Of a DNA stretch of 64,000 nt, positions 1 through 64,000 are shown in pieces. The notes under the pieces were generated by a model. The model had not been told where the DNA came from. It did not search any database and saw only the letters and a program-made list of their open reading frames with translations. Every line of letters starts with the position of its first letter. Position 1 is the first letter of the stretch. This DNA comes from Bradyrhizobium sp. AZCC 2262. Its GTDB lineage: Bacteria; Pseudomonadota; Alphaproteobacteria; Rhizobiales; Xanthobacteraceae. The position numbers and the translations under genes were made by a program. The DNA is taken from assembly GCF_036924535.1 (NCBI RefSeq), contig NZ_JAZHRT010000001.1:9166501-9230500 (forward strand), read 5' to 3'.

Positions 1-12
1 GGTGGCGGCGGC

Positions 13-354
13 TTAGCTTGCCACTCGCTTGCTCCACCGCTCGGCGAAGTGATGCAGGGGCAGGAAGCTTTCCATCAGTTCCCTGCCCAGTGGGGTGAGG
101 CGATATCCGTCGCCGGCCAGCAGTTCGACGAGGCCGGCCTCGCGCAGCTCCGACAACCGGGCCTGAACAACCGTCGGCGAGGCGTCGTCGCAGGCGGTGC
201 GCAGCGCGCGCGAGGTCAGCGGGACATCGCGCAGCTCCCATACGATCCGCAACGTCCAGCGGCGGCCCAATAGATCGAGCAGGGCCATGACCGGCCGGCC
301 GGTCCTGGAGCCGCGAACGGCAGTTTTCTTGATGGTGGCGGCCGGTTTCGGCAT
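13..354 (-). CDS. HxlR-type winged-helix transcriptional regulator
   Basis: This 113-residue protein has the size and layout of HxlR regulators. A basic N-terminal tail leads into a winged helix of about residues 20-105 with the family-typical stretch LLGRRWTLRIVWEL. The helix-turn-helix follows around PLTSRALRTACDDASPTVVQ, then the wing segment LSELREAGLVEL. It is transcribed away from a carboxymuconolactone-decarboxylase-family gene, and the 73-bp gap between them holds a strong inverted repeat. HxlR proteins usually sense reactive electrophiles or redox signals through a cysteine. One cysteine is visible here (TACDD), but no ligand can be assigned. Control of itself and its neighbour is inferred from the shared gap. 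Confidence 0.85.
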   Translation of the reverse strand: MPKPAATIKKTAVRGSRTGRPVMALLDLLGRRWTLRIVWELRDVPLTSRALRTACDDASPTVVQARLSELREAGLVELLAGDGYRLTPLGRELMESFLPLHHFAERWSKRVAS

Positions 355-373
355 CGAATGCCCTCTTGCATGT

Positions 374-414
374 TGCTACAAATAATGTAGCGTGTTGCTA
401 CGCTATTTGTAGCA
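374..414. promoter_or_regulatory. Palindromic operator between HxlR regulator and CMD gene
   Basis: Two 18-bp arms (374-391 and 397-414) are inverted repeats with a 2-bp mismatch, separated by 5 bp. Their outer part is TGCTACAAATA and its complement. Within them GTTGCTAC is also directly repeated about 22 bp apart, which suggests two adjacent dimer sites. It lies centrally in the only gap between divergent genes, as expected for an autoregulated HxlR operator. Confidence 0.7.
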
Positions 415-427
415 CGGGAGTCCGCCG

Positions 428-982
428 ATGTCACAGACCGCGCCACGCATCGCGCCGCTTGAGCCGCCTTATGCACCTGATATTGCCGAGCAGTTCGACC
501 GCATCATGCGCGGCGCGCCGCCGCTGGTGCTGTTTCGCGTCATGGCAAGCAACGCCCGCGCCTGGGAAAAATTCCGCGCCGGCAGCCTGCTGGATCGCGG
601 GCCGCTGTCGTTGCGGGAGCGCGAGATCGTTATCGACCGCACCTGCGCGCGAACCGGATGCGAGTACGAATGGGGCGTGCACGTCGCGGCGTTTGCGGCT
701 GCCGCACACCTGACCGAAGAGCAGGTCGGCGCCACCGTGCATGGCGGCGCCACCGAGGCCTGCTGGTCGGAGGCTGAGCAGGCGCTGATCGCGGCCGTCG
801 ACGCGCTGCACGACCGCGCAACGCTCGGCGACGCCGAATTCGCGGCGCTGTCGGCGCATTACGATGATGCGAAGATATTGGAGATCATCCTGCTGTGCGG
901 ATTCTATCGCACCGTATCGTATCTCGCGAACGGCCTGGCGCTGCCGCTGGAGGACAAGGCGGTGAGGTTTCCGAAGGCCTGA
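428..982 (+). CDS. Carboxymuconolactone decarboxylase (AhpD-like) family protein
   Basis: This 184-residue protein matches the alpha-helical CMD/AhpD fold. It has an N-terminal LEPPYAPDIAEQFDRIMRG segment, then SLREREIVIDRTCARTGCEYEWGVHVAAF, which is the conserved CMD helix with a Cys and a His in place (CEYEWGVH). AhpD enzymes carry CxxC; here the cysteines are spaced Cys-x-x-x-Cys (CARTGC), so peroxidase-cycle activity is uncertain. Proteins of this type act in protocatechuate-like catabolism or in peroxide defence. Divergence from an HxlR gene fits an inducible detoxification role, which is inference. Confidence 0.85.
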   Translation: MSQTAPRIAPLEPPYAPDIAEQFDRIMRGAPPLVLFRVMASNARAWEKFRAGSLLDRGPLSLREREIVIDRTCARTGCEYEWGVHVAAFAAAAHLTEEQVGATVHGGATEACWSEAEQALIAAVDALHDRATLGDAEFAALSAHYDDAKILEIILLCGFYRTVSYLANGLALPLEDKAVRFPKA

Positions 983-984
983 CT

Positions 985-1095
985 CGTCATTGCGAGCGAA
1001 GCGAAGCAATCCATCTCGCCGCAAGCGGAGGGATGGATTGCTTCGTCGCGTTGCTCCCTTGCGCAAACGCTTCGCGTTTGTCGCAGGCAATGACG
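985..1095. repeat. Dispersed palindromic element, copy 1
   Basis: It starts GTCATTGCGAGCGAAGCGAAG and ends with the complementary ...GGCAATGACG, with an internal complementary pair AATCCAT/ATGGATT. It fills the gap between two convergent genes and could form a long RNA hairpin that also helps end transcription. Related copies lie at 5680-5764 and 17825-17908. Confidence 0.85.
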
Positions 1096-1109
1096 GGGAG
1101 AGATTGAAC

Positions 1110-2114
1110 CTACGCCACGCCCGCGCGCAGAAAATCGTGCAGATGCACGATGCCGACCGGCTTGCCGGCGTCGGTCACGATCAGCGTCGTGATCTTCGAG
1201 GAGTTGAGGATCTCCAGCGCCTCGCCGGCCAGCACGTCGCGGTCGATCGTCTTCGGGTTTTTCGTCATCACCTCGTCGACGGTGGCCGTCATCAGATCGG
1301 GGCCCATGTGGCGGCGCAAATCGCCGTCGGTGACGATGCCGACAATATGCCCACGGGCATCGACGATGCCGACGCAGCCAAAACCTTTTGAGGTCATCTC
1401 GACCAGCGCGTCGGACATTTTTGTGCCCAGCGGCTTCAGCGGCACTGCGTCGCTCGCGTGCATGAGGTCGCGGGTATATTTCAGCATCGCGCCAAGCTTG
1501 CCGCCGGGATGCAGCACGCTGAAATCGGTCGAGGTAAATCCGCGGCCTTCCAGCAGCGCGATCGCCAGCGCGTCGCCAAGCGCCAGCATCATCAGCGAGG
1601 AGGTGGTGGGGGCGAGATTATGCGGACAGGCCTCGCGCGCCTTTGGCAGCGTCAGCGCGATGTCGGCCGCCTTCGCGAGCGAGGATTCCCGCTCCGCCGT
1701 CATCGCGATCACGGAAATCCGGAACCGCGCGGCGTAGCTGATCAGGTTTTTCATCTCCGGCTGCTCGCCGGACCATGACAGCGCCAGGATGACGTCGTCC
1801 GCCGTGATCATGCCGAGATCGCCATGGCTGGCTTCCGCGGCGTGGACGAAGAAGGCGGGCGTGCCGGTGGAGGCAAAGGTCGCGGCGACCTTGCGGCCGA
1901 TATGGCCTGACTTGCCGAGCCCGGTGACGATCAGCCGTCCCTTGGCGTTCCTGATGAGATCGGCGGCCGCGGTGAAGGGCGCGTGGAGGTCGGATTGCAG
2001 CGCTGCCGTGATCGCGGCGATCCCGCTGCCCTCGGCGTCGAGCGTACGCAGGGCCGACTGAACGGCGGCGTCAGTGCCGGATGATTTTGCCATCAGCGGG
2101 TTCGGATTAGCCAT
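1110..2114 (-). CDS. kdsD: KpsF/GutQ-family arabinose-5-phosphate isomerase
   Basis: The family interconverts ribulose-5-phosphate and arabinose-5-phosphate, the first step of Kdo synthesis for LPS or capsule. The protein has a SIS domain (about residues 30-180, with TGLGKSGHIGRKVAATFASTG and the SHGDLGM motif) and two CBS domains in the C-terminal third (MSDALVEMTSKGFGCVGIVD and MTKNPKTIDRDVLAGEALEI). An ATG giving 334 residues (MANPNPLMAK) fits the usual length. The open frame extends further upstream to 2273, but that extra part is unlike the family. The start faces an outer-membrane protein gene, so a role in cell-envelope synthesis is consistent. The choice between KdsD and KpsF/GutQ cannot be made from sequence alone. 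Confidence 0.88.
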   Translation of the reverse strand: MANPNPLMAKSSGTDAAVQSALRTLDAEGSGIAAITAALQSDLHAPFTAAADLIRNAKGRLIVTGLGKSGHIGRKVAATFASTGTPAFFVHAAEASHGDLGMITADDVILALSWSGEQPEMKNLISYAARFRISVIAMTAERESSLAKAADIALTLPKAREACPHNLAPTTSSLMMLALGDALAIALLEGRGFTSTDFSVLHPGGKLGAMLKYTRDLMHASDAVPLKPLGTKMSDALVEMTSKGFGCVGIVDARGHIVGIVTDGDLRRHMGPDLMTATVDEVMTKNPKTIDRDVLAGEALEILNSSKITTLIVTDAGKPVGIVHLHDFLRAGVA

Positions 2115-2307
2115 GTCTGTTTCCAGGGAAGAAGGGGCGTTGCCCCCGGGCCCTTCCTTAGCATGGCCTGTCCCGCGATGCGACGCGCACGGCGGCGCTC
2201 TCAACGGCTCATTAACCATAATTGTTTTAACTCCATTAACGACGTGATCCTGCGGGCGCTCGGGGCGCAACAATCAAGCATCTGTTTTTGTTGGAGTATT
2301 TCTTGTC
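2115..2307. promoter_or_regulatory. Divergent promoter region with three TTAAC sites
   Basis: This AT-rich stretch holds TTAAC at 2212-2216, 2227-2231 and 2236-2240, inside an otherwise GC-rich gap. The sites resemble half-sites of the alphaproteobacterial cell-cycle regulator CtrA, but the spacing (10 and 4 bp between them) is not the TTAA-N7-TTAA consensus, so no regulator is assigned. A GGAG 10-11 nt before the GTG start at 2308 supports that start. Confidence 0.4.
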
Positions 2308-4020
2308 GTGAGGGCCAGGCCAGCAACGGGCCGGAACAGCCGCGCGCGCGTCTTTCGCGTAGCCTTGCCGTGCCTTGTGCTGATGGCGCTATCGGGAACC
2401 GCAGCGACCGCGCAAACCGTCACGCCGGACCTGTTCAGCTCGACGCGCGCCAGCCAGGTGACGTCGCCGGATTCGCCACTGCGCCGGACCGCGGCGGAGG
2501 CGAACGACCCGCTCAACAATCCGAAGCTGCAGGACAACGACAAGAACAGGCCCGCGCTGTCGCGGATCGGACAGATCCCGAAATACGGCCTGCCGGCGGC
2601 GAACGGCGCCGCCGATACCGGTTACGACTCGCTCAACCGCAAGCGCAAGAAGCCGAAATATTATCCGGGGCAGGCCAGGCCGAAGCCGCCGGTCGGTCCC
2701 GGTAGTCCACCGCCACCGATTGCGTCGAACACGCGGCTGCGGCTTTCGATTCCGCCGTCGGAGTCGGCGCACAAAACGCCGATCCCGCCCGCTATGGCGG
2801 GCACGGTGGTGGGACAGCCGTCACGCAAGCGCCTCAGGATCGACGACGATCCGTTCGGCGCGGTCGGCGACTACGCCGGCAGCTTTCTGATCAAATCGGC
2901 CGTCGAGTTCTCCGGCGGCTACGATACCAATCCCGGCCGGCTAGCAGCAGCACAAGCCAAGCCATTCTATGTGATCGCGCCGGAATTTCTCGCGGTCTCC
3001 GACTGGGAACGTCACGCGCTGGTCGCCGATCTCCGCGGCTCCTTCACCGGTTACGGTAGCAATCTCACGCCGAACGCTGACGGTACGCCGCTGTCGGCGC
3101 CGCTGGATATCGATCGGCCGAATTTCATCGGCCATGTCGATGGTCGGCTCGATGTCAGCCGCGACACCCGCCTGGGCGCGCAGGGGCGGCTGTTTGTCTC
3201 GACCGACAATCCCGGCAGCCCGAACGTGCAGGCGGGCCTCGCCAGATATCCGATCTACACCACGGTCGGCGGTACCTTGGGCGTCGATCAGAGCTTCAAC
3301 CGGCTACAGGTTTCCGCCGGCGCCACTGTCGACCGCACCGACTACACCAACTCAAAACTCACCGACGGCACGTCAAGCACCAATGACGACCGCAACTTCA
3401 CCCAGTACGGCGGCGTCGGCCGCGTCAGCTATGATCTGCGGCCCGGCCTGAAGCCGTTCGTGGAGGTGCAGGGCGACAGCCGCGTGCATGACCTCAGGCT
3501 CGACCGCGCCGGCTTTGCGCGCGACTCCAATGGCGGCTATGTCAAGGGTGGCACCAGCTTCGAATTCTCGCGGCTGTTGACCGGCGAAATCGGCGTCGGC
3601 TACGCCGCGCGCGATTATGCCGATCCGAGGCTCAATCGCCTCGAAGGCCTGCTGGTCTCGTCCTCGCTGGTCTGGACCGCGACGCCGCTGACGACGGCAA
3701 AGTTCTACTCCGACACCACGATCACGGAGACCACGCTGCCCGGCACCTCGGGTGTGCTGACGCACATCTACACCGCCGAGGTCGATCACGACTTCCGCCG
3801 CTGGCTGACCGCGATCGGCAAGTTCACCTGGGGCGATCTCGACTATCAGGGCAATCCCAGGCGCGACAAGATCTACACGCTGTTGGGTGAAGCGATCTAC
3901 AAGATGAACCGCAACCTCTGGCTCAGGGGCACGCTGCGTCGCGACTGGCTGGATTCGAATTTGCCGGGGAATAGCACGGTGTCAACGGTGGTGATGCTGG
4001 GCGTGAGAGTGCAGAACTGA
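2308..4020 (+). CDS. Outer membrane beta-barrel protein (BBP2-like)
   Basis: This 570-residue exported protein starts at GTG with a GGAG upstream. Residues about 15-37 form a signal peptide (VALPCLVLMALSGTAATAQ) with a likely cut after AQ. A proline-rich, low-complexity linker follows (about 38-170). From about 185 onward there are alternating aromatic/polar strands such as VEFSGGYDTNPG, GQGRLFVSTDNPGSP-like and GEIGVGYAARDYADP. The protein ends MLGVRVQN, a hydrophobic C-terminal strand typical of BAM substrates. The pattern matches the 'outer membrane beta-barrel, porin 2' proteins common in Bradyrhizobium. The substrate is unknown. It faces the KdsD-type gene, hinting at shared envelope control. 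Confidence 0.82.
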   Translation: MRARPATGRNSRARVFRVALPCLVLMALSGTAATAQTVTPDLFSSTRASQVTSPDSPLRRTAAEANDPLNNPKLQDNDKNRPALSRIGQIPKYGLPAANGAADTGYDSLNRKRKKPKYYPGQARPKPPVGPGSPPPPIASNTRLRLSIPPSESAHKTPIPPAMAGTVVGQPSRKRLRIDDDPFGAVGDYAGSFLIKSAVEFSGGYDTNPGRLAAAQAKPFYVIAPEFLAVSDWERHALVADLRGSFTGYGSNLTPNADGTPLSAPLDIDRPNFIGHVDGRLDVSRDTRLGAQGRLFVSTDNPGSPNVQAGLARYPIYTTVGGTLGVDQSFNRLQVSAGATVDRTDYTNSKLTDGTSSTNDDRNFTQYGGVGRVSYDLRPGLKPFVEVQGDSRVHDLRLDRAGFARDSNGGYVKGGTSFEFSRLLTGEIGVGYAARDYADPRLNRLEGLLVSSSLVWTATPLTTAKFYSDTTITETTLPGTSGVLTHIYTAEVDHDFRRWLTAIGKFTWGDLDYQGNPRRDKIYTLLGEAIYKMNRNLWLRGTLRRDWLDSNLPGNSTVSTVVMLGVRVQN

Positions 4021-4021
4021 A

Positions 4022-4037
4022 GGGGGCGTTCGCCCCC
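4022..4037 (+). terminator. Hairpin after the outer-membrane gene
   Basis: GGGGGC-gttc-GCCCCC follows the stop codon directly. No U-tract is present, so it may stabilise the 3' end rather than act as a full intrinsic terminator. Confidence 0.45.
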
Positions 4038-4040
4038 ACT

Positions 4041-4161
4041 CGTCATGCCCCGCGCAGGCGGGGCATCCAGTACGCCGCGGCTTATCCGGATTTCACGATG
4101 GTCTCTGGAATACTGGATCACCCGCCCCAGTGCGCAATTGCGCACAAGGCGGGTGATGACG
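4041..4161. repeat. Dispersed palindromic element, CGTCATGCCCCGC type
   Basis: It opens with CGTCATGCCCCGC and closes with GCGGGTGATGACG, and has an inner pair ATCCAGTA / TACTGGAT. It sits between the convergent outer-membrane and gltD genes. It is a second family of intergenic palindrome, distinct from the GTCATTGCGAG elements. Confidence 0.75.
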
Positions 4162-4167
4162 GCGGAG

Positions 4168-5625
4168 CTACCGCGGCAGCGTCGTCGTCCCCATCAGATA
4201 CTGATCGATCGCCCGCGCGCACAGCCGGCCTTCGCGGATCGCCCACACCACCAGTGACTGCCCGCGGCGCATGTCGCCGGCGGAGAACACGTTGGGCAAT
4301 GAGGTCTGGTAGTCATGCGTGTTGGCGCGGACGTTGCCGCGCTGGTCGAGATCGACGCCGAGGTTCTTCAGCATGCCCTCGTGCACCGGATGCACGAAGC
4401 CCATGGCGAGCAGCACGAGCTGGGCGTCGAGTTCGAATTCGGTGCCGGCGATCGGCTTGAACTTTTCATCGACCTGGACGCAATGCAACTTCTGCACCTT
4501 GCCGTTCTCGCCGGAGAATTTTTGCGTCAACACCGCGAATTCGCGCTTGGCGCCTTCGGCCTGGCTCGACGAGGTCCGCATCTTCAGGGGCCAGTTCGGC
4601 CAGGTTACGCCCTTGTTCTCGTGCTCGGGCGGCGCCGGCATGATTTCCAGTTGTGTGACGGATTTCGCGCCCTGCCGGAATGAAGTTCCGATGCAGTCCG
4701 AACCGGTGTCGCCGCCGCCGATCACGACGACATGCTTGCCTTCGGCGAGAATCTCCTTGACGTCGCCGAGCGGCTCGGAGGAGACGCGGCGATTTTGTTG
4801 CGGCAGGAAGTCCATCGCAAAATGGATGCCGTCGAGGTCGCGGCCGGGGATCGGCAGATCGCGGCCGGCTTCGGCGCCGCCGGTCAATGCCACTGCGTCA
4901 TACTGGGCAAGCAGCTCGCGCGGATCGATCGCACCCTCGGACGTGCCGCCGATATGAACGCCGTAATGGAACGTCACGCCCTCGGCTTCCATCTGCGCCA
5001 CGCGGCGGTCGATGACGTGCTTTTCCATCTTGAAGTCGGGAATGCCGTAACGAAGCAATCCGCCGGCCTTGGCGAATTTTTCGTAGATGTGGACGTCGTG
5101 GCCGGCGCGCGCGAGCTGCTGCGCAGCCGCAAGTCCCGCGGGCCCGGAGCCGACGATCGCGACCTTCTTGCCGGTCCTGATAGGCGCAATCTCCGGCTTC
5201 AGCCAGCCATTGTCCCAGGCGCGATCGACGATGGCGCATTCGATGGTCTTGATGGTGACCGGGTTGTCGTCGATGTTGAGCGTGCAGGACGCCTCGCAGG
5301 GGGCCGGGCAGATGCGGCCGGTGAACTCGGGGAAATTATTGGTCGAGTGCAGGTTGCGAGAGGCCTCTTCCCAGTTGGCCTGATAGACGAGGTCGTTGAA
5401 ATCGGGGATCTGGTTGTTGACCGGGCAGCCCGGCGTGCCCGGCGCCACCGAGCCGGTGCCGTGGCAATAGGGAATGCCGCAATTCATGCAGCGCGCGGCC
5501 TGGTCGCGGGTGTCTTTCTCGCTCAGGGGAATGACGAATTCGCGATAATGCTTCACACGATCGGCGACCGGCGCATACTTGCGGTCATGCCGGTCGATTT
5601 CGAGAAAACCTGTGATCTTGCCCAT
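4168..5625 (-). CDS. gltD: Glutamate synthase (NADPH) small subunit
   Basis: GltD passes electrons from NADPH through FAD and iron-sulfur clusters to GltB, for glutamate formation from glutamine and 2-oxoglutarate. The 485-residue protein has the N-terminal cysteine sets for two 4Fe-4S clusters ([11 protein letters not shown] near residue 50 and CPAPCEASC near 105). An FAD-binding [14 protein letters not shown] follows near 160. A second dinucleotide-binding GGGDTGSDC lies near 305. The length is normal. It is downstream of gltB on the same strand, 150 bp apart, with a palindromic element in the gap, so one operon is likely. Confidence 0.97.
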
Positions 5626-5679
5626 AAAAACTGACGTCCCTGAATCTCTCGTTCGTCTTGTTTCTTCCCGTCACGCCTC

Positions 5680-5764
5680 CGTCATTGCGAGGAGCGCTGG
5701 CGACGAAGCAATCCATGGTTCGGCTTGTGGAGCTATGGATTGCTTCGCTGCGCTCGCAATGACG
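5680..5764. repeat. Dispersed palindromic element, copy 2 (gltB-gltD gap)
   Basis: CGTCATTGCGAGGAGCGCTGG at the left and GCTGCGCTCGCAATGACG at the right are complementary, and the inner AAGCAATCCAT pairs with ATGGATTGCTT. It lies inside the presumed gltBD transcript, where it could form a stable hairpin and shift the GltB:GltD ratio. Confidence 0.88.
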
Positions 5765-5775
5765 GGCTCGTGTAA

Positions 5776-10509
<4,734 letters not shown>

Positions 10510-10988
10510 CTCATTCCTCTCAAAAAGGCTAAGGGCCTCACCGCATCGTCGGCGCACCTTGGGCGCTTGCGGCACCCACCGGGCCACCGCTCGTCCGCCG
10601 CGAGCCGCAATTTCTTAAATTCAGGCCTGGGCGTTCAACGTCCCTGAGGAACGGCCTTGCCTGCACTGCCCTGGAGCTCGTAGCGCCACGGTTTCGTTGC
10701 AATCCCTGTGCCGAGACCGCCCCGCAATTAAGACAGCGATACTGTCCTAACTCCGACCATGCCAAATTTTTGTCTATCACACAAGCGCGTGAAAGTCCTC
10801 GCCCGCATGCGGATCGGCGCTTGGTGGCCGGGGAAAAACCCGCCGTCGGGCGTTTGCGGCAGCGGCGCCGCGATCCGGCCCAAGGTCTGCCGGATTTCGC
10901 ACTGAAATTCGAGGCTTGGGCCGGCAGGCGAGAGAGCGAAATGCTCCCGCTCGGGCCCGGCGGCTGCGGGGCTTACAGGAGCTTTCGG
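10510..10988. promoter_or_regulatory. gltB upstream region with 9-bp inverted repeat
   Basis: This 479-bp divergent gap contains TTAAGACAG (10728-10736) and CTGTCCTAA (10742-10750), an inverted repeat with 8 of 9 positions paired and a 5-bp centre. It lies about 220 bp before the gltB start and looks like a dimer-binding operator. No sigma-54 -24/-12 pair was recognisable. The open frame reading into the next gene from 10770 has no ribosome-binding site and is not taken as coding. Confidence 0.5.
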
Positions 10989-11693
10989 ATGAAGTTGTTC
11001 ACGGGATCTTTAGCGGCGGGACTGGTCCTTCTTGCGGGCAGCGCGCAGGCGCAGGTGCCCGGACCTTACGAGAACGGACGCCCCCCATACACGGCGGCAT
11101 CGGATTTCGGCGCCCCCTATGCGGTGGCGCCGCGCCCGGTTCCCGGGCCGCACTTCGAACCCGGGCTGCGCTACGGAGACAGCCCAAGCCTGCTGCCCTC
11201 GTTAGAAGTCTACTCCGTGCTGCGCGACAATGGATTCTCCCCGCTCGGCATCCCAAGGCTCCGCGGCTTCGTCTACACGATTGCGGTGATTGACCACGGC
11301 GGCGCGGACGGCCGGCTGGTGATCGACGCGCGCAACGGCCGGATTATCCGTTTCGTGCCGGCCCGCGGGATGGGCGATAATTACTACGAAGACCAGAGCG
11401 CCCTCGGCGGACCCTCCGCGGCTCCGCCGCCGCAGGCCCATGTCGAGGGTTCAGCGCCGCCGTCACGGCCAGCCGCTCATGTTGCGACCCGCACCGTGCC
11501 GATGCCGAAGGCAAAGCCGCTTGCCGCCAAACCCGCCCCCGTGCCGGCGCCGATCCAGCAGGCGGCAGCCCCTGCCCCGAAGCCGGCCGAAGTGCAGGCG
11601 GCCGCCCCGGTGACAACAGGCTCGGTTTCAGCCAAGCCCGCCCCGCAGATTGCACCGACCCAGGACATGCCCACGATGCAGGGGCTCGAGTAA
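10989..11693 (+). CDS. Secreted Pro/Ala-rich protein of unknown function
   Basis: This protein starts at an ATG with AGGAG 7 nt upstream and is 234 residues long. A clear signal peptide (MKLFTGSLAAGLVLLAGSAQAQ) is followed by a folded part of about residues 60-135. That part contains LEVYSVLRDNGFSPLGIPRLRGFVYTIAVID and RLVIDARNGRIIRFVPA, which recalls short PepSY-like periplasmic modules. The last 90 residues are low complexity (repeated PAP, AAPAPKPAE). It is probably periplasmic or envelope-attached. It is monocistronic and ends at a strong hairpin shared with the convergent hsp20 gene. Confidence 0.75.
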   Translation: MKLFTGSLAAGLVLLAGSAQAQVPGPYENGRPPYTAASDFGAPYAVAPRPVPGPHFEPGLRYGDSPSLLPSLEVYSVLRDNGFSPLGIPRLRGFVYTIAVIDHGGADGRLVIDARNGRIIRFVPARGMGDNYYEDQSALGGPSAAPPPQAHVEGSAPPSRPAAHVATRTVPMPKAKPLAAKPAPVPAPIQQAAAPAPKPAEVQAAAPVTTGSVSAKPAPQIAPTQDMPTMQGLE

Positions 11694-11733
11694 CTCCGGC
11701 ATCGCCTTGCGATCTCAGGGACAACGGCAACAA

Positions 11734-11761
11734 AAAACGCCCCGGTTTCCCGGGGCGTTTT
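11734..11761. terminator. Bidirectional intrinsic terminator
   Basis: CGCCCCGG-tttc-CCGGGGCG (11738-11757) is flanked by AAAA on the left and TTTT on the right. It can therefore end transcription from both the secreted-protein gene (+) and hsp20 (-). Confidence 0.9.
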
Positions 11762-11798
11762 CGCGTTCTGCCAATACCGGCCGAAAACCTTGGCCGCG

Positions 11799-12266
11799 TT
11801 ACGCGGCGACCGAAGCGTCGACCACCTGCGGGGTCTGCGCGCCGGAGTTGATCGGAATGCTGCGCGGCTTCTTGGCCTCGGGGATCTCGCGGACGAGATC
11901 GACGTGGAGCAGGCCATGCTCGAGCGAGGCGTTCTTCACCTGCACGAAATCGGCAAGCTGGAAGATGCGCTCGAAGGCACGCGCCGCGATGCCGCGGTAG
12001 AGCACTTCCGAATTGTCCTTGCCGTTCTCGTTGGCGGTTTTCTCGCCCTTGATCGTCAGCGTGTTTTCCTTCGCGACGATCGAAAGCTCGCCTTGTGAGA
12101 AGCCGGAGACCGCAACGCTGATGCGGTAGGCGTTCTCACCGGTGCGCTCGATGTTGTAGGGGGGATAACCGGGGCTGCCGTCTGACGTCACCTGATCGAG
12201 CAGGTTGAAGAAGCGGTCGAAGCCGACGGTGGAACGATAAAACGGAGTGAGATCGTAGGTACGCAT
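11799..12266 (-). CDS. Small heat-shock protein, Hsp20/IbpA family
   Basis: This 155-residue ATP-independent holdase has an N-terminal arm FYRSTVGFDRFFNLLD, typical of rhizobial class A small heat-shock proteins. The alpha-crystallin domain covers about residues 36-130 (YNIERTGENAYRISVAVSGF to GLLHVDLVREIPE). It ends with an I-x-I-like tail (RSIPIN). The start has GGAGGA at 8 nt, and this Shine-Dalgarno sequence is sequestered in a hairpin that matches the ROSE thermometer design, so translation is probably heat-induced. Confidence 0.93.
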   Translation of the reverse strand: MRTYDLTPFYRSTVGFDRFFNLLDQVTSDGSPGYPPYNIERTGENAYRISVAVSGFSQGELSIVAKENTLTIKGEKTANENGKDNSEVLYRGIAARAFERIFQLADFVQVKNASLEHGLLHVDLVREIPEAKKPRSIPINSGAQTPQVVDASVAA

Positions 12267-12271
12267 AGGTA

Positions 12272-12383
12272 GTCCTCCATTGAGCGACTGTTTCAGTTAC
12301 CCGCCCGCCATCGGGCCGGGCCTAGTCTTCGTGCAGCCTTTGCGTTTCGAGCCCGAAACACTGGTAGCGGCCTGCACAGAAAT
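12272..12383 (-). promoter_or_regulatory. ROSE-like RNA thermometer in the hsp20 leader
   Basis: Read on the minus strand, the leader ends in GUCGCUCAAUGGAGGAC (12288-12272). GUC pairs with GAC and CUC with GAG, leaving a single unpaired G on the 5' side and an AAUG loop; the Shine-Dalgarno GGAGGA is inside the stem. A bulged G opposite the SD is the hallmark of ROSE elements. Upstream, GUUUCG-ggcu-CGAAAC forms a perfect hairpin (12344-12359), enclosed by a longer stem GUGCAG/CUGCAC. ROSE elements are established before small heat-shock genes of Bradyrhizobium; the match here is by reading, not by folding software. Confidence 0.8.
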
Positions 12384-12486
12384 GATATGGGAGGGGTGAA
12401 ACGGCGTTCAAGAGGGGCCAAACAGCTCGTTCTCGACGCTCCCCACCCTTGATTTCCAGCCCTTTTCACCTAGCCGGTTTCTCCTC

Positions 12487-13434
12487 ATGACGCTCGTCTC
12501 TATCCCCGCTAATCCGGTTCCGGAGGACGTCGTCTCAGGCACCATCAAGACGCCCGACGGCGCGGAATTGCGGTTCGCGCGCTGGGCGCCGCCGGCGGGA
12601 CGCAAGGGCACGGTCTGCGTTTTCACCGGGCGGAGCGAGTCGATCGAGAAATATTTCGAGACGGTGCGGGACTTGCGCGATCGCGGATTTGCGGTGGCGA
12701 TGATCGACTGGCGCGGCCAGGGGCATTCCTCGCGCCGCCTGCGCGATCCGCGCAAGGGCTATGTTCGCGACTTCTCCGATTACGAGGTCGACGTCGAAAC
12801 CTTCGTGCAGCAGGTGGTGCTGCCGGATTGCCCACCGCCCTTTTTCGCGCTGGCGCATTCGATGGGCGGCGCGGTCATGCTGCGGGTCGCGCATGCGGGA
12901 AAACGCTGGTTTGACCGCATGGTGCTGTCGGCGCCGATGATCGACCTGCCGGGGCGCCGGACCGCGTTCCCGACGCGGACGTTGCTGCGGGTCATGCGGC
13001 TGATGGGGCAGGGCGGCCGCTACGTGCCCGGCGGCAGCGATGCGCTGACCGGAACGGAATCCTTCATCAACAACCCCTTCACCAGCGATCCCGTACGCTA
13101 CGCCCGCAACGCAGCCATCCTGGAAGAAGACCCGACGCTCGGCCTCGGCTCGCCGACAGTGGCCTGGGCCGATACCGCGTTCAGGGCGATGCATACCTTT
13201 CGTGGCATCAACTACCCGTCTGAAATCCGCCAGCCGATCCTGATGCTCGCAGCCAGCAACGACACCATTGTTTCCACAGCAGCGATCGAGGAATTCGCCT
13301 ACCATCTGCGCGCCGGCTCGCATCTGGTGATCGCGGGCTCCCGGCACGAGATCCTGCAGGAGCAGGACCGCTACCGCGCGCAATTCTGGGCGGCGTTCGA
13401 CGCCTTCGTGCCGGGCACGCCGCTGTTCAAGTGA
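12487..13434 (+). CDS. Alpha/beta hydrolase, lysophospholipase-like
   Basis: This 315-residue protein is of the serine aminopeptidase/monoglyceride-lipase (S33, PldB-like) type. Residues 38-46 VCVFTGRSE contribute to the oxyanion region. DWRGQGHSSR follows near 80. AHSMGGA near 137 carries the nucleophile serine. The late acid (ASNDTIVS) and histidine (GSRHEIL) complete a catalytic triad. No signal peptide is seen, so it should be cytoplasmic or membrane-associated. The next gene ends 3 bp after its stop on the opposite strand. The substrate is unknown. Confidence 0.9.
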   Translation: MTLVSIPANPVPEDVVSGTIKTPDGAELRFARWAPPAGRKGTVCVFTGRSESIEKYFETVRDLRDRGFAVAMIDWRGQGHSSRRLRDPRKGYVRDFSDYEVDVETFVQQVVLPDCPPPFFALAHSMGGAVMLRVAHAGKRWFDRMVLSAPMIDLPGRRTAFPTRTLLRVMRLMGQGGRYVPGGSDALTGTESFINNPFTSDPVRYARNAAILEEDPTLGLGSPTVAWADTAFRAMHTFRGINYPSEIRQPILMLAASNDTIVSTAAIEEFAYHLRAGSHLVIAGSRHEILQEQDRYRAQFWAAFDAFVPGTPLFK

Positions 13435-13437
13435 GGC

Positions 13438-14106
13438 TCAACGCGGGGCCGGCTTCGGCAGCCGTGCCGTAATCCGATCGGGCAGCCGGCGTTCGACGAA
13501 CAGGGTCCTGACTTCCGCGACGCTGAGGTAACGCTCTTCGCCTTCGCCCTTGCCGAGGATTTTCAGCAGCACCGGCCATTCGCCCTTCATGAGCATAGGA
13601 TAGTACCAGTGCGCCGCAGCGCCGTCGCGCTTGATATTGGCCTTCATGAAGGTGTCGATCTCTTTCGCCGTCAGGCCGCGCTCGACGCCGCCGGCAGGAT
13701 CGTTGCGGTCCTTGCCGAAGCCGGCGAGCCGGGCGATTTCGTCCTCATGGACCTTCGCATCGACGTCGAGAATGCGCGAGCCGCCGCCGTGCTTGTCGAG
13801 TGGGCCATCGCGCAGCTCGTCGAGAACCGCGCCGGAGGTCGCGCTCTTCAACACGCGCAGCGGCCCGAGGCCGTTTGCAATGACGGCGACCATCCAGGTC
13901 TCCAGCCGCACCTTCTTTTCGGCAGGTCCCGTTTCACCGCTCGCAGCCCCGATCATTTCGGAGAGTTTTGAAAGCGGCACGACGTGGCCGCCGACGTAGC
14001 CATTGGCGACCAGCGCGCGCAAGAACGGGCAGGGATTGTTGGATGAAACGGGGATCTGCCCGGCTGGCGTGGTGCCCGGAGCAGTACGGATGGGGGTGTC
14101 CGACAT
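13438..14106 (-). CDS. Uncharacterised protein with heme-thiolate-peroxidase-like PCP motif
   Basis: This 222-residue protein has no signal peptide. Near its N-terminus it carries NPCPFLRALVANGYVGG. That arrangement (Pro-Cys-Pro, then a short helix and N/HGY) is how chloroperoxidase/unspecific peroxygenase (Peroxidase_2) domains begin, where the cysteine is the axial heme ligand. Further on it has RILDVDAKVHEDEIARLAGFG, and an acidic/Arg pair could serve as the acid-base residues, but I cannot confirm the EGD/EHD motif. The C-terminal part includes LTAKEIDTFMKANI and LSVAEVRTLFVERRLP. The peroxidase assignment is a hypothesis based on one motif; an unrelated fold is possible. Confidence 0.55.
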   Translation of the reverse strand: MSDTPIRTAPGTTPAGQIPVSSNNPCPFLRALVANGYVGGHVVPLSKLSEMIGAASGETGPAEKKVRLETWMVAVIANGLGPLRVLKSATSGAVLDELRDGPLDKHGGGSRILDVDAKVHEDEIARLAGFGKDRNDPAGGVERGLTAKEIDTFMKANIKRDGAAAHWYYPMLMKGEWPVLLKILGKGEGEERYLSVAEVRTLFVERRLPDRITARLPKPAPR

Positions 14107-14264
14107 GGCTTCAAATCCTCAAAGCGCCAAGTATGAAAATCGGTCCGCTGCCAAGGCGAAGCGGGTGACGGTTCTGAAAAAGGGAATTCGGTGGCGCGCT
14201 ACTTCAGCGTGTGGGCAAGTTTGGCGGAATTCGACGCCATGTCAACCGACCGGCTTGCACACGC

Positions 14265-16082
14265 TCAGGAATCTGCGGCGAGCTTTGGCGAGGGTTCGAC
14301 GAGGGTCAGTCGGCTGAAAGGAATGCCGGCCTTCACAAGGCCGTCGCGGTAATGGGCGATGTCGGCCGGCAGCTTCCAGTGGAAATTGCGCAAATGCCGA
14401 TCGACAGTAAGGCTGGGATAGTTGCTGAGCAGAACCTCGGCCGCCGTTGCCGCCTCCGAATTTCGTCCCAATTGGGCGAGCGCCGCCGCGCGGATCGCGA
14501 GTGCCTGAAGCATATTGGGATTGGTGTAGAGCTGCTCCCGCGCCCAGGACAGCGAAGCATCGTACTGCCCGAGCAGGTAGTGGCTGAACGCGTTGACGGC
14601 CGCCCATTGATACCGGGGATCGTTGTTGCCGCTCTGCGCTGCCATCGTAAACAGTTCGATCGCGGGTCGGTGTTCGCCGGACACAAGATGACAAATCCCA
14701 AGCACGCCGCGGGCGCCCATATCATACGGATTGAGCCCGACCGCCCGCTTGGCGGCATCCATCGCCGTCTCGTGGTGCCCTCCCGCTGCGTTCAGATAGG
14801 CGAGAGTCTGGAAGGCAAAGGACGAACGGGGATCGAGCCGGACACTGCTTTCCGCAAGACTCATTGCGTAGTCAAACATTTCGCGGGTGCTCCGGATCCA
14901 TCCGAACTGGATGCCCTGGATCTGGATCGTGGCGAGATAGGCGCGGGCGATCGACAATGTCGGATCGAGCGCGATGGCTTCCTTGAACAAACTGATCGAG
15001 GTTTCGAGATCGGCCTGCGTCTGCAAATAGTAGTAGGAGAGCCCTTTCAGGAAACGATCCCAGGCGGTGAGGTCGTTCGAGTTCGAGCGCGGCGGGGCGG
15101 ATGCTTCCGCCCGGTAGATCTCGGCCGCGATCGCCGCCGACAGGCTGGTGGTGATCTCGTCCTGCATGGCGAACAGGTCGCCCATGTCGCGGTCGAACCG
15201 GCCGGTCCATAACTGCTCACCGGTCTCCGGCGCAATCAGCTCAGCGGTGATGCGAATCTTGGTTCCGGCGCGTCGCACCGAGCCCTGGATCAGGTAGCTC
15301 GCGTCGATCTCGCGCGCGATCAGGCGCGTGCTCAGGCTTTTGCCCTTGAACGGGAAGGTCGAGTTCCGGCTCAGCACCCGGTAGAACGATTGCAGCGAAA
15401 GCGCGTGGATCAGGTCCTCGGTGAGCCCGTCGGAAAAATACTCGTCGGCGCTTTCGCTCAAATTCGCAAACGGGAGCACGCCCACGATAGCGGTGCGATA
15501 CTGGGCTGGAAGGTTCGCGACCGACGTTTCGGTCGAGCCTCTCTGGACGCCCCGGCCTGCGTTGTCGTTTCCGGCGGGTTGCCAGGTCCAGACGTGGATC
15601 GGCTCCTCGATGTTCTTGAACCGGTGCGGGCCGGCATCGACCAGGGGGACGCTGAGACGTTTGCCGGCCTCATGACAGGCCTTGCCCGAAACCGCCAGGC
15701 CGCCGGGGGCGGCGACCGATTCGAGCCGGACGGCGATGTTGACGTCGTCGCCGAACACTTCGTCTTCGTCGGCCATCACATCCCCCATGTGGATGCCCAT
15801 GCGGAACTGCATGATGCGATCGGCGGGGAGGTGATCGTTTCGCTCGGCCATCACAATTTGCATCGCGATCGCGGCCTCGATGGCCCCGACGATGCTGGGG
15901 AATTCCAGCAGGAAGCCGTCGCCGGTGTTCTTCACCAGGCGGCCGCCGTGATTGAGGATGAACGGATAGATCGCGCTTCGATGGGCCTTGAACGTGGCGT
16001 GCGTCCCCGCCTCGTCGGCTCCCATCATGCGGGAATAGCCGGCGACGTCAGCACAGACGATGGCTGCCAGGCGTCTTTCCAT
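14265..16082 (-). CDS. Adenylate/guanylate cyclase with TPR C-terminus
   Basis: This class III nucleotide cyclase-TPR protein is typical of Bradyrhizobium. I take the ATG at 16082 (MERRLAAIVCADVAGYSRMM), giving 605 residues; an upstream in-frame ATG at 16151 is less family-like. The cyclase domain (about 1-180) includes NTGDGFLLEF and GDVMADEDEVFGDDVNIAVRLE. A TolB-like segment follows (about 215-340, PFANLSESADEYFSDGLTEDLIHAL). Tetratricopeptide-like repeats fill 360-590. It is probably cytosolic. The partner and signal are unknown, and it is monocistronic. Confidence 0.9.
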   Translation of the reverse strand: MERRLAAIVCADVAGYSRMMGADEAGTHATFKAHRSAIYPFILNHGGRLVKNTGDGFLLEFPSIVGAIEAAIAMQIVMAERNDHLPADRIMQFRMGIHMGDVMADEDEVFGDDVNIAVRLESVAAPGGLAVSGKACHEAGKRLSVPLVDAGPHRFKNIEEPIHVWTWQPAGNDNAGRGVQRGSTETSVANLPAQYRTAIVGVLPFANLSESADEYFSDGLTEDLIHALSLQSFYRVLSRNSTFPFKGKSLSTRLIAREIDASYLIQGSVRRAGTKIRITAELIAPETGEQLWTGRFDRDMGDLFAMQDEITTSLSAAIAAEIYRAEASAPPRSNSNDLTAWDRFLKGLSYYYLQTQADLETSISLFKEAIALDPTLSIARAYLATIQIQGIQFGWIRSTREMFDYAMSLAESSVRLDPRSSFAFQTLAYLNAAGGHHETAMDAAKRAVGLNPYDMGARGVLGICHLVSGEHRPAIELFTMAAQSGNNDPRYQWAAVNAFSHYLLGQYDASLSWAREQLYTNPNMLQALAIRAAALAQLGRNSEAATAAEVLLSNYPSLTVDRHLRNFHWKLPADIAHYRDGLVKAGIPFSRLTLVEPSPKLAADS

Positions 16083-16269
16083 GTCCCCACTATATCCCCA
16101 ACGGCGCCGGAATGGCGGATAACCACTACGTGGTCCACCAACCGATTCCAATGTTTATAAAATATGCGCGATCTGGGGAAAGCCCAATTTTCTCATGATA
16201 GTACTGCAACCTCACGAATTGGGCACGCGCCCAAATAAGGCCCTCAGGCTGCAAGGGAACCCGGCAACG

Positions 16270-16914
16270 ATGGTTGAAACGCTCGGCATTCACGAACTCT
16301 GGCTGTTCATCCTGTCGGGATTACTGCTCAATGTCACCCCGGGGCCGGACACCGCCTATATTATCGGCCGCGGCATCCAGTTCGGATGGCGCGGCGGGGC
16401 GGCGGCGGCGACGGGGATCAGCGTCGGCTGCCTCGTTCACGTGTTCGGCGCCGCCATCGGCCTGTCGGCGCTGTTGATGGCGTCGTCCGCCGCCTTCACG
16501 GTGCTGAAATGGGCCGGTGCCGCCTATCTGTTGTTTACGGGCATCCAGATGTTGCTGTCACATTCGCGTCCGCTGGCGGAGGCGGCCGGGGAAGGCAACG
16601 AGACGTCGCTTGCCCGCGTGTTCTGGCAGGGCGCCCTGACCAACGTGCTCAATCCGAAGGTGGCGCTGTTCTTCCTGGCGTTCCTGCCGCAATTCGTGGC
16701 GGCGGAATCTGTCCACAAGACGCTGGCCTTCCTGGTGCTCGGGCTGATCTTCATCACCAGCGGCACGTTGTGGTGCTTCGGCCTTGCCGCCTTCGCGGCC
16801 AGGGCCGCCGGCCGCATCCGGCAATCGGCCGGCGCGATGGCCTGGGTCAACCGGGCTCTCGGGGGGCTGTTCGTCTATCTCGGCATCCGCGTCGCGATGC
16901 TGGAGGCGCGCTAG
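16270..16914 (+). CDS. LysE/RhtB-family exporter
   Basis: This 214-residue inner-membrane protein has six hydrophobic segments. The family signature near the N-terminus is LLNVTPGPDTAYIIGRG, and LTNVLNPKVALFFLAFLPQF lies mid-protein. LysE/RhtB proteins export amino acids or related small molecules. I chose the ATG at 16270 because AAGGGA lies 11 nt upstream and the family begins a few residues before the first helix. The longer frame from 16195 adds 25 unsupported residues. The substrate cannot be told. Confidence 0.9.
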   Translation: MVETLGIHELWLFILSGLLLNVTPGPDTAYIIGRGIQFGWRGGAAAATGISVGCLVHVFGAAIGLSALLMASSAAFTVLKWAGAAYLLFTGIQMLLSHSRPLAEAAGEGNETSLARVFWQGALTNVLNPKVALFFLAFLPQFVAAESVHKTLAFLVLGLIFITSGTLWCFGLAAFAARAAGRIRQSAGAMAWVNRALGGLFVYLGIRVAMLEAR

Positions 16915-16981
16915 GTTCGGCTGTCTGCCTATCGGAGAATTTCTTCGCAAGGAATTCTCGGGATTTCCTGCGTGGCTTTAG

Positions 16982-17734
16982 TTACGACATCAGTTTCGCA
17001 AGCGCATTGCTGGTGAGATAGAGACCGAGAACAATCATGCCGATCTGGAACCAGCGCCGAAAGACATCCGGCTGCAGCCGCGTCCGTACCGCCTGTCCGA
17101 TAAACATGCCGGCAAAGGACGCTGCCATGGCGACCGCGCCGGGCAGTGCGGTTGCGGCCGTCAATAGACCGGCGCCGGTGAGGTTGAGGCCAAGCGCCAG
17201 GGTCGCCACCGTGAAGAACACGCCCAACGCCTGGATCAGCTCTTCCTTCTCCATGCCGATCGCCTGCAGGAATGGCACCGACGGAATGACCTGCACGCCG
17301 GTTGCCGCCGAAATCATGCCGGTGATCAGCCCGACGATGCCGCCGACCCATTTTTCGTTCCGGGGCGCGATGGTGAAATCGAATTTGCAGAGGCCAATGA
17401 TGGCGTTTATTGCCAGCAACAGGCCGAGCGCGATGGTGGTGTAGCGCGCATAGGGCCCGGTCAGCGACCCTGCATTGAGCCAGATGCCGGCGGCCGTTCC
17501 GGCCAGCAATGGCCATAGCCGCCGGAAAATATCGCGCAGATAGGGACCGCCGAAGGTTTGCCAGATGTTGGTGACGATCGCCGGCACGATGACGATGGCG
17601 ATCGCCTGGGCCGGCGGCATCGACACCGCAAGCAGGCCCATCGACACCGTCGGCAGGCCGAGGCCGAGTGCGCCCTTCACGAAGCCCGCGAGTAGGAAGG
17701 CGGCAGTAACGAGGAGAAGCAGGGAATCGAACAT
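16982..17734 (-). CDS. TauE/SafE-family sulfite/organic anion exporter
   Basis: This 250-residue membrane protein has about eight hydrophobic segments and the family's duplicated glycine motifs (LLAGFVKGALGLGLPTVSMGLL near the start, GLITGMISAATGVQVIPSVPFLQ in the middle). Members export sulfite, sulfoacetate or other anions. The start is the ATG before FDSLLLLV, at 17734; the frame upstream overlaps the palindromic repeat and is not used. It diverges from a LysR gene, which may control it. Confidence 0.9.
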   Translation of the reverse strand: MFDSLLLLVTAAFLLAGFVKGALGLGLPTVSMGLLAVSMPPAQAIAIVIVPAIVTNIWQTFGGPYLRDIFRRLWPLLAGTAAGIWLNAGSLTGPYARYTTIALGLLLAINAIIGLCKFDFTIAPRNEKWVGGIVGLITGMISAATGVQVIPSVPFLQAIGMEKEELIQALGVFFTVATLALGLNLTGAGLLTAATALPGAVAMAASFAGMFIGQAVRTRLQPDVFRRWFQIGMIVLGLYLTSNALAKLMS

Positions 17735-17824
17735 GGGACGACATTGACCTATCGGCATAACGGGCACAATCTGGAGATTACGGAGATAGCTTTCGGCTAT
17801 ACCGAAGGCTTGAGAGCCCCCGTC

Positions 17825-17908
17825 CGTCATTGCGAGGAGCGAAGCGACGAAGCAATCCACCTCCCCGCGTGTGGCGACATGGATTGCTTCGCTGCGCTCG
17901 CAATGACG
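17825..17908. repeat. Dispersed palindromic element, copy 3 (TauE-LysR gap)
   Basis: CGTCATTGCGAGGAGCGAAGC and its complement GCTGCGCTCGCAATGACG enclose AAGCAATCCAC / ATGGATTGCTT. It lies in the gap between the divergent TauE-type and LysR genes and ends 21 bp before the LysR start, so any hairpin would be in the LysR leader. Confidence 0.9.
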
Positions 17909-17929
17909 GCTTCAACGTCAGGGATACCG

Positions 17930-18823
17930 ATGCGCTTCGATCTGGTCGATCTTCAGCTCTTCGTCGCGGTGGCCGAGACGCGCAGCATTACCAACGGCGC
18001 GCAACGGGTTCATCTGGCGCTGGCGTCGGCGAGCGAGCGGATCAAGGGGCTGGAGGAGGCGCTCGGCGTTGCGCTGCTGACGCGTGGCCGTCGCGGCGTC
18101 GAGCTGACGCCTGCCGGTGAAAACCTGCTCGATCACGCGAGGGTCGTGCTCCACAATGTAGAGGCGATGCGCGGCGATCTCCTGGCCTTTGCCCGTGGAA
18201 CGAAAGCCACCGTGCGCTTCATCGCCAACACGTCGGGGCTCTCGGAATATCTGCCGAAGACGCTGGCCGCTTTCCTGAGCCAGCATCCCCATATCTCGAT
18301 CGACGTCGAGGAGCGCGAAAGCTCTGAAATCGCCCGTGCCATTGTCACTGATGCCGCTGATCTCGGGCTCGCCGCCGAACACGCGCTGCCGGACAATATC
18401 GAGCGGATGCCGTTCAGCGAAGATCGTCTGGTACTGGTCACCGCGCGGGAGGACGAACTGGCGACCCGGCGACAGGTCGATTTCGGCGACGTGGTGAAGC
18501 GCGATTTCGTCGGCCTGATCAGCTCGATCGCGCTGCATGCCCATATCAGCGGGCACGCGGCGCGTCTGGGCGCACGACTGCGCTTTCGTGCGCGGTTGAA
18601 CAGTTTCGATGCGATCGGCCAGATGGTCGCCGCCGGCATCGGGATTGGTGTGATGCCTGAAGTCGCGGCAAAACGATGCGCGCGATCGATGAAGATCAAT
18701 GTCGTCAGGATCAGGGATTCCTGGGCCAACCGGAAGCTCGTGATCTGCGCGCGAAGCTTTCGGGCGCTGCCCAAGCCCGCGCAGCAATTGGCGGAGCACC
18801 TCCGCAAATCTGCGCCACGCTGA
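17930..18823 (+). CDS. LysR-family transcriptional regulator
   Basis: This 297-residue protein starts at MRFDLVDLQLFVAVAETRSITNGAQRVHLALASASERIKGLEEALG, the LysR helix-turn-helix in residues 3-60. An effector-binding domain of about 90-290 follows. It lacks an obvious ribosome-binding site because a palindromic repeat ends 21 bp upstream; a longer in-frame extension to 17744 reads through that repeat and is rejected. LysR regulators commonly control divergent neighbours, here the TauE-type exporter. The GST gene follows 20 bp downstream, so co-transcription is possible. Confidence 0.9.
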   Translation: MRFDLVDLQLFVAVAETRSITNGAQRVHLALASASERIKGLEEALGVALLTRGRRGVELTPAGENLLDHARVVLHNVEAMRGDLLAFARGTKATVRFIANTSGLSEYLPKTLAAFLSQHPHISIDVEERESSEIARAIVTDAADLGLAAEHALPDNIERMPFSEDRLVLVTAREDELATRRQVDFGDVVKRDFVGLISSIALHAHISGHAARLGARLRFRARLNSFDAIGQMVAAGIGIGVMPEVAAKRCARSMKINVVRIRDSWANRKLVICARSFRALPKPAQQLAEHLRKSAPR

Positions 18824-18843
18824 ACATATGAAGGGAGAACGAA

Positions 18844-19494
18844 ATGCTGAAGGTCTGGGGACGCCGCAGTTCTTTCAACCTCCAGAAGGTCATGTGGCTG
18901 ATCGGCGAGCTCGAGCTGCCGCATGAACATATCGATGCCGGGGGGCAATTTGGCGGGCTCGATACGCCTGATTTCCTCGCGATGAATCCCCATGGCCGCA
19001 TTCCCGTAATCCGGGACGACGCCGCCACGGTCTGGGAATCGCACGCGATCCTTCGCTACCTTGCCGCGCGCCATGGCGCCGGACGGTTCTGGTCGGACGA
19101 TCCCGTCGCGCGCGCCGCCGTCGACGGCTGGATGGACTGGTCGCATACCGCGCTGCAGCCCGATTTTCTGGTCGGCGTGTTCTGGGGCTTCTATCGCACG
19201 CCTGACGACAAGCGGAACTGGCCGGCGATCAATGCCGCGCTGGCACGGTGCGCCAAGGATTTCGGCAAGCTGGACCGGTTGCTGGAAGGCCGGTCTTTCC
19301 TGCTTGGCGAGACGCTGTCGCTCGCCGACATTACCGCAGGGACGTCGCTGTACCGGTATTTCGAACTCGAGATCGAGCGGCCGCAGCTCGCGGGCGTGGA
19401 GCGCTGGTACCGCGCGCTAAGGGAGCGCGAAGCGTTCCGAACCCACATCATGATTCCGTTCGGCGAATTGCGCGGACGCCTGCTTGATGCCTGA
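18844..19494 (+). CDS. Glutathione S-transferase family protein
   Basis: This 216-residue protein has a thioredoxin-like N-terminal domain (residues 1-78). Ser9/Ser10 (RRSSFNLQKV) are at the glutathione-activating position, and HGRIPVIRDDAATVWESHAI supplies the cis-Pro and the glutathione-binding ES pair. The alpha-helical C-terminal domain (about 90-205) holds LLGETLSLADITAG. It conjugates glutathione to electrophiles or acts as a related lyase. GGGAGAAC precedes the start, and the gene lies 20 bp after the LysR gene. Confidence 0.92.
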   Translation: MLKVWGRRSSFNLQKVMWLIGELELPHEHIDAGGQFGGLDTPDFLAMNPHGRIPVIRDDAATVWESHAILRYLAARHGAGRFWSDDPVARAAVDGWMDWSHTALQPDFLVGVFWGFYRTPDDKRNWPAINAALARCAKDFGKLDRLLEGRSFLLGETLSLADITAGTSLYRYFELEIERPQLAGVERWYRALREREAFRTHIMIPFGELRGRLLDA

Positions 19495-19509
19495 CAGGGA
19501 AGTTGGCCG

Positions 19510-20475
19510 TCATTTGCCCGTGGTAAGGCCGGCGGCCTTGATGACGCGCGCCCACTTTTGACTCTCGGTTCCGATGTAGTCGCGAAACTGCGCCGGCGTG
19601 TTGCCGGCGACCGTCAGGCCCTGATCGGCGAGCTTCTGCTTGACCTGCGGATCGTTCATCGCCTCGTTGGCGACGCGGTTCAGCATGGTGACGATCGGCT
19701 CGGGCGTTCCGCCCGGCGCGAGCATGCCGTACCAATTTTCGATCAGGATATCGGGCATGCCGACCTCCGCGGTGGTCGGCACGTCGGGCGAGGTGGGCGC
19801 GCGGTTGGGCGCGCCGAGGGCGATCGGGCGCAGGGTGCCGGCCTTGATGTGCGGCAGCAGCACCGGCAAATCGAGGAACGCCATCTGCACCTGCTGGCCG
19901 AGCAGATCGTTGATGGCGGGCGCGGCGCCGCGATAGGGAATGTGCACGATGTCGATGTTGGCCGTCATCTTGAGCAGTTCACCGGCCAGATGCGGCAGAC
20001 CGCCGACGCCGGCCGATGCGAAATTGAGTTTCCCCGGCTGGGCCTTGGCGAGCGCGATCAGCTCTTTCATGTTATTGGCGGGCACGTTGCTGGCGACCAC
20101 GAGCATTTCCGGCACTGTCGTCACCAGCGTGACGGGCACGAAATCCTTTGCGACGTCGTAAGGCACTTTCTCCAGGATCGGATTGATGACCAGCGAACTC
20201 GCGCTCACGATGCCTATCGTGTAGCCGTCGGGAGCCGCCTTTGCGATCGCATCGGTGCCGAGCACGCCGGCCTGGCCGCCGCGATTGTCGACCAGAACCG
20301 GCTGCTTTGTGATTTCCGACATGCGCTGGCCGACCAGGCGCGCGATGATGTCGTTCGGGCCGCCGGCTGGAAACGGTACGATCAGCCGGATCGGTTTGCT
20401 CGGGAAATCCTGCGCTGCCGCCGCCGCTGGCAGCAGCACGGACAATCCGGTGAGAAGCACGCGAAGAGCCTTCAT
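19510..20475 (-). CDS. Bug-family tripartite tricarboxylate transporter receptor, copy A
   Basis: This 321-residue periplasmic binding protein has a signal peptide MKALRVLLTGLSVLLPAAAAAQ. The Bug hallmark FPSKPIRLIVPFPAGGPNDIIARLVGQRMSE follows, and the ligand-loop segment VDNRGGQAGVLG comes next. Members bind carboxylated solutes. No TctA/TctB membrane genes are nearby, as is common for the expanded Bug set of beta- and alphaproteobacteria. It is about 60-70% similar by eye to the next gene, so the pair is a tandem duplication. Confidence 0.93.
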   Translation of the reverse strand: MKALRVLLTGLSVLLPAAAAAQDFPSKPIRLIVPFPAGGPNDIIARLVGQRMSEITKQPVLVDNRGGQAGVLGTDAIAKAAPDGYTIGIVSASSLVINPILEKVPYDVAKDFVPVTLVTTVPEMLVVASNVPANNMKELIALAKAQPGKLNFASAGVGGLPHLAGELLKMTANIDIVHIPYRGAAPAINDLLGQQVQMAFLDLPVLLPHIKAGTLRPIALGAPNRAPTSPDVPTTAEVGMPDILIENWYGMLAPGGTPEPIVTMLNRVANEAMNDPQVKQKLADQGLTVAGNTPAQFRDYIGTESQKWARVIKAAGLTTGK

Positions 20476-20573
20476 GAAGCCTCCGGTAACTTGCCGTGGC
20501 CGGGTCGGACGTCCCGGCCATTTATGTCTTTAGTGCACCAATAAACCGAGACGGGCGTTTGGCGCCGTGATGC

Positions 20574-21554
20574 TCACTTCGTCGTCACGACCCCTGCGTC
20601 CTTGATCACCTTCGCCCACTTCTTGATTTCGCTGTCGATGAAGCCGCGGAAATGTTCCGGCGCGTCACCGATCAGCGTCGCGCCCTGGGCCGCGAGCTTT
20701 TCTTTCACGGTCGGATCGGTCATCGCTTCGGTCGTGATCTTGTGCAGGCTAGCTATGATCGTCGGCGGGGTGGCGGCGGGCGCCACCATGCCATACCAGT
20801 TCTCGATGATCATGCCGGGCATCCCGGCCTCGGCGGTGGTCGGTACCTCCATCGCCGTCGGCGCCCGCTCGGGCGCGCCGATCGCGATCGGCCGCAATGC
20901 GCCAGCCTTGACCTGCGGCAACAGCACCGGCAAATCGAGGAACGTCATCTGCACCTGCTGGCCGAGCAGATCGTTCACCGCCGGCGCGGCGCCGCGGTAG
21001 GGCACGTGCACGATGTCGATGTTGGCCGTCAGCTTGAGCAGCTCGCCGGCCAGATGCGGCAGGCTGCCGGGACCGGACGAGGCGAAATTGAGTTTCCCGG
21101 GCTGCGCCTTGGCAAGCGCAATCAGCTCTTTCATGTCCTTGGCGGGGACGTTGGTCGCGACCACCAGCATCTCGGGTACGGTAGCGACCAGCGTCACCGG
21201 CGCGAAATCCTTCAGCGTATCGTAGGCGACCTTTTCCATGCTCGGGCTGATCGCGAGCGCGCCCGCGCTTGAGATCGCGATGGTGTAGCCGTCGGCTGGG
21301 GCCTTGGCGACCGCGTCGGTGCCGAGCACGCCGCCCTGGCCGCCGCGGTTGTCGATCAGCACCGGCTGCTTCGCAATCTCGGACATGCGCTGGCCGATCA
21401 CGCGCGCGATGATGTCGTTGGGGCCGCCGGCGGGGAACGGCACAACCAGCTTGATCGGTTTTGCGGGGAAATCCTGCGCTGAAGCCAAGGCTGGTAACAA
21501 TACCGGCAACGATAGTAGCGTTAGTCCGGCAAACAGCCCGCTCAGAAATCTCAT
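20574..21554 (-). CDS. Bug-family tripartite tricarboxylate transporter receptor, copy B
   Basis: The paralogue of the preceding Bug receptor is 326 residues from ATG 21554 (MRFLSGLFAGLTLLSLPVLLPALASAQ, a signal peptide). It shares DFPAKPIKLVVPFPAGGPNDIIARVIGQRMSEI and VLIDNRGGQGGVLG. It lies 98 bp upstream of copy A on the same strand, so both may be one transcript. The ligand-contact region differs modestly (YGMVAPAATPP against YGMLAPGGTPE), which may mean different substrates. Confidence 0.93.
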   Translation of the reverse strand: MRFLSGLFAGLTLLSLPVLLPALASAQDFPAKPIKLVVPFPAGGPNDIIARVIGQRMSEIAKQPVLIDNRGGQGGVLGTDAVAKAPADGYTIAISSAGALAISPSMEKVAYDTLKDFAPVTLVATVPEMLVVATNVPAKDMKELIALAKAQPGKLNFASSGPGSLPHLAGELLKLTANIDIVHVPYRGAAPAVNDLLGQQVQMTFLDLPVLLPQVKAGALRPIAIGAPERAPTAMEVPTTAEAGMPGMIIENWYGMVAPAATPPTIIASLHKITTEAMTDPTVKEKLAAQGATLIGDAPEHFRGFIDSEIKKWAKVIKDAGVVTTK

Positions 21555-21657
21555 GAATACTCCCCGATCCCGCATCTATTGTGCGTGTTCGAAGGCATCG
21601 TACGCGATGAACTGTTCGATGCAAGGCCCCCGTTGGTGGCGGCCGGAGCTACGCGCA

Positions 21658-22185
21658 TCACATCAAAAGTTCGTCCGTATGCGCGAGCCTGACCGATCGC
21701 TGCGTGATCAAATTGCTCCAGACCCAGTGGTGGTGACGAATGACGCTCGCGGCGTCGAGGTGGGGCCGGTCGTTCAGGGTGTGGGCGTCCATTACCACGA
21801 CGACATCGTAATGGTTTGAAACGGCAGACCGCACGGTAGCGTCTACGCAAAGATCGGTTGCCCATCCGGTGATCAAGACGCGCTCCGGCGCAATCTCTTT
21901 CAGGCGCGCCGCGAGGTCGGTGCCGACGAAGGGATCGTTCAGGGTCTTGCGAATGACGATGTCGGCCGCCGCGCGCTGGAATTCTGGCAGAAGCGCCCAG
22001 CCCGGCGTGCCCGGCACGAAATCGTCTTCCGAGCCGCTGCAATGCTGCACGAAAATCACCACGCCGGACCGTTCGCGGACCCTTGCGGCGAGCCGGTTGA
22101 TGCGTTCGACAACGCCGTGCAGATCGTGCTTCGGCTTCCCGTTGAGCAGCCCGGCCTGCATATCGACGACGATCAATGCATCCAT
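21658..22185 (-). CDS. Isochorismatase-family cysteine hydrolase
   Basis: This 175-residue protein starts at ATG 22185 (MDALIVVDMQ). The catalytic triad of the family is visible: Asp8 (VVDMQ), Lys80 (VIRKTLNDPF) and Cys113 (TDLCVDATVRSA). Members hydrolyse isochorismate, nicotinamide, N-carbamoyl compounds or oxamate. A GTG 24 bp upstream would give an 8-residue extension touching the hisN stop. It lies downstream of the hisN-type gene, 24 bp apart, and could share its transcript. Confidence 0.9.
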   Translation of the reverse strand: MDALIVVDMQAGLLNGKPKHDLHGVVERINRLAARVRERSGVVIFVQHCSGSEDDFVPGTPGWALLPEFQRAAADIVIRKTLNDPFVGTDLAARLKEIAPERVLITGWATDLCVDATVRSAVSNHYDVVVVMDAHTLNDRPHLDAASVIRHHHWVWSNLITQRSVRLAHTDELLM

Positions 22186-22209
22186 CGGGGTTCTGGGTGG
22201 GCTGTGCAC

Positions 22210-22989
22210 CTAGCTATTGAGCAACTTCAGCGCGGCCTCGTGCACGCGGGCGTCGCCGGCGGCGACGATGCGGCCGCCGCTCTGGGCGGGCTTGCCTTCC
22301 CAGTTGGTGACGACGCCACCGGCGCCGGTGACGATCGGGATCAGGGCTGCGATGTCATAGGGCTTGAGTTCGGTCTCGACCACGAGGTCGAGATGGCCGG
22401 CCGCCAGCATGCAGTAGGAATAGCAGTCGCCGCCATAGCGCGTCAGCCGTACCGCGTCCTCGATCCGGCCGAAAGCCGCACGGTCCGAGGCGTTCATCAG
22501 CAGGGGGCTCGTGGTGAAAGAGGTCGCTTCCTTCAGCGTCGCGCAGCGGCGCACCGTCAGCCGCCGCTCGCCGGATGGCCCGGAGTAATGCGCCGAGCCA
22601 GAGTCGCCGGAAAAGCGCTCGCCGATATAGGGCTGGTGCATCATGCCGAACACCGGCGTGCCCTTGTGCAACAGCGCAATCAGGGTGCCCCAGATCGGAA
22701 AGCCGGCGATGAAGGATTTGGTGCCGTCGATCGGATCGAGGACCCAGACATATTCGGCGTCCTCGCGCTCGTTGCCGAATTCTTCGCCGACGATGCCGTG
22801 CTGGGGAAAATTGGCCTTGATCAGGCGGCGCATCACCGCTTCAGCGGCTCGGTCGGCTTCGGTGACCGGGTCGAAGTCGCTGGCGCTCTTGTTGTCGATC
22901 GAGAGCGAGGTCCGGAAGAACGGCAGGATGGTTTCGCCGGACGCGGTGGCAAGGCGGCCGATGAAGGCTGTGAAATCGATGACCGTCAC
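22210..22989 (-). CDS. hisN: Histidinol-phosphatase, inositol-monophosphatase fold
   Basis: This 259-residue Mg-dependent phosphatase has the superfamily metal sites GEEFGNE (residues ~69-75) and DPIDGTKSFIAGFP (~85-98), and a late YGGDCYSYCMLAAGHLDLVVE. The subfamily reading DPIDGTKSF with GGDCYSY fits alphaproteobacterial HisN, which makes histidinol from histidinol phosphate. A SuhB/inositol phosphatase role cannot be excluded. The 5' side faces a small RNA gene related to the suhB/MmgR family, whose name comes from its neighbourhood with this enzyme family. Confidence 0.88.
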   Translation of the reverse strand: MTVIDFTAFIGRLATASGETILPFFRTSLSIDNKSASDFDPVTEADRAAEAVMRRLIKANFPQHGIVGEEFGNEREDAEYVWVLDPIDGTKSFIAGFPIWGTLIALLHKGTPVFGMMHQPYIGERFSGDSGSAHYSGPSGERRLTVRRCATLKEATSFTTSPLLMNASDRAAFGRIEDAVRLTRYGGDCYSYCMLAAGHLDLVVETELKPYDIAALIPIVTGAGGVVTNWEGKPAQSGGRIVAAGDARVHEAALKLLNS

Positions 22990-23351
22990 GGCTGTCCCTT
23001 ACTCGCAATAGAAGAATGCCGCCTCTTGCCTAGCCCAATCCGGGCTGCCGCGCACCGCCAACGGCGCGTTATTCCCATTCGTATTGCGATTCGGCTTTCG
23101 AATCGGCTTTCGAAGAGGCTTCGTTTAAGCGTGGATTTTTGGTTAGCCCCGCCATCACGAAGTTGCGAGTTTTGGCATACCAGCACTGCATGGAGGCCGG
23201 GGCTTGATCGGATATCAGAACAAGATATTGATTTTACTAAGTTAAATAGCATGTATCGGAAGTGTTGCCGATCCGCCAACGTGTTCCACTTTGGACAGGA
23301 ACCGAACCGAAAACCCTTGCGTTTTGTGCAGCGCGGCCGCATATTGTTGCG

Positions 23352-23439
23352 GTGCGGTAGGGCCTCGCTCTATCGCTGCCCTCCTTGGGCGTTTCCTCCC
23401 TAGACTTGGGCCGCTTGTTCATTCAAGCGGCCCTTTTTT
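23352..23439 (+). ncRNA. mmgR: MmgR/suhB-type small RNA (alpha-r8 family)
   Basis: No protein is coded here, but there is a complete small transcription unit. CTTGCG (-35) and CATATT (-10) stand 18 bp apart, giving a start near 23352. The body contains GGGCGTTTCCTCCCTAGAC, the conserved pyrimidine-rich core I recall for alphaproteobacterial MmgR/suhB RNAs. It ends in a perfect 10-bp terminator hairpin with six T. In Sinorhizobium, MmgR limits polyhydroxybutyrate granule build-up. The position next to an inositol-monophosphatase-family gene matches the Rfam naming. The family call is by memory of the core; the 5' end is an estimate. Confidence 0.7.
23408..23439 (+). terminator. Intrinsic terminator of the small RNA
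   Basis: GGGCCGCTTG-ttcatt-CAAGCGGCCC is a perfect 10-bp stem followed by TTTTTT. Confidence 0.93.
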
Positions 23440-23460
23440 CTTTTGAGGAATGTGGACGTT

Positions 23461-23538
23461 GTCATTCCGGGGCGATGCGAAGCATCGAACCCGGAATCTC
23501 GAGATTCCGGATCGCCGCTGCGCGACGTCCGGAATGAC
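23461..23538. repeat. Dispersed palindromic element, GTCATTCCGG type
   Basis: GTCATTCCGG...CCGGAATGAC ends enclose inner palindromes GATGCGAAGCATC and CCGGAATCTCGAGATTCCGG. It lies just after the small-RNA terminator and before the 3' end of the amidohydrolase gene. Confidence 0.85.
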
Positions 23539-23544
23539 GAAGCG

Positions 23545-24432
23545 TCACTCCGCCGCCGCCTGGAACGGCCCGAGGTCCCCGAGCGGCACCTTCGCCAGCG
23601 CGTCGGCGAGCGCGGCGAAATCGGCGGCCACCTGCGCAAAGCGCGGGCTGCGCTCGCGCCGACGCTCGTCCATATAGATCGCGCGGTTGAGTTCGAGCTG
23701 CACGGTATGCAGTCCGCTCGCCGGGTTGCCGTAGTGCTCGGTAATGAAGCCGCCGGCATAGGGCTTGTTGCGGCCGATCGAATAGCCGAGTTTGCTCATG
23801 ATTTCCTCGACGACGTCGGGCAAAAGGCTCGCGCAACTGGTGCCGTAGCGGTCGCCGATCACGATGTCGGGCCGCCGCGGCTCGTCGCGCGACACCCCGA
23901 CCGACGGCATCGAATGGCAATCCACCAGGATCACGGTCCCGAATGCCTGATGGGCCTTGTTGATCAGCCGCCGCAGCGCCCGGTGATACGGCTTGTAGAG
24001 CGCCTCGATCCGGCCCAAAGCGTCATCCACGGAAAGCCGCTCGCGATAGATTTCCTGCCCGTCGCCGACCACGCGCGGGATGGTGCCGAGGCCGCCGGCA
24101 ACCCGCATCGAGCGGGTATTGGCGAAGCTCGGCAGCCGTCCGGTGAACATCCGCGGATCTAGTTCATAGGGCTCGCGGTTCACGTCGACATAGGAGCGGG
24201 GGAAATTGACCCGGACCGTCGGAAAGCCCCGTTCGCTCAGGTCTCCGATCAACTCGTCCATGAACGAATCCTCGGAGCGGCGCAGCGCGGCGAGGTCGAT
24301 CCGCGAGGCGTTGAGGAATTCGGACGGATAGACCGAGCCGGAATGGGGCGAGTTGAAGATGATCGGCGCCCGCCAGTGCGCCGGCTCCACGATCTCGAAC
24401 GGGGGCGACAGCTCGCCATCAAACTGGGTCAT
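23545..24432 (-). CDS. N-formylglutamate amidohydrolase family protein
   Basis: The 295-residue protein has the family's metal-site motifs: FNSPHSGSVYP (His) near residue 27, RRSEDSFMDEL near 50, and LVDCHSMPS near 160. The substrate-binding RVNFPRSYVDVNREP lies between. The family releases formate from N-formylglutamate in histidine degradation (HutG type) or acts on related N-acyl amino acids. No hut genes are adjacent. It diverges from cpdR. Confidence 0.9.
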   Translation of the reverse strand: MTQFDGELSPPFEIVEPAHWRAPIIFNSPHSGSVYPSEFLNASRIDLAALRRSEDSFMDELIGDLSERGFPTVRVNFPRSYVDVNREPYELDPRMFTGRLPSFANTRSMRVAGGLGTIPRVVGDGQEIYRERLSVDDALGRIEALYKPYHRALRRLINKAHQAFGTVILVDCHSMPSVGVSRDEPRRPDIVIGDRYGTSCASLLPDVVEEIMSKLGYSIGRNKPYAGGFITEHYGNPASGLHTVQLELNRAIYMDERRRERSPRFAQVAADFAALADALAKVPLGDLGPFQAAAE

Positions 24433-24751
24433 CGTCGGGCGCCGTCCCTTGAATGTCCGCTTTCCCTTCGGGCCGATCGATCATGCGACCGATTCTGCCG
24501 AAGGGCAGGGCTTTGTAAGGATGTATTGTCCGTAATCGTAATCATTCTGCCAAGCGAAAAAAACCGCCGAACTACTGGAAGGTGTCGCAAACGCCTGAAA
24601 AGCGCCGCGTTGATCGATCTTGGTATGTTTCGCTACATAAATAGCGCCGCCCGCCATCGCCAAGAAGCCGGTACCTTTCACCCGAAATTTACCCTCTGTC
24701 GGGCTTAGTGGGCGCAATGATCCTCAAAGCCGGGTTCGACGACTGACCGCC
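24433..24751. other. Divergent gap between amidohydrolase gene and cpdR
   Basis: This 319-bp non-coding stretch must hold both promoters. I looked for the CtrA consensus TTAA-N7-TTAA expected before cpdR in Caulobacter and did not find it. No hairpin or repeat stands out. Confidence 0.5.
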
Positions 24752-25111
24752 ATGCACAAGATCCTCCTCGCCGAAGACGACAACGACATGCGCCGCTTCC
24801 TGGTCAAGGCGCTGGAAAACGCGGGGTTTCAGGTCTCGCCCCACGATAACGGCATGTCGGCCTATCAGCGGCTGCGCGAGGAGCCGTTCGAGATGTTGCT
24901 GACCGATATCGTGATGCCCGAAATGGACGGCATCGAGCTGGCGCGCCGCGCCTCGGAACTCGACCCCGACATCAAGATCATGTTCATCACCGGCTTTGCC
25001 GCCGTGGCGCTGAATTCCGATTCGGAAGCGCCCAAGAACGCCAAGGTGCTGGCCAAGCCGGTTCACCTCCGCGAACTGGTCAGTGAAGTGAACAAGATGC
25101 TGGCGGCCTGA
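24752..25111 (+). CDS. cpdR: CpdR-type single-domain response regulator
   Basis: This 119-residue stand-alone receiver domain has the acidic pocket at Asp9/Asp10, phospho-acceptor Asp52 (LLTDIVMPEMDG), a switch Thr in FITGF, and Lys in LAKPVHL. It is nearly co-linear with Caulobacter CpdR, including the diagnostic FITGFAAVALNSDSEAPK stretch and the C-terminal LAA end. Unphosphorylated CpdR primes ClpXP to degrade CtrA and other cell-cycle proteins, while the CckA-ChpT phosphorelay inactivates it. The tRNA-Val gene follows. Confidence 0.95.
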   Translation: MHKILLAEDDNDMRRFLVKALENAGFQVSPHDNGMSAYQRLREEPFEMLLTDIVMPEMDGIELARRASELDPDIKIMFITGFAAVALNSDSEAPKNAKVLAKPVHLRELVSEVNKMLAA

Positions 25112-25247
25112 TTCGGCGTCAATTTCGCTCGAAATCACACCAGAAATTACGTCCGAGCGTCCTTGCGGGGGCGCTTTGGAGCCGATATACGGACCCCACC
25201 CAATACGAATAAAGCTGGAGCGGGATGACTTGGTCATCCCATTTCCA

Positions 25248-25322
25248 GGGCGCGTAGCTCAGCGGGAGAGCACTACCTTGACATGGTAGGGGTCACAGGT
25301 TCGATCCCTGTCGCGCCCACCA
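25248..25322 (+). tRNA. tRNA-Val (anticodon GAC)
   Basis: This is a full cloverleaf of 75 nt. The acceptor GGGCGCG pairs with CGCGCCC, the D arm contains AGCTCAGCGGGAGAGC, the anticodon arm is CTACC-TTGACAT-GGTAG (anticodon GAC), the T arm is CAGGTTCGATCCCTG, and CCA is encoded. Its 3' end marks the start of the accessory region, a common island insertion site. Confidence 0.97.
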
Positions 25323-25707
25323 CCCACACTCCGTAGTTGTAGATAGTATTGTACACTCGCAATAGCGTCGCGATGTCAAAGACATGTACGCTAGATTCTC
25401 TGTTTGACGCGGTCTCTACTCCTCAAATCACCGCGAATGAGCCCATTTCGTCCCCCGGTCTCTGCATCGAAAATTTCCGTTCCTGGCTCGCGTTCAGAGA
25501 GCGGTTCGATGACTGGGAGGGGAGTCGGCAACTTTTCGGACGCCTGATGGCGTTAAAGCAGCTCGGACGTTCGCGGTCAGCATCGACCGAACAACACGGT
25601 GCCTGCTATTCTCCGCCGGGCGCTCGCGGAGCCCAAGTGATTTTATTTTCTCCCGCGCGAGCTTTCTGATCCTGGGCGATGTGATGAAAAAATGAGAGTG
25701 CTGATCG
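25323..25707. other. Gap after tRNA-Val with blocks repeated beyond the TOTE cassette
   Basis: I see no convincing gene here. Two sequence blocks (25458-25483 and 25482-25524) recur in altered form at 29118-29143 and 28912-28952, on the far side of the helicase/DUF6398 cassette. This suggests remnants of a recombination or duplication boundary. Confidence 0.5.
25458..25524 (+). repeat. Flanking imperfect repeat, left copy
   Basis: Block 1 is GTCTCTGCATCGAAAATTTC plus CGTTCC. Block 2 ends CGGTTCGATGACTGGGAGGG GAG. Right-hand counterparts are block 2 at 28912-28952 and block 1 at 29118-29143, with the block order swapped. Confidence 0.55.
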
Positions 25708-28200
25708 GTGGACGATCCCCTCAATAAGGAGATGGCAGATCTCCAAAGGCGCCTCGCTGAACTTGACCGCGAGCGCGCGAGTCTTCTTACCGCTCTTGAA
25801 CAACTTAAGTTACGAAGTGAGGCTGTGGCGCAGCCAACGCTGCCAATGCAAACAGCAGGAGATAATTCGACCAAGACGCCGCTGTCCAATGCCGAGAAGG
25901 TCGCCCTATTTCATTCGCTCTTCCATGGTCGCGACGATGTCTTCCCGCGCAGATGGGAAAATTCAAAGACAAATATGGTAGGCTACGCACCTGCGTGCCA
26001 CAACGAATGGGTTCGCGGTATCTGCGAGAAGCCACGGATCAAATGCGGCAACTGCCCTAACCAGGCATTCGTGCCTGTGAACGATGAGATTGTGAGAAGC
26101 CATCTACAGGGGCGGAGCATCGCTAATCCGGAGCGGGCGGAGCCGTTCGTAGCCGGCGTGTATCCGCTCTTGACGGACGAGAGCTGCTGGTTCTTGGCCG
26201 CCGACTTCGACAAGCAGTGTTGGCAGCGCGATGCGCTGGCGTTCGTAGCGACATGCCGGGAAAGGAGTGTGCCTGCAGCCCTTGAGCGTTCCCGCTCCGG
26301 CAACGGGGCACACGTCTGGATCTTTTTCTCGGAACCGGTGCCCGCTTCGGAGGCGCGCAGACTGGGTGCCCATTTAGTTACGGAGACGATGGAGCGTTGT
26401 CCCGACCTTGGGTTCGAATCCTACGATCGGTTCTTTCCCAGTCAGGACACGAGGCCTGCCGGCGGGTTTGGCAATTTGATAGCGTTGCCACTACAGAGCG
26501 AACCGCGACAGAAGGGAAACAGTGTCTTTGTGAACGACGAACTGCGACCATATGACGACCAGTGGGCTTTCCTGTCGAGCCATCGGCGCATGAGCCGGGC
26601 TGAAGTCACCAGCATGGTGGAACAGGCATCGGTCGCGGGTCGGATTCTGGGGGTACGTCTTCCGCTCGATGACGATAACGAAGAGCCTTGGACAGCTCCG
26701 CCGTCGCGGCGAAAGGCCGAGCTGCCGATCGTTGGTGTGATGCCGGCGAGTGTCGAGGTGGTTTCGAGCAATCAGGTGTACATTGATCGGAGCACATTGC
26801 CGCCTGCGCTCGTCAATCGTTTGATCCGTCTTGCTGCCTTTCAGAATCCTGAATTCTACGGGGCTCAAGCGATGCGACTGCCGACGTTTGGCAAACCGCG
26901 TGTAATTTCCTGTGCCGAGCTATTTGCCGAGCACGTGGCACTACCGCGAGGCTGCTTCGATGCCGCTATCGACCTCCTCACTACCGTTGGTATCCGGCCA
27001 GAGTTGCGTGATGAGCGGTTTAGCGGCACGCCCATTGGGGCGCGCTTTCTTGGAACGCTGACCAAAGAACAGCAGACTGCGGCGGATGCTCTAATCGCAC
27101 ACGACACTGGCGTACTCGCAGCCACTACCGCTTTCGGGAAGACCGTCATCGCCGCCAAGCTGATAGCGGAACGAAACACCAATACATTGGTCTTGGTGCA
27201 CCGACATCAATTGTTGGATCAATGGGTAGCGCGGCTACGTGCATTCCTCGACATCGACGCGGACCGTATCGGGGTCATCTTTGGCGGCAGGAAACGGCCG
27301 ACGGGCGTGATCGATGTCGCCACCATCCAAAGCTTGGTGAGGAAGGGGGATGTATCCGATCTTGTGGCGGATTACGGCCAACTCGTTGTGGATGAATGCC
27401 ATCACCTGTCTGCCGTCAGCTTTGAGGCAGTAGCTCGCGCCGCCAAGGCAAAATATGTGCTTGGCCTATCAGCAACTGTGACGAGGAAGGACGGTCACCA
27501 CCCGATCATCTTCATGCAATGCGGTCCGATCCGCTATCGCGTCAATGCGAGGAAACAAGCTGCCACAAGGCCGTTTTCACACCGTGTTATCATCAAGAAA
27601 ACTGCATTCCGCGCCGAACGGCAGAGCCCGGATGGGGCCATGTCGATACACGAACTCTATGCCTCCCTGGCGCACGACGAAACTCGCAATCAAATGATTT
27701 TTGATGACGTCCTCGCCGCTCTTGAAGCAGGGCGCTCGCCGGTAGTGATTACTGAGCGCAAAGACCACCTCCAGACAATTTCAGAGCGGTTAGTGAAGTT
27801 CGCGAAGAATGTCATCGTGCTAAAAGGGGGAATGAAGCCGAAGGAACGCAGCCACGTGATCGAGGCACTGAAGGCCATCCCCGACACCGAGGAGCGCGTC
27901 ATAGTCGCGACCGGTCGCTATCTCGGTGAGGGCTTCGATGATGCACGCCTTGATACGCTGTTTCTCACCATCCCGATATCTTGGCGCGGAACCCTCGCCC
28001 AGTATGCAGGCAGACTTCATCGCCTGCATGCAACGAAGCGAGAAGTGGTCATCTACGATTACGTTGACGAGAGCGAACCTATGTTGGCGAAGATGGCTGC
28101 CAAACGGGACGCCGGCTATAGGGCTCTTGGCTACGAAGTCACTCGTGCAGGAGAGCTGTTTACCGGCGATATTGAGGGGCTCGCGCGAATGAGTGTGTGA
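25708..28200 (+). CDS. TOTE-type conflict protein: archaeo-eukaryotic primase fused to SF2 helicase
   Basis: The protein has 830 residues. A coiled coil (about 5-42) leads into a primase-like region. That region has a four-cysteine cluster (Cys97, Cys106, Cys113, Cys116), the catalytic pair Asp166-Phe-Asp168 (AADFDK) and His202 in SGNGAH, all features of the AEP fold. From about 450 a superfamily 2 helicase follows: Walker A ATTAFGKT (472-479), DECHH (562-566), SAT (588-590), GEGFDD and the motif VI QYAGRLHR. This order matches proteins annotated as 'TOTE conflict system primase domain', thought to act in bacterial or transposon conflict. No nuclease domain is visible in this chain. GTG is the start (25708); an ATG at 25732 is the alternative. 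A DUF6398 gene follows. Which entity it fights is not known. Confidence 0.85.
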   Translation: MDDPLNKEMADLQRRLAELDRERASLLTALEQLKLRSEAVAQPTLPMQTAGDNSTKTPLSNAEKVALFHSLFHGRDDVFPRRWENSKTNMVGYAPACHNEWVRGICEKPRIKCGNCPNQAFVPVNDEIVRSHLQGRSIANPERAEPFVAGVYPLLTDESCWFLAADFDKQCWQRDALAFVATCRERSVPAALERSRSGNGAHVWIFFSEPVPASEARRLGAHLVTETMERCPDLGFESYDRFFPSQDTRPAGGFGNLIALPLQSEPRQKGNSVFVNDELRPYDDQWAFLSSHRRMSRAEVTSMVEQASVAGRILGVRLPLDDDNEEPWTAPPSRRKAELPIVGVMPASVEVVSSNQVYIDRSTLPPALVNRLIRLAAFQNPEFYGAQAMRLPTFGKPRVISCAELFAEHVALPRGCFDAAIDLLTTVGIRPELRDERFSGTPIGARFLGTLTKEQQTAADALIAHDTGVLAATTAFGKTVIAAKLIAERNTNTLVLVHRHQLLDQWVARLRAFLDIDADRIGVIFGGRKRPTGVIDVATIQSLVRKGDVSDLVADYGQLVVDECHHLSAVSFEAVARAAKAKYVLGLSATVTRKDGHHPIIFMQCGPIRYRVNARKQAATRPFSHRVIIKKTAFRAERQSPDGAMSIHELYASLAHDETRNQMIFDDVLAALEAGRSPVVITERKDHLQTISERLVKFAKNVIVLKGGMKPKERSHVIEALKAIPDTEERVIVATGRYLGEGFDDARLDTLFLTIPISWRGTLAQYAGRLHRLHATKREVVIYDYVDESEPMLAKMAAKRDAGYRALGYEVTRAGELFTGDIEGLARMSV

Positions 28201-28317
28201 TTTCGGGTTAGCTCTGGAGGTTGGAAGCGGCGGATGAGTTTGAGATCGCCGACAATCTGCGGAAGCAGAATCTTGATACTGTCGACACGGCAATGAGAGC
28301 ATCATCAAGCGTCCGAA

Positions 28318-28836
28318 ATGGCAAAACATAGCGGCACAAAATCAGTCCCCCAGGACATGCGGGCAACCTATGACACCATCGTTGCTCTGACTGACAACGT
28401 CTGTCGTGATCATTTGGACAACGAATACCGCGAGCTAGCACAGCTCATGGCCGCAGCGCTGTGTCGTAAGCGCACTAGCCCGGTCACCTCGGGGCAGCCA
28501 CGGACCTGGGCCTGTGCCATCATCTATGTGTTGGGTCAGATTAATTTTCTATCAGATCGATCAATGAAGCCGTATATGACAATGACCGACGTATGTACCG
28601 CATTTGGAGTCGGCCAGAGCACCGCCAGTGCAAAGGCGCGCATCATTTTCGACACGCTGAAAACTCACCAACTTGATCCAAAATGGTCGCTACAAAGATT
28701 ATTGGATAGCAACCCACTGGTGTGGATGGCTGAGGTTAATGGCATATTGGTGGATTTGCGTCGCATGCCGCGCGAGGTTCAGGAGATTGCATTTCAGAAA
28801 GGCATGATCCCCTACATCCCTGGTGATCGCGGTTGA
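28318..28836 (+). CDS. DUF6398 domain protein
   Basis: This 172-residue soluble protein has the DUF6398 core WACAIIYVLGQINFLSDRSMKPYMTMTDVCTAFGVGQSTASAKARIIFDTL (about 60-115). The part TMTDVCTAFGVGQSTASAKARII looks like a helix-turn-helix or cyclin-like helical repeat. It starts 117 bp after the primase-helicase gene on the same strand and is the only other gene of that cassette. No ribosome-binding site is clear. Function is unknown; a regulator or partner of the primase-helicase is inference from position. Confidence 0.75.
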   Translation: MAKHSGTKSVPQDMRATYDTIVALTDNVCRDHLDNEYRELAQLMAAALCRKRTSPVTSGQPRTWACAIIYVLGQINFLSDRSMKPYMTMTDVCTAFGVGQSTASAKARIIFDTLKTHQLDPKWSLQRLLDSNPLVWMAEVNGILVDLRRMPREVQEIAFQKGMIPYIPGDRG

Positions 28837-29237
28837 CGTGCCCATTTGCACCGGCGGCCGCGCCCAAATTGAGATTTAAGTACCAAGCTAACGCTGAGGC
28901 GCCCCCAAAATCCTGGCGAGCACAGAGACCGGTTCGATGACTGAGTGGGGAGCATGCAGTTCGATCCAGATTGTCTCCACCACCCAGTCCTACCCAAACC
29001 GCAAATCCCAGCGCCGCCTCTGAATAGGCCGTTTCTGTGGGGATTTTCGTTGGTATCGTTCCACTCTTTCCGTCTCTGGAGACACTTTGCGGTCTCTCAG
29101 CCCGATTTTAGCCTCGCGTCTCTGCATCCAAAAATTCCGTTCCCCGCGTCAGGGTTTTCGATGGCCAGATCCCGGTCGGCCGCTGGGAATTTTTGGGGTA
29201 TGGAGGCCAAAAACGACGTTTCGAACCCGGTCCATAA
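28837..29237. other. Gap between DUF6398 gene and recombinase 3' end
   Basis: This 401-bp stretch has no gene. It holds right-hand counterparts of the blocks seen after tRNA-Val (28912-28952, 29118-29143). It also has a tRNA-3'-end-like run (28959-28984: AGTTCGATCC...CTCCACCA), which resembles but is not identical to the tRNA-Val end. It may be the scar of one mobile-element boundary. Confidence 0.45.
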
Positions 29238-30857
29238 TTATTGCGGATTCAATCCAAGGGCTTCGAACTGTTGGCTCCATTCTGCCGGAGCATCACGAAG
29301 TCGCTCGACTCCAATACCGCGCGGCAAACGACCTTCGACCGCGGCGCGGACGAGATCTGGTGCGAGGAACGCGAGCGAGATCGTCATGTTGACCTGACGC
29401 ACGCTGCACTTTTGACGTGTTGCGATCTGCTGAACGTCGGTCACCGCGCCCGAAACGATCTCGTCAAGCCAGCGACGGCCTCTAGCGATGGCGCTGACGA
29501 GGCGCGCGCGACGTTCGATCCGCGTTGGACGGATTTCACTTTTGGGGACGCCGTCTGGAATCAGAATCTGCCTAGATTTCTTGGATGGCGGCTTCTGCCA
29601 CGGGACAGAGAGTAAATGGCCGTCGGCCGCGTCAGCTGTTTCTTCGTCGTCTGCTGACTTCAACCGAATAGCTAGGCGACCCTCATGCACATCGATGCGG
29701 GCGACCTGTTCCAGGATTGCTTTTCGACCGTCTACACATGCGATGCTGGAGTTCGAATTCTTCTTTTGAACGATGAGGCGCCTGGCGAGAAAATTGACGA
29801 CAGTGTCTTCGATATCGCTCGCCGGAACGCGGGAAACCGACCCGACTAAGGCGGTTTTAGATTCGCCATAAAGGTGCGGAAGCGAGATATAATAACGATA
29901 ACGGACGCCGGCTTTGGTGGCGTGGGTCGGTACCATGCGATGGCCGGCGTCGTCGAACAGCAGTCCGGTCAACAGGTGATCGTTCGCGTTCCGTAAAGTG
30001 GACCGGGTGGTCCACTGATCCGTGAGCTTTTGCTGGACCGCATCAAATAGCGCGCGATCCATGATCGCCGGCTGCTCGCCGGGCAGGATCTCGTCCTTGT
30101 ATTTGACCTCACCGATATAGAAGCGGTTGCGCAGCAGATAGAACAACGACCCACGGCCGAAGAGGATACCCCCTCGGGTGACACCGGTCGCGAGCAGTCT
30201 AGATTTGGTTCGGATATCTCGCGTCCGGAGGTCTCGTACCAGCGCGTTGACGCCGCCGAGTTCGAGATAGCGTCGGTAGATCAGGCGGACTCGCTCTGCC
30301 TCGTCCTCGACAACGGCAATCTTGTCGCCCTTCATGTGATAACCGAGGGGGAGGGGACCGCCAACCCAAAGCCCCTTTCGTTTGGAGGCAGCGATCTTGT
30401 CGCGGATGCGCTCGGAAGTGACCTCCCTCTCAAACTGGGCGAAGGACAGAAGTACGTTGAGTGTCAGGCGGCCCATTGAGCTCGTGGTGTTGAACTGCTG
30501 GGTGACCGAGACGAACGAGACGCCGTGCGCGTCGAACAGTTCCACGAGCTTGGCAAAGTCGGCCAGTGATCGCGTCAGGCGATCGACCTTGTAGACGACA
30601 ATGACATCAAGTTTCCGAGAGCGGATATCGTCCAACAATCTCTGCAGGTCGGGACGATCGGTGGACCCACCGGAATATCCGCCGTCGTCATATCGCGACC
30701 GGATCAGCGTCCAGCCCGCATGGGCCTGACTCTTTATATAAGCTGACGCGGCATCGTACTGGGCATCCAGCGAATTGAAATCCTGGTCGAGTCCATATTC
30801 CGTGGAGACGCGGGTGTAGATGGCACAGCGGACGGCCCTGACTGAAGGAGCCTTCAT
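29238..30857 (-). CDS. Large serine recombinase
   Basis: This 539-residue site-specific recombinase starts at ATG 30857 (MKAPSVRAVRCAIYTRVSTE), with nucleophile Ser18. The resolvase domain spans about 8-150 (VDRLTRSLADF, SFAQFEREVTSERIRDK). It is followed by the recombinase domain (RKGLWVGGPLPLGYHMKG) and a zinc-ribbon/coiled-coil-like part. The ATG overlaps the DUF2924 stop in ATGA, so translation is coupled. This DUF3489-DUF2924-recombinase order recurs in alphaproteobacterial mobile elements. It probably integrates or excises its element, but its att site is not established here. Confidence 0.92.
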   Translation of the reverse strand: MKAPSVRAVRCAIYTRVSTEYGLDQDFNSLDAQYDAASAYIKSQAHAGWTLIRSRYDDGGYSGGSTDRPDLQRLLDDIRSRKLDVIVVYKVDRLTRSLADFAKLVELFDAHGVSFVSVTQQFNTTSSMGRLTLNVLLSFAQFEREVTSERIRDKIAASKRKGLWVGGPLPLGYHMKGDKIAVVEDEAERVRLIYRRYLELGGVNALVRDLRTRDIRTKSRLLATGVTRGGILFGRGSLFYLLRNRFYIGEVKYKDEILPGEQPAIMDRALFDAVQQKLTDQWTTRSTLRNANDHLLTGLLFDDAGHRMVPTHATKAGVRYRYYISLPHLYGESKTALVGSVSRVPASDIEDTVVNFLARRLIVQKKNSNSSIACVDGRKAILEQVARIDVHEGRLAIRLKSADDEETADAADGHLLSVPWQKPPSKKSRQILIPDGVPKSEIRPTRIERRARLVSAIARGRRWLDEIVSGAVTDVQQIATRQKCSVRQVNMTISLAFLAPDLVRAAVEGRLPRGIGVERLRDAPAEWSQQFEALGLNPQ

Positions 30858-31363
30858 AATCGAGCCCCCGCGTCCAACCGATCTTCTTTGTCTCTCAGGC
30901 CAAAAAAGCGCGGACCATTCCATTTGGTTCCGGTGATCGCGAAAGCGACTTTGGAGAGGCTGTCATAGGTCTGGCCATTCCAGGCAAAGCCGTCGGGCAT
31001 CACCATCACCCGCTGTGAGCGTCGATCCCACTCTCGTACCAAAACCGTTCCGGGCGTTAGTTCAGTCCGCTTCTGATCGAAGCTGACGAGACGTGCAGAC
31101 ATTGTCACGCCAGTGCTCTTTGCGTCCGTCCGATCAAGAACCTGCTTGGTCTCGTGATCTAGGTCGCCAAGGCGGTCGGCTTGAATCCGATAGACGATGA
31201 TTGCGAACAGCAAATGCCGCGGCAGATGATCGGGCGGCGGTTTCTGAAATACGCTCTGCCATCGTGAACGAAGACCTTTGAGATCGAGACCGCGCAGATG
31301 CGCGATCTCGTCCTCAATGGAAGTTTTAGTTGAGATCCGAACGCTGCGACGCTTCTCCAACAT
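30854..31363 (-). CDS. DUF2924 domain protein
   Basis: This 169-residue protein has the family landmarks IEDEIAHLRGLDLKGLRSRWQ, PPPDHLPRHLLFAIIVYRIQADRLG, LTPGTVLVREWDRRSQRVMVMPDGFAWNGQTYDSLSKVAFAITGTKWNGPRFFGL. The C-terminal part recalls RAMA-type DNA-recognition modules attached to recombinases (inference). It sits between DUF3489 (6-bp gap) and the recombinase (4-bp overlap) and is therefore a probable recombination accessory factor. Confidence 0.85.
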   Translation of the reverse strand: MLEKRRSVRISTKTSIEDEIAHLRGLDLKGLRSRWQSVFQKPPPDHLPRHLLFAIIVYRIQADRLGDLDHETKQVLDRTDAKSTGVTMSARLVSFDQKRTELTPGTVLVREWDRRSQRVMVMPDGFAWNGQTYDSLSKVAFAITGTKWNGPRFFGLRDKEDRLDAGARL

Positions 31364-31369
31364 CGCGCG

Positions 31370-31711
31370 TCACGCCGCGATGTTGGCAGACGAAGCCTTT
31401 CCATCCTTGATGCGGTAGACCCGGCCTTTGTCGGTCTGTTCGGAAACCAAATTGAGACCGAGCTTCTTGCGGACAACACCAGCGAGAAATCCGCGCACCG
31501 AATGTTGCTGCCAATGAGTGGCGGTCATGATCTCAGCGATCGTCGTTCCCGCCGGGGTCTGCAGCATCGCGATGATACGAGCGTGCTTGGTATCGGGCCG
31601 CATCGCCGTCTTTGAAGATGAGGGCGCTAACCGCATGCGAGTCCTAGATTTGCTGGTGGATCGTGAAGTGGAGCGGACCGCAGCCTTTGGCTTAGATTTG
31701 GGTTTGGTCAT
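31370..31711 (-). CDS. DUF3489 domain protein
   Basis: This 113-residue protein has a basic, Ser/Lys/Arg-rich N-terminal tail (1-35) and a DUF3489 winged-helix-like domain (about 40-105: KHARIIAMLQTPAGTTIAEIMTATHWQQHSVRGFLAGVVRKKLGLNLVSE). It is the first gene of the DUF3489-DUF2924-recombinase operon. A DNA-binding or recombination-directionality role is inferred from fold and place. Confidence 0.85.
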   Translation of the reverse strand: MTKPKSKPKAAVRSTSRSTSKSRTRMRLAPSSSKTAMRPDTKHARIIAMLQTPAGTTIAEIMTATHWQQHSVRGFLAGVVRKKLGLNLVSEQTDKGRVYRIKDGKASSANIAA

Positions 31712-31905
31712 GGGATCCTCTGAGGTTTGTGCGGCGCCATCCGCCGCACCACCTCAGCCCCGCCGAGCAAACCACCCGGCAGGGCGTGATCCTATGGGGC
31801 GCCTCGGCCGCACCCCAGCCGGCACAGCAACGCTCCGATCAAGGACGAAAGCCAGTCATTTCTGCGCAAAGTCGCTGGAGGGGCAAAATCCTGCCTTCCG
31901 TATCG

Positions 31906-31932
31906 GAGGTTCGAATCCCACTCTCTCCGCCA
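31906..31932 (+). other. Stranded 3' end of tRNA-Ser, likely attachment site
   Basis: The run begins GAGGTTCGAATCCC and ends ACTCTCTCCGCCA, which is the T arm, acceptor strand, discriminator G and CCA of a tRNA-Ser. No matching 5' acceptor, D arm or anticodon arm lies upstream, so it is a fragment, not a gene. It is 158 bp before a P4-type integrase, a family that uses tRNA 3' ends as att sites. No second copy was seen in the window. Confidence 0.75.
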
Positions 31933-32090
31933 GACCTGCGTTTCAGAACGTTTCATCCAGTCTCACCTAAACCGCCAAATGGCTTGCTGAACAGCGGCTT
32001 ATCCCATTTTTTCTTTTCAGACCGTTTCATTTGGCCTCGCCAAATCTCACGCCCAAGTGTATGTAAAAGGGTATGTAAATTGGAGGGACT

Positions 32091-33368
32091 GTGGCGAGGG
32101 GGTACGGAAAGTTAAAAGCTAAGCAGGTCGAGCAGCTAAGCGTGCGCGGGCTGTATGGCGACGGCGGGGGCTTATATCTGCAGGTCGCCAAGGGCGGCAG
32201 TAAGTCGTGGTTGTTTCGGTTTAAAACGGACGGGCGGAGCCGATGGCACGGACTAGGCTCGGCCCGCGACGTGAGCCTTGCCGACGCTCGGATCCAGGCC
32301 GCCGACGCCCGCCGACTTCGGCTGGACGGCGGCGATCCCATCGAAGCCAAACGCGCAAAGAAAGCCGCCGCTCGCACTGACGCGGCAAAGGCCATCACCT
32401 TCGGAGCAGCCGCCAAGCGGTTCATCAAAGCAAACACGCCGGGTTGGAAGAATACGAAACATGCCGACCAATGGCGCATGACCCTGCTGGGCAATGACCC
32501 GAAAGGCAAGCCCGCCAAAAATGATTATTGCAAAAGCATCCGCGATCTTCCAATTGCAGCCCTCGACACTTCATTGGTGTTGCGCATCATCGAGCCGATC
32601 TGGGCAACCAAGACAGAAACGGCGAGCCGCATCGAGGCCGTAATTGATGCTGCCAAAGCCAAGGGTGAGTTCAAAGGCGAAAACCCGGCTCGCTGGAAAG
32701 GCCACCTCGACAACCTGTTGCCCGCAGCCTCTAAAGTCCGAAGGGTCCGAAATCATCCTGCTCTGCCGTACAAGCAGTTATCGGCATTCATGAGCGCGTT
32801 GCGCAAGCGCGAGGGTGTAGCTGCGGCTGCTCTCGAATTCCAAATCTTGACGGCTGTCCGGCCGGGAAACGCAGTTGCAGCCAAATGGGATCAGATCGAC
32901 AAGCTGGCAGCAGTGTGGACTATCCCCGCTGCACTCATGAAAACCGATGCCGAGCATAAGGTGCCGCTCAGTGAGGCCGCGCTCGACGTACTGCGCCGCA
33001 TGGAATTGCTGAAGAACGACAGCGAGTACATCTTCCCAAATTCAAAAGGCAAGCCTCTGAGCGACGCCTCAATGGCTGCTGTGATCGACCGAATGAACGA
33101 CGAAGAACGGCGATGGCTCGATACCAAGGTAGACCGTGAAGTCGTTCCGCACGGTTTCCGCTCGTCATTCCGGGATTGGGCAGCCGAGCACGGTTATGCC
33201 GATGCGGTTGCCGAAGCCGCGCTCGCGCACAAAGTCGCCGATGATGTGGTCGCGGCTTATAAGCGAACCACGTTTTTTGAGCTGCGGAAGCAGATGATGA
33301 GAGACTGGGCCAACTACTGCGCTCGTCCTGTCATCGGCGACGATAATGTCGTGCCGCTGCGAGCGTAG
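32091..33368 (+). CDS. P4-type tyrosine integrase
   Basis: This 425-residue integrase has the N-terminal DUF4102-type arm-binding domain (KLKAKQVEQLSVRGLYGDGGGLYLQV), a core-binding domain of about 105-210, and a catalytic domain. The catalytic domain shows Arg in ILTAVRPGN, the HGFRSSFRDW box, His in ALAHKV and the nucleophile Tyr in AAYKRTTFFELR. GTG is the start, with GGAGGG 6 nt upstream. A tRNA-Ser 3' fragment lies just before it. It is complete and looks functional. A small gene starts 2 bp after its stop. Confidence 0.95.
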   Translation: MARGYGKLKAKQVEQLSVRGLYGDGGGLYLQVAKGGSKSWLFRFKTDGRSRWHGLGSARDVSLADARIQAADARRLRLDGGDPIEAKRAKKAAARTDAAKAITFGAAAKRFIKANTPGWKNTKHADQWRMTLLGNDPKGKPAKNDYCKSIRDLPIAALDTSLVLRIIEPIWATKTETASRIEAVIDAAKAKGEFKGENPARWKGHLDNLLPAASKVRRVRNHPALPYKQLSAFMSALRKREGVAAAALEFQILTAVRPGNAVAAKWDQIDKLAAVWTIPAALMKTDAEHKVPLSEAALDVLRRMELLKNDSEYIFPNSKGKPLSDASMAAVIDRMNDEERRWLDTKVDREVVPHGFRSSFRDWAAEHGYADAVAEAALAHKVADDVVAAYKRTTFFELRKQMMRDWANYCARPVIGDDNVVPLRA

Positions 33369-33370
33369 CC

Positions 33371-33682
33371 ATGGCCGCGAAGCCGAAGAAGACGCGTAAA
33401 CGCGGATTGGATAAACAGTTCGCAGACATCAGAAAGCTGCAGCGCCGAGCCTCGGCGGGAAGTCTTCTTGACGTCCAAAGCAAGGATGAGCTGGACATCG
33501 ACGCCTTCATCAATGACTACGGCAAAGGCGACAAGCGTTTTTTGCGCTCCTCGGTCGAGCGCATTGCACGAAATGTTTTGGACAGCGTCGCCTATTTATA
33601 CGATTGGCATGACATTTCGTTCGACGGGCCGAGCAGCGAGCTAGAAAATATGAAAGCTGGGCGTGGCCGCAGGCACCCCTAA
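33371..33682 (+). CDS. Uncharacterised small protein next to integrase
   Basis: This 103-residue protein has a basic N-terminus (MAAKPKKTRKRGLDKQF) and acidic later part. No known domain is recognised. It begins 2 bp after the integrase stop, so it is probably translated from the same message. An accessory role in recombination, or simple element cargo, cannot be distinguished. Confidence 0.6.
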   Translation: MAAKPKKTRKRGLDKQFADIRKLQRRASAGSLLDVQSKDELDIDAFINDYGKGDKRFLRSSVERIARNVLDSVAYLYDWHDISFDGPSSELENMKAGRGRRHP

Positions 33683-33825
33683 AAGTGCCCGACCGCGCTG
33701 CGAATTAACCCTCGGCCCTGCGCGTTTGGCGTGCGCCACAACAATCGTCGATATAGCCGCCGTCCGTTGGCGCGCGCCACAACTCCGACCTAGCTCTACC
33801 ATGTGCGGCGTCATACGTTGGCAGC

Positions 33826-34782
33826 ATGAAAATATTTAAGAAGCAAACCTCCATGGAAAAAATGCAAAAGCTCCTCACCGAGCGACGTTCGCGCGCTGCT
33901 GCGCTATCTGCGCAGTGCGCGGCTGCTGAAGCGGCGCTGGCGAAAGCGACGGCGGCCCATAAATCCCATTCACTCGAAGGCGATATTGCTGACGAAAAGC
34001 TCGGCGCGAAGCTGCACAGCGAAGTTGTTGCCTGCACTTTGAGGGTCAGCGGGTTCGACGCGCCGCTTGCAGAGCTGCAGGCCCACATCGCCGACTTGGA
34101 GAAGAGCGTTGCCGACGAACTTACTGCCATCGAGCGCGCTGCGGCTGCCGACAAGCTCGCGCAACAGGTCTCTGCCATCGATGCGGCGTTTCCGAAGTTC
34201 ATAAGCGCGAGCGGCGCGCTCGCCGAAGCGTTATCGGCGTTCGGCCATTGGCATTTCGATAGCGGCCAGATGTCCGCCTTCATCCTCAACGCGACGGCAC
34301 AGATCGAGCTTGCCTCTGGTTTTTCACTAGCCGAGCTGCGCGCAACCGTTGATCGGATCAGAAGTGGTGATACCCCGATCCCGCGCGAGCCCGATACTGA
34401 GCCGGTCGCTTTGGTTGAGCTGCCGCCAACCACAATGACGGTTTGGTTGTTGCGGAGCGTTAGATACCGAGATCATGCAGGCAATGTGCGGCACGCCCGT
34501 CAATATGACGACTGCGAGATGCCGCTGAAGAGCGCGCATCATGCGTTGCGTTGTGGAGCTGCAGTGCTGTTGACTGATCCGCGCCGACGCGACTTGAAAG
34601 GCGCGCGGGGTGGCGATGCCGTCGATCCGCGCGCAATCGACGTCGTCGATCTCGATGCGGACAGCGCCATGATGCCGACCGTCAACGTCGAGAGTAATTC
34701 CGTTCTGACAGCGGCTGGTTTTAAGGTCATCGATCGGTCCGGGGAAAACCGCAAACTCGAAATCACGGTGCCGAGGCTATGA
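33826..34782 (+). CDS. Coiled-coil protein of the integrase-linked operon
   Basis: This 318-residue protein is rich in Ala, Glu and Lys. Residues 5-150 are a long heptad-patterned helix (MEKMQKLLTERRSRAAALSAQCAAAEAALAKATAA and ELQAHIADLEKSVADELTAIERAAAADKLAQQ). The C-terminal half is globular, with TTMTVWLLRSVRYRDHAGNVRHARQYDDCEMPL. No signal peptide or membrane segment is present. Its stop overlaps the next start in ATGA. The family is not recognised. It resembles scaffold or structural proteins of mobile elements, with no firm match. Confidence 0.7.
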   Translation: MKIFKKQTSMEKMQKLLTERRSRAAALSAQCAAAEAALAKATAAHKSHSLEGDIADEKLGAKLHSEVVACTLRVSGFDAPLAELQAHIADLEKSVADELTAIERAAAADKLAQQVSAIDAAFPKFISASGALAEALSAFGHWHFDSGQMSAFILNATAQIELASGFSLAELRATVDRIRSGDTPIPREPDTEPVALVELPPTTMTVWLLRSVRYRDHAGNVRHARQYDDCEMPLKSAHHALRCGAAVLLTDPRRRDLKGARGGDAVDPRAIDVVDLDADSAMMPTVNVESNSVLTAAGFKVIDRSGENRKLEITVPRL

Positions 34783-35006
34783 ACAAGAGGCTTGGTCCGC
34801 CGGGCTGGCGACCGCATGAAGTGACCTCCAGACTGGATGGCTGGATCATGGATCCCAAACATAAGGGTCGTATTCCAGCCCCCATCGCGGAGCTGATAGC
34901 GAAGGCCGCAACGGCATCGCACAGGAGCGGAGGTATAGCGGACGTCCGCGCTCGTATGCGTGTTCGCCATCGTATTATGTTGGGGCACCAGCGTGCTCTC
35001 CCATGA
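34779..35006 (+). CDS. Small basic protein in M41-like operon
   Basis: This 75-residue protein starts MNKRLGPPGWRPHEVTSRLDGWIMDPKHKG and is basic overall. It overlaps both neighbours by 4 bp (ATGA at each end), so the three genes are translationally coupled. No domain is recognised. Confidence 0.6.
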   Translation: MNKRLGPPGWRPHEVTSRLDGWIMDPKHKGRIPAPIAELIAKAATASHRSGGIADVRARMRVRHRIMLGHQRALP

Positions 35007-35794
35007 CTTATGAGGGTAGTTCGGTGGAGAGGCCGCGCGGCACCGTGTGTCCGCCGGTCCAGCGGCCGCCGCGTCGCTCGTTCCTCGACGATGTGGCGGC
35101 CGCATTGCGAGACTTGGGACTTGTTAACCAGCCCATCAAGTGTCCGTTCGGTCGATCGTTCAATCGTGACTTCCGTTGCGCCATTCACGAGATCGGTCAC
35201 GCCCTTACTATCAGGATACTGGGCGACAAAATCGACGGTGTAACGATCGACCCCGGACCTGGCTATGAAGGACAGGTCTGGGCACCATGGACTTTCAAAG
35301 CGTTTACGCGCGGCGACGTGGATGCCGCGCAAATCCGCGCCGTACTGGAACCACAGATGCCGCAAGCCGGTGAAGACCAAGGTCCCGCCGCCGACGTTAC
35401 GTTGAAGATTACCAACCAAATCATTCAATTCATGGGTGGGCGTGCGGCTGAAAAGCTAGCTCTTCGGGGGAAATCGTCAGCGGCGCCGGATGATTATCGA
35501 CAGTCGCGAGAACTTGCAGCCATCGTGTGCAAGTCACCGAAGTCGGTAGAGCGGTTTGTGCAGTTCTGTGAACAGCAGGCTGAAGACTTGCTGAGACCAC
35601 ATATCGATTTGATTTTTGCTCTCATTCCAGTGTTGCGCATAAGGCGAACGATGACCGGCATCGAAGTTGACGAGGCGATTGCAATCATCTTGGCGCACTT
35701 TGATCGGTCGGCTGAACGTGAGCGGCGGCGCGACTGGGATATAAGAATGAAGAGCGCGGAAATCTTTAGAGGACAATGCATATCTCACGAGTAA
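35003..35794 (+). CDS. Orphan FtsH/M41-like zinc protease domain protein
   Basis: The 263-residue protein has zinc motif His62-Glu-Ile-Gly-His66 (AIHEIGHAL). The FtsH-like continuation FMGGRAAEKLALRG and APDDYRQSRELAAIV follows, in which an Asp takes the third-ligand place of the M41 family. There is no AAA ATPase domain and no membrane segment, unlike FtsH (usually over 600 residues). It therefore is a stand-alone M41-like peptidase, possibly recruited to a partner such as the coiled-coil protein upstream. A terminator lies about 150 bp downstream. Peptidase activity is inferred from the motif. Confidence 0.75.
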   Translation: MTYEGSSVERPRGTVCPPVQRPPRRSFLDDVAAALRDLGLVNQPIKCPFGRSFNRDFRCAIHEIGHALTIRILGDKIDGVTIDPGPGYEGQVWAPWTFKAFTRGDVDAAQIRAVLEPQMPQAGEDQGPAADVTLKITNQIIQFMGGRAAEKLALRGKSSAAPDDYRQSRELAAIVCKSPKSVERFVQFCEQQAEDLLRPHIDLIFALIPVLRIRRTMTGIEVDEAIAIILAHFDRSAERERRRDWDIRMKSAEIFRGQCISHE

Positions 35795-35945
35795 CCAAAA
35801 CGGCTGCACATATTCGCGTAGCTTCTACCGAGATAAAGTCGCGCAGCTGACACATCGCCGCCATATACTGCACACGATCGGATGGCGAGATTTCGAAGGC
35901 CAGCGCAGTTGGGATCGGCGGACGTAACCGGTCTTAACGATCCAA

Positions 35946-35978
35946 GAAGCCCCCGGAAGGTGCCTCTCCGGGGGCTTC
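35946..35978 (+). terminator. Strong hairpin closing the M41-like operon
   Basis: GAAGCCCCCGGA and TCCGGGGGCTTC form a perfect 12-bp stem with a 9-nt loop. A T-rich stretch (CGTCTTTTG) follows a few bases later. Confidence 0.75.
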
Positions 35979-36019
35979 CTCGTCTTTTGTTATAGTTCTT
36001 GTCGGGACTACTCCGTACA

Positions 36020-36166
36020 ATGCTACGTATCGTCGTTGCTTCTATTGCATTGGTGGTAATCACGGTTGCGCTTCTGCTCCATGCGACCCACCACGGCGCG
36101 TATGCGAACTCTCCCACGCATTGCGGGTTCTGGTCCGAGATAGAGGCAGGGCTATCATGTCGGTAA
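36020..36166 (+). CDS. Possible 48-residue secreted or membrane microprotein
   Basis: An ATG opens MLRIVVASIALVVITVALLLHA, a strongly hydrophobic N-terminus like a signal anchor. A short tail with two cysteines follows (THCGFWSEIEAGLSCR). No clear Shine-Dalgarno sequence is present, and the frame is short, so this is tentative. Confidence 0.35.
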   Translation: MLRIVVASIALVVITVALLLHATHHGAYANSPTHCGFWSEIEAGLSCR

Positions 36167-36396
36167 GCTTTCGAGGTTGCCATGGGCACACCTTGCGGAC
36201 ATGCAGCGGCAGTCTTCCGATGTCCGCTGTTGGGGGTTGAACAGACCTAAGAGCTGCGCCCGAAGGTCGCTTTTTGACCCACAGCCGACGTTGGATGTTG
36301 GCCGCATGTTCGGTTTGGACGGCCGTGAGAGCTATCGCAAGCTGCGGTTGGTTCCGTTATGTTGCCCTCACCGTCAAAGCCGAGGAACCGTTCCGC

Positions 36397-36528
36397 ATGA
36401 ACGAGAGCATCCACGGAGAATGTGCCGCTTCTGAGCTGCAAAATCAGTTAACCGAGCTTCGGGGTCGGGTGACCGGACTCATCGAGCAACAGACGGCCAT
36501 CTCGGAAGTGCTGCGCGCTGGCTCATGA
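36397..36528 (+). pseudogene. Truncated sensor fragment (coiled-coil linker)
   Basis: Forty-three codons read MNESIHGECAASELQNQLTELRGRVTGLIEQQTAISEVLRAGS. The tail LIEQQTAISEVLR is the typical linker that enters a GAF domain in hybrid sensor kinases, but the frame stops there and the next gene begins one base later. This looks like the stub left when the GAF and kinase part was lost or replaced. It might still be a short translated leader coupled to the kinase. Confidence 0.5.
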
Positions 36529-38046
36529 ATGAGGCAAGTCATGGAGCATCGGGACCCTTCATCGCCGACAACCATGCCGACAATTCTCCGGTACGGCATT
36601 GCAGTTCTGTCCGTAGCAATCGCGATCGGGTTGGATTTCTTCCTGCTCCGGCATTTCGAGGCTATTTTGACGCCGTTCCTGCTCGCGGTCGCCGCGACCG
36701 TTTGGTACGTGGGGACCGGGCCGGGCGTGCTCGCCATTGTCCTTTCAGTCCTCAGCCTTAATTACTTCTTCCTGCGTCCGTTTTTTTCCTTCAGCCCGAT
36801 CAGCTATACCGATCTGGTTTATCTGACCTTTTGCATATTTTGCGCCCTGGCGGTCGGCTGGATCAGCGGCGTGCGACGACGGGCAGAGCAGGAGCTTCGT
36901 CAGGCCCGCGAGGAGTTGGAGGCCACGGTGGCGGAACGGACCGCCAGCTTACAGCGGAGCGAGCGATATTTGGCGGAAGCACAGAGGCTGACTCACTGCG
37001 GTGTGACGGCCTACAAGGGCTCGACAATTTTCTTTGGGTCGGAAGAGATTTACCGCATCTGGGGGTTTGATCCGGCGCAGGGTGTTCCAAGCCGCAAAAC
37101 TGTGCTGCAACGGATTCACCCCGACGACCGTGACCGGTTGGACGCAGAGGTTGAGCGCGCGGTTAGGGAGAAGAAACGTTACTCGACCGCGTTTAGAATC
37201 GTACTGCCCGATGGAACGGTGAAACACCTCGAATCAATCGGCCAACCAGTGTTCTCAACAAATGGGAAACTGGTCGAGGTGGTCGATACAGAGATCGACG
37301 TGACAGAACGCAAGCGGGCCGAAGAAGCATATCGCGAGGCGCAACTGGAACTCGCGCACGCCAACCGCCTCGCGTCGATGGGCCAGTTGACGGCCTCGAT
37401 CACCCATGAAGTGAACCAGCCGATTACAGCGGCAATCACATACGCGTTAGCCGCTCGGCGTTTCCTAAAAGCGGAGCCGCCAAACTTTCATGAGGTGGAT
37501 GACGCGCTCTCTCTGATTGTCAAGGAGGGGAACCGCGCAGGCGAGGTCGTCGAGCGGGTTCGTGCGCTCATTAAAAAGGCGCCCGCACGAAAGGACGCCG
37601 TAGCGATTGACGATGCCATCCTTGAGGTTATTGCTCTCACCCGTGCGGAAGCCGCAAACAATAGCGTGTCGGTGCGGACGCAATTTGCCGAGGGCTTGCC
37701 GCGTGTCCAAGGTGATCGGGTGCAACTGCAACAAGTGATGTTGAACTTGATCCTCAATGCCATCCAGTCGATGAGTGGCGTTGCAGACGGCAACCGCGAA
37801 TTACAGATCAGCATCGATGCCGATCCGTCCGAAGGTAGCGTGCGCGTCGGGGTGCGGGACACCGGCCCGGGCCTGAGCCCGCAGAGCCTCCCGCGTTTGT
37901 TCGAGCCATTCTACACCAAACCCGAAGGCATGGGCATGGGCTTATCAATATGCCGCTCGATCATCGAAGCCCATAGTGGGCGGCTGTGCGCGATCCCGTG
38001 CGAACCGCAAGGCGCTCTCTTTCAGTTTACGATCCCCGCTGACTGA
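36529..38046 (+). CDS. Membrane PAS sensor histidine kinase
   Basis: The 505-residue kinase has a DUF4118-type block of four hydrophobic helices (about 18-110, including LNYFFLRPFFSFSP). A coiled linker and a PAS fold follow (about 145-265, ending in the PAC-like VEVVDTEIDVTERKRAEEAY). The HisKA domain has phospho-acceptor His293 (SITHEVNQP). The HATPase shows N box NLILNAIQSM, G1 DTGPGLS and G2 GMGMGLSICRSI. The ATG abuts the stop of a short sensor fragment. No response regulator gene is adjacent, so its partner is unknown. Confidence 0.92.
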   Translation: MRQVMEHRDPSSPTTMPTILRYGIAVLSVAIAIGLDFFLLRHFEAILTPFLLAVAATVWYVGTGPGVLAIVLSVLSLNYFFLRPFFSFSPISYTDLVYLTFCIFCALAVGWISGVRRRAEQELRQAREELEATVAERTASLQRSERYLAEAQRLTHCGVTAYKGSTIFFGSEEIYRIWGFDPAQGVPSRKTVLQRIHPDDRDRLDAEVERAVREKKRYSTAFRIVLPDGTVKHLESIGQPVFSTNGKLVEVVDTEIDVTERKRAEEAYREAQLELAHANRLASMGQLTASITHEVNQPITAAITYALAARRFLKAEPPNFHEVDDALSLIVKEGNRAGEVVERVRALIKKAPARKDAVAIDDAILEVIALTRAEAANNSVSVRTQFAEGLPRVQGDRVQLQQVMLNLILNAIQSMSGVADGNRELQISIDADPSEGSVRVGVRDTGPGLSPQSLPRLFEPFYTKPEGMGMGLSICRSIIEAHSGRLCAIPCEPQGALFQFTIPAD

Positions 38047-38424
38047 GCCGCCATCCGTGATCGATGTCGCTTATTGGCACAAAGCCGACATTGATTAGTA
38101 CTGCAGCCAAGTCCGCTCTGGCGAAAAGCGACATGCGATTGATCGACGTTCCGTCGAAACCCCACCCTTATAGCATCGGTAGTGGCCGAAGCGATCACGT
38201 CCCCTGATTATTCGAGATTGTCAGGAAGTAAGTAAAATGCTCGCCGTTGCCCCCATAGTGTGCCGCCCGATCTATCGCGGCGGTCAGAGGGATGTCCCAA
38301 CCCCCTCATGCCCCGCTGGCCGATCGCGCTAATTTGAAAGAGCGTGATGAAAATGTTCGCTTTAAGCAGCCAATGACCCCCCACGTTTCCCGTGAAGGAC
38401 TAGTCCCATGGAAACTTGAGGCAA
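38047..38424. other. Gap downstream of histidine kinase
   Basis: This 378-bp stretch has no gene I can support, no clear terminator, and mixed base composition. A frame at 38292 reads through it without family resemblance. Confidence 0.4.
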
Positions 38425-38499
38425 ATGGAAATGCAAGAAGACTTAATCCTATGGTTGGCTTTGTTTGTGGGTTTGGGAGCTGTGGCGATCTTCATATAA
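38425..38499 (+). CDS. Possible 24-residue single-helix membrane microprotein
   Basis: MEMQEDLILWLALFVGLGAVAIFI is one acidic N-terminus plus a full-length hydrophobic helix, with GAGG 5 nt before the ATG. It has the build of known bacterial transmembrane microproteins. Chance cannot be excluded at this length. Confidence 0.35.
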   Translation: MEMQEDLILWLALFVGLGAVAIFI

Positions 38500-38565
38500 A
38501 GCACCCTCAGACCGCGCGCGCGCAGGGACGCCCGTGGTGCGTGTCTGCCCTGTCGAAGCCGGGAA

Positions 38566-38751
38566 GCGGTCGGCCCAGTCATGGCCGTTGCGTGTGAAGC
38601 AGCGGACCCGCGAGCCGCCCCGGCGCACCATCAGCCGGTACCCGTCATGCTTGATTTCGTGGACCCACAGCGGGCCGGACGGCGGTCGATCCACCTTCGA
38701 CGGCTGGCACGGTTCGATGAAGCCGGAGCGACGCCGCCGCTGAAGGACCAT
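38566..38751 (-). pseudogene. ATP-dependent DNA ligase fragment
   Basis: About 62 codons read GPLWVHEIKHDGYRLMVRR and VRCFTRNGHDWADRFPA. This is the nucleotidyltransferase start of LigD/LigC-type ligases, with the adenylated lysine in KHDGYR. After DWADRFPA the family sequence ends and unrelated codons follow, so the rest of the enzyme is missing. It is a relic, probably from LigD-type end-joining genes lost by rearrangement. Confidence 0.75.
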
Positions 38752-38859
38752 CGCCCGGAGGATAGAGCAGCGCGCGACGGGTTCAATCCGCGAGAAAGTG
38801 CCTTGCCGTTAACCCTCAACCTGCGGCGGTGTGATATTGCTCCTGTGGGGACAATCAGC

Positions 38860-39699
38860 ATGGCAAAGAAGGCACCTAAGTTCGATCCCGGCGACGGCCT
38901 GATCGTCACCGAGGTTGGCTCGTGGGCATCCGAAAAGCATGCTCGCGTGCAAGCCTACATCAAAATCGCGAGCGCGACGCGAGCCAAGTACGTTCCACCG
39001 CCAGCATGGCGCGCCGGTACGAGCTATATAGAATTGTTTTCGGGTCCCGGTCGCTCTCTGATCAGGGGCACCAACCGCATCATCGATGGCAGTCCGCTGG
39101 TCGCCTACAACGCGGCGCAGCTCAGCGGCGCGCCCTTCACGTCAATCCACCTCAACGATTTCGATGCGCAAAATTCGTCTGCCGTGGATGCGCGCATCCG
39201 CGCGCTCGGCGGTGCTGCTACTTGCTACAGCGACCCAGCCGATGTGGCCGTTGATAAGATCGTCGCGGCGGTGAACCCGAGCGGACTGCATTTCGCCTTC
39301 TTGGACCCGTATAACCTCGAAGGGTTGTCGTTCGACATCATCAGGAAGCTGTCGAAACTGAAGGTCGATCTTCTCATTCATGTCAGCGTGCACGATCTTC
39401 AGCGCAATCTTGACGACTACAGCAGGCCCGGTGATGTCTTGGATACCTTTGCTCCCGGCTGGAGCAAACACGTTGACCCGAAGAAGCTATCGAGAAATTC
39501 GTTTCGGGCGGCATTGATGGAATACTGGCTGGCCGAAATTCGAAAGCTCGGCAAGTTGCCAGCAGAAGGCGTCGAGCTTGTCGAAGGTCCGACCGGACAG
39601 CGGCTCTACTGGCTTGTGTTTGCGAGTGAGCACAACATTGCGCGAAAGTTTTGGGAAGCTGTTCGCAACCCCATGCGGCAGACAACGATGGATTTCTGA
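38860..39699 (+). CDS. tcmP: Three-Cys-motif partner protein TcmP
   Basis: This 279-residue protein starts at ATG 38860 (MAKKAPKFDPGDGLIVTEVGSWASEKHARVQAYIKIAS), with GGGGA upstream. It has methyltransferase-like elements YIELFSGPGRS (a glycine-rich loop), HLNDFDAQN, and LHFAFLDPYNLEGLSFDII (a DPYN-type motif). This is the pattern of TcmP proteins that occur next to three-Cys-motif (Gp37/Gp68) proteins. Its stop overlaps the next start by one base (TGATG), so the two are coupled. The Rossmann-like motifs suggest a nucleic-acid methyltransferase relative, which is inference. Confidence 0.88.
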   Translation: MAKKAPKFDPGDGLIVTEVGSWASEKHARVQAYIKIASATRAKYVPPPAWRAGTSYIELFSGPGRSLIRGTNRIIDGSPLVAYNAAQLSGAPFTSIHLNDFDAQNSSAVDARIRALGGAATCYSDPADVAVDKIVAAVNPSGLHFAFLDPYNLEGLSFDIIRKLSKLKVDLLIHVSVHDLQRNLDDYSRPGDVLDTFAPGWSKHVDPKKLSRNSFRAALMEYWLAEIRKLGKLPAEGVELVEGPTGQRLYWLVFASEHNIARKFWEAVRNPMRQTTMDF

Positions 39700-40451
39700 T
39701 GGCTGACACTTCAATCGAATGGACCGACGCGACGTGGAACCCGGTCGCAGGCTGCACGGTCATCTCGCCCGGCTGCACGAACTGCTATGCGATGCGGATG
39801 GCGGCGCGGCTCGATGCGATGGGCATGAAGAAATATCGCGGGCTGACGCGCAAGAGCGGCAAGCGCGCGGTCTGGACTGGCAAGGTCAGGCTTGATCGCA
39901 ACGCGCTCGGTATACCGGCAGGCTGGAAGAAGCCGCGCCGGATTTTTGTGAACTCGATGTCGGACCTGTTTCACGAAGCCGTGCCAGCCGAGTTTGTCGG
40001 CGCCGTCTGGCGTGCGATGCAGACAACACCGCAGCACACCTATCAGATTTTGACGAAGCGACCGGACCGAATGGCGAATATTACCGCATCGCTGCCGGTG
40101 CTGCCCAACGTGTGGCTCGGGACAAGCGTCGAAAGCGCCGACTACCTTGGACGCATTGACGATCTGCGCAAGGTCGATGCTACCGTCAGGTTTGTCTCGT
40201 TCGAGCCCTTGCTCGGTTCGGTGGCTCCGGCCGATCTGCGCGGCATCCAGTGGGCAATCGTCGGTGGCGAAAGTGGTCCGCGTTCGCGACCGATGGCCGA
40301 GCAGTGGGTCGCTGAGATTGAGACCGCATGCCGCAAGGCAAAGACAGCGTTTTTCTTCAAGCAATGGGGCGGCATTCGCAAGAAGAGTACTGGCAGGCAC
40401 TATCGAGGACGCACGTTTGATGAGATGCCGCGCGCCGTCGCGATGTCCTAG
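39699..40451 (+). CDS. Phage Gp37/Gp68-family three-Cys-motif protein (DUF5131)
   Basis: This 250-residue protein carries IEWTDATWNPVAGC at the N-terminus with Cys19-x6-Cys26-x2-Cys29. The triplet recalls radical-SAM iron-sulfur sites but has unusual spacing. Further family marks are IFVNSMSDLFHEAVP, YQILTKRPDR, NVWLGTSVE, and the C-terminal WAIVGGESGPRSRPM and FFKQWGG. The family is common on phages and islands and pairs with TcmP. Its chemistry is unknown. The last 4 bp overlap the 3' end of the convergent zincin gene. Confidence 0.92.
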   Translation: MADTSIEWTDATWNPVAGCTVISPGCTNCYAMRMAARLDAMGMKKYRGLTRKSGKRAVWTGKVRLDRNALGIPAGWKKPRRIFVNSMSDLFHEAVPAEFVGAVWRAMQTTPQHTYQILTKRPDRMANITASLPVLPNVWLGTSVESADYLGRIDDLRKVDATVRFVSFEPLLGSVAPADLRGIQWAIVGGESGPRSRPMAEQWVAEIETACRKAKTAFFFKQWGGIRKKSTGRHYRGRTFDEMPRAVAMS

Positions 40452-41104
40452 GCAAATGTTGACCTTGAGGTGTCCGGTCTAAAGCCGTCCTTGTGCGCCT
40501 GCTGCAACGCAGGGAGGACGCTGTGCTCCCAAATGCCCTCGATGATCTTCAAGAAGCATTCCCGCATGTCCTTCGCGCTAGCTCGCAGTTCCTCCGGCAG
40601 GTTTTGATCCAGAAGACCGAACACAGTGACGCGGTCAGCTAGCGGCGGATGTGATGTTCCAGCCGGGGCGCTGTCGAGACCTGTCTCTAGCACCCAACGT
40701 GCACGGCGGGTCATGTCCATCAACCCCAACACGATAACGCCGCCAGCGCCGGAGATTGCATAGAAGTTAGGAGGCTCCGCCTTGTCGCCTAATGCCATGC
40801 TTACCGCGCGCGCGAATAAATCAGCTTCGTGCTCATCATCGAAAACATTCCGCGTGTCTTCAGTTGACGTAGCTTGACCGTGCTTCATCACGTGATGGCC
40901 ATACTCGTGAGCAAGCGAAAACCACTCGATTGCGTTCAAAATCAAAATTCTGGTCACTTGCTGCCCAACTTGATCGGGCGGCGGACTAATGGATTGCGGC
41001 GGCAACTCACCACAAGCGAATGCGGAGATAATCACCGCCCATTCGGCTAGCAGCCTTGGCGACGCGCGTAAAGCCGGGAGTACCAAGGCGGGATCATTGC
41101 TCAC
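40448..41104 (-). CDS. M48-like zinc metallopeptidase homologue
   Basis: This 218-residue protein has zinc motif His66-Glu-Tyr-Gly-His70 and a downstream EHEADLFA with Glu93 and Asp95, the arrangement of gluzincins of the M48 type. No signal peptide or transmembrane segment is evident; a hydrophobic stretch GGVIVLGLMDM follows the zinc site. It converges on the TcmP/DUF5131 pair with a 4-bp overlap of the 3' ends. Soluble HEYGHH zincins of unknown substrate occur in phage and defence loci, but no role can be claimed here. Confidence 0.75.
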   Translation of the reverse strand: MSNDPALVLPALRASPRLLAEWAVIISAFACGELPPQSISPPPDQVGQQVTRILILNAIEWFSLAHEYGHHVMKHGQATSTEDTRNVFDDEHEADLFARAVSMALGDKAEPPNFYAISGAGGVIVLGLMDMTRRARWVLETGLDSAPAGTSHPPLADRVTVFGLLDQNLPEELRASAKDMRECFLKIIEGIWEHSVLPALQQAHKDGFRPDTSRSTFA

Positions 41105-41382
41105 TTTGATGAGTGTTCCGGTCTCGTGCAGCAGCGTTCGAGCAAGCGCTTTGCTAACGCAGTTGCAAAAGCCGCCAGCCGCAATTCTGATCCTGCGGAT
41201 CGAAAGTGATTGGCCGATCTAAACTGGAAATGTCGGAGTGCCTGAATACCGTGTCGATTGCTCGGAATTGACTCGCTATTGGACCGTTAAAAAGCGCAGG
41301 GTGATTTATCACCGTTTCGCGCTTTTGGCTGTTGTCGGTGACTGAGAGTGTTGAGCTCCCGCCTTGGTGAAAGGGAGATCCC

Positions 41383-41553
41383 ATGCCCAAGAATTCCCCG
41401 CCTCCGATCTGCCCGAAGTGCAGCATACCTATGCGATTTGTGCTCGTGAAAACGGGAGGACGCAAATTCCGCTGCGTCGATTGCGATGTAACAGGCCTCC
41501 TCAAATTGCCGGAGTTCACACAGCTCACGGGCGAATTAAGGCATCCGGGCTGA
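41383..41553 (+). CDS. Small zinc-ribbon protein
   Basis: This 56-residue protein has two CxxC knuckles, CPKC near residue 10 and FRCVDCD near 30, making one zinc ribbon. AGGGAG is 6 nt before the ATG. Such proteins are numerous in Bradyrhizobium genomes and have no known function. Confidence 0.65.
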   Translation: MPKNSPPPICPKCSIPMRFVLVKTGGRKFRCVDCDVTGLLKLPEFTQLTGELRHPG

Positions 41554-41607
41554 GACGGTCTCTGAGATAAGCCACCTGTTCGTCACCCAGCGTGCTAAGC
41601 CCTTGCA

Positions 41608-41861
41608 TGGTAACAATGGATCTCTTCCGACAAGGGCTGCTGGCGCAGATGGAGCGCGCTACCCATCACGGTCGGATTGATGTCCTAATCAACTCGGGGG
41701 AGCTGTACCGCTCACTCGGTGGCTATCCCGGCTCTACGCATGGGATGCCTTTCTGCTGTGACGCCATGGAAGCGGAAATGAAGCTTGGCGATATCTTGCT
41801 TATTGAGCGCGCCAACGGGGCCGGAATGACTGTCCGCTACTTGTTGCCCCGCTCCACTTAG
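41608..41861 (+). CDS. Small conserved protein with NSGELYR-GGYPG-CC pattern
   Basis: Of the open frame starting at 41592, I take ATG 41608 (MVTMDLFRQGLL), giving 84 residues. Key conserved positions are VLINSGELYRSLGGYPG, MPFCCDAMEAEMKLGD and a C-terminal TVRYLLPR. I recall similar small proteins beside HNH nucleases in many genomes, but no nuclease gene is here. Function is unknown. Confidence 0.6.
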
Positions 41862-41880
41862 GCGGCTTGAAAGGCTCACT

Positions 41881-42030
41881 ATGACGCTGAAGATCAAAGA
41901 ACATACGTGCCAGACCTGCAACGGAACGGGCTTCCCCGTGGTGGCGCAGCCGATCCGGCCGGACCGCAAAATCTACCCCGTCAAATGCAGAGACTGCGAC
42001 GGCAAGGGAAAGATTACGGACGCCAACTAA
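41881..42030 (+). CDS. 49-residue DnaJ-type zinc-finger protein
   Basis: MTLKIKEHTCQTCNGTGFPV and KCRDCDGKGKI form two CxxCxGxG repeats, as in the DnaJ/HypA-type zinc fold. It begins 19 bp after the preceding gene, so they are probably co-transcribed. Too small for enzymatic function. Confidence 0.6.
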   Translation: MTLKIKEHTCQTCNGTGFPVVAQPIRPDRKIYPVKCRDCDGKGKITDAN

Positions 42031-42102
42031 GGCGGCCTATATTCGCGTACCTGAGCAATATTGACCACGCGGGATTGCCCAAAGCAGTCCATGCTCAGGG
42101 TC

Positions 42103-42312
42103 ATGGCCCTAGAAGCGCAAATGCTGACCACTGAAGAATTCGCCTCCCTGCTTACGGTCTGTAACGCGGCTATAAATAGCTCAGCGTCCGCAATCCCCGC
42201 CGGGCACAGCGCTAGGCTGATCGCGCTGGGCTACATGGTGGACCTAGCGGGCGAGCTGCGTATGACCACGCCAGGACGAATCCGGATATATGCCGGGCAA
42301 CTCGCTGGCTGA
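42103..42312 (+). CDS. Small hypothetical protein
   Basis: This 69-residue protein starts at MALEAQMLTTEEFASLL (the start could be 42121). A central AIPAGHSARLIALGYMVDLAGELRMTTPGRIRIYAG resembles a winged-helix hairpin seen in short alphaproteobacterial proteins. It lies downstream of the zinc-finger gene, same strand. Function unknown. Confidence 0.55.
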   Translation: MALEAQMLTTEEFASLLTVCNAAINSSASAIPAGHSARLIALGYMVDLAGELRMTTPGRIRIYAGQLAG

Positions 42313-42711
42313 TGGCCTTACCGTTTATATCGGGGTCTGCAATCCGGGCGACGATAGCCACTCGTTCATATGTGACGCCGTCTCTGGCTGCCTGCCTGCG
42401 CGACGATTTTTTTGGGGGGCAAAACCGCGCAGATCAGCAAAGGCAGACATTGGTTGGCCGCGCGGATGGCAAGGGGCTAGGTCAGCATCCCTCACTTGAT
42501 CTTCCTTGAGCCGCGCCCAGTTTTAAGAAAGGTTAGGTTTGATCGATAGGTTCTCGCACCGGCTAGCACCAACAGGAGACATAAGAGACCCATAGCGGCC
42601 ACTGTCTAAGGCTAGAGCAAAGTCGAGCGCATCAACCCCAACTGTAAACGAAAGGACCGCCGGTCTCCGGCGGTCTTTTTGTTTGGGTGAGCCGGGGCGA
42701 TCAAGGTCCTC
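42313..42711. other. Gap with terminator
   Basis: This 399-bp gap holds a strong terminator at 42655-42680. No gene is supported. Confidence 0.5.
42655..42680 (+). terminator. Intrinsic terminator
   Basis: GACCGCCGG-tct-CCGGCGGTC followed by TTTTTG forms a perfect 9-bp stem. No gene directly precedes it, so an unannotated small RNA upstream (42540-42680) is possible. Confidence 0.9.
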
Positions 42712-42921
42712 GTGATATGCTTAAGCCAAAGCAAGGAGGCTGGCATCAGCTTATTTAAAACACCAGATCAGTCGGCTCAGGTTGAATACGACGGCATTTC
42801 CATCCCGATACCTAGGTCGACATACGAAAAGAACGGCTACAAGCCCGATTTCGACAAACTGCCCCTCGAAGACGAATATAAGGCGGCCCAGGAGAAGTTG
42901 CGTAATGCCCCGAGGCCCTAA
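42712..42921 (+). CDS. Possible small hypothetical protein
   Basis: Sixty-nine codons from a GTG include VEYDGISIPIPRSTYEKNGYKPDFDKLPLEDEY. The composition is protein-like, but there is no ribosome-binding site or recognised family. Confidence 0.4.
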   Translation: MICLSQSKEAGISLFKTPDQSAQVEYDGISIPIPRSTYEKNGYKPDFDKLPLEDEYKAAQEKLRNAPRP

Positions 42922-42977
42922 AGGCAATTCACCCCCTCGGGCTGACTGCTATCTGCAGGATCACCCCTGAAAAACAA

Positions 42978-43211
42978 TTATCGAAGGTGCTGCGCTTTGG
43001 CGATGTGTTGACCAATTTCGTTCGCCTGATTGGCTTCGCCGGCATCAGTCAACAAATGCTGAAGCTGGGTAGCACCAGTCAAATCCAAGCCGACCAGCGG
43101 ATTTCCCGTTGACCGAAACCACAGTCGCGGCACACCCAATTCATCTTTGCGGGCTTCGATTTCGCATTCGGTGGGTGGTATTCCGAACATACTGAAGAAC
43201 TCTGATTTCAT
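42978..43211 (-). CDS. Small hypothetical protein
   Basis: This 77-residue acidic protein contains VPRLWFRSTGNPLVGLDLTGATQLQHLLTDAGEANQANEIGQHIAKA, which looks like a short strand-helix-helix fold. Similar short proteins are frequent in this genus. Function unknown. Confidence 0.55.
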   Translation of the reverse strand: MKSEFFSMFGIPPTECEIEARKDELGVPRLWFRSTGNPLVGLDLTGATQLQHLLTDAGEANQANEIGQHIAKAQHLR

Positions 43212-43346
43212 CTCAGCCTCCGGTGCCCTATCAAATAATGTGGGAACGAAAATGCGACTTTAAAGGCAAAGAAAACGAAAGCGGCCCCGACCGGGGATAG
43301 GGGAATTACCGAGGCCGCCCGGCCCGCCGCTACAGAGTTCCGATTT

Positions 43347-43499
43347 CTAACCGTCCTTCGACTTGGTAACCTCTCTCGCCAGTCGTTCAGCCTTCAGCCG
43401 TTCTAGGTTTTTGCGCAGCGCTTTTTGCTCCTGCTCGTAATCGTTCAGGGGCCTATCCGATGGACGGAACATGCTTGCTTCATTTTCGCGTTTGCTCAT
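43347..43499 (-). CDS. Small helical hypothetical protein
   Basis: Fifty residues start MSKRENEASMFRPSDRPLNDYEQEQ, followed by a charged helix KALRKNLERLKAERLAREV. The 'PLxDYEQEQKALRxNLERLKAERLARE' pattern recurs in Bradyrhizobium and near relatives. The upstream codons to 43547 are not used because AAAGGG precedes this ATG. Confidence 0.6.
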   Translation of the reverse strand: MSKRENEASMFRPSDRPLNDYEQEQKALRKNLERLKAERLAREVTKSKDG

Positions 43500-43617
43500 G
43501 ACGTGACCCTTTTGATGGATGGATCCCCACGACTGAATACCGCGCATCGTACTGGCTCAGACTAACATACTTGAAGGGGCCGATGTCAGTTCTGGCGGCG
43601 AAACTAATGTCTCAGTT

Positions 43618-43938
43618 GGGTCAATCGCGTCGGTTTGCCCCTCCACCGATGACTTCCGGTCTTCCCCCGATAGTGTTGCAAAAGTCGAAAGTTGCAGCGG
43701 TCCAAATTTTTGGCGAAAACCTGAAGCGCAAAGAGGTCGATGATTCGTATAGCCTCAGTCGCGCTACCGAAGTCGCCCATGAATTTGGCGCAAGGCGATG
43801 AGGTCCCTCAGATCATTACACGAAGAACGCGCCAGCGGCCCTCAGAATTTTTGACATCTCCTGCAAAACGACTTTTGCAACACAATCCCCCCGGAAGCGG
43901 ACACCGTCACGGCCGGTCGGCATGTCTCAAAAGTGCCA
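43618..43938 (+). repeat. Dispersed ~97-bp repeat, copy 1, split by MITE
   Basis: The left part is GGGTCAATCGCGTCGGTTTG...CTTCCGGTCTTCCCCC. The right part, after a 219-bp insertion, is CCCCCGGAAGCGGAC...GGTCGGCATGTCTCAAAAGTGCCA. It lies between two minus-strand genes. Confidence 0.85.
43669..43887. mobile_element. 219-bp MITE-like element, copy A
   Basis: Ends GATAGTGTTGCAAAAGTCG and CGACTTTTGCAACACAATC are terminal inverted repeats (18 of 19 paired). CCCCC flanks it on both sides (43664-43668 and 43888-43892), while an uninterrupted copy of the host repeat has a single CCCCC (49487-49492 region). It codes for no protein, so it would need a transposase in trans. Copy B at 45729-45947 has the same length in opposite orientation. 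Confidence 0.88.
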
Positions 43939-44001
43939 TGCGACATTGGCGAACGATGCCACACCGACGCGCCGATGAACAATTGCGGAAAATCGGCGAC
44001 G

Positions 44002-44835
44002 TCAGCGCTGCGATGTATTGGTCGGCTGCCGATCCAACAGAATATCGTTCATCCTGATTTCCAGCGCGATTTTCACGTTCGGGTGCGTCAGAATATAGAA
44101 GCGCCCGTCCTTCACCGCGTCGATCGTGATCTTTGCGATGTCGGCGGCGGATAGCTTTCCTGATTTGATCGCCTGTCTGATGCGATCCGAGTACTGTTCC
44201 GCTTCCGGATTGGAGTCCGCGAGTTCCGCGGGCCGGTTGCGTTCGGAGTTCGATATCCCGGTGTCAACGAATGCGGGGCATAGCACGGAAACGCCGATCG
44301 GCGCATTCTGGCCGCGCAGCTCGTGATGAAGGCATTCCGTGATCGCGACTACGGCGTGTTTGCTCGCGGCATAGACGCCTGAGCCCGGGGGCGCAAGCAG
44401 CCCCGCTGCGGAGGCTGTGTTGACGATGTAAGACTCTTCCTTTTGCGCCAGCATGCGCGGCACGAAGCTGCGCAACCCGTGAACCACGCCCATCACGTTG
44501 ATACCCAGCGTCCACTTCCAGTCGTCGAGCGTGGCCGTCCAGATCGGCCCCGCCGTTCCCACGCCCGCGTTGTTGAAGAGCAAGTGGCATGCGCCAAAGC
44601 GGTCGTATGTCGACCTTGCCAGTTGCTCAATGCTGTCGGCACGGGAGACGTCGCTGCCAATCACGAGGGACTCGGTGCCAGGCTTGAGCAGCGCGACGGT
44701 GGTACCTAAGCCACCTGTATCGATATCTGTGAGAATAACCTTCATTCCTTCGTCGGCGCAACGGATCGCAAATTCACGACCAAATCCACTGGCCGCACCC
44801 GTAATCACCGCAACTTTTCCGTGAAGCTCTTTCAT
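44002..44835 (-). CDS. Short-chain dehydrogenase/reductase
   Basis: This 277-residue classical SDR has the cofactor motif TGAASGFGREFA (residues 12-23), NNAGVG near 90, catalytic Ser in NTASAAG, and YAASKHA with the Tyr-Lys pair near 155-159. Asp after the second strand (LTDID) suggests NAD preference. It is slightly longer than average because of an extended C-terminal region. The substrate is unknown. Confidence 0.92.
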   Translation of the reverse strand: MKELHGKVAVITGAASGFGREFAIRCADEGMKVILTDIDTGGLGTTVALLKPGTESLVIGSDVSRADSIEQLARSTYDRFGACHLLFNNAGVGTAGPIWTATLDDWKWTLGINVMGVVHGLRSFVPRMLAQKEESYIVNTASAAGLLAPPGSGVYAASKHAVVAITECLHHELRGQNAPIGVSVLCPAFVDTGISNSERNRPAELADSNPEAEQYSDRIRQAIKSGKLSAADIAKITIDAVKDGRFYILTHPNVKIALEIRMNDILLDRQPTNTSQR

Positions 44836-45037
44836 GGCGAGTCCTAGTGAGAAACACGTCGGGAAGTACGGTTGCGCCGGTTTCTTGTAATGAAGGCGCG
44901 CCTATCACCGGGATTGCGATATCATCGATAGAGCCGGCGTTCGACCCGCGCCTCGGCCATTATTGCGCTCCGATGCGTAATACGGAAAGTCTATGGGCTA
45001 AGACCGGGATGTGTCCATCGAGTTCGCAATCCGCTTG

Positions 45038-45133
45038 GGGTCAATCGCGTCATTTTGCTCCTCAGCCGACTACTTCCGGTCTCCCCTGGAAACGGACATC
45101 GTCAGGGCCGGTCGCCACGTCTCAAAGGTGCCA
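45038..45133 (+). repeat. Dispersed ~97-bp repeat, copy 2
   Basis: GGGTCAATCGCGTCATTTTG...ACTTCCGGTCTCCCCTGGAA ACGGACATCGTCAGGGCCGG...CTCAAAGGTGCCA. It ends 16 bp before the 3' end of the GNAT gene. Confidence 0.85.
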
Positions 45134-45149
45134 GTTTCGGACCTGACGG

Positions 45150-45617
45150 TTAGTCCGCAAGGCAAAGGTTCATCGCTAGTTTCGGCAACATTCTTCCCGG
45201 CACCGAGCCAGACGGCGCTTGGCCGACATCGTAAGCTCCCATCCTGCGGTAAAAGGGAGCGGCATCGGGATCCGCCTCGATCGTTAGTCGCGTGGCACCC
45301 AGTTCTTTCGCGACGTCGGTAGCCCAAGCGAACAGCGCCTTACCCGTGCCGCTGCGGAGCGCGCTGGGCTCGACGAATAGTTTCAGCAAATCAGCTTCAT
45401 CATCGACTACTCTTAGCTGTGCAACACCGATTGGCTTGCCGTCATGTTCAGCAACCGCGATGGGCGTCAACTCCAAGTCGCGCGGTTCAAACGACAACTC
45501 GCCGCGACACGCTTCCATGAATTCCTCGTCGTAGCCCCAGACAGCCTTAGACCTGAAACACAGATCGGAAAGGCCGGATAACTCATCAATCGTCGGCGGT
45601 CGGAGTTTCAGAGCCAA
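45150..45617 (-). CDS. GNAT-family N-acetyltransferase
   Basis: This 155-residue protein has the GNAT fold, with acetyl-CoA-binding motif A in LLKLFVEPSALRSGTGKALFAWATDVAKELGATRLTIEADPDAAPFYRRMG (about 87-140). The last part, PFYRRMGA, is the classic motif B end. The acceptor is unknown. Confidence 0.9.
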   Translation of the reverse strand: MALKLRPPTIDELSGLSDLCFRSKAVWGYDEEFMEACRGELSFEPRDLELTPIAVAEHDGKPIGVAQLRVVDDEADLLKLFVEPSALRSGTGKALFAWATDVAKELGATRLTIEADPDAAPFYRRMGAYDVGQAPSGSVPGRMLPKLAMNLCLAD

Positions 45618-45677
45618 GCAAAACCTCTTTCGACTTGAGGGAGCGGTGTAGCATTTCAGCTTGCCAATGTCTCTTGT

Positions 45678-45998
45678 GGGTCAAATTCGGCAGTCAGGGC
45701 GTGCAACTCGGCAGTCCGCTTTACCCTCGATATTGTTGCGAAAGTCTTTTTGGGGTGGCGAACGAAAATTCTTAGAGCTGCTGATACGCTTTATGCGCGG
45801 CAACGTGAGGGACCATATCGTTTCATCCAAAATCGATCACGAACCTCCGCAGTGGCGTTGAAAAGCGACGCAGCTGCGGAGAAGTCCAAAGATCAACTTT
45901 CGCGAGATTTTCCGGGTCGCTCGATTTTCGACTTTTGCAACAATATCCCCTCAAAAACGGACGTCGCCAGGGGGGCCTGTCAGGTCCGAAAAGTGCCA
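45678..45998 (+). repeat. Dispersed ~97-bp repeat, copy 3, split by MITE
   Basis: A subfamily copy: GGGTCAAATTCGGCAGTCAG...AGTCCGCTTTACCCTC | 219-bp insert | CCCTCAAAAACGGACGTCGCC...GTCCGAAAAGTGCCA. It ends 14 bp before the 3' end of the hydrolase-cyclase gene. Confidence 0.83.
45729..45947. mobile_element. 219-bp MITE-like element, copy B
   Basis: Ends GATATTGTTGCGAAAGTC and GACTTTTGCAACAATATC are inverted repeats (17 of 18). CCCTC is duplicated at both sides (45724-45728, 45948-45952). When copy A is reverse-complemented, both copies have TGAGGGACC at the same offset (bases 78-86) and share further interior matches, so they are one family inserted in opposite orientations. No ORF is carried. 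Confidence 0.88.
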
Positions 45999-46012
45999 AA
46001 CCCGGACATGTA

Positions 46013-47326
46013 CTACGCACTCGCGGCGAACAAATCCCAACGGCCGGGCAAGCCCTTGAGTTTATGCGAGCCGCGCTCGGCAAACTTCAGGCCCGCCCCG
46101 GCAACAAGGTCGGTGACAACTCTTGAAACAAGAACTTCACTGGGTTGAGACTGCGCCATGACGCGGGCGGCTGCATGGACGGCAATGCCGCCAATGTCTC
46201 TTCCTCTGATCTCAATTTCCCCAGTGTGAAGCCCCGCGCGGAGCGGCAAGCCAATCTGCTTTGAGGCCGTTCCGAGCGCCAAGGCACATCGAACCGCACG
46301 GCCCGGCCCATCGAATGTCGCTAAAATCCCATCACCCGTCGACTTGACCAAGGTCCCACGATGTTTCTCAATCGTTTGAATGGCCAATTGGTCATGATTG
46401 TCCAGCAATCTCCGCCAGGCCTGATCGCCCATGGTGGCAGCGCTGCGCGTCGAATCGACGATATCCGTAAACAACACCGTGGCGAGAACGCGTTCCAAGT
46501 CGCTCGATGAACTTTCGCGATGCCCCGTGATGAACTCTTCGATGTCGCCAAGCGCCGCTTCGACGTCGCCGATGATAAAGAGATGGTCGCCGCCGGGATA
46601 TTCTATCAGTTTGGCATCGGGAATGCACGCTGCCAATTCGCGGCCACGTTCAACCGGAACCATCACGTCGCCTTGATTGTGAAGCACGAGTGTCGGAACG
46701 CGCACTGCCGGGAGGATGGAACTGACATCGATCTGGGAATTCAAAATCGTAAAGGCTTTGACAGCTCCCGGACTGGCCGAAAGCCGTTCGAACTTGGCAA
46801 ACTGGGCAACTGCAGCCGGGTCCGCTGCCAGGCTTGGAGCGACACGCTTCAGCATTGCGCCCGTGCCCCAGAACTTGATGCGCTGTTCTAATACTTCCGC
46901 CATATTCACGTCGCGCCGGTTCACAAAACCGCCAAACAGAATGAGCCTGGAAACGCGCTCTGGATATGTAGCGGCGAACAAAGCGCTCATCGCGCAACCT
47001 TCGGAATGTCCGAACAGCGTTGCTCGTCGCGAGCCGATAGCATCCATAATGGCGCGAACGTCATCCATTCGCTGTTCGAGCGAAGGCGCGTCAGATACCC
47101 TGTCCGATAATCCCTGACCTCTTTTATCGAACGTCACCACGCGTGCGAAGTTCGAGAGGCGGCGCAAATAAGCGGTATAACCGGGCAGTTCGTGACGGAA
47201 TTCAATGTGTGAAATGAACCCCGGCACCATAATGATGTCGACCGGTCCATCGCCCATCACTTGATAGGCGAGATTGACGTCCCCGCTGAGAGCGTAACGC
47301 GTCTCCGGCAAGTTAAAATCACTCAT
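46013..47326 (-). CDS. Alpha/beta hydrolase fused to adenylate/guanylate cyclase
   Basis: The 437-residue protein has an N-terminal alpha/beta hydrolase (about 8-260; FDKRGQGLSDR and nucleophile motif GHSEGCAMS, with late GGDHLFI supplying His). A C-terminal class III cyclase domain follows (about 275-437; LATVLFTDIVDSTRSAATMGD with a metal-binding Asp, STGDGILATF, GLHTGEIEIRGRDIGGIAVHAAARV). The fusion is established in Bradyrhizobium and mycobacteria. Coupling of a ligand-binding or hydrolytic step to cyclic nucleotide output is plausible but unproven. It is cytosolic by sequence. Confidence 0.92.
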   Translation of the reverse strand: MSDFNLPETRYALSGDVNLAYQVMGDGPVDIIMVPGFISHIEFRHELPGYTAYLRRLSNFARVVTFDKRGQGLSDRVSDAPSLEQRMDDVRAIMDAIGSRRATLFGHSEGCAMSALFAATYPERVSRLILFGGFVNRRDVNMAEVLEQRIKFWGTGAMLKRVAPSLAADPAAVAQFAKFERLSASPGAVKAFTILNSQIDVSSILPAVRVPTLVLHNQGDVMVPVERGRELAACIPDAKLIEYPGGDHLFIIGDVEAALGDIEEFITGHRESSSSDLERVLATVLFTDIVDSTRSAATMGDQAWRRLLDNHDQLAIQTIEKHRGTLVKSTGDGILATFDGPGRAVRCALALGTASKQIGLPLRAGLHTGEIEIRGRDIGGIAVHAAARVMAQSQPSEVLVSRVVTDLVAGAGLKFAERGSHKLKGLPGRWDLFAASA

Positions 47327-47427
47327 TTAAGTCCTCGAAACCGCAAATAACTTGTTTGTCCTTGGCACGAGGGGATCAAGCGTAACCCGAATCATCCGTC
47401 ATGGCGACGGGCTACGACGTCAGTTCT

Positions 47428-47525
47428 GGGTCATTCGCGTCGGTTTGACCGGATCACGGCGACTTCCGATCTACCCCCGTGAACGGACATTCACAGGATA
47501 GGCGGGCATGTTCTCAAAAGTGCCA
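47428..47525 (+). repeat. Dispersed ~97-bp repeat, copy 4
   Basis: GGGTCATTCGCGTCGGTTTGA...GACTTCCGATCTACCCCCGT, GAACGGACATTCACAGGATA...ATGTTCTCAAAAGTGCCA. Located before the start of the hydrolase-cyclase gene. Confidence 0.8.
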
Positions 47526-47584
47526 AGAGGCGACGTATCAACTGGTGCCGCATGATATAAAACAGGCCGCCTCAGTTGGCGGCT

Positions 47585-47728
47585 TCAATTCAAACGACGG
47601 CGCAACTTCTTGATGATCTCGCGAAGGTCTGCCACGTACTCTTCGATGATCCGTCGCGCTTCCTCTAGCCGCGACGGTTTGGGCGGCGGCTCATCGTTAC
47701 CCGGTTGCGGTTCTTCTGGCGGTGACAT
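47585..47728 (-). CDS. Small helical hypothetical protein
   Basis: Forty-seven residues start MSPPEEPQPGNDEPPPKPSR and lead into a charged helix LEEARRIIEEYVADLREIIKKLRRRLN. The Pro-rich tail plus helix pattern recurs in this genus. The frame opens at 47785, but the upstream part is not family-like. Confidence 0.5.
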   Translation of the reverse strand: MSPPEEPQPGNDEPPPKPSRLEEARRIIEEYVADLREIIKKLRRRLN

Positions 47729-47837
47729 CCACGAACGATCGGCAGCGAACCAAACAGTCCATTGATCTAAATCAATAGGAACCACTTTCAGTTATGAAAT
47801 GACTGCGTTCCACCCAAAATGCGTTAGGAGGGTGCAG

Positions 47838-48235
47838 ATGAGCGAATATGAGAACCGACAGTTTGTTGAGCAGGCTTACGCCGCCTTCAAAGCCGGTGAC
47901 ATCCCGACGCTGTTGCAATCCCTGTCAGAGGACGTCACGTGGAAGTTGCCAGAGATTGAGAACGTGCCTTTTGCCGGCGAGCGACAGGGGCGCGGCGCGG
48001 TCGGCGAATTCTTTTCGACCCTCGCAAGCCTACAGCATGCGCGTTCTTTCGAGGAGCGTGAATTCATTGCTCAGGGCGACAAGGTCGTCGTTCTCGGTCA
48101 TTACGTCTGCAGGTCAAAGCCAACGGGCGCACCATCGACGGCGACTTCGCGCACGTCTTCACCCTCCGCGGCGGTCGGATCGTGGCCTTCCACGAGTACA
48201 TGGACTCAGCCGCGGTCGCCAAAGCGTATCGTTAG
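47838..48235 (+). pseudogene. SnoaL-like/NTF2-fold protein with frameshift
   Basis: The ATG at 47838 (AGGAGGG upstream) opens MSEYENRQFVEQAYAAFKAGDIPTLLQSLSEDVTWK, a SnoaL-like NTF2-fold protein. After GDKVVVLGHYVC (near 48112) the reading frame leaves the family sequence. One base off, the DNA reads KANGRTIDGDFAHVFTLRGGRIVAFHEYMDSAAVAKAYR and ends at TAG 48233-48235. A single-base deletion near 48112-48118 therefore splits an otherwise complete ~132-residue gene. It could be a sequencing error. Confidence 0.75.
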
Positions 48236-48892
48236 AGTATTAGAGCCGTAGATCGCGCGGCGGAGCTGACGTGGACTTGATGTCGCACGTTAAGTCCTCC
48301 GTTGAGCAGAGGCAACCCACAGGAGCAATGCGAAGCCGTTCTTGACCTTCGGGCCGATGGGTAGTCCGCTTTACCCTCAAGAACAGAGGTCGCCAGCCTG
48401 TCCTGTCAGGTCCGAAAAGTGCCACATCCGGACTCATGCGGTGCAGCAAAAAGGCTTTATTCGATCACCTCGTTGGCAAGCGCCAGCAAGGTCGGGGGCA
48501 CGACGATGCCAAGCGATTTCGCGGTGATTCCATAACGAACATTACGCGCACCCGCTTGACCACGTTAGACCACATTGCCACGCGATCAGGCAGGAACGTG
48601 GTGAACGAAACGTTAAGAAGATCGAACAGCGAATGCCCCGGCCCGCGCGCATGGTCCTGTCCCTCCGGGGGGCGGTGCTGGGTAAGATAAGGGGTAAACC
48701 GCCCAAAACCGGACAACGGCAAAAGTGCCATATGCCCCAGCCCGCAGGCTATCCCTCAATCTGGAGTGTGGATATCCGAAAAATAAAAATCGGAATTTAA
48801 GAATTGGAAACCGCACCGTGCGAAGTGCTTGTGTGGCTCATTGCATGCATCGTCACTCCATTGCATGCTCCGCCTTTTTCCGGGAGCGGTCA
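48236..48892. other. Gap holding repeat copy 5
   Basis: This 657-bp gap has a repeat copy at 48350-48424. The remainder (48425-48892) shows a GGGGGGCGGT/ACCGCCC-type imperfect hairpin near 48665-48705, with no gene I can support. Confidence 0.45.
48350..48424 (+). repeat. Dispersed ~97-bp repeat, copy 5 (partial)
   Basis: GGGCCGATGGGTAGTCCGCT TTACCCTCAAGAACAGAGGTCG...GTCAGGTCCGAAAAGTGCCA belongs to the same subfamily as copies 3 and 10. It shows the empty MITE target site TTTACCCTCAAGAAC. Confidence 0.75.
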
Positions 48893-49270
48893 ATGGGCAA
48901 TCTCAAATTTGGCTTGCTAAGCGCTGGCGCGGCGTTGTTCGCGTTCGTCATAGTGCAAGGCGCGAACATGCCGGACACTGGGCCCTCGGAAGCGTCAATC
49001 GTGCGAGCACAGCAGCGCGCCGAGCTTGACGAACTTTGCAAGCAATACTTTAGCGATGGCAAATGCCGCAGTTGGGCAACGGTTGAAAATTTGCGCAAAA
49101 CGATGGCTCGCAACGAGCGGTTAAAGCGAGAAGAGGATGCGAGGATCGCGGGCGTTTGGCAGGACATGCAGACCGGGCGCAATGATCATCCGTTGCCGTG
49201 CGGTGACGCATGCGTGGCAGCCAACAAGGGCGTTGCCGAGCGGCGTCTATACGGAAGCGATTTCCGATGA
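48893..49270 (+). CDS. Small membrane-anchored or secreted hypothetical protein
   Basis: The 125-residue protein starts at ATG 48893 with GGGAGCGG upstream. A hydrophobic N-terminal segment MGNLKFGLLSAGAALFAFVIVQGA acts as signal anchor. The rest is charged and helical, with four cysteines (ELCKQYFSDGKCRSW, PLPCGDACVA) that could form two disulfides in the periplasm. The family is not recognised. Confidence 0.6.
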   Translation: MGNLKFGLLSAGAALFAFVIVQGANMPDTGPSEASIVRAQQRAELDELCKQYFSDGKCRSWATVENLRKTMARNERLKREEDARIAGVWQDMQTGRNDHPLPCGDACVAANKGVAERRLYGSDFR

Positions 49271-49706
49271 TCCTAGCGAATGCGAAACCATGGTTTGCAC
49301 TAGCCGGCAGGCTGCCCGTATGAAGCTCAAAGCCGCAGCCACGAGGCGTCCGATCCGCCGGATGAACGTCTGATATCTCTGGCACCGGGTGGATGGCCGA
49401 AATTGGACACGACCACCATTCCTAGGGCCAACTTCCGCTAAGGGTCAAAAACGGTCCTGACGGCTCCGAAACGCCACTTCCGGTCTTCCCCCGGAAACGG
49501 ACATCGTCGGGGTCGGTCGGCGTGTCTCAAAGGCACCAAGAGCAGAAGTCTTCGAACGCAAGCAACCGAACCCTGTCCCGTACATAAGCGTAAGCATCGC
49601 TGACATGCTTCCGATTGCTCCGTAGAAAAGCATGGTGTGCTTATGAAATCGGCATAATCTACAAGCGCGCGCTGTGGGAATTTCAAAGCTGCCTCGGAGC
49701 TGAATC
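49271..49706. other. Gap holding repeat copy 6
   Basis: This 436-bp gap has a repeat copy at 49442-49538. The rest (49539-49706) should carry the promoter of the TPR gene; no clear site is seen. Confidence 0.45.
49442..49538 (+). repeat. Dispersed ~97-bp repeat, copy 6
   Basis: GGGTCAAAAACGGTCCTGACG...ACTTCCGGTCTTCCCCCGG AAACGGACATCGTCGGGGTCGG...TGTCTCAAAGGCACCAA. It shows the undisturbed MITE target TCTTCCCCCGGAAACGG. Confidence 0.85.
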
Positions 49707-51290
49707 ATGAAGAACACATCGTTCGCGGTTGCTGCTATAGCAGCGGCAGGATTTTCGCTCGCGCAACCCGCATTGGGGCAGTCGGACGAAAAGCTCGGCA
49801 TTGTGAATTTCGAAACATCGTGCAAACCGGAGGCGCAGAAGCTTTTTAACCAAGGGATGCTGTATCAGCACTCGTTCTGGTATCGCGCTTCGCAAAAGGT
49901 TTTCGAAGATGCGCTGAAGGCTGATCCCGAATGCGGCATTGCCTATTGGGGCATCGCGCTAAGCCTGCTGTGGAATCCACACGCTACACCGCCCGCGAAG
50001 AATCTTGCCGAAGGCGCGTCGGTAATCGCAAAGGGCAAGACCGTCGGTGCCAAGACCCAGCGCGAGCGCGATTATATCGACGCGCTCGGCACGATGTATG
50101 CCGACTACGAGAAGGTCGATCACCGCACCCGCCTTCTGGCCTATGCCAAGGCGATGGAGGAATTGGCGCAGCGCTATCCCAACGATGACGAGGCGCAGAT
50201 CCACTATGCCCTCGCGCTCAACACCTCGGCGTCACCGGCCGACAAAACCTACGCCAACCAACTCAAGGGCGCGGCGATCCTGGAGCCGATTGCAGAACGC
50301 CAACCGCAACATCCCGGCGTGTCGCATTACCTGATCCATCTCTACGACTATCCGCCGATCGCTGAGAAAGGTCTCAACGCCGCCCGGCGTTATGCCAAGA
50401 TCGCGCCGGCCGCGGCACACGCCCAGCACATGCCGTCACACATTTTCACGCGCGTCGGCTACTGGACTGAATCGATTGCCTCGAATACCGAGTCCGCGCG
50501 TGTAGCCAAAGACGCCGGGGATTTCGCCGAACAGCTGCATGCCATGGACTACCAGGTTTATGCCTATCTGCAGCTCGGCCAGGACGCCAAAGCCAAGGCT
50601 CTCATCGATGACATGGCTGGTGTCACCGGTTTGACCGAGACCTACATGCCCGGACCCTATGCGTTGGCCATCTCGCCGGCGCGCTATGTGGTAGAGCGCG
50701 GCGACTGGAAGGCGGCTGCGAATCTTCAGGTCCGTCCAAACCCGCTGCCTCAGGTGCAGGCGATTACTTATACGGCGCGCGCGCTCGGAGCGGCCCGCTC
50801 GGGCAATCCGGAAGCCGCCAAGGCCGACATCGCCAAGCTCGCCGAGTTTCGCGACAAGCTGCGTGACGCCAAGGATGCCTATTGGTCAGAACAAGTCGAT
50901 ATCGAACAGCAGGTCGCGACCGCCTGGGTTCTCTATGCCGAAGGCAAGCAGGATGACGCGCTGGCCGCGATGAGCGCGGCCGCCGATGCCGAGGACAAGA
51001 CCGAAAAGCATCCGGTGACCCCGGGCGTGCCGAAACCCGCGCGCGAACTCTACGGCTCCATGCTGCTTGAGCGTGGCATGACCAAGGAAGCACTCGCAGC
51101 ATTCGAAGCGACGCTGAAAAAGGAGCCCAATCGGCTGGGCGCCTATGCGGGTGCGGCCGTGGCCGCCGAAAAGTCCGGCGACCTCGCCAAGGCGCGGGAG
51201 TACTACGGCAAAGTCGTCGCGATTGCCGATAATGCCGACAAGGCCCGCACTGAAGTAGCCGACGCGCGAGCCTTCCTGCAAAAGCGCTGA
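49707..51290 (+). CDS. Exported TPR-repeat protein
   Basis: The 527-residue protein has a signal peptide (MKNTSFAVAAIAAAGFSLAQPALGQ). TPR-like helix pairs follow through most of its length, for example FNQGMLYQHSFWYRASQKVFEDALKADPECGIAYWGIALSL and the C-terminal EALAAFEATLKKEPNRLGAYAGAAVAAEKSGDLAKAREYYGKVVAIAD. It should be periplasmic and bind peptides or partner proteins. A HAQHMPSHIFTRVGYW stretch with clustered His is conserved in this uncharacterised family. A second secreted gene begins 10 bp after the stop. Confidence 0.85.
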   Translation: MKNTSFAVAAIAAAGFSLAQPALGQSDEKLGIVNFETSCKPEAQKLFNQGMLYQHSFWYRASQKVFEDALKADPECGIAYWGIALSLLWNPHATPPAKNLAEGASVIAKGKTVGAKTQRERDYIDALGTMYADYEKVDHRTRLLAYAKAMEELAQRYPNDDEAQIHYALALNTSASPADKTYANQLKGAAILEPIAERQPQHPGVSHYLIHLYDYPPIAEKGLNAARRYAKIAPAAAHAQHMPSHIFTRVGYWTESIASNTESARVAKDAGDFAEQLHAMDYQVYAYLQLGQDAKAKALIDDMAGVTGLTETYMPGPYALAISPARYVVERGDWKAAANLQVRPNPLPQVQAITYTARALGAARSGNPEAAKADIAKLAEFRDKLRDAKDAYWSEQVDIEQQVATAWVLYAEGKQDDALAAMSAAADAEDKTEKHPVTPGVPKPARELYGSMLLERGMTKEALAAFEATLKKEPNRLGAYAGAAVAAEKSGDLAKAREYYGKVVAIADNADKARTEVADARAFLQKR

Positions 51291-51300
51291 GGCGCGTAAG

Positions 51301-51705
51301 ATGAAGCGCATGGCAATACGTATGAAAGCGCTGTTTCTGCCGATCATGCTGAGCGTCCTCGCCACCCCGGCCGGGGCCGCCCAGCCGCTTCAGGTCATCG
51401 GATATTCCGGTTATCTCGGGGAGTGGGAGTTGACCGCGACGGTTACGGAGACAGCTCCCGGATCGACAGCGGAATACTCAGGGCCGCTAACGATGAAGCA
51501 TGTCGGCATCTGCACCCAGGAGGGCCCGGAGGAGAAAACGGGCGCACTACGCTTTCAGATATCGGCCTCATCGTCCCGATTGAATGCAACACTATCGGTT
51601 GCCGGCGTCAAATGTACTTACAGCGGACAATTATCCGACTCATATGCCGGCACAATGAACTGCGCTGGCCGACAGGGCGTTCCGCTTAAGCTGTGGGTGA
51701 AATAG
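51301..51705 (+). CDS. Secreted hypothetical protein
   Basis: The 134-residue protein carries an N-terminal signal peptide (MKRMAIRMKALFLPIMLSVLATPAGAA) and a beta-rich mature part with three cysteines (VGICTQEG, VKCTYSG, MNCAGRQG). The start is 10 bp after the TPR gene stop, so they are probably co-expressed. Function unknown. Confidence 0.65.
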   Translation: MKRMAIRMKALFLPIMLSVLATPAGAAQPLQVIGYSGYLGEWELTATVTETAPGSTAEYSGPLTMKHVGICTQEGPEEKTGALRFQISASSSRLNATLSVAGVKCTYSGQLSDSYAGTMNCAGRQGVPLKLWVK

Positions 51706-51863
51706 CCCTCGCCTCGAAGACCGCAATGAACTCGCGTCGCTTCATTTCCCTAAGCCATTGGCTATCGCTGGTCGAAGCATCCCTCTCGTGGGAACGGGAC
51801 GGCGCGAACTTGTAGAGATGATTTGCCCGACGAGGAGTGCGGGAAAGTAGCGATCTCTGCCCT

Positions 51864-51960
51864 GGATCAACCACGTCGTTTTGGCTGTCAGCCGGCTACT
51901 TCCGGTCTTCCCCGGAAGCGGACATCGTCACGGCCAGTCGGCGTGTCTCAAAAGTGCCAA
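51864..51960 (+). repeat. Dispersed ~97-bp repeat, copy 7
   Basis: GGATCAACCACGTCGTTTTGG...TACTTCCGGTCTTCCCCGG AAGCGGACATCGTCACGGCC...CTCAAAAGTGCCAA. It ends 7 bp before the 3' end of the cyclase-TPR gene. Confidence 0.85.
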
Positions 51961-51966
51961 TAACGG

Positions 51967-53787
51967 TCATTCCGGCATTCCCGCGATCCGGTAAGCCTGC
52001 GCCAATCTTCCGATATCTTCCGCCCTGCGAAAAGGAGTCCTGTCCCGAATTCGAGAAATTCGTGGGGCCGGATTCCGTTGCATTAAGCGCGCGCAGATCG
52101 CTCGCGCTTCCTCAATTCTTCCAGACATCGCATGGCATGCCATCATGATAAGTTGTGCGGAAAAATAATTTGGTTGTTGCCCGATGGCGGTCGCCGCCCA
52201 CGTAGCGGCCTCATCATTGCGGCCGGCGAAAAAATGAGCATAGGCCAATCCGGTCTGGACAACGAAGTTCCGAAGATTCAGCGGACTCAAACGCAAGGCG
52301 AACTCGAATTGCTTGATCGCGGCATCTACATCACCGAGATAAAGGTGGACCCAACCGCTCCAATGGCGTGCGGCAGCCATATTTGGGTCTAACTTTATCG
52401 CCCGCGAGACGAGGGCCGCGCCTTCCTCAACCTCACCCACTACGAAAGCGAGCGCATTTCCGGCCCATGCGAGCACCGATGGGTCGTCTTTATCGAGTTC
52501 GATCGCCCGCCTCGCGAGCCGCCGGGCCTCAGCTATCTCCTGGGCAGCAGTATCGATTCTCCAGCCGTAAGCTTTCCTTTGTATATAGCAACGAGCGCCG
52601 AGCGCGTACGCTGCGGCGAATTCGGGATCGATACCGTTGGCAATTTTGGTGAGCTTGAGCGCTTCAATGTTCGTTTCACGGGCGAACCGATAAACGCAAG
52701 CGAGCGCGCGAAGATAATAGTCGTAGGCCTGAAGGCTTTCGGTCGGTTTGCGCTTTGCTCGATCGATTTCGGCGCGTTCAAGCTTGGGAGAGATTGCGCC
52801 GATCACGTTAATGGTGACCCGATCCTGCAGATCGAAAATATCATCGAGTTGGCTGTCGAACCGGTCGGCCCAGAGATGCGCTCCTGTTGCGGCATCGATG
52901 AGCTGTCCTGAGATACGAACGCGATTGCCGGCCTTGCGCACACTGCCTTCGAGCACGTAGCGAACGCCAAGTTCATGGCCGACCTGCTTGATATCGACGG
53001 CCTTGCCTTTGTAGGTAAAGGTGGAGTGTCGCGCGATGACGAAGAGCGATTTGGACCGCGACAGTCCGGTAATAATGTCCTCGACCATGCCGTCGGCGAA
53101 ATATTCCTGTTCCGGATCGACGCTCATGTTCTGGAACGGGAGCACCGCGATGGAGGGCTTGTCGGGGAGAGGGAGCGGCTGCGCAGTCTTGCTCGACAGC
53201 TTTGTTACCATTGCCCGGGAAGAGGTTGGGGCAATGCGCACGCGCCAGACCCGTATCGGTTCGGCGATATTCTTCAAAGATTGCGAACCTGTATCCTCAA
53301 AGGTGATATCTACCTTGCCACGAATTTGCCGGTGCGCATCGTCGGAAATGCTAAAGCCGCCCGGTTCTGCGATCCCTTCGAGACGCACTGCAATATTGAC
53401 GCCGTCACCAAAGATATCATCCTCTGCGATGATAATATCGCCGACGTGAATGCCGATGCGAAATTCGATCCGTTTGTCCGGCGGCACATCAGTATTGTGT
53501 TCGGCCATGCCGCGTTGGATTTCGTCGGCACATCGCACGGCGTCGACCACGCTCCCGAACTCAACGAGAGCGCCGTCCCCGGTATTCTTGACGATGCGCC
53601 CGCGGTGATCGCTGATTTTGGGATCAAAAAGCGTCTTTCTCAGAGCTTTCAGTTGGGCCAGCGCGCCTTCTTCGTCGATCCCTATCAAGCGGCAAGAGCC
53701 CACAATATCCGCTGCCAGAATCGCTACCAGCCGCCGCTCTACGTGCTCTCTGCTCAAGATGCACCCCCGGGGCTCGGGGAAACTCAA
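51967..53787 (-). CDS. Adenylate/guanylate cyclase with TPR C-terminus
   Basis: This 606-residue paralogue of the cyclase-TPR gene at 14265-16082 has a cyclase domain (about 15-190; VERRLVAILAADIVGSCRLIGID, NTGDGALVEF, GDIIIAEDDIFGDGVNIAVRLEG). A TolB-like segment (about 210-350, LPFQNMSVDPEQEYFADGMVEDIITGLSR) and TPR-like repeats to the end follow. The ATG at 53787 gives 15 extra residues before the usual family start; a TTG near 53757 is an alternative. Signal and partner unknown. Confidence 0.9.
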   Translation of the reverse strand: MSFPEPRGCILSREHVERRLVAILAADIVGSCRLIGIDEEGALAQLKALRKTLFDPKISDHRGRIVKNTGDGALVEFGSVVDAVRCADEIQRGMAEHNTDVPPDKRIEFRIGIHVGDIIIAEDDIFGDGVNIAVRLEGIAEPGGFSISDDAHRQIRGKVDITFEDTGSQSLKNIAEPIRVWRVRIAPTSSRAMVTKLSSKTAQPLPLPDKPSIAVLPFQNMSVDPEQEYFADGMVEDIITGLSRSKSLFVIARHSTFTYKGKAVDIKQVGHELGVRYVLEGSVRKAGNRVRISGQLIDAATGAHLWADRFDSQLDDIFDLQDRVTINVIGAISPKLERAEIDRAKRKPTESLQAYDYYLRALACVYRFARETNIEALKLTKIANGIDPEFAAAYALGARCYIQRKAYGWRIDTAAQEIAEARRLARRAIELDKDDPSVLAWAGNALAFVVGEVEEGAALVSRAIKLDPNMAAARHWSGWVHLYLGDVDAAIKQFEFALRLSPLNLRNFVVQTGLAYAHFFAGRNDEAATWAATAIGQQPNYFSAQLIMMACHAMSGRIEEARAICARLMQRNPAPRISRIRDRTPFRRAEDIGRLAQAYRIAGMPE

Positions 53788-53840
53788 TGTTCATATAGCA
53801 CAATTGCGGACCAATGTCCGACTGTGCCCGCTTCCGAAAT

Positions 53841-53937
53841 GGGTCAAGAGCGCCGGTTTGAAGCCCCGCCGACTGCTTCCGGTCTACCCCAATCAACGGA
53901 TATTATCAGAGCGGCCCAGTTGGTCCGTTTGGTGCCA
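53841..53937 (+). repeat. Dispersed ~97-bp repeat, copy 8
   Basis: GGGTCAAGAGCGCCGGTTTGA...TGCTTCCGGTCTACCCCAAT CAACGGATATTATCAGAGCGG...GGTGCCA, a diverged copy. Confidence 0.7.
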
Positions 53938-53974
53938 AAATCGGACTTATGTGTTGACGGCGACCTCGGTCTGA

Positions 53975-54005
53975 CGACGCGCTCCGAGGCGGCTTTGGAG
54001 CCGCC
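53975..54005 (-). terminator. Hairpin with stem GAGGCGGCT / AGCCGCCTC
   Basis: GAGGCGGCT-ttgg-AGCCGCCTC is followed by TTTCTC on the plus side. It lies after the relic at 54021-54107 when read on the minus strand, or ends a plus-strand transcript. Confidence 0.5.
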
Positions 54006-54020
54006 TCGTTTCTCGTATGC

Positions 54021-54107
54021 TCACCGACAGGCGTACATCTGCCCGTCGTCAAGCTTGGTCATGGTACCGGGCTTGCACCCGGATGGTGTTGCGCGCCTGG
54101 TAGTCAT
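54021..54107 (-). pseudogene. Remnant of a small secreted protein
   Basis: The C-terminal frame reads SGCKPGTMTKLDDGQMYACR. In an overlapping frame upstream, a related reading YGYSGWDDYQARNTIR appears. Together they look like one short secreted-protein family member split by a frameshift. Recognition is weak. Confidence 0.3.
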
Positions 54108-54203
54108 CCCACCCGCTGTAGCCGTACCAGGGGCACCGCCCGCGTAGTAGCGCCCCTCACTGCGTAGTGACGGGTACTACTAATTGAACGACGAGACCTG
54201 ACG

Positions 54204-54710
54204 CTATTGCACCTTGATGGTCCCGTTCGCGTTGAAGTTGTCCTTTGGGTTATACCCTGAGTCGTGCAGATTTTTGATATACTGGGCGCGGTCGCTGCTG
54301 CTCACACCGCCCCACGCCGCGGATGGACCGCCGTAGTAGGCCGCCCTGGCACCCAGAACATTCCCACCGTAGTAAGGACCACCTGCGTAGTAACCTGTGC
54401 CTGTTTGGTAGGGGTTGCCTCCCCATCCCCTGTTAGGTGAGGTGGCCGCGACCGCGCCAGCCGTGCCAATCGCGGCAGCCGTGCCGACCGCTGCGGCACC
54501 TGCGCCGACTACACCGGCGCCGTAAACAGCCCGCCGGTTGTGCCGGCGCGCAACACCGGCCCCGCTCACCGGGGTCAGCGGGCGACCTACCCGCGCCTGG
54601 GCGCTCTCGATTGACAGCGAGATGCCGCCTTGCTCAGACCAACCGAAGGACAACAATGCCGCACACGTAAAGGCAGAAGCTGCAAGGGCAGTCTTTCGTG
54701 CATGTTTCAT
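54204..54710 (-). CDS. Secreted Gly/Ala-rich protein
   Basis: The 168-residue protein starts at MKHARKTALAASAFTCAALLSFGW (signal peptide). A Gly/Ala stretch near 60-95 (AGVVGAGAAAVGTAAAIGTAGAVAA) could act as a membrane helix. A Gly/Tyr-rich section (YYAGGPYYGGN) follows, then a folded C-terminus SSSDRAQYIKNLHDSGYNPKDNFNANGTIKVQ. It is probably an envelope protein of unknown role. Confidence 0.65.
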   Translation of the reverse strand: MKHARKTALAASAFTCAALLSFGWSEQGGISLSIESAQARVGRPLTPVSGAGVARRHNRRAVYGAGVVGAGAAAVGTAAAIGTAGAVAATSPNRGWGGNPYQTGTGYYAGGPYYGGNVLGARAAYYGGPSAAWGGVSSSDRAQYIKNLHDSGYNPKDNFNANGTIKVQ

Positions 54711-54871
54711 GGGCTTTCTTCCGTTGTGCAAAGAACATCAATGTTGCACCACGCGTGCCTACGTCACCGTGTCAGATCGAGTTCCGACTTTTTGGCGGAA
54801 ATGTTGATAACATTCATGTTACTGCCGATGCTCGGCATGGGTGGCGCTCCCCGCGTCCCCACTTCTGCAAC

Positions 54872-54968
54872 GGGTCATTTCCGTCGTTCTAAACGTGCTC
54901 CGTTCACTTCCGGTCTTCCCCGACTAGCGGACATTCGCAGGGTCGGTCGGCATGTCTCAAAAGTGCCA
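54872..54968 (+). repeat. Dispersed ~97-bp repeat, copy 9
   Basis: GGGTCATTTCCGTCGTTCTA...CACTTCCGGTCTTCCCCGAC TAGCGGACATTCGCAGGGTCGG...TCTCAAAAGTGCCA. It is in the gap between the divergent secreted-protein and Rrf2 genes. Confidence 0.85.
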
Positions 54969-55234
54969 AATCCGGACTCGTGCGCCGCAGCAAACTGCCA
55001 GACTACCCAATCAGCTCGTCAACAAGCGAGAGCGGCACGGCGGAAGTCGCGATGCACTAGGCCGTTGCCGCCTGCGTTTGCGGCGCCGCCAACTTTCTCA
55101 CAAAGCCGCGATGAGTGACTGCTCAGCTAGCCGGCGGCGACGGCAACACTGCCCACCTGGTCAACAACGCTGGCATCACCGGGAGCACCGCCTGTGCTGG
55201 CAGGGATCGTGGCGATCGGACGCGATGCTCGAGC

Positions 55235-55271
55235 TTGACAGCCTTAAATGTAACTGGTATGGTTACGGTTA
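55235..55271 (+). promoter_or_regulatory. Promoter with overlapping operator before Rrf2 gene
   Basis: TTGACA (55235-55240) and TATGGT (55258-55263) stand 17 bp apart. The predicted start lies about at the ATG (55271), implying a leaderless message. GTAAC (55250-55254) and GTTAC (55262-55266) form an inverted repeat over the -10 box, positioned for autorepression. Confidence 0.6.
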
Positions 55272-55684
55272 TGACCGCGAACAGTCGTATGGCAAGTGCC
55301 GTCCATATCAGGAGTTTCGTCGCTTACGCCGGCGACGAGGGAACGACTTCGGAGGCAATCGCGAAAAGCCTCCAGACCAACCCGGTCGTGGTGCGGAAGA
55401 TCCTCAAGCTTCTCGAGCGGGAGGGACTGGTCGCTCTTTGCCAAGGCCGTCACGGCGGCGTCGGTCTCCGGCGCCCGGCATCTCGCATAACACTCGGTCA
55501 GATCTACAAGGCGGTTGAAAGCGAGACCGGCGTTTTTGCCATGCGCAGCCAAGTGCATGAAGGATGCGCGGTGGCCTGCGCGATGAAACGAAGGCTCGGC
55601 CCAATCTTCAACGCTGCGAACGACGCCGTTGAGCAGGCTCTCAGCAAAACGAGTCTCGCGGAGCTGGTACGCTGCGTCGGCTAA
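55271..55684 (+). CDS. Rrf2-family transcriptional regulator
   Basis: This 137-residue winged-helix regulator has its helix-turn-helix in residues 5-65 (MASAVHIRSFVAYAGDEGTTSEAIAKSLQTNPVVVRKILKLLEREGLV), then GGVGLRRPASRITLGQIYKAVE. Two cysteines (GCAVACAMK) lie where Fe-S-binding Rrf2 proteins such as IscR hold ligands, but a third is missing; a redox thiol role is possible. ATG 55271 follows a good promoter; the upstream in-frame ATG at 55259 overlaps the -10 box and is unlikely. The SDR gene follows and shares a TGTAACTG motif in its upstream region. Confidence 0.87.
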   Translation: MTANSRMASAVHIRSFVAYAGDEGTTSEAIAKSLQTNPVVVRKILKLLEREGLVALCQGRHGGVGLRRPASRITLGQIYKAVESETGVFAMRSQVHEGCAVACAMKRRLGPIFNAANDAVEQALSKTSLAELVRCVG

Positions 55685-55736
55685 ATTTGCCTGAAATTGT
55701 AACTGACACGGATATGTTTAATAAGGAGTGATGACA

Positions 55737-56498
55737 ATGGGTAGGCTAACGGACAAGAATATCCTTATCACCGGCGGTAACAGCGGGATCGGGCTGGCCA
55801 CAGCGCAGGAATTCGACCGAGAGGGCGCGCGCGTCGCCATCTGCGGCTTGAATGAAAGGACGCTGCAGGCGGCCAAAGGGACGTTGGGAGCCGAAAGTCT
55901 CGCCGTTCGCGCGGACGTCAGCAAACTCGCCGACCTCGATACGATGTTCGCCACGATCAAGCGGGAGTTCGGGCACCTGGACGGCCTGTTCGTAAATGCA
56001 GGTTACAGCGAGTTCCTGCCGTTCGAAGAGGTGACAGAGCAAAGCTTCGACATGGTGATAGGCTCCAATTTCAAAGGGGCTTACTTCACCATTCAAAAGG
56101 CCTTGCCGCTGCTCAGGCCGGGCTCGTCTGTCGTCATCAATGCGTCCGTTGGCGCGCGCAAGGGGTGGCCGACGACCTCGACCGTCTCGACCTGCAAGGC
56201 CGCGGTCGTCCATCTCGCGCGAATCCTCAGCGCCGAGCTCGTCGGCCGCGGGATTCGCGTGAATACCCTAAGCCCAGGCCCGACGGACACGGCGATGTTC
56301 GGTCGCTTCGCAGGCGAAGAGCAGGGCGACGCGGTCAAGGGCGTCCTTGCAACCAACAATCCCAGCAAGCGGATGGCCGATCCGTCGGAAATCGCGAAGC
56401 TGGCGGTTTATCTCGCCTCGGACGATTCCGCGTACATCGTCGGAGCAGACTTCCTGATCGACGGCGGGGTCTCAGCCATTTCGCCCGTGGGCGCTTGA
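55737..56498 (+). CDS. Short-chain dehydrogenase/reductase
   Basis: The 253-residue SDR has TGGNSGIGLATA (cofactor loop, about 12-23), VNAGYS, and a late LSPGPTDT. The usual catalytic YxxxK is replaced by STVSTCKAAVVHLA: the Lys is present but the Tyr is not seen at its normal place, a change found in some divergent quinone-reductase-like SDRs. The start at 55737 has AAGGAG at 8 nt; earlier GTG/ATG codons are too close. It is the likely target of the upstream Rrf2 regulator, whose TGTAACTG motif recurs in the 52-bp gap. Confidence 0.9.
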   Translation: MGRLTDKNILITGGNSGIGLATAQEFDREGARVAICGLNERTLQAAKGTLGAESLAVRADVSKLADLDTMFATIKREFGHLDGLFVNAGYSEFLPFEEVTEQSFDMVIGSNFKGAYFTIQKALPLLRPGSSVVINASVGARKGWPTTSTVSTCKAAVVHLARILSAELVGRGIRVNTLSPGPTDTAMFGRFAGEEQGDAVKGVLATNNPSKRMADPSEIAKLAVYLASDDSAYIVGADFLIDGGVSAISPVGA

Positions 56499-56718
56499 GC
56501 TTCATTGCAGAGAGTCGGGGCCGTTCCTGTTTCCGCTCAGGCAATGGATGGCTCGCACCGCCACAGGCTGCCAGTATCATGCGGAGGGTTCACCTCCCGG
56601 AATGCGAGGGTACGAACGAGTGAAGTTCCCCGGCCCAAGTGAAGTCAAGATTTCTCCGCCCTTTGGTCCTCGGAAGAGGGTACTCGCGGACGAGAACAGT
56701 TAGAGGAGGCATCACCTA

Positions 56719-57504
56719 ATGCCGACCAAAGACGATTTTAATCCGGACCATCGTTTGCCTCGCTTTCTCGCCCGTGAACCTGAGCAGCAGGCTCTCGGGA
56801 AAGCTTGGGACAGAGCTGTTATCTCGTCCCGCGTTCTCAAGGCGAGCATCTGGGCTGCAGTGGCGACAGCGCTGAGTGTTGCGATTCTATCGGTGGTGGG
56901 TAATCCAGTGACGCTCCTTGCGGACGTCAAGACTTCCATTGGGGACGTCACGGCTTCCATTGCGGACGTCACGCCTCCGCTCGCCAACAAATCGGCGCTC
57001 CAGCCTGACACCCATCAGTCGATGCCAACAATTCAATCTAGCGCCGAAGTTCAGGCTTTGCCGCTGGCGGCAAAGGAAGTGCTGGCCCGCGAGGAAAATG
57101 CTGCCTCCTCTGAACCCACCGGTCAGAACCAAACGGAAAATGGCGAAGACCTGTTTAGGCAATTCCAAGCTTGGGCGGCCGAGAAAGATGCGCAGGCACA
57201 AGTCGGGCCCGTACAGTCTGTTCAAAATGCCCGGGCGCAGATTGTGCAAAATGCCCCAGCGCAGGTTGCGGAAGGTAGCCGAGCGTCACTCCGGCCCATG
57301 CAAAAACACCGACACGTCAGGCCCGTCCACAACGCACGGGCGGAGATGCGGCCAGTGAACAATCCACGAAAGAAAGTCCGGCGGGAACAAAGTTCGCGCA
57401 TCCAAGACCCGCGCGCACAAGAAGCCCGAGCGCGGGGACAGGGCCAGGTTGTGCAAAGTCCCCAGGCACCGTCGTTCCTCCAAACCTTCGGTTGGCCCAA
57501 TTAG
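56719..57504 (+). CDS. Single-span membrane protein, Arg/Gln-rich C-terminus
   Basis: The 261-residue protein has a short cytoplasmic N-terminus, one transmembrane segment (about 42-62: ASIWAAVATALSVAILSVVGNPVTLLA), and a long low-complexity tail with repeated VQNARAQIVQNAPAQV. Ribosome-binding AGAGGAGG is about 10 nt before the ATG. This general architecture is frequent in Bradyrhizobium. Function unknown. Confidence 0.7.
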   Translation: MPTKDDFNPDHRLPRFLAREPEQQALGKAWDRAVISSRVLKASIWAAVATALSVAILSVVGNPVTLLADVKTSIGDVTASIADVTPPLANKSALQPDTHQSMPTIQSSAEVQALPLAAKEVLAREENAASSEPTGQNQTENGEDLFRQFQAWAAEKDAQAQVGPVQSVQNARAQIVQNAPAQVAEGSRASLRPMQKHRHVRPVHNARAEMRPVNNPRKKVRREQSSRIQDPRAQEARARGQGQVVQSPQAPSFLQTFGWPN

Positions 57505-58227
57505 GCATAACTCCGTTCAAGCGTTTTAGAGCAGCCGGCCGTGCTCCGAGCAGGAGCTGATCGTGCACCTCAAGGGAGCTGCCATGCCATCTCGACAGCG
57601 GCGGCTTTTAACCCATCAGCGAGTCTGGGACGCGCGCTGCTCATAGCCGCCGCCGCTCATAAACTGTCGCCGACCAGTTTGCCCGGCATTCGCCGCCGCT
57701 CGATGGAAGTGCCCGCGTGGAGCGGTGCTGCCACTGCATGCGCCCTTTCGAGGTGGCCGCTACCTTGCAGCTGCGAGTTGCTCAACTTGCTGTAGGCAGC
57801 TCCGAGAGGCTTTGCGGTGCTACCGTCTTGCAAACAAACACGTTGGCGTGGGCGTACCATTCGCGGCTCCTGGTTTAACCCTCGAAATAAAATAGTAACT
57901 CAAGGTGCGGGGCAAGGTCCGACGGTGTCCGCTTTGAACGCAACAGCAGACCTAACAGAGCGCTGGCTCCAAGTCCGTTAAGTGCCGATAGTGTTGTAAG
58001 TGCCGATAGTGTTGAAAAAGTCTTTTTGGGGCTCCCGGCCAAGCGCGCATGGCATATGTCCCGCGGACTCAACGTCTGGAAGTCTGCCCTTTCCCATCAT
58101 CCACACCCGGTCTGTTGAAGGTGGTGATTTGGCATCAGGCTTGAAACCAGCGATACCCTCCGGCAGCGACGTGTATCCCGTTAGCTCGAAAATAAGATGA
58201 TTGGGTTGAGCTGAACGGAACGGATAT
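57505..58227. other. Long gap with tandem duplication and MITE-end-like sequence
   Basis: This 723-bp gap has no supported gene. An 18-bp unit TAAGTGCCGATAGTGTTG is perfectly duplicated (57979-57996, 57997-58014), and the second copy runs into a sequence resembling the left end of the 219-bp MITE. No matching right end is seen. Confidence 0.5.
57979..58014 (+). repeat. 18-bp tandem duplication
   Basis: Two identical units TAAGTGCCGATAGTGTTG lie head to tail. Confidence 0.9.
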
Positions 58228-58728
58228 TCATAGGGCAGTTCGCCTCCTGATACTTGATTCAGCAATCTCTTTCGAGTGCTTCAGAAACATGGCGCTCCGC
58301 TTGCTCGTGAATTCCGCAGTAACACTGAGAAATTCGACGGGCGACTTAATCGTCGCAAGCCTCTGAGCGAACTCAAAGCCAAATTGCATGTTGGCTTGTG
58401 CCACCTCCAGCAACTTCGCTTGAAAAGCTCGCACGTTTGCCGTGGCTGAAGAAAAATCAGATCCTTTCGTTGGAACGTTATTGGGCTCATCTTGTATGGC
58501 TGTTGCCGGCTCAAGGCGAGCCTCGTGAAAAACTGTCATCGGATCACCCACGAGAGCCTCTTCTTCGTTATGTCGCTCTGGGTGTGATTCAGTCGAGGCT
58601 GCCCCAACTGAGGGCAGACGGTTGTCTTTGGGACTTCTAACAACAGCCTGAGCGACCCGACGGGCCTTAGCGGCTATTTTCGGGCCGCGGCTGTGCGTTG
58701 ACTTAGTTGCCGGTTTACGCTTACTCAT
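58228..58728 (-). CDS. Phasin-family protein
   Basis: The 166-residue protein has a basic N-terminal tail (MSKRKPATKSTHSRGPKIAAKARR) and a C-terminal phasin helix (about 100-155: VRAFQAKLLEVAQANMQFGFEFAQRLATIKSPVEFLSVTAEFTSKR). Phasins coat polyhydroxyalkanoate granules. The basic tail resembles those that bind DNA or granules, but that role here is inference. It is one of two phasins in 2 kb, divergent from the other. Confidence 0.8.
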   Translation of the reverse strand: MSKRKPATKSTHSRGPKIAAKARRVAQAVVRSPKDNRLPSVGAASTESHPERHNEEEALVGDPMTVFHEARLEPATAIQDEPNNVPTKGSDFSSATANVRAFQAKLLEVAQANMQFGFEFAQRLATIKSPVEFLSVTAEFTSKRSAMFLKHSKEIAESSIRRRTAL

Positions 58729-59146
58729 TTGACAACTCCGAGGATTGATTGGGTCGAGCACGACGGTCATTCGTGTACTCAACGCGGCGCGCTGATGTTT
58801 GATCCAAAAGCAGAATCAGAGGGGCAGCCGCCCTAAGCCCTCTCTTCACTAAGCCCTCTTCGCGGCATATGAGCGGGAGGTCATCTCGTCGCTCAGTGTT
58901 ACCCTATGGTAAAACTATATGTGCGCCCTCCTTCAATATCAGCAGAGAGCATTTGCTGAGCCTCGCGACGTGAGTAGCCAGCCGATTTGCAGCAAGCGAA
59001 GAGCCAGTCTGCGGCATAACCGGAACATGTAGCCGTCGTTCCTAGCGACATTGGCGGAAAGACTGTGCGGGGCTTAGGAACGGTCTCACCCAGATTGCGT
59101 TCTCGGCAAGGAGCTGGGGTCATCAACCAATCAGCGGAGAACGAAG
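58729..59146. other. Gap between divergent phasin genes
   Basis: This 418-bp gap should hold both phasin promoters. The right start has only a weak GGAG (TCAGCGGAGAACGAAG), and no further structure is evident. Confidence 0.4.
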
Positions 59147-59785
59147 ATGGCAAATCCACGCCAGGAGGATAAGTCTACGCTAGGCATGGAAGACGCAGCC
59201 CGCCGCGCCGGCGAGAGTGCTGCTGAGCAGACCACCCGTATCGGACAAGCTGCAGCTGATCAGACTGCGCGTGTCGGGCAAGCAGCGGCTGAAGCCGGGG
59301 AGGAAGTGGCTCGAGCAAGTGCGAACCTGCTCAAGCAAAACGTCGAGACGTTGCAGAACGCCTGGCGCTTCGGCCTGGAAGCGGCGACGTCCGCTATGGG
59401 ACGGTCTACCGAGCAATTCGGTCGCACGCTCGGCGTGTCAGGAGAAGGGGTGCAACAGGCAACGGAGGCAACGGAACGCTCGGCGCGCAACACCCAAACT
59501 CTGCTTTACACTGGCACCGCTGCTGCCAGAGTGATGGGTGGAATGTCTCAAGAGTACTTCCAGATGGTTCGGCATCAACTCGAGAAGAGCATGGAGCACA
59601 TGAACGAGTTGTGGGCTTGCCGAACTCCTCAGGACTTTGCAGCCGTACAAAGTGACATGGTGCGAGAGACCGTGGAAACTGCCCTGGAGAGCAGCCGTCG
59701 GATAGCCGACATGTCGCTCAAAATGGCCGACGACGCCGGAAAGCAGATCAAACAAAGTATGGAAGATATCCGGCGCACCGCCTAA
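59147..59785 (+). CDS. Phasin-family protein with amphipathic N-terminal repeats
   Basis: The 212-residue protein has an N-terminal region (about 15-50) of repeated TRIGQAAADQTARVGQAAAEAGEEVARA, an 11-residue-like amphipathic repeat. A phasin domain follows (about 60-200: ASANLLKQNVETLQNAWRFGLEAAT and ELWACRTPQDFAAVQSDMVRETVETALESSRRIADMSLKMADDAGKQI). It probably binds polyhydroxyalkanoate granules or membranes. An SD-like GGAG is upstream of the ATG. Confidence 0.85.
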   Translation: MANPRQEDKSTLGMEDAARRAGESAAEQTTRIGQAAADQTARVGQAAAEAGEEVARASANLLKQNVETLQNAWRFGLEAATSAMGRSTEQFGRTLGVSGEGVQQATEATERSARNTQTLLYTGTAAARVMGGMSQEYFQMVRHQLEKSMEHMNELWACRTPQDFAAVQSDMVRETVETALESSRRIADMSLKMADDAGKQIKQSMEDIRRTA

Positions 59786-60591
59786 CCCGGCATACAGGTT
59801 CGACTATGAGCAAGAGCGGCTGCCTTCAGCCGCTTTTGCCTTCCTGGGCGGGGAGATTTTATCCAAGCCAACGCATAGATCAAGATCGGTCCTACGCTAC
59901 GATAAACGGCCCGTCCTGCGCAGCGCGCCGTCCTCGCATCATCTCGCCTAGCATCACGTTGAGCACGAAGCGAAGTAGGTCAGAGGCAACTCAGCGCTCC
60001 TTCGCAGGGGCCTCGGATGCCCTCGCCCGAAGGCTTTTCTTCCTTCTGCGCACGATGTCTGGCCTTGCCTCATAAGCGCTCAGCCGGATAAGCGGGTCAG
60101 CTCCCAATAAAGTAAGGCCCGCAGCTCGAAGGCGATGCTTGTAAGAGAGTAACTGGTTTGGACGTTTCCAGAAGCAGTTCGAGGCCCATCGTTCCGTCGA
60201 AAATGACGTCGGCATCATCAGTGCGTGCAGACATTCGCTCAACCGGCTTAATTGAATATGAGAACCGACAAACCGGTCAAGCGAACCATCGCCATCACTA
60301 GGCGTTTGTCGCAAGTACAAGCAGGCGCCGGAACATCTAGGGCCACCATAGCGAGTTAAAGCTTCGCAAGGCTTGTTGCCGAGCGAAGGTCGACGCTTAT
60401 ATCAGCGTCAGAGCCGGTGAGTACCTCCAATGCTCCCGGCTTGGCGCCGCGAACCGGGAACATGCCCCTACTCGGTCGCGGTGTTTGTCTGTCAAAAGCA
60501 GCGCTGCCTGCAATTTGGTCCTATCTGCGCCGCGGCTACTGCTCCAGCGTCTCACCCAATGTTTGCGTAGGAATCAAAGCAAATCAGGCGT
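59786..60591. other. Long gap without recognised gene
   Basis: This 806-bp stretch has a GAGCGGCTGCCTTCAGCCGC hairpin at 59812-59831 followed by TTTTGCC, which likely ends the phasin transcript. Beyond it, frames on both strands look random, and no RNA gene or repeat is evident. Confidence 0.45.
59812..59837 (+). terminator. Terminator after phasin gene
   Basis: AGCGGCTG-cctt-CAGCCGCT followed by TTTGCC is a perfect 8-bp stem with a short T run. Confidence 0.75.
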
Positions 60592-60789
60592 ATGTTATCG
60601 ATTATGAACGAGCAGCACCGAACTTGTCGATGTGGAGCTGTCTACCGCCGCACGGAGGGGATGGCCCCTGAGCGCCAGGTGGATAGCTTCGAGTGCTCAG
60701 AGTGCGGCGTGACGTTGGAAAGCTGGAACACGGCCTGGGTGCCGACCTACCGACGGATTGTTGGTTCTATCCGGTCGCCTGGAGCCTGA
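60592..60789 (+). CDS. Small zinc-ribbon protein
   Basis: The 65-residue protein has CRCGAVYRRTE and SFECSECGVTLESWNTAWVPTYR: a zinc ribbon of C-x-C and C-x2-C form followed by a conserved ESWNT stretch. This reading recurs as a small-protein family in Bradyrhizobium. The start could also be 60604 (MNEQHRT). Function unknown. Confidence 0.6.
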   Translation: MLSIMNEQHRTCRCGAVYRRTEGMAPERQVDSFECSECGVTLESWNTAWVPTYRRIVGSIRSPGA

Positions 60790-60856
60790 TTATTGCAACC
60801 ATTGACGCGCCTCTCGCTTAGCATGTGCAGCATCCCGCTGTGCAGGAGACAGCGAG

Positions 60857-61180
60857 ATGTTCTTTTACCCGTGGTATCCGGCCCTCATGTTGGCCGTCGA
60901 GTGCAATAACGTGATCGATGTTCGCCTTCGGAGTATCGTGGCTGGCAAAGTGAACGCCGCAGAAGAAACTCGCCTAATGGTCAGCGAAAAGGTGATCGCC
61001 GCTCTTGAAGCGGGATCCATGCTGATAAGTGGCGGAAAGACTGCCGACGTGATCGACTTGTATCGCAAGCATGTCGCGGCAAACGTCACCCGTCTGCTCC
61101 CGCCTGCTAAGGCTAGGAGAGCACATGATGCCTCATTGGAAGAACCGTATCCTAGCCAGCGCCCGTCCCGTCGATCTTAA
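60857..61180 (+). CDS. Small hypothetical protein
   Basis: The 107-residue protein starts MFFYPWYPALMLAVECNNVIDVRLRS with AGGAG 8 nt upstream. Its body reads EETRLMVSEKVIAALEAGSMLISGGKTADVIDLYRKHVAANVTRL. I recall similar 'PWYP...LMVSEKV...YRKHV' proteins across the genus. The role is unknown. Confidence 0.6.
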   Translation: MFFYPWYPALMLAVECNNVIDVRLRSIVAGKVNAAEETRLMVSEKVIAALEAGSMLISGGKTADVIDLYRKHVAANVTRLLPPAKARRAHDASLEEPYPSQRPSRRS

Positions 61181-61466
61181 AGACTCGGAACCGCACCTGC
61201 AGCTCGTTGAGCTGAGCACGGGCGGATTGGCTGAGAGCCGAGAACGCGGGCACAAAGTATACTTCTGGGTCTATGGCCATTGTACGCGCCATGGCTATAG
61301 CTGGCTGCGAGCCAGCACGCAAACGCCCCACAGAATGCCCGATCTGAGAGTAACCCCGGTTTGGTTAAGGCTTGCTTACGCCGCTTTGAAGAGCGGTCCA
61401 AACCCGGTCATGAGTTGGCATTGCTTCTGGCTCGCGGGCTATGCGACTCAAATGTTTCATGATTGA
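61125..61466 (+). CDS. Possible small hypothetical protein overlapping previous gene
   Basis: The 113-codon frame starts MMPHWKNRILASARPVDL with AGGAG 5-6 nt upstream, and overlaps the previous gene by 56 bp. No family is recognised; the overlap and composition make it uncertain. Confidence 0.35.
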   Translation: MMPHWKNRILASARPVDLKDSEPHLQLVELSTGGLAESRERGHKVYFWVYGHCTRHGYSWLRASTQTPHRMPDLRVTPVWLRLAYAALKSGPNPVMSWHCFWLAGYATQMFHD

Positions 61467-61547
61467 CGTTTGCAATTTCGAACGCCGCGGCGACGTCAGC
61501 AGTTAAGCACGACGGAATATGAGCCGTGAAACCGGCAGACGTCCGGG

Positions 61548-61645
61548 ATAGTCAAAGCGGGAAGTCCGGGCGCGCAACTGGGAAGTTCGCTTTGCCCTCA
61601 AGAACCGACATCGTCAATCCGAGCGGCCACGTCCGAGAAGTGCCA
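61548..61645 (+). repeat. Dispersed ~97-bp repeat, copy 10
   Basis: GATAGTCAAAGCGGGAAGTC...GAAGTTCGCTTTGCCCTCA AGAACCGACATCGTCAATCC...GTCCGAGAAGTGCCA, the subfamily of copies 3 and 5. It ends 56 bp before the 3' end of the MASE4 kinase. Confidence 0.75.
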
Positions 61646-61700
61646 ACAGCAGACCTCAGCAGTTTTGGCCAGCGGGTCGCGTCCCCAAGATTGGGCACAG

Positions 61701-63413
61701 TTAGGAAACCTCCCGTCGGAGCTCCCTGCTGACGGGCATGGCGAGCGCAAAAATAGAGCCGTCGGAGTCAGACTTGATCAGCGTCAATTTGCCTCCACTG
61801 TTAGCAACCAAGGTCGAAGAGATTGCCAACCCCAGCCCCATACCATCTGATTTTGTTGTAAAAAACGGATCAAATATCCGCTGTCGGTCTTCGATCGAAA
61901 TTCCGGGTCCGGAATCTTGGATTAACAACAATACGGTCGATTGATCGCCGAGGCTGGATTTCACGTGGAGCCGTCGTGCGCCACGGTGCGAGGATTGCAT
62001 TGCGTCAATAGCGTTTCTGATGAGGTTCAGGAGTACTTGCTGAAGCTCCATGGGATCAAACTGCACATCAGGAAGGTTACCTTGAAACTCCACCGTGACC
62101 GATACGTGGTTGAGTTGGAGGTCGTGGCTTAGCAATCTTAGTGTAAGCTGCGCGGCTTCCTCGGCGTTTGCCTGCGCGCTTCGATGCATCGTCTTGGTTG
62201 TCATTTCACGAATGCTCTTGATCATCCCAGCAGCGCGATGGCTGTCGGCCTCTATGTCATTTAAGACGTCCTCCATGCCTTCTAGCTCGGGAGGGGCCGA
62301 CCTCAGCTGGCTGAGGGCCGTGCTGGCATTAAGCGCGATGGCTCCGAGAGGCGTTCGCAGTTCGTGAGCGATGGCGCCTGTGACGGCTTCCAAGCTCAAG
62401 AGCCGATTAGTCCGTTCGCGTCGCTGCAATGTCAACGAGTTGGCAAGGCGCGAATAGAGAACCATGGTTTCAATCAGCAATACCGTCAACAACATGCAAC
62501 TGCCAACCAAGACAAAGCAACGGGCCGCGTACCAGCCCACAGAAAATCGTACCGAACTGCCAATGATCGCCACCAAGAAATTTGGGGAGTAAGCAAGCAA
62601 AGTCAGCATCAGCCAAAGATCTAGAATTGTGCGATTGCGAAATAGCAGCACCGCCAGCGCAGTAGCGCACCAGAGCAAAAGCCCGACATTGACTTGATTG
62701 CCAAGGGCCGTCTGGACCCTAACGTCAGCGAGATAGAAGCTCGGGAGAAGTTCCGTCTTCGTCGTCACGATCCAGGTCAGTCCAGCTATCACTACGATGG
62801 TGCAGGCAATCGTGATTCCAATGGTCGCCATTGCCGATCTGCCCGGCCTTGCAACCACGGCTGCATCCTTGGTGAACGCGTAGACTAGGATCGCTGCCGG
62901 AAATGTGGTGTGCCAAAGCACGTAGATCCAAGCTGGGCTGTTGGGGCCGTCGCCGATCAGACCGGCGGGCGCGTACCCACCCGGAAAAGCCAGCGTCTGC
63001 AGGAATGCGAAAGAACCGCTGCACATGTAACCGCTTGCAAGCGCGAGAAGAGCCCGCTGAGGCTGAATCGAATACTGAGCAAACAGAAGAGCAGCGGTGA
63101 TGAGATCGACGATTCCCAAGCAGGTCTGCAAGACCGGGATGAAGGCGTCAACCCGACCCAACTGGATGTTCGCGAACGGCGTGATCCCCGCCGCTGCAAC
63201 GGCAAGGAGGATGGCGACGCCGACCGCAACAGCCTTTTGCTGGGCGGTTGCAGGCAGGTTTGCAACAATCAACGGGAAATCTGGTGCGTCTTTTTGAAGA
63301 GAGTTTCGGACTGCCGCCGATTTCGCCCGCAGTCCCGCTTCTGCCGCGTCACCTGCAAGCCCCATGAACTGGCGCGGTCTCATGCCTGCTCCCCAACTAT
63401 CACGAGGCAACAT
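61701..63413 (-). CDS. MASE4-type membrane sensor histidine kinase
   Basis: The 570-residue kinase has about seven hydrophobic segments (about 60-310). They include FANIQLGRVDAFIPVLQTCLGIVDLITAALLFAQYSI, the MASE4 signature. A HisKA domain follows with phospho-acceptor His350 (GAIAHELRTPLGA). The HATPase has N box NLIRNAIDAM, G1 DSGPGIS and G2 GMGLGLAIS. The ATG at 63413 may be late or early, since MRPRQFMGL further in is an alternative. A group II intron starts about 80 bp upstream of it. No regulator gene is adjacent. Confidence 0.9.
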   Translation of the reverse strand: MLPRDSWGAGMRPRQFMGLAGDAAEAGLRAKSAAVRNSLQKDAPDFPLIVANLPATAQQKAVAVGVAILLAVAAAGITPFANIQLGRVDAFIPVLQTCLGIVDLITAALLFAQYSIQPQRALLALASGYMCSGSFAFLQTLAFPGGYAPAGLIGDGPNSPAWIYVLWHTTFPAAILVYAFTKDAAVVARPGRSAMATIGITIACTIVVIAGLTWIVTTKTELLPSFYLADVRVQTALGNQVNVGLLLWCATALAVLLFRNRTILDLWLMLTLLAYSPNFLVAIIGSSVRFSVGWYAARCFVLVGSCMLLTVLLIETMVLYSRLANSLTLQRRERTNRLLSLEAVTGAIAHELRTPLGAIALNASTALSQLRSAPPELEGMEDVLNDIEADSHRAAGMIKSIREMTTKTMHRSAQANAEEAAQLTLRLLSHDLQLNHVSVTVEFQGNLPDVQFDPMELQQVLLNLIRNAIDAMQSSHRGARRLHVKSSLGDQSTVLLLIQDSGPGISIEDRQRIFDPFFTTKSDGMGLGLAISSTLVANSGGKLTLIKSDSDGSIFALAMPVSRELRREVS

Positions 63414-63495
63414 CGTAACTCGTTAAAGCTCGGATTTGGAAGGCTGCAGGGGTTACAACGAAGACCACTTTTACGATTACCGATGTCCGTACCGG

Positions 63496-64000
63496 GTGTG
63501 CGCCGTGAAAAGGCGGCGCTTTCCAGTGGGTGCAAGCCCCACCCGGCAACCGCTCCAGCCGGAAGCAATCGGAGCAGTCATGGAGGCAACGAAGTGGCTG
63601 AAGCCTTCGATTAGCGTGTCACGAATTGGTGACAGCGCGAGTGTGCAGGCCGTAACGCGAGTGAACGCTGAGCAATCCTCGAAAAGGACAATGCGCAGGC
63701 CGACCCGACAACCCTTTCGGGGAAGGCTGATACGGCTGGGTGAAGCAGAGCGAAAAGTACGCCCAGCCGCTGCGCCGGGGTAGTGGCGACAGCATGTACA
63801 CAAGGAAAGCGTACGCAACACGGGAAGCCCCATGGCGTGGTCAGCGATGACCAACCGAACGCCCGCGAGGGACAGGTCGGACGCCATGGGGTGGCGGAGA
63901 GGTTCGTAGTACCGCTGAAGCCGGGTAATGCCGGTGGAGGGAAGGGGCCTCAGTTCAAGACAGACGCAACAAGTGGTGAGGGATTTGGAGATTGGGCAAC
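63496..64000 (+). mobile_element. Group II intron, 5' part (cut by window edge)
   Basis: The sequence from GTGTGCGCCGTGAAAAGGCG is the canonical 5' end of a bacterial group II intron. Domain I-type stem-loops follow (GTGGGTGCAAGCCCCAC). Further paired segments run to about 63920, after which the maturase start is reached. The 5' splice boundary would be after ACCGG at 63495. Only the first ~500 nt are inside the window. Confidence 0.85.
63928..64000 (+). CDS. ltrA: Group II intron reverse transcriptase/maturase, N-terminal start
   Basis: ATG 63928 opens MPVEGRGLSSRQTQQVVRDL, the recognised N-terminus of group II intron RT-maturases, and stops only at the window end. An in-frame TGA 12 bp upstream supports this start. 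A second frame through the same bases reads VVPLKPGNAGGGKGPQFKTD, a start seen in related introns, so the true frame is likely but not certain. It would splice the intron and reverse-transcribe it for retrohoming. Confidence 0.65.
   Translation, partial: MPVEGRGLSSRQTQQVVRDLEIGQ

Follow-up and report, generated by a model that had tools for sequence, protein, structure and literature searches.

In a 64,000-nucleotide stretch of the genome of Bradyrhizobium sp. AZCC 2262 (the window), two short elements with inverted ends interrupt copies of one dispersed repeat, which raises the question of what determines the insertion site of such elements and which transposase moves them. Element A (43669..43887, minus strand) and element B (45729..45947, plus strand) are each 219 bp long, and their ends, lengths, and target duplications were confirmed by reading the sequence. 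The strands were assigned from an internal GAGGGACC motif. Both elements have 18-bp inverted ends (GATNNTGTTGCRAAAGTC). In A these are located at 43669..43686 (plus) and 43870..43887 (minus) with the termini GATAGTGTTGCAAAAGTC and GATTGTGTTGCAAAAGTC, and in B at 45729..45746 (plus) and 45930..45947 (minus) with the termini GATATTGTTGCGAAAGTC and GATATTGTTGCAAAAGTC. Direct repeats of 5 bp flank both elements, CCCCC at 43664..43668 and 43888..43892 around A, and CCCTC at 45724..45728 and 45948..45952 around B. An earlier note on this DNA had described all these features correctly, including the opposite orientation of the elements (TGAGGGACC is found at 43802-43810 on the minus strand and at 45806-45814 on the plus strand) and the internal motif, which both elements share at an equal alignment offset.

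A and B thus have the short length, terminal inverted repeats, and target duplications of MITEs, and there is no conserved coding capacity in the family. A coding role was rejected because the longest stop-free frame varies between members (30 of 35 members compared). A structured RNA was rejected as well, given that no Rfam model matches 43400-46300 even at E up to 1, and that the consensus fold of 35 members has -4.3 kcal/mol with 13 of its 20 pairs within the ends. From the sequence comparisons described here it is very likely that A and B are non-autonomous MITEs that have an IS1182-type partner and insert at the centre of a dyad.

The earlier note had proposed a single fixed point of a dispersed repeat as the insertion site. 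What determines the site is instead a dyad-symmetric sequence, the quasi-palindrome ATGTCCGCTTT-N-AAAGCGGACAT with insertion at its centre, and 71 of 99 sites are located outside detectable repeat copies. These 99 sites comprise 59 MITE and 40 IS sites. MITE-size elements were defined by a length of 140-240 bp. A 4-bp duplication is present in 32 of these 80 elements and a 5-bp duplication in 27, while the 21 with neither were excluded from the logos and site tests. Of the 61 IS rows, 21 were excluded for not having two readable ends plus a 4- or 5-bp duplication. The 59 MITE rows represent 56 site clusters and the 40 IS sites 29 clusters, the latter obtained by clustering on 34 nt, which also merges sites that have only the consensus in common. 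The exact choice of site by the MITE family has stood the comparison, and the supposedly constant 5-bp duplication has not, since it comprises either 4 or 5 bp.

With the sites aligned on the duplication, the arms ATGTCCGCTTT and AAAGCGGACAT are equidistant from each duplication edge in both classes. In a scan of offsets 0-9, the best half-site offset equals the duplication length in 52 of 54 flanks of the 5-bp class and in 61 of 64 flanks of the 4-bp class, and 107 of 118 arms score above the 99% background, the arm matrix having been trained on the same rows as those scanned. The joins are about 3 nt inside each arm. This fixed distance implies that the duplication length is the arm spacing minus 6, so that a spacing of 10 nt gives 4 bp and a spacing of 11 nt gives 5 bp. 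One element, at locus L034, was counted as 4 bp, yet its site is of the 5-bp type. Among the 21 MITE-size elements without a 4- or 5-bp duplication, 13 have half-sites above threshold on both sides and eight fail. Four of these 13 have one half-site of each class. One 4-bp-type and one 5-bp-type flank are seen in L028:1496-1714, L059:6414-6632, L131:7447-7665, and L167:7497-7715; by inspection, L135 has similar mixed flanks, but one of its arms is below the threshold. Mixed-flank MITEs are probably the result of recombination between MITE copies. A perfect-dyad pattern was too strict for counting targets, because it found two sites in the own genome, each on both strands, with one and one in the control.

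A palindromic target could be recognised by its letters or by its shape. The target is a quasi-palindrome with the duplication as its centre, and IS1272, a member of the same family as the partner transposases described below, is reported to attack hairpins (in the accessible portions of PMC5678879 and PMC4923244). Both facts would fit a transposase whose target is an extruded hairpin or cruciform of which the loop alone becomes duplicated, comparable to pathway c in the IS1272 model of Wan et al. 2017; the accessible portion of PMC5678879 proposes a route that would duplicate a loop only. For the 40 IS sites alone, the pairing of the arms is indeed slightly above that of shuffled arms (6.72 versus 6.45, P 0.09). 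However, within-site pairing over all 99 sites is 6.38 of 12 compared to a shuffled mean of 6.41 (sd 0.13, P 0.61), and pairing in the MITE sites is even below the shuffled values (5.75 versus 6.21 and 6.63 versus 7.17). In addition, the half-site letters are conserved in their own right (C 97%, G 88%). Structure-specific targeting is therefore an improbable explanation, and the pairing data favour a transposase that would read letters over one that would read a hairpin shape.

Which transposase could read these letters? The expectation that the site would lead to the transposase proved justified, as other genomes of the genus contain IS1182-family elements that have similar ends and target the same dyad. 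The IS1182 family is thus the likely transposase source. IS1182-family transposases with the Pfam domains DUF772, DDE_Tnp_1_6, and DDE_Tnp_1 (clade I) are encoded by elements of 1542 and 1562 bp that have the same ends as the MITEs, and score 403 and 347 bits against the NCBIfam IS1182 model (NF033551; cut-off 270). A second group (clade II) has the ends GATTGTGTTGCAAAACTC, is about 57% identical to clade I, and scores 379 and 386 bits against the same model and cut-off. The MITE ends (AAAAGTC) and the clade II ends (AAAACTC) differ in one base, a point against clade II as the partner. The partner transposases thus belong to the IS1182 family, and A and B, with 219 bp, are too short to encode a transposase themselves. 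When the genus was searched with the clade I protein, 95 of 146 genomes had a match (E up to 1e-20), including distant matches such as the IS5-like one of the own genome. Clade II is present in 10 of 265 genomes when the threshold is set at E 1e-200. Within the own genome there is no close match to either clade, the best being 38% identity over part of the protein for clade I and 34-36% over parts for clade II, and the best match to the transposases is IS5-like. The eight own-genome clade I matches (L188-L195) do not have such ends; an end pair in L195 with four and three mismatches was taken as chance. A family scan, of L188 alone among these eight, scored best with IS5.

Several other candidates were rejected. 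The 1158-bp element of L161 consists of an IS5-like sequence between MITE-like ends and is, by inspection, an insertion into a MITE. The 531-bp element of L170 contains pieces of a clade I transposase gene and does not belong to the 219-bp family. Descent of the MITE by deletion from the 13 IS copies compared is also not supported, because practically the ends alone match. Of 1322 weak MITE-IS matches with these 13 copies, 24 extend more than 30 nt from an end, with a best E of 0.003; this interior comparison left out the MITE that neighbours the IS in L246.

The full IS copies occupy the same dyad as the MITEs, and their duplication lengths follow the clades. The clade II sample comprises 15 distinct copies from 20 rows, five of which repeat the same copies. 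Readable duplications are present in nine of the 15 (L246, L248, L249, L250, L297, L298, L300, L301, and L302), and all have 5 bp, for example CACTC in L246. Six copies are without an end or a clear duplication. By inspection, L284, a truncated clade II copy, adjoins a 4-bp-type half-site. Two clade II copies occupy sites of the same types as A and B do, L250 with CCCCC and L302 with CCCTC. The other counted IS rows have 4 bp in 32 cases and 5 bp in one (L308 from Paraburkholderia, outside clade II), and those from Bradyrhizobium have 4 bp and are found on dyads that are one base shorter. On a tree built from 40 transposase rows, of which 37 are different, two changes are enough to explain the 4/5 label compared to a shuffled mean of 7.4, and none of 500 shufflings was as low. 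Seven Bradyrhizobium 5-bp rows form a single group with a support of 100/100; L301 and L302 were left out of this tree, and their ends were taken from examination of the individual copies. In eight plasmid stretches (L303-L310), the duplication has 4 bp in five, 5 bp in one, and is unclear in two. The Sinorhizobium and Rhizobium copies among these (L304-L306) have a similar dyad.

In contrast to the IS clades, which each keep one length, near-identical MITEs carry both lengths. B with its 5-bp duplication is 94% identical to the element of L179 with 4 bp. The elements of L172 (4 bp) and L173 (5 bp) are from the same genome and 95% identical. Those of L100 (5 bp) and L023 (4 bp) are 95% identical as well. 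Nearest MITE neighbours below 97% identity have equal duplication lengths in only 35 of 55 cases. The simplest reading is that the MITEs are probably moved by both clades. It could also be imagined that one transposase makes both lengths and that the spacing of the target alone sets 4 or 5. Such a transposase would account for the presence of both lengths in one MITE subfamily and for the constant distance between join and arm. However, the full IS copies are split by clade, with 5 bp in nine of nine readable clade II copies and 4 bp in all but one of the others, and we regard a single transposase as an improbable source of both lengths.

In the explanation that we favour, IS1182-family DDE transposases would recognise the ends of A and B in trans. 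A transposase dimer would read the two half-sites ATGTCCGCTTT and AAAGCGGACAT by sequence, and the stagger of its cut, 4 or 5 bases, would depend on the clade. A and B with their 5-bp duplications would most likely have been moved by the clade with the ends GATTGTGTTGCAAAACTC, which was not found in this genome, while 4-bp clades would also move the same MITEs. Taken together, we lean slightly towards a system in which two clades use one half-site code with staggers one base apart, so that the duplication length reads out the dyad spacing, in which one MITE family exploits both clades, and in which the dispersed repeat is a three-slot landing array with a 5-bp dyad between two 4-bp dyads.

The repeat was analysed with a profile built from nine copies, of which the window supplied three, and nhmmer was run on the window and on joined flanks. 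The earlier description of a repeat of about 97 bp interrupted by A and B was correct with respect to the interruption, but the length is nearer 125-130 bp. A splits a copy on the plus strand at 43599..43940 (43599-43672 and 43887-43940) at its central dyad, at about profile position 76, as found by nhmmer in two halves and on the joined flanks. B also splits a copy at the central dyad, of which the right part is located at 45946..46013 (plus) and the left part is visible only on the joined flanks. Uninterrupted copies, both also sources of the profile, are present at 45014..45150 (plus, E 6e-36), which was used for the empty-site comparison, and at 47406..47538 (plus, E 9e-37). The undisturbed copies have the 5-mer region once, as previously noted. 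Further copies matching the profile in the window are located at 48365-48437, 49426-49553, 51844-51975, 53826-53953, 54859-54980, and 61581-61660, with a weak match at 36190-36296. Ten repeat copies are packed into 18 kb (43599-61663 of the window). With a single copy as query, 13 places came up genome-wide (E up to 0.001); the window accounts for four, and others are near 0.49, 3.47, and 5.27-5.28 Mb. Plasmid records matching the repeat number four and are all from Bradyrhizobium.

Of the 99 joined insertion sites, 28 match the repeat profile (E up to 1e-4), namely 25 of the 59 MITE and three of the 40 IS sites. Counting the insertions at the supposed single point of the repeat showed that all 28 fall on a dyad, but not at one point. 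The insertion centres are at profile positions 30-31 (four sites), 74-78 (12 sites), and 121-122 (12 sites), the positions for L020 and L087 being extrapolated past the matched part. The repeat thus contains three dyads, spaced at about 46 bp. The duplications have 5 bp in all 12 sites at 74-78 and 4 bp in all 16 others. At L246:275-2149, a clade II IS occupies one dyad of a repeat copy and a MITE the next dyad; this MITE has 219 bp and a TGCC duplication and is about 50 bp from the clade II copy.

MITEs with IS1182-type partners are a known kind of element, and A and B belong to it. The partners resemble the IS1182 family (NF033551, with ISCfr1-like relatives) in that their transposases pass the family cut-off, and A and B are unlike it in carrying no transposase. 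The partners here have one conserved half-site sequence and duplications of 4 or 5 bp tied to the clade. Palindromic targets have been noted for some IS1182 members (Siguier et al. 2015, as cited in the accessible portions of PMC4923244 and PMC5678879). According to the same portions, IS1272/TnSha1, an IS1182-family element of Staphylococcus, targets inverted repeats, and the stem-loop is removed wholly or partly, with no duplication and no primary-sequence consensus. As far as these accounts go, the family and the inverted-repeat targets are thus the same, but here there are a duplication and a strong consensus. Replacement of a stem-loop as in IS1272 is not the pattern seen here, because the duplication and both arms are kept in 59 of 80 MITE-size and 40 of 61 IS rows. 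Similar to the bacterial MITEs RUP, NEMIS, and Nezha, as described in the accessible part of PMC3733652, the elements are short, non-coding, and probably movable in trans, and have terminal inverted repeats. They differ from those accounts in dyad-specific insertion, in ends that are apparently used by two transposase clades, and in an interior unmatched by the 13 IS copies compared. The same part of PMC3733652 lists GTAG- and CGTC-tagged palindromes in Bradyrhizobium. Among the titles and abstract openings listed from the open-access literature on Bradyrhizobium MITEs, IS1182 palindromes and duplications, and IS1182 in Bradyrhizobium, we did not find the MITE family, the half-site rule, or the sharing by two clades. 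As far as searched, novelty lies in the half-site rule, in a stagger that would be specific to the clade, in the probable use of one MITE family by both clades, and in a repeat with three dyads. A brief remark that some IS1182 members target palindromes becomes a concrete rule that names the half-site, sets the distance of the join, and ties the stagger to the clade, and this rule makes sequence-specific versus hairpin-specific targeting testable. The elements would also exemplify a MITE family on which two transposase clades act.

The genome-wide search for the terminal repeats that the earlier note had suggested found ten matches to the end pattern TGTTGCRAAAGTC in the 9.48-Mb single-contig genome compared to none for the reversed control, which is more than expected by chance. 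This genome contains at least five full elements (A, B, L015, L016, and L017) and a half element (L014). L015 has 215 bp, one end with a mismatch, and the flanks GTGCC and GGCC; L016 has 199 bp and no clear duplication; and L017 has 219 bp and the 4-bp duplication TGCC. In the genus, TGTTGCRAAAGTC is found in 79 of 146 genomes with at most 28 copies in one, and the reversed control in 25 of 146 with at most three in one, so that a lone match in another genome may be fortuitous. Scanning the species genome collection for the end pattern gave at least 120 stretches, 80 of them with titles, and most non-Bradyrhizobium rows among the 80 titled matches listed are without a second end. Phage records have no match for B.

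When ends were paired in the window and in loci L014-L187, 94 distinct elements resulted. Two with flanks below 15 nt were left out, and the remaining 92 have duplications of 4 bp in 37, 5 bp in 27, and other or none in 28 cases. Exactly 219 bp are found in 45 of the 92, though the identity between some members, A and B for example, is no more than about 55%. In one orientation, A and B are 54.8% identical, and their nearest relatives are different, L140 and L123 for A (97-98% identity) and L177, L179, and L108 for B (93-95%). Judged by their sequences, A and B are independent insertions and not a recent duplication, as indicated by the low identity and the different target duplications. The scenario named in the earlier note as refuting, that both descend from the duplication and inversion of a single locus, is compatible with their distance of 1.8 kb, their opposite orientation, and their location in copies of one repeat, but is extremely improbable given their identity, relatives, and duplications.

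Among the 75 oriented members, the GAGGGACC motif is at position 79 in 44 and within positions 75-78 in eight, and 23 do not have its exact form. The 219-bp length and this motif are both kept among members that are only about 55% alike. Elements of 148 bp (L051:2105-2252, L091:2309-2456, L097:5956-6103, and L107:3902-4049) have similar ends and the same dyad target with different interiors. By inspection, the MITE at L174:1232-1449 looks chimeric, its left end resembling one subfamily and the rest another.
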